19,015 nt of DNA, taken from NCBI GenBank assembly GCA_025964215.1, contig JAOPZG010000214.1, positions 1 through 19,015 on the forward strand, given 5' to 3'. The translations under genes and the position numbers were made by a program. This document shows, one piece after another, positions 1 to 19,015 of this stretch; the first letter of the stretch is position 1, and each line of letters opens with the position of its first letter. This DNA comes from Conexibacter sp. (GTDB taxonomy: Bacteria > Actinomycetota > Thermoleophilia > Solirubrobacterales > Solirubrobacteraceae). A model generated the notes under the pieces. That model saw nothing but the letters and a program-made list of their open reading frames with translations, was not told where the DNA came from and searched no databases.

Positions 1-1841
1 GCCGAGACCACGGCCGGGTCGAACTGCGTGCCGGCGCAGCGCCGGAGCTCGCTGAGCGCGGCGTCGACCGGCTGCGCGGCGCGGTACGGGCGGTCGGACG
101 TCATGGCGTGCAGTGCGTCGCAGACCGCGACGATCCGGGCGGGCAGCGGGATCGCGTCTCCTTGGAGTCCGTCCGGGTAGCCGGCGCCGTCGTAGCGCTC
201 GTGGACGGCGCGGACGAGCGGGGCGACGCCGGTCAGCAGCGGGATCCGCTGGAGCAGCGCGGCGCCGATGGCGGAGTGCTCCTTGATCTCCTCGAACTCC
301 TCGGACGTGAGGCGCCCCGGCTTGATCAGGAGGTCTGATCGAACTCCGATCTTGCCGATGTCGTGCAGCAGGGCGCAGTAGCGGAGCGGGCGCAGCTCGG
401 CGTCGGTGAGGCCGAGGTCGCGGCCGGTCTGGAGGGCGAGGTCGGCGACCATGTCGGCGTGGTCGGCGGTGTAGGCGTCCTTGGTCTCCAGGACGTCGGC
501 GAGGACGCCGAGCGTGGTGGCGAAGGAGGTCTCGAGCTCCTGGGTGAGCGCGCAGCGGTGCAGGGCGGCGCCGACCTGGGCGACGACCGCGTCGGCGAGC
601 AGGAGGTCGTCGTCGCCGAAGGCGTGGGTGGCGAGCTGCTCGAGGTTCAGGATGCCCCAGATGCGGCCGTCGACCAGGATCGGCAGGGAGAGCTCGGAGC
701 CGGGATCGGAGCGCGGGTCGCGCCGGAGGTAGTCCGGGTCGGTGGTCGTGTCGGCGATGACCGCGGGCTGGCCGGTGCGCGCGACGCGGCCGTTGACCCC
801 TTCTTGTATGGGTTGCTCGTAGGCCAGGAAGTCCTCGTGGGCGGCGAGCGGGCCGGCGGCGGCGACGACGCGCAGGATGCCGTCGGGGTCGAGGCGCTGG
901 ATGACCGCGAGGAAGAAGCCGAAGGCGGAGTGGAGCTCGTCGACCGCCGCGTGGGCGACGGCGTCGGGCTCGTCGAGGGGCGCGAGCTTGACGGCCAGGC
1001 GTGCGGCGACGGCGAGGCGGGAGTGGGGGCCGGGGTCGGCGGCGGTCCGGGCTTCGGTCGTCCGTCCCTTGTTGGTGTACATCGCGCCGTCGGCGGCGTA
1101 GAGCAGCGCGTCGCGGGTCGTGCCGTCCTCGGGGAAGGTCGTGATGCCGAAGGAGACGCCGTCGCGGTGGGCGACGCGCTCGATCGCGTCGGCGGCGCGG
1201 CGGGCGATCCGGGCGGCGGCGTCGCGGTCGGCGCGGGGGAGGATCAGAGCGAACTCGTCGCCGCCGATGCGGAAGGCGGAGTCCGTGGTCCGGCAGGCCG
1301 CCGCGACCGCGCCGGCCGTGGCGCGCAGGGTGCGGTCGCCGGCGGCGTGGCCGCCGAGGTCGTTGACGGCCTTGAAGCGGTCGAGGTCGAAGATGACGAG
1401 CGAGAGGTGCAGCGGCGGCGTGGCGGCGCTTGCTCGTTGGAGCTGGGCGTCCAGCGCGTCGTGGAACTCGCGGTGGTTGAGCAGGCCGGTGAGCGGGTCC
1501 CGGCGCGCGCGGGCGTCGTGCTCGGCGAGCGTGAAGAGGTTGTCGAGGGCGAGCGCGGCGTGCTCGGCGAAGGCGGCGAGCGTGGCGCGCTGCCGTCGGC
1601 GGCGGGTTGGGATCGGGTTCGCGGTCTGGAGGTGGCCGATCGTCCGTCCGCGCGCCGTCAGCGGGAAGACCGCGCCCTGCGGACCGTCGGGGCCGGTCCC
1701 GAGCTTGAGCTGCGGGAGCAGCCCCGGGAAGAGCGCATTCGCTCGCCGCTGGATCGTCGCGGCGCACTCCTCCACGCTCGTCGCCGAGGCGACGTCGGCG
1801 ACGGCGGCCATCAGACGTGAAGAGGAGGCACTGCTGGGCAT
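1..1841 (-). CDS. GGDEF-GAF-HD-GYP cyclic-di-GMP turnover protein (3' end beyond window)
   Basis: Reading the minus strand from 1841 gives at least 613 residues with no stop, running off the left edge. A GGDEF diguanylate cyclase domain comes first, with intact RIGGDEF at about residues 190-196 and an RTTD inhibitory I-site five residues before it. A GAF-like sensor domain follows at about 250-390. An HD-GYP phosphodiesterase domain completes the visible part, with LLHDIGKIGV near residue 490 and HERYDGAGYPDG near 546-558. Both synthesis and hydrolysis motifs look intact, so the protein could make and break c-di-GMP under GAF control in the cytoplasm; no signal peptide or membrane segment is seen. 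ATG at 1841 has only a weak GGTGG upstream; ATG at 1811 is an alternative without a ribosome site. It is chromosomal backbone, divergent from the tRNA gene, and only its last part is missing. Confidence 0.9.
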   Translation of the reverse strand, partial: MPSSASSSRLMAAVADVASATSVEECAATIQRRANALFPGLLPQLKLGTGPDGPQGAVFPLTARGRTIGHLQTANPIPTRRRRQRATLAAFAEHAALALDNLFTLAEHDARARRDPLTGLLNHREFHDALDAQLQRASAATPPLHLSLVIFDLDRFKAVNDLGGHAAGDRTLRATAGAVAAACRTTDSAFRIGGDEFALILPRADRDAAARIARRAADAIERVAHRDGVSFGITTFPEDGTTRDALLYAADGAMYTNKGRTTEARTAADPGPHSRLAVAARLAVKLAPLDEPDAVAHAAVDELHSAFGFFLAVIQRLDPDGILRVVAAAGPLAAHEDFLAYEQPIQEGVNGRVARTGQPAVIADTTTDPDYLRRDPRSDPGSELSLPILVDGRIWGILNLEQLATHAFGDDDLLLADAVVAQVGAALHRCALTQELETSFATTLGVLADVLETKDAYTADHADMVADLALQTGRDLGLTDAELRPLRYCALLHDIGKIGVRSDLLIKPGRLTSEEFEEIKEHSAIGAALLQRIPLLTGVAPLVRAVHERYDGAGYPDGLQGDAIPLPARIVAVCDALHAMTSDRPYRAAQPVDAALSELRRCAGTQFDPAVVS

Positions 1842-1962
1842 GCCACCGGGAATTCGGCAGGACACGCCGCTTTCTGATGGGCCCACCGGTCCAAAGCGAG
1901 ATCGACCGCCGGTCCACCCCTGCCAAACCGTCCTGCACCCGCCAACTCCCCCGCGTTGGCGC

Positions 1963-1968
1963 TAGACT
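1963..1968 (+). promoter_or_regulatory. possible -10 element of the tRNA-Thr gene
   Basis: TAGACT fits the actinobacterial TANNNT -10 pattern and lies 22 bp before the first base of the tRNA. No good -35 hexamer is seen at 16-19 bp upstream. A short inverted repeat CCAAC/GTTGG just upstream could be incidental. Otherwise the stretch 1842-1990 shows no gene. Confidence 0.3.
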
Positions 1969-1990
1969 GCCGCCGTCACGCAGGACCAGT

Positions 1991-2063
1991 GCCGACGTAG
2001 CTCAGCTGGTAGAGCACTTCACTCGTAATGAAGGGGTCCCGGGTTCGAGTCCCGGCGTCGGCT
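1991..2063 (+). tRNA. tRNA-Thr (anticodon CGT)
   Basis: A 73-nt cloverleaf can be drawn by hand. The acceptor arm is GCCGACG/CGTCGGC and the D stem GCTC/GAGC. The anticodon stem is CTTCA/TGAAG with loop CTCGTAA, which gives anticodon CGT (threonine, codon ACG). The variable region is GGGTC, the T stem CCGGG/CCCGG with loop TTCGAGT, and the discriminator base T. CCA is not encoded. Its 3' part, from the anticodon loop onward, is duplicated at 15525-15566, so this gene is the island's integration site. The island supplies an identical 3' end and keeps the tRNA functional. Confidence 0.95.
2022..2063 (+). repeat. attL: 42-bp direct repeat, 3' part of tRNA-Thr
   Basis: It is identical to 15525-15566. 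Identity starts at the first base of the anticodon loop (C of CTCGTAA) and ends at the discriminator base; the flanking bases differ on both sides. Crossover within the anticodon loop is typical of one class of tRNA-targeting tyrosine recombinases, and the CTTCA/TGAAG stem would give the core-type inverted repeat. Confidence 0.93.
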
Positions 2064-2127
2064 CTTCGGGAAGTCCCTGCAAGGCTCCATGTTTCGCGAC
2101 TCGTAGGAGTCGCTCGAAATCCGCAAT

Positions 2128-2151
2128 GGGGTCCGGATGGGGTCCGAAACG
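2128..2151 (+). repeat. 24-bp end repeat, left copy
   Basis: It is identical to 15388-15411 in the same orientation. Inside it the heptamer GGGGTCC occurs twice, 11 bp apart. It lies 65 bp inside attL, and its partner lies 113 bp inside attR. Paired repeats near both ends of an integrated element are what arm-type integrase or Xis sites look like. A tandem TTCGGGTC(G/C)G pair follows at 2159-2178. The rest of 2064-2242 holds no gene. Confidence 0.6.
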
Positions 2152-2242
2152 CGGTCGTTTCGGGTCGGTTCGGGTCCGGTGCAGGACCGCGTGGTCTGCG
2201 ATGGGGCGAGGGGTGTTCGGCCTCCTCATCGACTGAGAGAGC

Positions 2243-2479
2243 ATGGTTCAGCTCTCGTTCCCGATGCCGGACGACGGTCGATCCGGTGGCCGTTCGGCGT
2301 ACGTCACGGTCGCCGAGGCGGCGGAAGAGCTGCGCTGCCACGAGCGCACGATCCGTCGCGCGATCGACCGCGGAGCGTTGCGCGCCGGCCGTGTCCGCGG
2401 CGCCAACGCGGCGCGCGGGTCGTGGCGGATCCGGCGCGAAGACCTCGACGCCTGGTTGTACGCGGAGCCGCCGGAGTGA
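2243..2479 (+). CDS. excisionase-like winged-helix (MerR/Xis-type HTH) protein
   Basis: This 78-aa protein carries the small excisionase/MerR-type helix-turn-helix. YVTVAEAAEELRCHERTIRRAIDRG at about residues 17-41 is the helix-turn-helix, followed by a short wing and the typical ending WRIRREDLDAWLYA. In the family this domain either directs excision by bending DNA at the attachment site (Xis/RDF) or acts as a small regulator. Its place between attL and the integrase, with its TGA overlapping the likely integrase ribosome site, argues for a recombination directionality factor. ATG 2243 is preceded by GAGAGA. No distinct promoter was found between attL and this start. A plain transcriptional regulator of the integrase is the alternative. 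Confidence 0.8.
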   Translation: MVQLSFPMPDDGRSGGRSAYVTVAEAAEELRCHERTIRRAIDRGALRAGRVRGANAARGSWRIRREDLDAWLYAEPPE

Positions 2480-2484
2480 GCGCC

Positions 2485-3648
2485 ATGCCGCGTAGCGCGG
2501 GGCGGGAACCGACGGTGGAGCTGCGGCGTCGGCGTTTGGCCGACGGGGGCTGGTCGGAGACGCCGACCGTCCGTTACTACGACGAGCTCGGGGTCCGGCG
2601 GCGCCAGTCCTTCGAGACGATGGCCGAGGCCGACTTCGAGCGGGCGCGCCTCGCGCTGGACCAGAGTCGCCGCGGGCCGATCGCCGGCCCGGCCGAGTCC
2701 ATGACCTTGGCCGACTTCTGGCCGACCTACCACGCCGACGCGTGCTCACGGCTGCAGGAGGCGACGATCGCCAGCTACGAGGGCGTCTGGCGGCGCGCGG
2801 TCGAGCAGCGTCTCGGCGACCGGCCGCTGCATGAGATCACGCCGCGCGAGATCTCGATGTGGCGGGTGGAGATGCAGAAGGCCGGCAAGGGACCCGAGGC
2901 GATCCGCATGTCCATGATGCTGGTCCAGGCGATGTTCACGCTCGCGTTGGAGTGGGGCGAGGCGTCGACCAACCCGGTGGCCTTGGTGCGCAAGCCGCGT
3001 CAAGGTCGCCAACGCGCGATCGAGGTCATGGACCCCAACTTGGTCGAGCGCGTCCGTCGGCGGATGCTCGCCCACGGCGACCCTTTCAGCGCGACGCTCG
3101 TCAGCGTCCTGGCCTACTCGGGCATGCGGCCCGGCGAGGCGCTGGCGCTCGAACGCCGACACATTCGCAACGACACCATCTTGGTCGAGCAGGCCGTCGC
3201 GCGCGGGCGGATCAAGCTGCAGAAGACCGGACGGATCTACCGGACCGTCGATCTCCTGCCGCCGCTGCGCGACGACCTGGCCTCGTGGATCGCGTCGTCG
3301 GGCCGGGACGCGCCGACCGATCGCCTGTTCCCGCGCGACGACGGCGAATGGTTCCGCATCGACGACTGGAACAACTGGCGCAACCGCAAGTTCTACGAGG
3401 CCTTCGATGACCTGGAGATCAGCCGCCGTCGGCCCTACGACCTCCGTCACTCCTTCGTCTCGCTGATGATCCGCGAAGGCGAGCTGTCGATCGTCGAGCT
3501 AGCCGACCAGCTCGGCCACGCGGCGACCGAGACGCTGAAGACCTACGCGCACGTCTTCTCGGAGTACCGGCGCCAGCCACGTGTGCCCGCGGTCGAGCTG
3601 ATCGCAGAGGCGCGGAGAGATCTCCCTAGAGCCGGCGGTGACAGGTGA
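2485..3648 (+). CDS. int: tyrosine recombinase (site-specific integrase)
   Basis: The 387-aa protein has an N-terminal arm-binding region, a core-binding SAM-like domain at about residues 70-165, and a C-terminal catalytic domain. Visible catalytic residues are Arg215 (SGMRPGEAL), Arg321 in RPYDLRHSF, His345 (QLGH) and the nucleophile Tyr354 (LKTYAHVF). The first His of the usual HxxR box is Tyr318, a known variation. It should catalyse integration and excision between the tRNA-Thr repeat copies. ATG 2485 was chosen because GGAG lies 8 nt upstream; a GTG at 2476 is also in frame. The reading frame stays open much further upstream, but that part runs through the excisionase gene and is unlikely to be translated. 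Orientation away from the tRNA is as usual for tRNA-linked islands. Confidence 0.95.
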   Translation: MPRSAGREPTVELRRRRLADGGWSETPTVRYYDELGVRRRQSFETMAEADFERARLALDQSRRGPIAGPAESMTLADFWPTYHADACSRLQEATIASYEGVWRRAVEQRLGDRPLHEITPREISMWRVEMQKAGKGPEAIRMSMMLVQAMFTLALEWGEASTNPVALVRKPRQGRQRAIEVMDPNLVERVRRRMLAHGDPFSATLVSVLAYSGMRPGEALALERRHIRNDTILVEQAVARGRIKLQKTGRIYRTVDLLPPLRDDLASWIASSGRDAPTDRLFPRDDGEWFRIDDWNNWRNRKFYEAFDDLEISRRRPYDLRHSFVSLMIREGELSIVELADQLGHAATETLKTYAHVFSEYRRQPRVPAVELIAEARRDLPRAGGDR

Positions 3649-3681
3649 CCGACACATCGTCGAGAATGGGAGACGGTGACC

Positions 3682-4833
3682 GTGCGCGTCGACATCGCTC
3701 CTGAGGTTCTGGTCTGGGCCAGCGTGCGCTCCGGCCTGGCCCACGACGAGATCGTGCGCCACTTCCCCCGCTTCGATGATTGGGTCGGACAGCACGGCGA
3801 CGCACCCACCCTGCGCCAGGTCGAGAGCTTCGCGCAACGGACACACACCCCCGTCGGGATGCTGCTCCTCCCAGCGCCGCCGGAAGAGGCGCTGCCGATC
3901 CCGGACTTCCGGACGTTCGCGGGTCAAGGTCTCGCGCAGCCGAGTGCTGACCTGCTGGACGCCGTGTTCCTGTGCGAGCAGCGCCAGGGCTGGTACCGCG
4001 AGCATCTGCTCGGCCTCGGCGAAGAGCCGTTGGAGTTCGTCGGCTCCCGCCGGACCACCGATGACGTCGACCTCGCCGCCGACGAGATCCGGGAGGTCTT
4101 GGGGTTCCAGGTCTCGCAGCGCGCGAGCCATCCAACCTGGACCGAAGCCCTGCGCGCGCTCATCGACTTGGTCGAGGGCGCCGGCATGCTGGTGATGGTC
4201 AGCGGGATCGTCGGAAGCAACACGCATCGCGTTCTCGATCCGACCGAGTTCCGCGGGTTCGCACTAGTTGATGAACTTGCGCCGCTGGTGTTCATCAACG
4301 CCACGGACACCAAGGCCGCGCAGATCTTCACGTTGGCTCACGAGGTCGCCCACGTGTGGCTCGGCCAGTCCGCCGTATCCAACCCCCGGCTGGACCGGCC
4401 GGAGCGGAGCAACGCCAGCGAGCAGTGGTGCGACGCCGTGGCGGCGGAGGTGCTCGTGCCCTTGGAGACGCTGCGTCAGCAGTTCAACGCCAACGCCCCG
4501 ATCCAAGACGAGATCCAGCGGCTGGCTGGGTTCTACAAGGCCAGCACGCTGGTCGTCCTCCGCCGCATCTTCGACGGAGGTTTGCTGGGCTGGGACGAGT
4601 ACCGCGCTGCCTACGCCTCCGAGTACGAGCGCGTGATGGCGATCGTCCGCGAGAGCCCCAGCGGCGGCGACTTCTACAACACGCAGCCGCTGCGGGCGAG
4701 CCGACGATTCTCGAAGGCGATCATCGCCAGCGCGCTCGAAGGGAACACGACCTACCGCGAGGCCTATCGCCTCCTCGGCTTGAAGACCGCCGACACCTTC
4801 GCGAAGCTCGGCGAAGCGCTCGGGGTGTCGTGA
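3682..4833 (+). CDS. XRE-like / ImmA-IrrE family zinc metallopeptidase, antitoxin-side partner of DUF4411
   Basis: The protein has 383 residues from GTG 3682. The N-terminus has the degenerate XRE-like helix-turn-helix found in this family and ends in the typical LPIPDFRT. The C-terminal half carries the ImmA/IrrE (COG2856-type) zinc protease motif LAHEVAHVWLG (His220, Glu221, His224), with a likely third ligand Glu247 in SEQWCDAVAAEVLVP. Such proteins cleave a repressor or act as the regulatory half of toxin-antitoxin pairs. It overlaps the DUF4411 gene by one base (TGATG), so the two are co-translated. GTG 3682 was preferred over GTG 3676 because GGGAG at 3668-3672 has proper spacing only to 3682. 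Only about 33 bp separate it from int, so read-through from int is possible. Confidence 0.88.
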   Translation: MRVDIAPEVLVWASVRSGLAHDEIVRHFPRFDDWVGQHGDAPTLRQVESFAQRTHTPVGMLLLPAPPEEALPIPDFRTFAGQGLAQPSADLLDAVFLCEQRQGWYREHLLGLGEEPLEFVGSRRTTDDVDLAADEIREVLGFQVSQRASHPTWTEALRALIDLVEGAGMLVMVSGIVGSNTHRVLDPTEFRGFALVDELAPLVFINATDTKAAQIFTLAHEVAHVWLGQSAVSNPRLDRPERSNASEQWCDAVAAEVLVPLETLRQQFNANAPIQDEIQRLAGFYKASTLVVLRRIFDGGLLGWDEYRAAYASEYERVMAIVRESPSGGDFYNTQPLRASRRFSKAIIASALEGNTTYREAYRLLGLKTADTFAKLGEALGVS

Positions 4834-5327
4834 TGTACCTGGTGGACTCGGACGTGTTCATGCAGGCGAAGAACCGTCACTACGGGTTCGACTTCTGCCC
4901 CGGGTTCTGGGCCTGGCTCGACGCGGCACACGAGACCGGTCGGGTGGCCAGCGTGGGCAAGATCGGTGACGAGCTTCGCGCGGGGAAGGACGAGCTCGCC
5001 GCATGGGCGGGAGATCGCTCGGCGTTCTTCCTCGAGCCAGACGACGCCGTCGTGACGAGCCTGCGTGTGCTGAGCGGGTGGGCGATCGACAAGAGCACGG
5101 GCTACTTCCTGGCGGCGCGCAACGACTTCCTCGCGTCGGCCGACTACTACCTGATCGCCCATGCGCACGCGCAGAGCCACGTTGTAGTGACCCATGAGCG
5201 ATCGCAGCCGGACAGCAAGCGGCGGATTAAGATTCCCGACGCGTGCGCGGCCTTCGGCGTCAAGTGCATCGACCCGTTCGAGATGCTCCGGGCCGAAGAC
5301 GTACGGCTCGTTCTCGCGCCCTCCTAG
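4833..5327 (+). CDS. DUF4411 PIN-like domain protein, putative ribonuclease toxin
   Basis: This 164-aa protein begins MYLVDSDVFMQAKN and has the conserved SADYYLIAHA and KIPDAC segments of DUF4411, a PIN-fold family. Candidate acidic metal ligands are Asp5 or Asp7, Glu47, Asp104 and Asp136. PIN domains are Mg-dependent ribonucleases, and DUF4411 genes regularly follow XRE/ImmA genes as the toxin half of a pair. ATG 4833 overlaps the upstream stop by one base. Its own stop overlaps the stop of the convergent XRE gene around a CCTAGG sequence. Toxicity is inferred from family and context; the active-site set appears complete. Confidence 0.85.
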   Translation: MYLVDSDVFMQAKNRHYGFDFCPGFWAWLDAAHETGRVASVGKIGDELRAGKDELAAWAGDRSAFFLEPDDAVVTSLRVLSGWAIDKSTGYFLAARNDFLASADYYLIAHAHAQSHVVVTHERSQPDSKRRIKIPDACAAFGVKCIDPFEMLRAEDVRLVLAPS

Positions 5328-5557
5328 GCGTCCGCGTCGACGGCCTTGCCGAGCGCCTGCATCGACAGCCCGACGGCTGCGGCCACGCTGCGGACCGTCG
5401 ACCAGCTCGGGTTCGTCTCTCCGCGCTCGAGTCGCGCCAGGGCGCCGACGGTGATCCCCGCCGCGTGGGCGGCGTTCTCCTGGGACAGGCCTGACTTCAG
5501 GCGGGCGTCGCGGAGGACGCGGGCGAGAACGGCGTCGTGCGCCGATGGGCGGGCCAT
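5324..5557 (-). CDS. small XRE-family transcriptional regulator
   Basis: The product has 77 residues from ATG 5557. A canonical XRE helix-turn-helix is readable: LRDARLKSGLSQENAAHAAG followed by ITVGALARLERGETNPSWST at about residues 14-53. The alternative TTG start at 5593 adds 12 residues, but a TATAGT -10 (5602 to 5597, minus strand) would put the transcript start at about 5590, so ATG 5557 fits better; its ribosome site is weak (GAAGG, close). It is convergent with the DUF4411 gene and divergent from the 149-aa gene. An inverted repeat lies directly over its promoter, so autoregulation and control of the divergent gene are likely. It could also regulate the neighbouring ImmA/DUF4411 pair. 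Confidence 0.85.
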   Translation of the reverse strand: MARPSAHDAVLARVLRDARLKSGLSQENAAHAAGITVGALARLERGETNPSWSTVRSVAAAVGLSMQALGKAVDADA

Positions 5558-5594
5558 CGCCTTCAGGTTCGCTAATGCCAGTTCCTTGAACAAG

Positions 5595-5620
5595 GCACTA
5601 TAAGACTAGGCTTAAAGTGC
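5595..5620. promoter_or_regulatory. operator-like inverted repeat in the XRE / 149-aa intergenic region
   Basis: The arms GCACTATAAG (5595-5604) and CTTAAAGTGC (5611-5620) are inverted copies with one mismatch and a 6-bp spacer. The left arm contains the TATAGT -10 of the XRE gene on the minus strand. The right arm abuts the extended -10 of the plus-strand gene. This is the geometry expected for an XRE dimer site repressing both promoters. Confidence 0.55.
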
Positions 5621-5626
5621 TACCCT
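5618..5626 (+). promoter_or_regulatory. extended -10 promoter for the 149-aa gene
   Basis: TGCTACCCT is a TGn-TANNNT extended -10 element. Its transcript would begin near 5633, inside the following palindrome. No good -35 hexamer was found, as is common for extended -10 promoters. Confidence 0.35.
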
Positions 5627-5649
5627 GGTTGTCGTCCACGACAACCAGG
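5624..5649. promoter_or_regulatory. perfect 12-bp-arm palindrome over the transcript start and ribosome site
   Basis: CCTGGTTGTCGT (5624-5635) and ACGACAACCAGG (5638-5649) are perfect inverted copies separated by two bases. The right arm runs into the AGGAGG ribosome site (5647-5652) of the 149-aa gene. It can be a dimeric protein operator or, if transcription starts upstream of it, an RNA hairpin hiding the ribosome site. Confidence 0.6.
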
Positions 5650-5657
5650 AGGCGAAG

Positions 5658-6107
5658 ATGAAGGTCATGGGTAGTGGCTCGCCGGCGCACCTCACGCTGC
5701 GGCTGCGCGAGCGCGAGGTGTCGGGCTTGGATCGCGCGCTCGAGCTTCGCGAGGCGATGGCGGGCGGCAGTTCCGACGCGACGCTGGAGCTGTCGCCGAC
5801 GCAGGTCCGCGCCGAGATCGCGGCCGCTCGCGAGCGGCTCGCCGGTGCGGCGAAGCTGGAGCAGGCGCGGGTTGAGATCACCGGCCCGACGTGGCTGCTG
5901 GCTCCGGTGATCTCCTCGGCGGCAGGCGCGGCCGCCGAACGGCTGGCGACGACGATGCTGCGGTTCACGCGCGACGGGCGGGACGTCGACGACGCCGAGG
6001 AGCTGCGGGCAGCCATCGGCGACGCGTCGGCATGGAGCGAGACGCTGATCGCTTGCCGGCACGCGCAGTCCGGGCCGCCGTCGGGCGCTCGGACCTCCGC
6101 GGACTAG
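5658..6107 (+). CDS. hypothetical 149-aa protein divergent from the XRE regulator
   Basis: I do not recognise the family. ATG 5658 has a strong AGGAGG five bases upstream (5647-5652), much better than most genes here, so the start and the gene are well supported. The protein is soluble, Ala/Arg/Glu-rich and probably mostly helical. It has an ELSPTQVRAEIAAARERLAG helix at about residues 45-64 and an Asp/Glu-rich stretch near residues 112-120 (DGRDVDDAEE). No membrane segment or catalytic motif is apparent. It is transcribed toward the convergent relaxase gene, and the two stop codons overlap (CTAG at 6104-6107). With two operator-like palindromes before it, it is probably tightly repressed. 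A role as transfer accessory, excision control or XRE-linked toxin is possible but unsupported. Confidence 0.7.
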   Translation: MKVMGSGSPAHLTLRLREREVSGLDRALELREAMAGGSSDATLELSPTQVRAEIAAARERLAGAAKLEQARVEITGPTWLLAPVISSAAGAAAERLATTMLRFTRDGRDVDDAEELRAAIGDASAWSETLIACRHAQSGPPSGARTSAD

Positions 6108-8983
6108 AACCCTCGGTCGAAGTCGATGTCGGGCTCCGGCTGCTCGGGGATGGCGACGGCGAGTGCGTCCGGATCGCCGATGAGCCGGACCGCGGCCTCG
6201 GTCCAACGGTCTCGGTCGGCGAGCGTCGCCGGCCGCTGACCGATCGTCGCGATGAGCCGTGGCTGCGGATCGAGCAGGTCGGCCCGGTCGATGGAGCAGG
6301 GAATCTCGACAAGATCGATGACGCCGCGCACGGCAGGCGGCGAGTCGGCGGCGCGCTCCGCGTTCGCGGTCCAGCGCTCGATTGCGGCCTGCTGCTGGCT
6401 GATCGCCTGCTCGACCTCGGCGCGTCGTGCGCGGTGGAGGCGGCTCATGGCGTCACGCTCGCCACGGAGTGCCGCGATGCGCCGCTCGGCTCCCTCGACA
6501 GCTTCGCGCGTCTGGTCGAGCGCGTGCACGGTCCGGGCGACGCCGGCCTCGACAGCGACGTTCAACGCCATGTCCTTGCTTCGGCTTGTAGTCAATGCCT
6601 CCGTGATCGTCTCGGTGAGGTGATCGTGGTCAGGCTCCAGGCCGGGCAGGGCGCGCTCGACCGAGCCGGGGGAGACGGTGTAGTAGCGCGCCTGGTCGCG
6701 GTGGCGCGAAAAGGCGGTGTAGCCCCACTCGCGATAGAGCTCGTCCGAGCCGAGGATGAAGGTGCGGTCGAGCGTCGCGCCCTGGGCAGCGTGCGCGGTC
6801 AGCGCGTAGCCGTGCTGGAGCCAGCCCTCGTCCAGGTAGTTCGAATCGACCTGTCGGCGATCACCGGCCAAGGTGGTGATCTCCACCGTGCGCCGGTCGG
6901 TGTCGATGGCCGTGACGCGGGCACGCGTGCCGTTGACGAGGCCGGCGCGGCGGTCGTTGCGCCGGGCGATGACCTCGTCGCCGACTGCGAACGCCCGGTC
7001 GCCGCTGCTGACCTGCTCGGGACCGAGCCGTCCGTCGCGGTCCATCCGAGCGCGGGCCAGGGCGTTGAGGTCGGCGACGTCGGACCGGCGGTGAGCGATC
7101 ATCACCGCGTCGTGGTGGCCGGTGCGGGCCGACTCCCACCAGTCGTCGACCAGCGTCAGGCGCAGCTCGTGGGCGGTTGGTCGGGCGACGAGGCGGCCGT
7201 GGTCGCGGTAGGTGAAGGCGCGCACGTCGCCGTCGCGAAGTTGCGCGAGGGCGTCGCGGTCCCACTGCTGGTTCTGGCGGTGGACCTCTCGCAGCTCGAT
7301 CGCCCCAAGGCTGTCGGCGAGGCCGCGGAACGCACCGCCGGCGTCGATCTCGGGAAGTTGATGGTCGTCGCCGACCAGCACGAGCTTGGAGTGCGTGTCG
7401 GCCGCATGGCGCGCGAGGCGGTCGATGGCGCGCGAGCCGACCATGCCGGCCTCGTCGACGACAAGCACCGAGCCATGGGGGAGACCGCGCGCATGCTCGA
7501 CGTCATCCAAGAACCCGGCGATGGTGGTGCTGTCGATCCCGGCGGTGCTCTCCAGCTCGACCGCTGCGCGGGCGGCGAGTGCGACGCCGAAGACGCGGAT
7601 CCCGTCTGCTTCCCAGATCTCGCGCGCGGCGGCGAGGGCGTGGGTCTTGCCGGTCCCGGCCGCCGACCGGACGACCTCGATTCCGTTGCCTGATGTCGTC
7701 AGTCGCGCGGCCATCGCGGCCTGCTCGCCGCTGAGCCGCGGCCGTCGCTCGAGATGCGCGGTCGCCGCCTCGGGTGAGATCTGAGCGACGTCGGTGCGCT
7801 GGCGCGCCGCGGCGTCGGTGATGAGCCGGTGCTCCAGCGCGAGCATCTCAGGCGTGGAGTAACGGGCGCCGCCAAGCTGGCGACGACCGTTGTCGTCCTC
7901 CAGTCGCACCGCGTGCGCGGACGCCAGCCAGCGGTCGGTCAACGCTTCGAGGCGCTCGGCGTCCGCGCCGTCGCGGTGAGCTTCGGCCCACGCGCGCAGG
8001 ACGTCGCGGCGATCGAAGGTCGAGGCCTGCTCGGTCAGGCCGCCGGGTCCAGCCAAGTCATGTGCTGTCGCTTCAAGGTCTGGCGGTCGTGTCGCTCTCG
8101 GGCGGTGGCGATCGAGCAGCGCCGTGACGTCCTCGGAGCCGTAGCCGATTTCCACGGCCCGCGCGCGCCACTGGTCGCGCAACGTCGGTCCGTCGATGTT
8201 GTGGTTCTTGGCCCGGCGGGTGTCTAGCGCCGCGATCTCCGCCGCTCGTCGCGACCGCCCGCCGGTCTCGGCCAATCGCTCGAGGATCTCGGCGCGTCGG
8301 CGCGAGAAGTGCTCGAGGACGCGATCGTCGACCCCGCAGATCTCCGCGATGCCCTTGCGCACCGGCTCCCACTCGACGCCCAATACTTCCGTTAGGCCAC
8401 GGCGCAGCGAGGCTTCGTACAGGTAGCCCGCGGTCTTGGCGTGGGCGTACAGTGCCCGGCCGTCGAGCGTGGTCGCCCGCCCCTCGGCCGCGGTCTCGTT
8501 GGCGACAACCGCGTGGGTGTGCAGCTGCGGATCGCCGGCCCGCGAGCTGCGATGCCGGAACGCCGCCACCTTGACGCCCTCGCCGCGGAGCACTCGGTGA
8601 CCGCCCTGGCCGCGACGCGTCCAGACCGCATTGCGCTCGATGTACCCCAATGCGTCGGCAACGGCCTGGTCGTGGACGTCCCGGACGACCGGCGCCACCG
8701 TCCGATCGCCCAGCCCGAACAGGACGGACACCGACTTCGGCGCGGAGAAGGTCAAGTCGTACGCGAGCACCTTCCGCTGCCGTTCGGTCTCCGTCGAGAG
8801 CAGGGTCAGGAACGCGTCGTCTTCAACCGCGCCGTCCAGCCCATCCCGCTCAGCCGCGGTGCCGAGCCATACGCCCTGCGCCTCGCCGCGGCCGGAGTAG
8901 TAGTCCTCTTTGCCGTGGGCGACGTTGTCGATGTAGTAGCGCGGATTGCCGTCTCCGCCGCCGACCTTGCCGATCGAAAGCAC
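6104..8983 (-). CDS. MobF-family conjugative relaxase (TraA/TrwC type) with helicase domain
   Basis: The protein has 959 residues from GTG 8983. The N-terminal relaxase domain begins VLSIGKV, as usual for the family. It shows tyrosine pairs at 16-17 and 28-29 (RYYIDN, EDYYSG), the strand YDLTFSAPKSVSVLFG, and the metal-binding histidines of DPQLHTHAVVAN (His155, His157, with His144 upstream). The second half is a superfamily-1 helicase: Walker A SAAGTGKT at about 440-447, Walker B VLVVDEAG at about 506-513, and helicase motifs up to TAFSRHRDQARYY. It should nick oriT, stay bound to the 5' end and unwind the transferred strand. GTG 9013 is an alternative start 10 residues earlier. The IS110 element begins about 50 bp upstream and separates it from its original promoter and probably from oriT. 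No transfer channel genes accompany it. Confidence 0.93.
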   Translation of the reverse strand: MLSIGKVGGGDGNPRYYIDNVAHGKEDYYSGRGEAQGVWLGTAAERDGLDGAVEDDAFLTLLSTETERQRKVLAYDLTFSAPKSVSVLFGLGDRTVAPVVRDVHDQAVADALGYIERNAVWTRRGQGGHRVLRGEGVKVAAFRHRSSRAGDPQLHTHAVVANETAAEGRATTLDGRALYAHAKTAGYLYEASLRRGLTEVLGVEWEPVRKGIAEICGVDDRVLEHFSRRRAEILERLAETGGRSRRAAEIAALDTRRAKNHNIDGPTLRDQWRARAVEIGYGSEDVTALLDRHRPRATRPPDLEATAHDLAGPGGLTEQASTFDRRDVLRAWAEAHRDGADAERLEALTDRWLASAHAVRLEDDNGRRQLGGARYSTPEMLALEHRLITDAAARQRTDVAQISPEAATAHLERRPRLSGEQAAMAARLTTSGNGIEVVRSAAGTGKTHALAAAREIWEADGIRVFGVALAARAAVELESTAGIDSTTIAGFLDDVEHARGLPHGSVLVVDEAGMVGSRAIDRLARHAADTHSKLVLVGDDHQLPEIDAGGAFRGLADSLGAIELREVHRQNQQWDRDALAQLRDGDVRAFTYRDHGRLVARPTAHELRLTLVDDWWESARTGHHDAVMIAHRRSDVADLNALARARMDRDGRLGPEQVSSGDRAFAVGDEVIARRNDRRAGLVNGTRARVTAIDTDRRTVEITTLAGDRRQVDSNYLDEGWLQHGYALTAHAAQGATLDRTFILGSDELYREWGYTAFSRHRDQARYYTVSPGSVERALPGLEPDHDHLTETITEALTTSRSKDMALNVAVEAGVARTVHALDQTREAVEGAERRIAALRGERDAMSRLHRARRAEVEQAISQQQAAIERWTANAERAADSPPAVRGVIDLVEIPCSIDRADLLDPQPRLIATIGQRPATLADRDRWTEAAVRLIGDPDALAVAIPEQPEPDIDFDRGF

Positions 8984-9034
8984 GCTTCTCAGTCGACGGG
9001 GCCGGGCAACCACCCTCGCCCGATCGCACGCAGT

Positions 9035-10144
9035 CGCTCCTATGTGTCAAGCATCGGCTTCTTAAGGCTGTTGAAGATGGTGCGAGCGAGGTAGCGCTTG
9101 AGGGTGCGGAGGGCTTCGCGGTTGGTCTTGCCCTCGGATTGGCGGCGGGCGTAGTAGGCCATCGCCGGCGGGTGCATGCGGATCTGGGTGACGGCGATGA
9201 CGTGCAGGGCGCAGTTGAGCTGGCGGTTGCCGGTGCGGTTGAGACGGTGACGTTGTTGTCGTCCCGAGCTCGCGTCGAGCGGAGCGACGCCGGCGTAGGA
9301 GGCCAGCTGGGCCTCGGTTGCGAAGCGATTGATGCCGGCGATCTCGGCGAGGATCGAGGCGGCACAGAGCGGGCCGCAGCCGACGATCTGCAGCAGCTGG
9401 GGCGCGTGGGCCTTGACGAGCTTGGTCAGTTCGCGCTTGATCTCTGCGGCGCGGCGGTTGAGCTCGGCGATGCGACGGACCAGCTCGCGACAGATACGGA
9501 CCTGCGTGGTCTGCGGCAGGCGTTGTAGCCGCCTGGCGATCTTGGTCAGGTTGGCCGGGTTGGTCAGCCCCGAGGCCGGGATCTTGAGGTCGGGGTCGAG
9601 CTCGTGCAGATGCCAGCGCAGCCGACGCTGATGGCCGGAGCAGTCGGTGACCAGATCCTTGCGATGGTCGACCAGCAGGCCGATCTCGTACTCGATGCCC
9701 GGCAGCGTCGCGACCGGCAGATCGGGCTCGCGGATCGCGGCCCTCGCGACGGCGAGCGCATCGATTGGATCGGACTTCGAAAACGACCGCGCGCTCTTGC
9801 GCGTCTGGGCCATCAATTTCGGCGGGACGCGCAGCACGTGCTCGCCGGCGGCAAGCAGGTGACGCTCGAGGCCGCCGCTGAGATTACGTGCGTCCTCGAT
9901 CGCCCAGACGCGGTCCTCGTCGAGCTCGATTGCCCACTCGAGCAGGCGTTGGTGGCCGTGATCGCGAGCGTCGACGGTGAGCTGATCGAGCAGCTCTGCG
10001 GTCTGGCGGTTGACCGCCGCGGCGGTGTGGGTGGCCTTGTGGGCGTCCACTCCGATGATCATCATGGTGTTGACCCCTCTCATGTCGCTGATGAGCGGGG
10101 TCTGGCGGACAGCACTCGTTCGGGGCGTCTAGCCACGCTCCTAT
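9035..10144 (-). mobile_element. IS110-family insertion sequence
   Basis: It contains a complete IS110-type recombinase gene. The 9-bp sequence CGCTCCTAT occurs at 9035-9043, overlapping the recombinase stop codon, and again at 10136-10144, upstream of its start. IS110 elements lack terminal inverted repeats and are bounded by short shared core sequences, so this direct repeat is my best guess for the ends. The 5' non-coding end would then be only about 70-80 bp, short for a bridge RNA. The upstream limit may therefore lie further right, in 10145-10300. Confidence 0.6.
9040..10065 (-). CDS. IS110-family transposase (DEDD recombinase)
   Basis: The protein has 341 residues from ATG 10065. The RuvC-like N-terminal domain starts MMIIGVDAHK (Asp7) and has Glu57 in AIEDARN and Asp99/Asp102 in SDPIDALAVARAA, completing the DEDD set. 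The C-terminal Transposase_20 region is clear: LLQIVGCGPLCAASILAEI, then ASYAGVAP with the Ser-rich DASSGRQQRHRLNRTGNRQLN. The length is in the normal range of the family. ATG 10065 is preceded by AGAGGGG at good spacing; the in-frame ATG at 10083 has no ribosome site. The reading frame is intact, so the element may be active. IS110 enzymes use a bridge RNA from the non-coding end next to the gene to choose the target. Only one copy is in the window. Confidence 0.93.
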   Translation of the reverse strand: MMIIGVDAHKATHTAAAVNRQTAELLDQLTVDARDHGHQRLLEWAIELDEDRVWAIEDARNLSGGLERHLLAAGEHVLRVPPKLMAQTRKSARSFSKSDPIDALAVARAAIREPDLPVATLPGIEYEIGLLVDHRKDLVTDCSGHQRRLRWHLHELDPDLKIPASGLTNPANLTKIARRLQRLPQTTQVRICRELVRRIAELNRRAAEIKRELTKLVKAHAPQLLQIVGCGPLCAASILAEIAGINRFATEAQLASYAGVAPLDASSGRQQRHRLNRTGNRQLNCALHVIAVTQIRMHPPAMAYYARRQSEGKTNREALRTLKRYLARTIFNSLKKPMLDT

Positions 10145-10681
10145 CAAGTCACGCCAGAACCCTCTGACGCGGCGGGCGACACGACCGTTGTCCGGTCATC
10201 CGAACCAGAGATGGAACGGAAGACAGGCAAGTGCTGGGTCAGCCCGCCGCGCCGAGGCTACGGCCGAGCCCGGACCCATTCGCCGAGGCCCGCCGGGACG
10301 CACTTTGAAGGAGTGCAACTGCGTGCTTGTCCTAGCGGCTTGCCGGAAGTCTCGACGTCGTGCAGTTGGCGGCATCGAGGTGCCAGATGGTGAGCGCGAC
10401 GGGCGGTCCGACGTCACCCTCGTGGTCGGCTGGGGTGCGCGTTCTTCGGTACTGGAAGCGTTAGTATCGACACGGTCGAGCAGGACGAGTCGCCTCTCGA
10501 AACGCTGTGGACGCACCACGATCGGAGCTGGCTACTCGTACGAGAAGAACGGCGCTGCCTGATCAAGTCTCGCTCTCGGTGCGCTCCCACGTGAAGCAGA
10601 AGCCGCCGGTGAGGGTATGGCTAGTCGCCCGGGCCCGAGTGTCGGTGAGCAAACGCCGGTCGGCCATCTCGATCGCCAACG
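10145..10681. other. 537-bp region without a convincing gene; possible gene remnants
   Basis: Several frames are open over short distances but none looks intact. On the plus strand, one frame ends ..LRPSPDPFAEARRDAL at a TGA at 10306-10308. A second reads IEVPDGERDGRSDVTLVVGW from about 10376. A third, shifted by about 10460, reads VEQDESPLETLWTHHDRSWL and ends near 10594. These pieces look like coding sequence broken by frameshifts or by the IS insertion. On the minus strand, 10563-10748 has an open frame of 61 codons of unclear status. The oriT and original relaxase promoter may lie here, but no clear nic-like inverted repeat was seen. Confidence 0.4.
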
Positions 10682-10703
10682 ATGAGCAGCCCTGAACGAG
10701 ATC

Positions 10704-10733
10704 TTGCCACCGATCCGGCAAGTGGCCTAAGTT
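10704..10733 (+). promoter_or_regulatory. promoter for the unknown gene at 10742
   Basis: TTGCCA (-35, 10704-10709), an 18-bp spacer and TAAGTT (-10, 10728-10733). ATG at 10742 lies 8 nt after the -10, so the transcript would be leaderless or nearly so. An inverted repeat CTTGCC/GGCAAG overlaps the -35 region and could be an operator. Confidence 0.5.
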
Positions 10734-10741
10734 GGCGCTCG

Positions 10742-11527
10742 ATGGCATCAGTCTGTCCGCCGCCTCACGATTGCCGCATCACCGCTCGCTGCCTGAAGGC
10801 AACCTTTCAAGTGTCGCTACCGCTTGGCAAGGACTTCGCGACGCTGCGTGCTGAGAACTCACTCATCGACGCCTTCTTTGAACGCCGCGAGAACGATCCG
10901 CGCGGCGGGGAAGACGGAGAGCGCGTGAGCCAGGTCCGCTCGAGGCCGGCATTCAAGCTGACGTACGGCCGGATGCGTGGCGCGACGTGGCTTGATGGGG
11001 AGCGACCGCCGCAGGCCATCGTCTGGTTGTTAGGTGCCGAGAAGCACGACGATCGGCACAAAGGCCGCAGCGACGCGTACGACATCCTTGGCCGCCTGGA
11101 CGAAGACGGTGAGCTGTTTCCAACGGAAGCCGATCGTAAGCGTCTCGAACTCGACCGCCGCCGGCGAGACAGCGAGTCATTCCTCCCCGAGGCCCGCCAG
11201 GACGCACGGCGCCTGGTGGCGAACTTACGGCCGGGACAGCAGCGCGCCAGTCTCAGCAGTATCTCCGTACGTATTATCGTCGAGGAACTCGACGATCTTG
11301 TCGCCGTGCACGTCGCCGTGTCGGCTGCTCCGGTCATCGGCCGCCTGAGCGGCGAGCGGTTCCCGCTGACCCAGTCCCGGTTCCTAGCGCTCCAGCTCGC
11401 GATGCAGGCCGCACTCGAAGAGGTTTACGGTCCGCCTGCACTCTTGGACGAGCTCCGCGACACGTCAGCATTCCCGGGCGGTCTCGGCGAGGAGCGGCCG
11501 TTTGTCGCGCTCGTTGAGCCTCGGTAG
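10742..11527 (+). CDS. unrecognised protein next to the ubiquitin-like operon
   Basis: The product has 261 residues from ATG 10742, or 281 if ATG 10682 is used; neither has a ribosome site, but 10742 fits a leaderless start from a good promoter. I do not recognise the family. The middle reads FKLTYGRMRGATWLDG, then IVWLLGAEKHDDRHKGRSDAYDIL and DGELFPTEADRKRLELDRRR. This alternation of strand and charged helix, with clustered Lys/His/Arg/Asp, could be a small nuclease or binding fold. The last 110 residues look like a separate domain (VRIIVEELDDLVAVHVAVSA, LTQSRFLALQLAMQAALEEV). No signal peptide or membrane segment is seen. It ends 11 bp before the convergent regulator gene, placing it in the same cargo block. 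A function in the ubiquitin-like system is only a guess. Confidence 0.75.
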   Translation: MASVCPPPHDCRITARCLKATFQVSLPLGKDFATLRAENSLIDAFFERRENDPRGGEDGERVSQVRSRPAFKLTYGRMRGATWLDGERPPQAIVWLLGAEKHDDRHKGRSDAYDILGRLDEDGELFPTEADRKRLELDRRRRDSESFLPEARQDARRLVANLRPGQQRASLSSISVRIIVEELDDLVAVHVAVSAAPVIGRLSGERFPLTQSRFLALQLAMQAALEEVYGPPALLDELRDTSAFPGGLGEERPFVALVEPR

Positions 11528-11538
11528 CACCGCCGCGG

Positions 11539-12399
11539 CTATTCGAACGCGTCGCGGATGACTTGGAGATCCTCCTCCGTCATCCCAGATGTGTGGACGG
11601 CGGCTTCGTTCTGATCGTTCAGTGCCTGCTGCGCCCATAGCAGGCTCTCACTGATCTCACCGCTGTGGCGGTGACGATACGCGAGCCACGCTTGCGCAAG
11701 CTCATCAGAGGTCGGGCGCTCGGTACTTGCCCACTCGGTCCACGCAGCTCCGAGCAGGTCTGCGGATGCCTGGCCTCGGACCGCGGCGAAGATGTCGACT
11801 TCGCGAGCGAGCACAGGCGGCAGCTGCGCCGGCACTTCGTCGGCACGCACAGCGTAAGGGTTGAGGTAGATCGTTCCCTCGCTGCGCGGCCGCTCGTCGC
11901 GCTGTACGAATCCCTTCTGCACGAGGTTGACGAGACGGTTGGTCGCCGCCGGCGCCGACAGGCCGGCCTCTTGTGCGAAGGTGGCGACGTTGACCGCACC
12001 CCCGAGCCGACGCATGGTCTCGAGGGTCTCCCGCTCGGTGGCGGTAAGGTCGCCGATCGGCTCGGCCTCAGCGATACGGCGTGCCGACGGAGCGACGAAC
12101 AGGGCTAGCTGGTGCTTCTCGGCGAGCGCTTCCAACATGTCACGCAGCGGGACGCTTGGCGTGCAGATCACAAGCATGAGCGGCCCAAGGCTTCCTGAGC
12201 GGGCTGCGCGTGCTAGCGGCACGATCAGTTCGTGCAGCGCCGACGCGAGCGGAAACCGACCCTCAAGGTCGATGGCGAGCACTGTCGGTTCCTTGACACC
12301 GCTGGGTTCCACGAGCGCGGCGCGGTACGCGGCGGTCTGACCCGGATCTAGCATAAGGCCGTGGGTGGGCGGTGCACTGTGGGCGATGGCGAGGTTCAT
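11539..12399 (-). CDS. winged-helix transcriptional regulator divergent from the ubiquitin-like operon
   Basis: This 286-aa protein has two visible parts. Residues about 35-120 form an alternating strand/helix domain (VLAIDLEGRFPLASALHELI, then LGPLMLVICTPSV) of possible STAS-like or other sensing type. Residues about 118-185 form a MarR/ArsR-like winged helix (LTATERETLETMRRLGG, FAQEAGLSAPAATNRLVNLV, then wing QRDERPRSEGTIYLNP). A helical C-terminus follows. ATG 12399 lies inside the palindrome ATTCGGTACCGAAT and shortly after a TAGATT -10, with no ribosome site, so it is probably leaderless. It is back-to-back with the four-gene ubiquitin-like operon, 116 bp apart, and most likely represses that operon and itself. 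Antiphage operons often have such divergent regulators; which ligand or damage signal it senses is unknown. Confidence 0.8.
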   Translation of the reverse strand: MNLAIAHSAPPTHGLMLDPGQTAAYRAALVEPSGVKEPTVLAIDLEGRFPLASALHELIVPLARAARSGSLGPLMLVICTPSVPLRDMLEALAEKHQLALFVAPSARRIAEAEPIGDLTATERETLETMRRLGGAVNVATFAQEAGLSAPAATNRLVNLVQKGFVQRDERPRSEGTIYLNPYAVRADEVPAQLPPVLAREVDIFAAVRGQASADLLGAAWTEWASTERPTSDELAQAWLAYRHRHSGEISESLLWAQQALNDQNEAAVHTSGMTEEDLQVIRDAFE

Positions 12400-12411
12400 T
12401 CGGTACCGAAT
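12398..12411. promoter_or_regulatory. 14-bp perfect palindrome over the regulator start codon
   Basis: ATTCGGTACCGAAT is fully palindromic. It overlaps the regulator's ATG (12399-12397, minus strand) and touches the candidate -10 TAGATT (12414-12409). It is a good candidate for an autoregulatory operator of the winged-helix protein. Confidence 0.45.
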
Positions 12412-12500
12412 CTATCGGCAGATGGGGGGATGGCTGCAAGTATGCCCGCCGCAACTCGGACGAACGGCCTATTGACTTCACTGAATTCCATGAAGATCTC

Positions 12501-12509
12501 TGTTATCCT
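12501..12509 (+). promoter_or_regulatory. extended -10 promoter of the ubiquitin-like operon (leaderless)
   Basis: TGTTATCCT is a TGn-TATCCT extended -10. Six bases separate it from ATG 12516, so transcription would start at the A of the start codon. A TTGACT at 12472-12477 is 26 bp away, too far for a normal -35. No ribosome site precedes the ATG, in line with a leaderless mRNA. Confidence 0.5.
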
Positions 12510-12515
12510 TCCGTC

Positions 12516-12767
12516 ATGCCGTCGCACCAGATCAACATCGTCGTCGTGGTAAACGGGCAGGAGGCGCCTATCTCCGCGAGTCCCGAGGCGCCGCTGCACA
12601 GCATCTTGGAAAAGGCGTTGCACGAGACCGGGAACATCGGCCAGGGACCGGACAACTGGGAGTTCCGTGACGCCGACGGCAACCCGCTTGACCTCGGCAC
12701 GAAGCTCGGTGCCCTCGGTGCCGGCGCGCGCATTTTTCTCAACCTCAAGGCCGGTATCGGCGGCTGA
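12516..12767 (+). CDS. ubiquitin-like protein ending in Gly-Gly (DUF2604 type)
   Basis: This 83-aa protein has a beta-grasp layout: two strands INIVVVVNGQEAPISAS, helix APLHSILEKALHETGN, then WEFRDADGNPLDLGTKLGAL and the last strand RIFLNLKAG. It ends AGIGG at residues 79-83 with nothing after the Gly-Gly, so no processing is needed before activation. The INGQ and the LNLKAGIGG ending match DUF2604, a bacterial ubiquitin-like family. The E1 would adenylate the C-terminal glycine, and the protein would be attached to target proteins through the E2-like partner or act as a sulfur carrier; the E2 gene favours conjugation. No lysine follows the obvious ubiquitin pattern (only Lys33, Lys63 and Lys78). 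The stop overlaps the next start by one base (TGATG). Confidence 0.88.
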   Translation: MPSHQINIVVVVNGQEAPISASPEAPLHSILEKALHETGNIGQGPDNWEFRDADGNPLDLGTKLGALGAGARIFLNLKAGIGG

Positions 12768-13387
12768 TGACCTCCCAGGCAGTCGACCCCGACGTGTCGC
12801 GGGTCAAGTTCGACCGCGAGATCTCCGACTTCCGCGCTCTCGCCGGCGACTACGGGCGGCGCGGCTGGTTCGTCGTGGAGGCAGACTTTCCGACGGCGTT
12901 CGTGGTCTTGGGGATCCCGCAGCTAAAGCCCGCTGGGCTCCTGTGCGGCGTGCTATTCGACTACGCCGACTACGACCTGAGGCCCCCGTCCGTGCGCTTC
13001 GTCGACCCGTTCACTCGCGTGCCATACCGAGGGAGCGAGCTACCGACCCGCATGCTGCGCCAGACCGAGATCGACCCGCCCCCGGGCTTCCCAATCATGC
13101 CGGGCGCGGCTGGCGCCCGTATGATTCAGCAGCAGCCGCTGATCATCGACTACGAGGGCGTAGGCAGCGACGAGCCTCCCTTTCTGTGTCTGGCGGGGGT
13201 GCGGGAGTATCACGACCATCCCGCGCACTCGGGCGATCGGTGGGAGTTGCACCGCCCCGCAGGAGCCGGCCGGCTCATTCGCCTCCTCGAGGTCATCGAC
13301 AATTACGCCATCCGCCCCATCGCTGGCTATGGCGTGAACCTCGTTCCCCAGGTCGCCGGCTTCACGCAGAACGAGGTGCCCAACTGA
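12767..13387 (+). CDS. E2-like (UBC-fold) conjugating protein, CEHH-type
   Basis: In this 206-aa protein, residues 30-85 read like the E2/UBC core: strands WFVVEADFPTAFVVLGI and LLCGVLFDYADYDL followed by RPPSVRFVDPF, the counterpart of the E2 YPxxPPxVxF segment. Downstream, FLCLAGVREYHDHPAHSGDRWELHR supplies Cys141, Glu147, His149/151/154 and His162. This Cys-Glu-His-His cluster recalls the predicted metal-binding CEHH domains reported in prokaryotic ubiquitin-like gene clusters. Cys141 sits where the catalytic ICL cysteine of an E2 would be, 18 residues before a Trp. It could be the thioester-forming cysteine, or the cluster may bind metal; Cys60 is the only other cysteine. No classic HPN motif is present. 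It is translationally coupled on both sides. The E2 role is inferred from fold pattern and operon position. Confidence 0.78.
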   Translation: MTSQAVDPDVSRVKFDREISDFRALAGDYGRRGWFVVEADFPTAFVVLGIPQLKPAGLLCGVLFDYADYDLRPPSVRFVDPFTRVPYRGSELPTRMLRQTEIDPPPGFPIMPGAAGARMIQQQPLIIDYEGVGSDEPPFLCLAGVREYHDHPAHSGDRWELHRPAGAGRLIRLLEVIDNYAIRPIAGYGVNLVPQVAGFTQNEVPN

Positions 13388-13857
13388 CCCTCGAGCATGT
13401 TCGGCGCTTCGTCGTCCCTCGCGCAGTGGCGAGCGGCACAGAGGAGCACCTCCGTCGGGCTGGGGCCAGAGGCTTCGAGCTGTTCGTTGTCTGGACCGGG
13501 CACGTGGAGGGCGCTGTATTCAGCGTCGTAAACGGTCACGTCCCACGGCAGACATCGGCGAAGACGGAGAGCGGCCTGCTCGTCCGTGTTGAGGGCGACG
13601 CCCTCCACCAGCTCAATGTCTGGCTCTACGAGCACGGTGAGACGCTCGGCGCCCAAATTCACGCCCATCCCGACGACGCCTATCACTCCGACACCGACGA
13701 CACCTTCCCAATTGTCACAACTGTTGGCGGCTTGTCGCTTGTTGTCCCTGAGTTCTGTCGCGACGGCCTGCTTCCTCGCAGCGCCGCATTCCGCCTGAGC
13801 TCAGCGGGGTGGATGCGCAGCCACCAGCCCGTTGCCGAACTCGTCGACGTCGTCTGA
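13384..13857 (+). CDS. JAMM/JAB-family deubiquitinase-like metallopeptidase
   Basis: The protein has 157 residues if it starts at CTG 13384. The JAMM zinc-protease motif is present as QIHAHPDDAYHSDTDD: His93, His95, Ser102 and Asp105, with the upstream catalytic Glu probably Glu32 (FELFVVWTGH). Enzymes of this type cut the bond after the terminal glycine of the ubiquitin-like protein, removing it from targets or trimming precursors; as the Ubl here already ends in GG, removal is more likely. In frame there is no ATG, GTG or TTG near the E2 stop. CTG 13384 overlaps that stop (CTGA) and keeps the conserved-looking start LTLEHVRRFVVP, while the next option, GTG 13426, would remove the first strand. 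The stop overlaps the E1 start by one base. Confidence 0.88.
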   Translation: MTLEHVRRFVVPRAVASGTEEHLRRAGARGFELFVVWTGHVEGAVFSVVNGHVPRQTSAKTESGLLVRVEGDALHQLNVWLYEHGETLGAQIHAHPDDAYHSDTDDTFPIVTTVGGLSLVVPEFCRDGLLPRSAAFRLSSAGWMRSHQPVAELVDVV

Positions 13858-15311
13858 TGCTCGCCGACTACTACTCCCGCAGCGCCCTCGCTGCGGCTCA
13901 GGTGCTTGAGGGCTTCGATCCTGTCCGGTTCCGCGCTCATCTTGAGGCCACGACGGTTGGGCTTAGCGTTCGGAGTCTCGACGGCGAGGCGGGCGCGCTC
14001 GCGGACCTAGCGGTGCGGCTGCTCGCGCGCCTTTATCCGAGCCTCGAGATCCGGGGGCCCGGGGAGCTTGCAGCGCTCGCTCGCGCGATCAACCCCAACA
14101 TCGACATCGTCGACGGCGCGAAGCACGGCATCGTCGTCGGCGACGGCGACCCGTTCGAGGAGTCTGTCTTCGCTGGGAGCGACGGTTGGGTGGCGCGGGT
14201 TCGCAGCGACGCGCCGATGGCTACGTGCGACTCATCCAACCCGGTCGGCGCCGGTGCTGCCGCCTGTCTGGCTACCGCCGCCATATTCCGGCGAGTGTTC
14301 CTCGATGTGCCGACTGAGAGCGTGGTGTTTGACGCCTACGGCGGGCGCTTCCAAATTGGAGAGTCGAACCCGTCACTGCCAGCACGGCTCAACGGCGACG
14401 CGGTGCTCGCCGGCGCCGGTGCCATCGGCAATGGCGCCTTATGGGCGCTGGCCCGGGTGCCAGTTGCCGGCGTCGTCCATGTCGTCGACCATGAGGACGT
14501 CGAGCTCAGCAATTTACAGCGCTACGTGCTTGCTAATCGTGAGGACGAGGGTGCCGTGAAGGTTGACCTTGCCGCTCGCGATTCCGTTCAGCTCGAGCTT
14601 AACGGCTACCGAGCGAACCTCGGCGCGTTCCTGGCCGAGCACGACTATCGCTGGCCGACGATGATGCTCGGCCTCGACAGCGCTCGCGACCGCGTCGCCG
14701 CACAGGCCTCACTACCCGAATTCATCATCAACGCGTGGACACAGCCCGGCGATCTTGGGATCTCCGCCCATTCGACGTTCGGCGGTGACGGCGCTTGTGT
14801 CAGTTGTCTCTACCTGCCCGCGGGAAGGAATCGCAATGAGGATGAACTCGTGGCCGAGACGCTCGGTATCCCGCATCAGCTGATGGACGTCCGCACGCTG
14901 CTGCACACCGGCGGTCCAGTTCAGCGCCCGATGCTCGAAGCCATCGCTCAAGGCATCGGCCGCCCCCTTGACGTCGTTCTGCCGTTCGAAGGACGTTCCG
15001 TTCGAGAACTCTATGTCGAGGGTTTCTGTGGCGGCGCCGTGATTCCCTTGGGTCAGGCCGGCCGGCCCGTCGCCGACGTCCACGTCCCGCTTGCCCACCA
15101 GTCCGCGCTGGCCGGGATCCTGCTCGCCGGAGCATTACTCCGCGAGGCAATCGACGGGCCGCCCGCCATCACCACTGTCACCCGTCTGAACGTCCTGGAT
15201 GGGGCAGGAGCCGACGTAACGCAGCCCGCACGTGCCGCCCGCAACGGCCGCTGCATCTGTGACGACGCAGACTTCTGCAAGGTCTACGAGGACAAGTACA
15301 GACGTTCTTAG
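13857..15311 (+). CDS. E1-like (ThiF/MoeB superfamily) ubiquitin-like-activating enzyme
   Basis: The protein has 484 residues. Residues 1-170 form an N-terminal domain without recognised motifs. The Rossmann adenylation domain follows: GAGAIGNG at 186-193, the acidic end VVDHEDVELSNLQR (Asp211, with Arg222), and GLDSARDR at 272-279. Cysteine pairs ACVSC (314, 317) and CICDDADFC (466, 468, 474) probably hold structural zinc. Cys391 in EGFCGGAVIP is a candidate thioester cysteine. It should use ATP to adenylate the Gly-Gly end of the 83-aa Ubl and pass it to the E2-like protein. Start ATG 13857 overlaps the JAMM gene stop (TGATG). Length and order (last of four) match the E1 of bacterial Ubl operons such as Bil. 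No E1-E2 fusion as in type II CBASS is present. Confidence 0.9.
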   Translation: MLADYYSRSALAAAQVLEGFDPVRFRAHLEATTVGLSVRSLDGEAGALADLAVRLLARLYPSLEIRGPGELAALARAINPNIDIVDGAKHGIVVGDGDPFEESVFAGSDGWVARVRSDAPMATCDSSNPVGAGAAACLATAAIFRRVFLDVPTESVVFDAYGGRFQIGESNPSLPARLNGDAVLAGAGAIGNGALWALARVPVAGVVHVVDHEDVELSNLQRYVLANREDEGAVKVDLAARDSVQLELNGYRANLGAFLAEHDYRWPTMMLGLDSARDRVAAQASLPEFIINAWTQPGDLGISAHSTFGGDGACVSCLYLPAGRNRNEDELVAETLGIPHQLMDVRTLLHTGGPVQRPMLEAIAQGIGRPLDVVLPFEGRSVRELYVEGFCGGAVIPLGQAGRPVADVHVPLAHQSALAGILLAGALLREAIDGPPAITTVTRLNVLDGAGADVTQPARAARNGRCICDDADFCKVYEDKYRRS

Positions 15312-15387
15312 CCGAGGGCTGGCCGGCATCGCCCAACAGCAGCCATCGACCGCCGGAGTCGTCCCTTCCAAGTGAGCAGTCGCGGAA

Positions 15388-15411
15388 GGGGTCCGGATGG
15401 GGTCCGAAACG
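15388..15411 (+). repeat. 24-bp end repeat, right copy
   Basis: It is identical to 2128-2151, same orientation, including the doubled GGGGTCC. It is 113 bp inside attR, compared with 65 bp for the left copy from attL. It is a probable arm-type recombinase/Xis site. Confidence 0.6.
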
Positions 15412-15446
15412 ATGGTTCAGGCCGGTACACTGCTGTCATGTCCAGT

Positions 15447-15469
15447 CTGCAAAGCCACCGGCTTTGCAG
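15447..15469. repeat. perfect 10-bp hairpin near attR
   Basis: The arms CTGCAAAGCC and GGCTTTGCAG are separated by ACC. The right arm and the bases after it (TTGCAGGGACTTC, 15464-15476) are an inverted 13-bp copy of 2070-2082 just inside attL. There is no T-run, so a standard terminator is unlikely, although it could end the E1 transcript. A recombination-protein site is more likely. Confidence 0.5.
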
Positions 15470-15524
15470 GGACTTCACCGGTTACGACGCGACGCCAGGG
15501 TCTGCTCAAAAGCCCTCAGCGTCG

Positions 15525-15566
15525 CTCGTAATGAAGGGGTCCCGGGTTCGAGTCCCGGCGTCGGCT
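15525..15566 (+). repeat. attR: 42-bp duplicate of the tRNA-Thr 3' part
   Basis: It is identical to 2022-2063, from the anticodon loop to the discriminator. The upstream sequence does not form the 5' half of a tRNA, so this is a fragment left by integration and not a second tRNA gene. It marks the right border of the island. Confidence 0.93.
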
Positions 15567-15721
15567 TCCGCAGGAATCCCCGGCAAGGCGTTACTTTCCA
15601 CGCTTGCTCGGGAGCGTCCGTCCGCCACGCAGCTTGGGTTCTCGGACGCAGGTCTCGATACGGTTGCGCGCGATGCCGGGCCCGATGCGCTCGGGAGATC
15701 GTCGTCGAGCGGCCCCAAGGG

Positions 15722-15853
15722 CTGTATCGCGTCAGTCAGTCGAGCGATGACGATTGGTTCCTCGACGCGTTCCGGTCGCACTACGAACAAGGGCCGCCAC
15801 CTCGAGGTCCGGAGAACCGTGCACACGGAATCGGAGTGATACGTAGCGTCTGA
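15722..15853 (+). pseudogene. possible remnant of a protein gene outside attR
   Basis: The frame at 15722-15853 reads LYRVSQSSDDDWFLDAFRSH, then YEQGPPPRGPENR, and stops at TGA after about 43 residues. The composition looks like real protein, and the pattern LYRVS...FLxxFRSxYExGxPPRGxExR resembles the start of an actinobacterial hypothetical family as I remember it. No start codon or upstream coding continuity is evident, and the rest of the protein is missing. It is probably a decayed gene, sitting directly before the DUF262 promoter. The rest of 15567-15866 shows no gene. Confidence 0.35.
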
Positions 15854-15854
15854 G

Positions 15855-15860
15855 TAGGGT
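15855..15860 (+). promoter_or_regulatory. -10 element of the DUF262-HEPN module (leaderless)
   Basis: TAGGGT lies six bases before GTG 15867, which fits a TANNNT promoter giving a leaderless transcript. There is no clear -35 hexamer and no ribosome site before the GTG. Confidence 0.4.
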
Positions 15861-15866
15861 TGTCGC

Positions 15867-17000
15867 GTGACTCACGAAGACAACGACGATGAAGATCTCG
15901 AGGTCGACTATCGCCGACGCTCCGCTCAGCTGAGTCTGCTCGGCGAAGAAGACGTCGAGGACGTAGATCCCCTGGATGAGCAGGAGATCATCAACTTCAC
16001 GTACGACATCACGTCGTACGGCGTCGACTTCGTCGTGGACGGTTTGGTTCAACGGCTGGATCGCAATGACATTCAGGTGCCGCCGTTTCAGCGGGACTAC
16101 GTCTGGAACAAGACGCAGGCAGATCGCTTTGTCGAGTCGTTGCTTCTCGGTCTTCCAGTCCCGGGGATCTTCCTTTCAAGAGAGGAGGAGACCAACAAGT
16201 TGCTGGTGATCGATGGCCAGCAGCGGCTGCGGACGCTTCAGGCTTTCTACGCGGGGCGGTGGATGGACGACGAGGAGTTTCGCCTCGATTCCGTACGCAC
16301 CAGATTTCGTGACGCCACCTACGCGGCACTCGCGCCGGACGACAAGCGGCGACTTGACGACAGCATTCTGCACGCGACCGTCATTAAGCAGGATCAGCCG
16401 AGCGAGGACCAGAGCAGTGTCTTCTTCATCTTCGAGCGCCTAAACAGCGGCGGTACGCAGCTCGAACCACAAGAGATTCGAGCTGCCATTTACCAGGGCG
16501 AATTCAACGATCTGCTTGCAAGGCTCAACGATGAGTCAGCGTGGCGCGCCATCTACGGGAAGAAGTCTCCCCGTCTCAAGGACCAGGAGTTGATTCTCCG
16601 CTATCTGGCAATGCTTGAGCGTCACGACAGCTACTTGCGTCCTATGAAGGAGTTCTTGAACGCCTTCATGGCTACAAAGCGCCACCTCAGTCCTGAAGAC
16701 GCGGAGCGCTATGCATTGTCGTTCACCGAGACGATTCAGATCGTTCATGACGTACTCGGTCGCCAGGCGTTCAAGCCACGTACATCTTTGAGCGCGGCCG
16801 TCTTCGACGCTGTCATGGTGGGGCTGACGCACAGGCTTGCCTCAGGGCCAATCACCGACAGAGAGCAGGTCCGCCACGTATACGACCAGCTGCTCGGTGA
16901 CAATCGATTTGTAGATGCAACCATTCGCTCTACGGCAGACCAGGAGCGCGTTCGCCTCCGTATCAAGCAGGCTGTCGAAGCATTCAGCGCAGTGCCATGA
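15867..17000 (+). CDS. DUF262 (GmrSD/ParB-like nuclease fold) protein
   Basis: This 377-aa protein has an acidic N-terminus of about 40 residues followed by the DUF262 core: VPPFQRDYVWNKTQADRFVE at 71-90, LLLGLPVPGIFLS, and the signature IDGQQRLRTLQAFY at 115-128. ERLNSGGTQLEPQEIRAAIY further on is also typical. DUF262 is a ParB/Srx-like fold used as a nucleotide-dependent DNase or NTP-sensing module in GmrSD restriction enzymes and related defence proteins. The C-terminal GmrD-type HNH domain (DUF1524) is absent; instead a separate HEPN gene follows with an ATGA overlap (16997-17000). The pairing suggests a toxin-antitoxin or abortive-infection unit in which DUF262 controls or aids the HEPN nuclease. 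It lies outside attR, so it belongs to host or an older insertion. Confidence 0.88.
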   Translation: MTHEDNDDEDLEVDYRRRSAQLSLLGEEDVEDVDPLDEQEIINFTYDITSYGVDFVVDGLVQRLDRNDIQVPPFQRDYVWNKTQADRFVESLLLGLPVPGIFLSREEETNKLLVIDGQQRLRTLQAFYAGRWMDDEEFRLDSVRTRFRDATYAALAPDDKRRLDDSILHATVIKQDQPSEDQSSVFFIFERLNSGGTQLEPQEIRAAIYQGEFNDLLARLNDESAWRAIYGKKSPRLKDQELILRYLAMLERHDSYLRPMKEFLNAFMATKRHLSPEDAERYALSFTETIQIVHDVLGRQAFKPRTSLSAAVFDAVMVGLTHRLASGPITDREQVRHVYDQLLGDNRFVDATIRSTADQERVRLRIKQAVEAFSAVP

Positions 17001-17476
17001 TCTGGCACGACGTCGAGCGGCATGCGCAACAGGTTGACGCGGTCCTCGCTCGGGCCAAGCAAGCGGCGGTTACAGAATCGCCGGAGCTACAGGCTGACCT
17101 CGCGCGGTACGCCTGCGTGCTGGTTGCTGGCTACGTCGAGCAGTCGGTCAAATCGATCTTCGGTGAGTTCGTACGTACGCGCGCGTCCACGGAAGTGCAT
17201 CGATACGCCGAGCGCCGTCTAGCTCGAGTGCGCAACCTCAACGCCAACGATCTTGCTGCCCTTGCTGGAGACTTCAACCCTGCGTGGCGGGTTTCCCTTG
17301 ATCTCGTTCTTCAAGACGAGCGCAAGGCTGCTCTAGACAGTGTTGTGGCAAATCGCAACGTGATCGCTCACGGTCGATCCGTCGGCATCGGGATCGTGCA
17401 GATCGGGACCTACCATGGGCAAGTGAAGAACGTGATCAAGGAGCTAGCGCTAATTACCGGCGTGCTCGCGAGTTGA
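16997..17476 (+). CDS. HEPN-domain putative ribonuclease partnered with DUF262
   Basis: This 159-aa protein is all-helical. The HEPN active-site motif is RNVIAH at residues 120-125 (R-x4-H, with Asn121), near the end of a long helix as usual, and Glu48 in GYVEQSVKS may complete the site. It resembles the RiboL-PSP/MAE_28990-type HEPN proteins that sit beside DUF262 genes. HEPN proteins cut RNA, often tRNA, and act as toxins in antiphage or toxin-antitoxin systems. The ATG overlaps the DUF262 stop (ATGA), so the genes are co-translated. It ends 4 bp before the stop of the convergent MFS gene. The key residues look intact; RNase activity and target are inferred. Confidence 0.83.
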   Translation: MIWHDVERHAQQVDAVLARAKQAAVTESPELQADLARYACVLVAGYVEQSVKSIFGEFVRTRASTEVHRYAERRLARVRNLNANDLAALAGDFNPAWRVSLDLVLQDERKAALDSVVANRNVIAHGRSVGIGIVQIGTYHGQVKNVIKELALITGVLAS

Positions 17477-17480
17477 CCGC

Positions 17481-19015
17481 CTACCGCCCCGTCGCCGACG
17501 ACACCGCGCGGATCGCCCGCTCCTCGTGCCCCGGGAAGTCCGACCCTGATGGCGGATCCGTGTTCAGCCCGCGCAGCGCCGCCGCCAGCGCCGGCGAGTT
17601 GAAGGCCGGCTCCGTCCCGCCGATCCAGCGCTCGATCTGCGGGTGGTGCGGCTTCGCGCGGGCCAGGACGAAGAGGTAGACGGCCAGGACGGCGCCGGTC
17701 GCGGCGATGCCCATGCAGATCCAGAGGCCGGTGCGGGTGCCGATCGCCGGCGTGCTGCCGGTGGTGGTGGCGATGTGGACGACGATCGGGGCGATGGAGA
17801 ACGCGGCGACGGCACGCAACAGCTCGATCAACGCGAAGATGCGCGCGATGTTGTTGGAGGGCAACGAGAAGCCGGCGACGAAGAGGGCGGGCGCGACGGA
17901 GGCCCCGACGCCGAAGCCGAGGATGCCCGTGCCGATCCAGACGATCGTCTCGCCGCTGGTGCCGACGCCCGTCAGCACGGCGGCGGCGACGGAGACGCAG
18001 ATGAGGCCGGTCAGGGCGATGATCTTGATCCACTTGGTGTGGAAGAGCGCGCCGAACAGCGCGGCGGCGACCAGCGCGCCGCCGAACTCCGGCAGGAAGA
18101 GCGCGCCGACGTGGCCGGGGGAGGTGCCCTTGGCCGACAGCGCGGCCTCGACGAGCTCGATGATCGCGACCGAGGACGCGCCGGCCGTGATCGCCACGAT
18201 GATGCCGACCACCGGGAACGTGCTCGTCAGCTCGCGCAGCGGCATCAGCGGCCGCTTGGAGTGGTACTGCTCGAGCACGAGCCCGACGATCAGCGCGATC
18301 CCACTCAACAACGGCAGCATCACCCACGGGCTGACGAACGGGTGCGACGTCAGCTCTGAGGAGCCGAAGAACGTCAGCCCGCAGCCGGCTGCCGCGGCGC
18401 CGAGCGCGCCCGGCGACCACGGCGCCTCCGGGAAGATGGGCTCCTGGTCGTAGAACGTCAGCAGTGAGAACAGCAGCGCGCTGCCGCCGAGGCCGGTGAC
18501 GATCCAGAAGAGCGTCCGCCACGCCTCGCCGCCCGCGCTCGCGATCACGCCGCCGATGACGGGACCCAGCGCGACCGCGCCGAAGATCCCCATGTTCATG
18601 ATGATGGCCGTGGTCTGGAGCCGCTTCGGCGGCCAGCCGACGACCAACGGCGGGACCGCGGCGATGAGCATCAACCCGGTCGTGCCGCCCTGCACCACGC
18701 GGCCCGCGACGAAGAGCCCCGGCACCGGCGCCCAGGCCGCGGCGACCGAGCCGAGCACGAACAGGAACGCGTAGCCGACCAGCAGCCGCCGGCCGTGGAA
18801 GTGCACGGTGAGCGCCAGCGCGATCACGGTCCCCGCGGCGTACGCGGCGTTGCTCATCCCGTTGGTCAGCGACAGGGCCTGCGTGCCGAGTCCGACGTCC
18901 TTGCCGACCTGGGCGCCGACGGCGCCGACGGTCGTCGAGAGGACGAGGTAGGGCACCAGCGCGAGGACGACGAGGATCGCCGCCGACCAGTAGCTGTCGG
19001 CGAGGAAGCCACGGA
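17481..19015 (-). CDS. MFS transporter, DHA2 (EmrB/QacA)-like (5' end beyond window)
   Basis: The frame is open from the right edge to TAG at 17481, about 511 residues, with the N-terminus missing. It continues past GTG 18956 to the edge (..FLADSYWSAAILVVLALVPY), so that GTG is not the start. There are about a dozen hydrophobic segments. Typical MFS signatures are HFHGRRLLVGYAFLF after the second visible segment (motif A region), GRVVQGGTTGLMLIAAVPPL, and MGIFGAVALGPVIGG (motif C of drug-proton antiporters). The length and the two extra central segments suggest the 14-helix DHA2 type. It is probably a proton-driven exporter of drugs or metabolites in the cytoplasmic membrane; the substrate cannot be told. 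It is chromosomal backbone, convergent with the HEPN gene. Confidence 0.9.
   Translation of the reverse strand, partial: RGFLADSYWSAAILVVLALVPYLVLSTTVGAVGAQVGKDVGLGTQALSLTNGMSNAAYAAGTVIALALTVHFHGRRLLVGYAFLFVLGSVAAAWAPVPGLFVAGRVVQGGTTGLMLIAAVPPLVVGWPPKRLQTTAIIMNMGIFGAVALGPVIGGVIASAGGEAWRTLFWIVTGLGGSALLFSLLTFYDQEPIFPEAPWSPGALGAAAAGCGLTFFGSSELTSHPFVSPWVMLPLLSGIALIVGLVLEQYHSKRPLMPLRELTSTFPVVGIIVAITAGASSVAIIELVEAALSAKGTSPGHVGALFLPEFGGALVAAALFGALFHTKWIKIIALTGLICVSVAAAVLTGVGTSGETIVWIGTGILGFGVGASVAPALFVAGFSLPSNNIARIFALIELLRAVAAFSIAPIVVHIATTTGSTPAIGTRTGLWICMGIAATGAVLAVYLFVLARAKPHHPQIERWIGGTEPAFNSPALAAALRGLNTDPPSGSDFPGHEERAIRAVSSATGR

What the first reader, a model, noticed from the sequence alone, without database searches (positions are those of the whole stretch)
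12516..15311. Four-gene bacterial ubiquitin-like conjugation operon carried on a mobilizable island
An 83-aa Ubl ending in Gly-Gly, an E2-like protein, a JAMM peptidase and an E1-like enzyme are encoded in that order. Each gene overlaps the next by 1-4 nt, which implies fixed co-translation. The order is the one known from Bil-type antiphage operons (Ubl, E2, DUB, E1), but the parts differ. The Ubl is a single short DUF2604-type domain already ending in GG. The E2 has a Cys/Glu/His (CEHH-like) cluster instead of an HPN motif. The E1 has a large motif-free N-terminal domain. This looks like a less studied subtype of bacterial ubiquitination with its own dedicated regulator.
Basis: partly seen in the sequence, partly recalled or inferred. 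Interest (0 to 1): 0.93.

Follow-up and report, generated by a model that had tools for sequence, protein, structure and literature searches.

The report
Bacterial ubiquitin-like operon with dedicated switch
A bacterium carries, on a small mobile DNA island, a known kind of bacterial ubiquitin-like protein-tagging system that probably fights viruses, and beside it a conserved control gene that may also hold a toxin-like partner in check.

Summary
The four genes are real and intact but are not a new subtype. Each protein matches the solved Bil protein of the same role (PDB 8TYX/8TYZ; E 9e-21, 2e-48, 3e-33, 3e-91) with the aligned catalytic residues kept. CEHH is BilB's own motif, the E1 N-terminus aligns with BilD, and a tail-less Ubl occurs in 13 of 29 relatives. 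The island is real. The new part is the control region. A divergent STAS-wHTH protein accompanies 12 of 31 related operons; on a BilD tree these form one clade with one loss. An 18-bp inverted repeat precedes the Ubl gene in 11 of 13 such loci against 3 of 17 others (noticed post hoc). In the window's branch the protein has an extra part weakly like RHH antitoxins, and neighbour 10742-11527 weakly resembles RelE-type toxins. In another genome a stand-alone RHH-like gene with a relative of that neighbour precedes a PADLOC-type Bil operon. Best reading: a Bil conjugation system under a CapS-like repressor without adjacent kinase, in one branch linked to a toxin-antitoxin-like pair. Nothing was tested at the bench.

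The parts
12516..12767 (+). BilA-type single-domain Ubl, 83 aa, C-terminal GG, no tail
   Evidence: DUF2604 1.3e-21; BilA 8tyx 9.2e-21 over residues 4-83
12767..13387 (+). BilB-type E2, 206 aa, CEHH site C141/E147/H149/H154
   Evidence: Metal_CEHH 7e-55; BilB 8tyz_C 2.1e-48; site kept in 31 of 31 relatives
13384..13857 (+). BilC-type JAMM peptidase, 157 aa, start probably CTG 13384 (else GTG 13426)
   Evidence: BilC 8tyx_B 2.9e-33; E32, H93, S102, D105 kept in 30 of 30 relatives
13857..15311 (+). BilD-type E1, 484 aa; C391 aligns with catalytic Cys417 of BilD
   Evidence: BilD 8tyz_A 3.2e-91 over residues 2-482; Cys417 named in PMC11354881; Cys in 28 of 31 relatives, 3 gaps
11539..12399 (-). 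divergent regulator, 286 aa: STAS domain (about 3-112), MarR-like wHTH (117-185), RHH-like C-terminal part (about 195-286)
   Evidence: model pLDDT 84.7; structure rows; RHH profile rows 0.022-0.12; in 12 of 31 related loci
12477..12494 (.). proposed operator, 18-bp inverted repeat YYCAY-N8-RTGRR
10742..11527 (+). orf281 product (261 aa): RelE-like N-terminal domain plus second domain; convergent with the regulator
   Evidence: homologs, model pLDDT 94.5, structure rows, co-occurrence
1991..2064 (+). tRNA-Thr (CGT), integration site
2019..2063 (+). left att repeat
15522..15566 (+). right att repeat
2482..3648 (+). tyrosine integrase
   Evidence: Phage_integrase 4.3e-10
6104..9013 (-). MobF (TrwC-type) relaxase with helicase
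   Evidence: TrwC 1.1e-73, MobF above cut-off

Best explanation
This is a Bil operon with a CEHH-type E2 on a tRNA-integrated mobilizable island. Shown by sequence: a single-domain Ubl encoded with its GG end exposed, an E2 with the CEHH site, a JAMM peptidase and a two-part E1, with the aligned catalytic residues intact. Inferred from the solved system: the E1 adenylates the Ubl, takes it on C391, passes it to E2 Cys141, and the two attach it to lysines of target proteins, probably phage proteins (the last point recalled from the Bil literature). The peptidase removes it; this Ubl needs no maturation. Inferred from conservation: the divergent STAS-wHTH protein is a dimeric repressor on the 18-bp inverted repeat upstream of the Ubl gene, released by a signal not yet known. 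In this actinobacterial branch it also carries an antitoxin-like part that probably binds the neighbouring RelE-like protein (least certain step).
For: PDB matches to all four Bil proteins and conserved catalytic residues; order A-B-C-D in 26 of 31 loci; regulator divergent in 12 of 31 loci, one clade on the BilD tree, one match in each of 5 genomes of such loci, full-length in 2 of 399 class genomes, both beside BilB; STAS and wHTH folds; operator 11 of 13 against 3 of 17; RHH-like part and orf281 relatives occur in the same three Bil loci.
Confidence: 0.72

Rival explanations
1. A separate, little-studied subtype of bacterial ubiquitination distinct from Bil.
For: PADLOC's own BilB model hits the E2 only at 0.022 and there is no BilA hit; NCBIfam has no model for the first three proteins.
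Against: All four proteins match Bil proteins with solved structures, E1 and E2 at E 3e-91 and 2e-48; the CEHH site is BilB's. PADLOC's models fit the other, DUF7665-type Bil (L059).
Confidence: 0.05
2. The RHH-like part plus orf281 is an independent toxin-antitoxin-like module that merely travels with Bil operons and has no part in their control or action.
For: An RHH-like gene and an orf281 relative also occur without Bil in G218 (L058), and by eye with an HNH gene in G603 (L068). In G590 an orf281 relative stands without a noticed RHH gene. Only 3 of 6 class genomes with an orf281 relative have it beside a Bil operon.
Against: The RHH-like part is fused to the Bil regulator in the window, L002 and L003. 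15 of 41 orf281-homolog contigs share their exact length with a listed BilB or regulator contig, 0.4 expected by chance. A pair also stands directly before a Bil operon of the other type (L059).
Confidence: 0.35
3. The regulator is a true CapS, phosphorylated on DNA damage by a CapK-like kinase encoded elsewhere.
For: Same two-domain build and boundaries and an 18-bp site like CapS's wide palindrome; five Bil operons with capK and capS are reported (passages of PMC13373217); the window protein has Ser at the aligned position 53 (my alignment by eye).
Against: That position is Ser in only 11 of 52 homologs; no GHKL kinase among the window genes scanned or 10 neighbour genes of seven regulator loci; no CapS chain was hit in PDB sequence searches, though I cannot tell whether CapS entries are in that copy.
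Confidence: 0.15
4. The operon tags the cell's own proteins in a stress response instead of fighting phages.
For: For the related Bub operons protection against phage is said not to be shown (PMC13373217 discussion).
Against: Patchy, mobile distribution and close homology to Bil, reported as antiphage (recalled).
Confidence: 0.15

Closest known systems
Bil (BilABCD) of PDB 8TYX, 8TYY, 8TYZ, 8TZ0 (Chambers et al. 2024, recalled, not held)
   Same: Ubl, E2 with CEHH, JAMM, two-part E1 with aligned catalytic Cys, same gene order
   Different: This Ubl has no C-terminal tail to remove, which 12 other relatives' tails-free state shows to be common: 13 of 29 relatives are tail-less; JAMM start is CTG; regulator and orf281 are added
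PADLOC-type Bil with DUF7665 E2 and tandem Ubl (as in L059)
   Same: Same four roles and order; also preceded by an RHH-like gene and an orf281 relative
   Different: E2 is DUF7665 instead of Metal_CEHH; window proteins hit its PADLOC models weakly or not at all
Operon type 6c of Iyer et al. 2006 (PMC1779556, section 14 read)
   Same: Prototype on the NGR234 megaplasmid, where the E2 has a relative of 45% identity
   Different: The 2006 text calls the E2 a metal-binding protein and the E1 N-terminus an E2 domain
CapK+CapS and VapKSC (PMC13373217; discussion and passages seen)
   Same: STAS + wHTH repressor at immune operons; 18-bp inverted repeat; in VapKSC a CapS-like protein holds a toxin
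   Different: No adjacent kinase seen, phosphosite not conserved, divergent orientation, RHH-like third part, RelE-like instead of VapC partner
RelE/ParE/HigB toxins with RHH antitoxins
   Same: Predicted N-terminal fold and RHH-like partner
   Different: Extra C-terminal domain; no profile match to any solved toxin; partner fused to a STAS-wHTH regulator

Membership tests
Bil (BilABCD, CEHH type) | Four genes Ubl, E2, DUB, E1 in this order | tested here: met
Bil (BilABCD, CEHH type) | Ubl homologous to BilA with C-terminal Gly | tested here: met
   9.2e-21, ends GG
Bil (BilABCD, CEHH type) | E2 with Cys, Glu, His, His site | tested here: met
   C141, E147, H149, H154 aligned with C138, E144, H146, H151
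Bil (BilABCD, CEHH type) | JAMM catalytic residues | tested here: met
   E32 on the mutated Glu33 of the BilC construct; E32, H93, S102, D105 in 30 of 30 relatives
Bil (BilABCD, CEHH type) | E1 homologous to BilD over its length with catalytic Cys | tested here: met
   2-482 of 484, C391 on Cys417
Bil (BilABCD, CEHH type) | Conjugates the Ubl to lysines; protects against phage | not testable with these tools
   needs an expression and infection test
PADLOC-type Bil (DUF7665 E2) | E2 of the BilB model of PADLOC | tested here: not met
   0.022, 12.5 bits, against 2.2e-57 for the L059 E2
CapS | STAS domain followed by wHTH | tested here: met
CapS | Conserved phospho-serine in STAS | tested here: not met
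   aligned position 53 is Ser in 11 of 52 homologs, the window among them; position chosen by eye
CapS | capK immediately before capS | tested here: not met
   window genes; 10 neighbour genes of seven regulator loci
RHH/CopG antitoxin (regulator residues about 195-286) | Ribbon-helix-helix fold | tested here: inconclusive
   top four PDB profile rows are RHH proteins at E 0.022-0.12
RelE/ParE toxin superfamily (orf281) | RelE fold | tested here: inconclusive
RelE/ParE toxin superfamily (orf281) | Toxic, neutralised by its partner | not testable with these tools
   needs an expression test

The most novel reading that the evidence does not exclude
The divergent protein is repressor and antitoxin in one: its STAS-wHTH half keeps the Bil operon off and its RHH-like half keeps the RelE-like neighbour inactive. 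One signal, phage attack or Bil conjugation itself, would then both switch on ubiquitin-like tagging and free a growth-stopping toxin as a second line of defence. The RHH-like gene and orf281 relative before a PADLOC-type Bil operon (L059) would mean that both kinds of Bil can use this back-up.
Probability: 0.3. Interest if true: 0.78.

Novelty: new variant of a known kind. Interest (0 to 1): 0.57.

Why it matters
How Bil operons are kept silent and what wakes them is, as far as I could see in the papers held, little known. A conserved regulator with a proposed operator across several phyla makes that directly testable with a reporter and a binding assay. If its antitoxin-like part really holds a RelE-like protein, bacterial ubiquitin-like tagging would be tied to a built-in abortive-infection switch, and a CapS-type repressor would be shown to work without an adjacent kinase.

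Tried and rejected

Led nowhere: sequence-blind inverted-repeat test (5-bp arms at the 18-bp span in 7 of 13 loci against 5 of 17; span 20 as high, 8 of 13 against 2 of 17); promoter and terminator scan (nothing found); search of the phylum of L005's genome for fresh loci (2 of 396, one already known, one weak); DUF2604 in papers (0); PDB profile search with orf281 (nothing relevant). Paper searches gave one review (PMC11354881, passages seen), one 2006 survey (PMC1779556, section 14 and passages) and one 2026 paper (PMC13373217, discussion and passages) of use; in what I saw, none describes this regulator without a kinase, or orf281, with Bil. Chambers 2024, Hor 2024 and Gong 2025 are not held.

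Dropped rows: L001 (copy of the window) from all locus counts; L016, L017, L023 (cut or frameshifted BilD) from the tree; L031, L032 have no BilA by this HMM and so are not in the tail and operator counts. L036, L039 and L052 come from the same contig as L003 by its length and are not counted again. One search used the 120 listed of 766 BilB hits. Several loci end soon after the regulator, so absence of orf281 there is weak evidence.

Full report
What is there. The window lies in a draft genome (G000, 3.4 Mb in 674 contigs, 65% complete). G000 is of the same family as G445, whose contig has the length (200,658) of the Solirubrobacteraceae record behind L003, so the host is probably a member of that family (inference). 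A tRNA-Thr gene at 1991-2064 and a 45-nt repeat of its 3' end at 15522-15566 (44 of 45; core found only in these two places) bound an island. It holds an integrase, an HTH_17 excisionase-like gene, an IrrE-like peptidase, a DUF4411 gene, a small HTH gene, a MobF relaxase with helicase and an IS110 transposase. No type IV secretion gene appeared among the genes I scanned, so 'mobilizable' is fair.

The operon. Ubl, E2, JAMM and E1 lie at 12516-15311 with 1-, 4- and 1-nt overlaps, the 4 depending on a CTG start for the JAMM gene. Each protein matches the Bil protein of the same role in the PDB: BilA 9.2e-21, BilB 2.1e-48, BilC 2.9e-33, BilD 3.2e-91. The alignments put the E2's C141/E147/H149/H154 on BilB's CEHH, the JAMM Glu32 on the mutated Glu33 of the BilC construct, and E1 C391 on Cys417, which the review PMC11354881 (passages) names as the reacting Cys. 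Among the relatives these are kept in 31 of 31 loci for the E2, 30 of 30 for the JAMM positions tested (E32, H93, S102, D105), and 28 of 31 with 3 gaps for the E1 Cys.

Relatives. A pattern scan of one genome per species gave 31 loci; 26 of 31 keep the order A-B-C-D. Exceptions: BilC on the other strand in L028 and L029, not found in L027; no BilA found in L031 and L032. The E2 family is rare and patchy: 3 of 396 genomes drawn from the phylum, 4 of 399 from the class, 3 of 146 in the family, 2 of 396 in the phylum of L005's genome, the own or centre genome included each time. Twelve plasmids of rhizobia carry it, nine of them predicted conjugative, among them that of NGR234, the prototype of operon type 6c of Iyer et al. 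2006 (PMC1779556, section 14 read). No match in phages or viral contigs. A Ubl ending in Gly with no tail occurs in 13 of 29 loci, in GG in 6 of 29.

The operator. An 18-bp inverted repeat YYCAY-N8-RTGRR lies within 250 bases upstream of the Ubl domain in 11 of 13 loci with the regulator (window 12477-12494) and in 3 of 17 without; shuffles give 0.018 and 0.012 per locus; Fisher p 6e-4. L002 and L014 have it with 1 and 2 mismatches. I first noticed the pattern in these same loci. As a partial hold-out, the stricter pattern of six loci (L005, L006, L009, L011, L012, L016) was tried on the other seven: 2 of 7 match (shuffle mean 0.037) and 0 of 17 controls; the relaxed form matches 5 of 7 (0.107) and 3 of 17 (0.213). 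A sequence-blind test was not selective. CapS's wide site also spans 18 bp. I hold the operator likely, not shown.

Verdict. Membership in Bil is firm; the 'less studied subtype' is not. The control region is the part worth following. In the papers I could search I saw no description of it, but the key Bil papers are not held, so novelty there is provisional.

Noticed in passing
window 15867-17476 (+): Just outside the right att repeat lie a GmrSD_N (DUF262) gene (PADLOC NsnA 2.9e-70, PD-T4-2_A 1.2e-60) and a RiboL-PSP HEPN gene overlapping it, a probable second defence pair.
   Followed up: partly
window 3676-5327 (+): IrrE-like M78 peptidase gene followed by a DUF4411 gene inside the island, with an HTH gene at 5324-5593 (-): looks like a toxin-antitoxin-type set.
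   Followed up: no
L059 1037-4695 (-) and the RHH-like gene of L041 1489-1749 (-): RHH-like gene and orf281 relative directly before a PADLOC-type Bil operon, followed by an HTH + peptidase-like gene at 117-965 (by eye).
   Followed up: partly
L015 5215-6606; L026 5623-6573: Ubl and E2 lie in one open frame with no stop between them, a possible Ubl-E2 fusion or polyprotein.
   Followed up: no
L055 (G682) 1046-7864: A distant Bil operon in the same bacterial family also lies beside an integrase and a MobF-like relaxase.
   Followed up: no
L021 2410-3318; L024 4597-5449; L025 4660-5566: Other Bil operons have a WYL protein or an HTH + M78 peptidase pair upstream, like CapW and CapH+CapP (names by resemblance).
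   Followed up: partly
window 12398-12411: Perfect 14-bp palindrome ATTCGGTACCGAAT overlapping the regulator's start; not seen in the other regulator loci.
   Followed up: no
L028 10416-10961 (-); L029 6910-7410 (-): BilC lies on the opposite strand, away from the A-B-D genes.
   Followed up: no
L009: The record is a metagenome bin labelled Klebsiella pneumoniae, but its operon groups with gammaproteobacterial and acidobacterial bins, so the label may be wrong.
   Followed up: no
L017 and L020, upstream of the Ubl gene: Two Mesorhizobium loci without the regulator carry near-identical copies of the 18-bp pattern; an unrecognised regulator there is possible.
   Followed up: no
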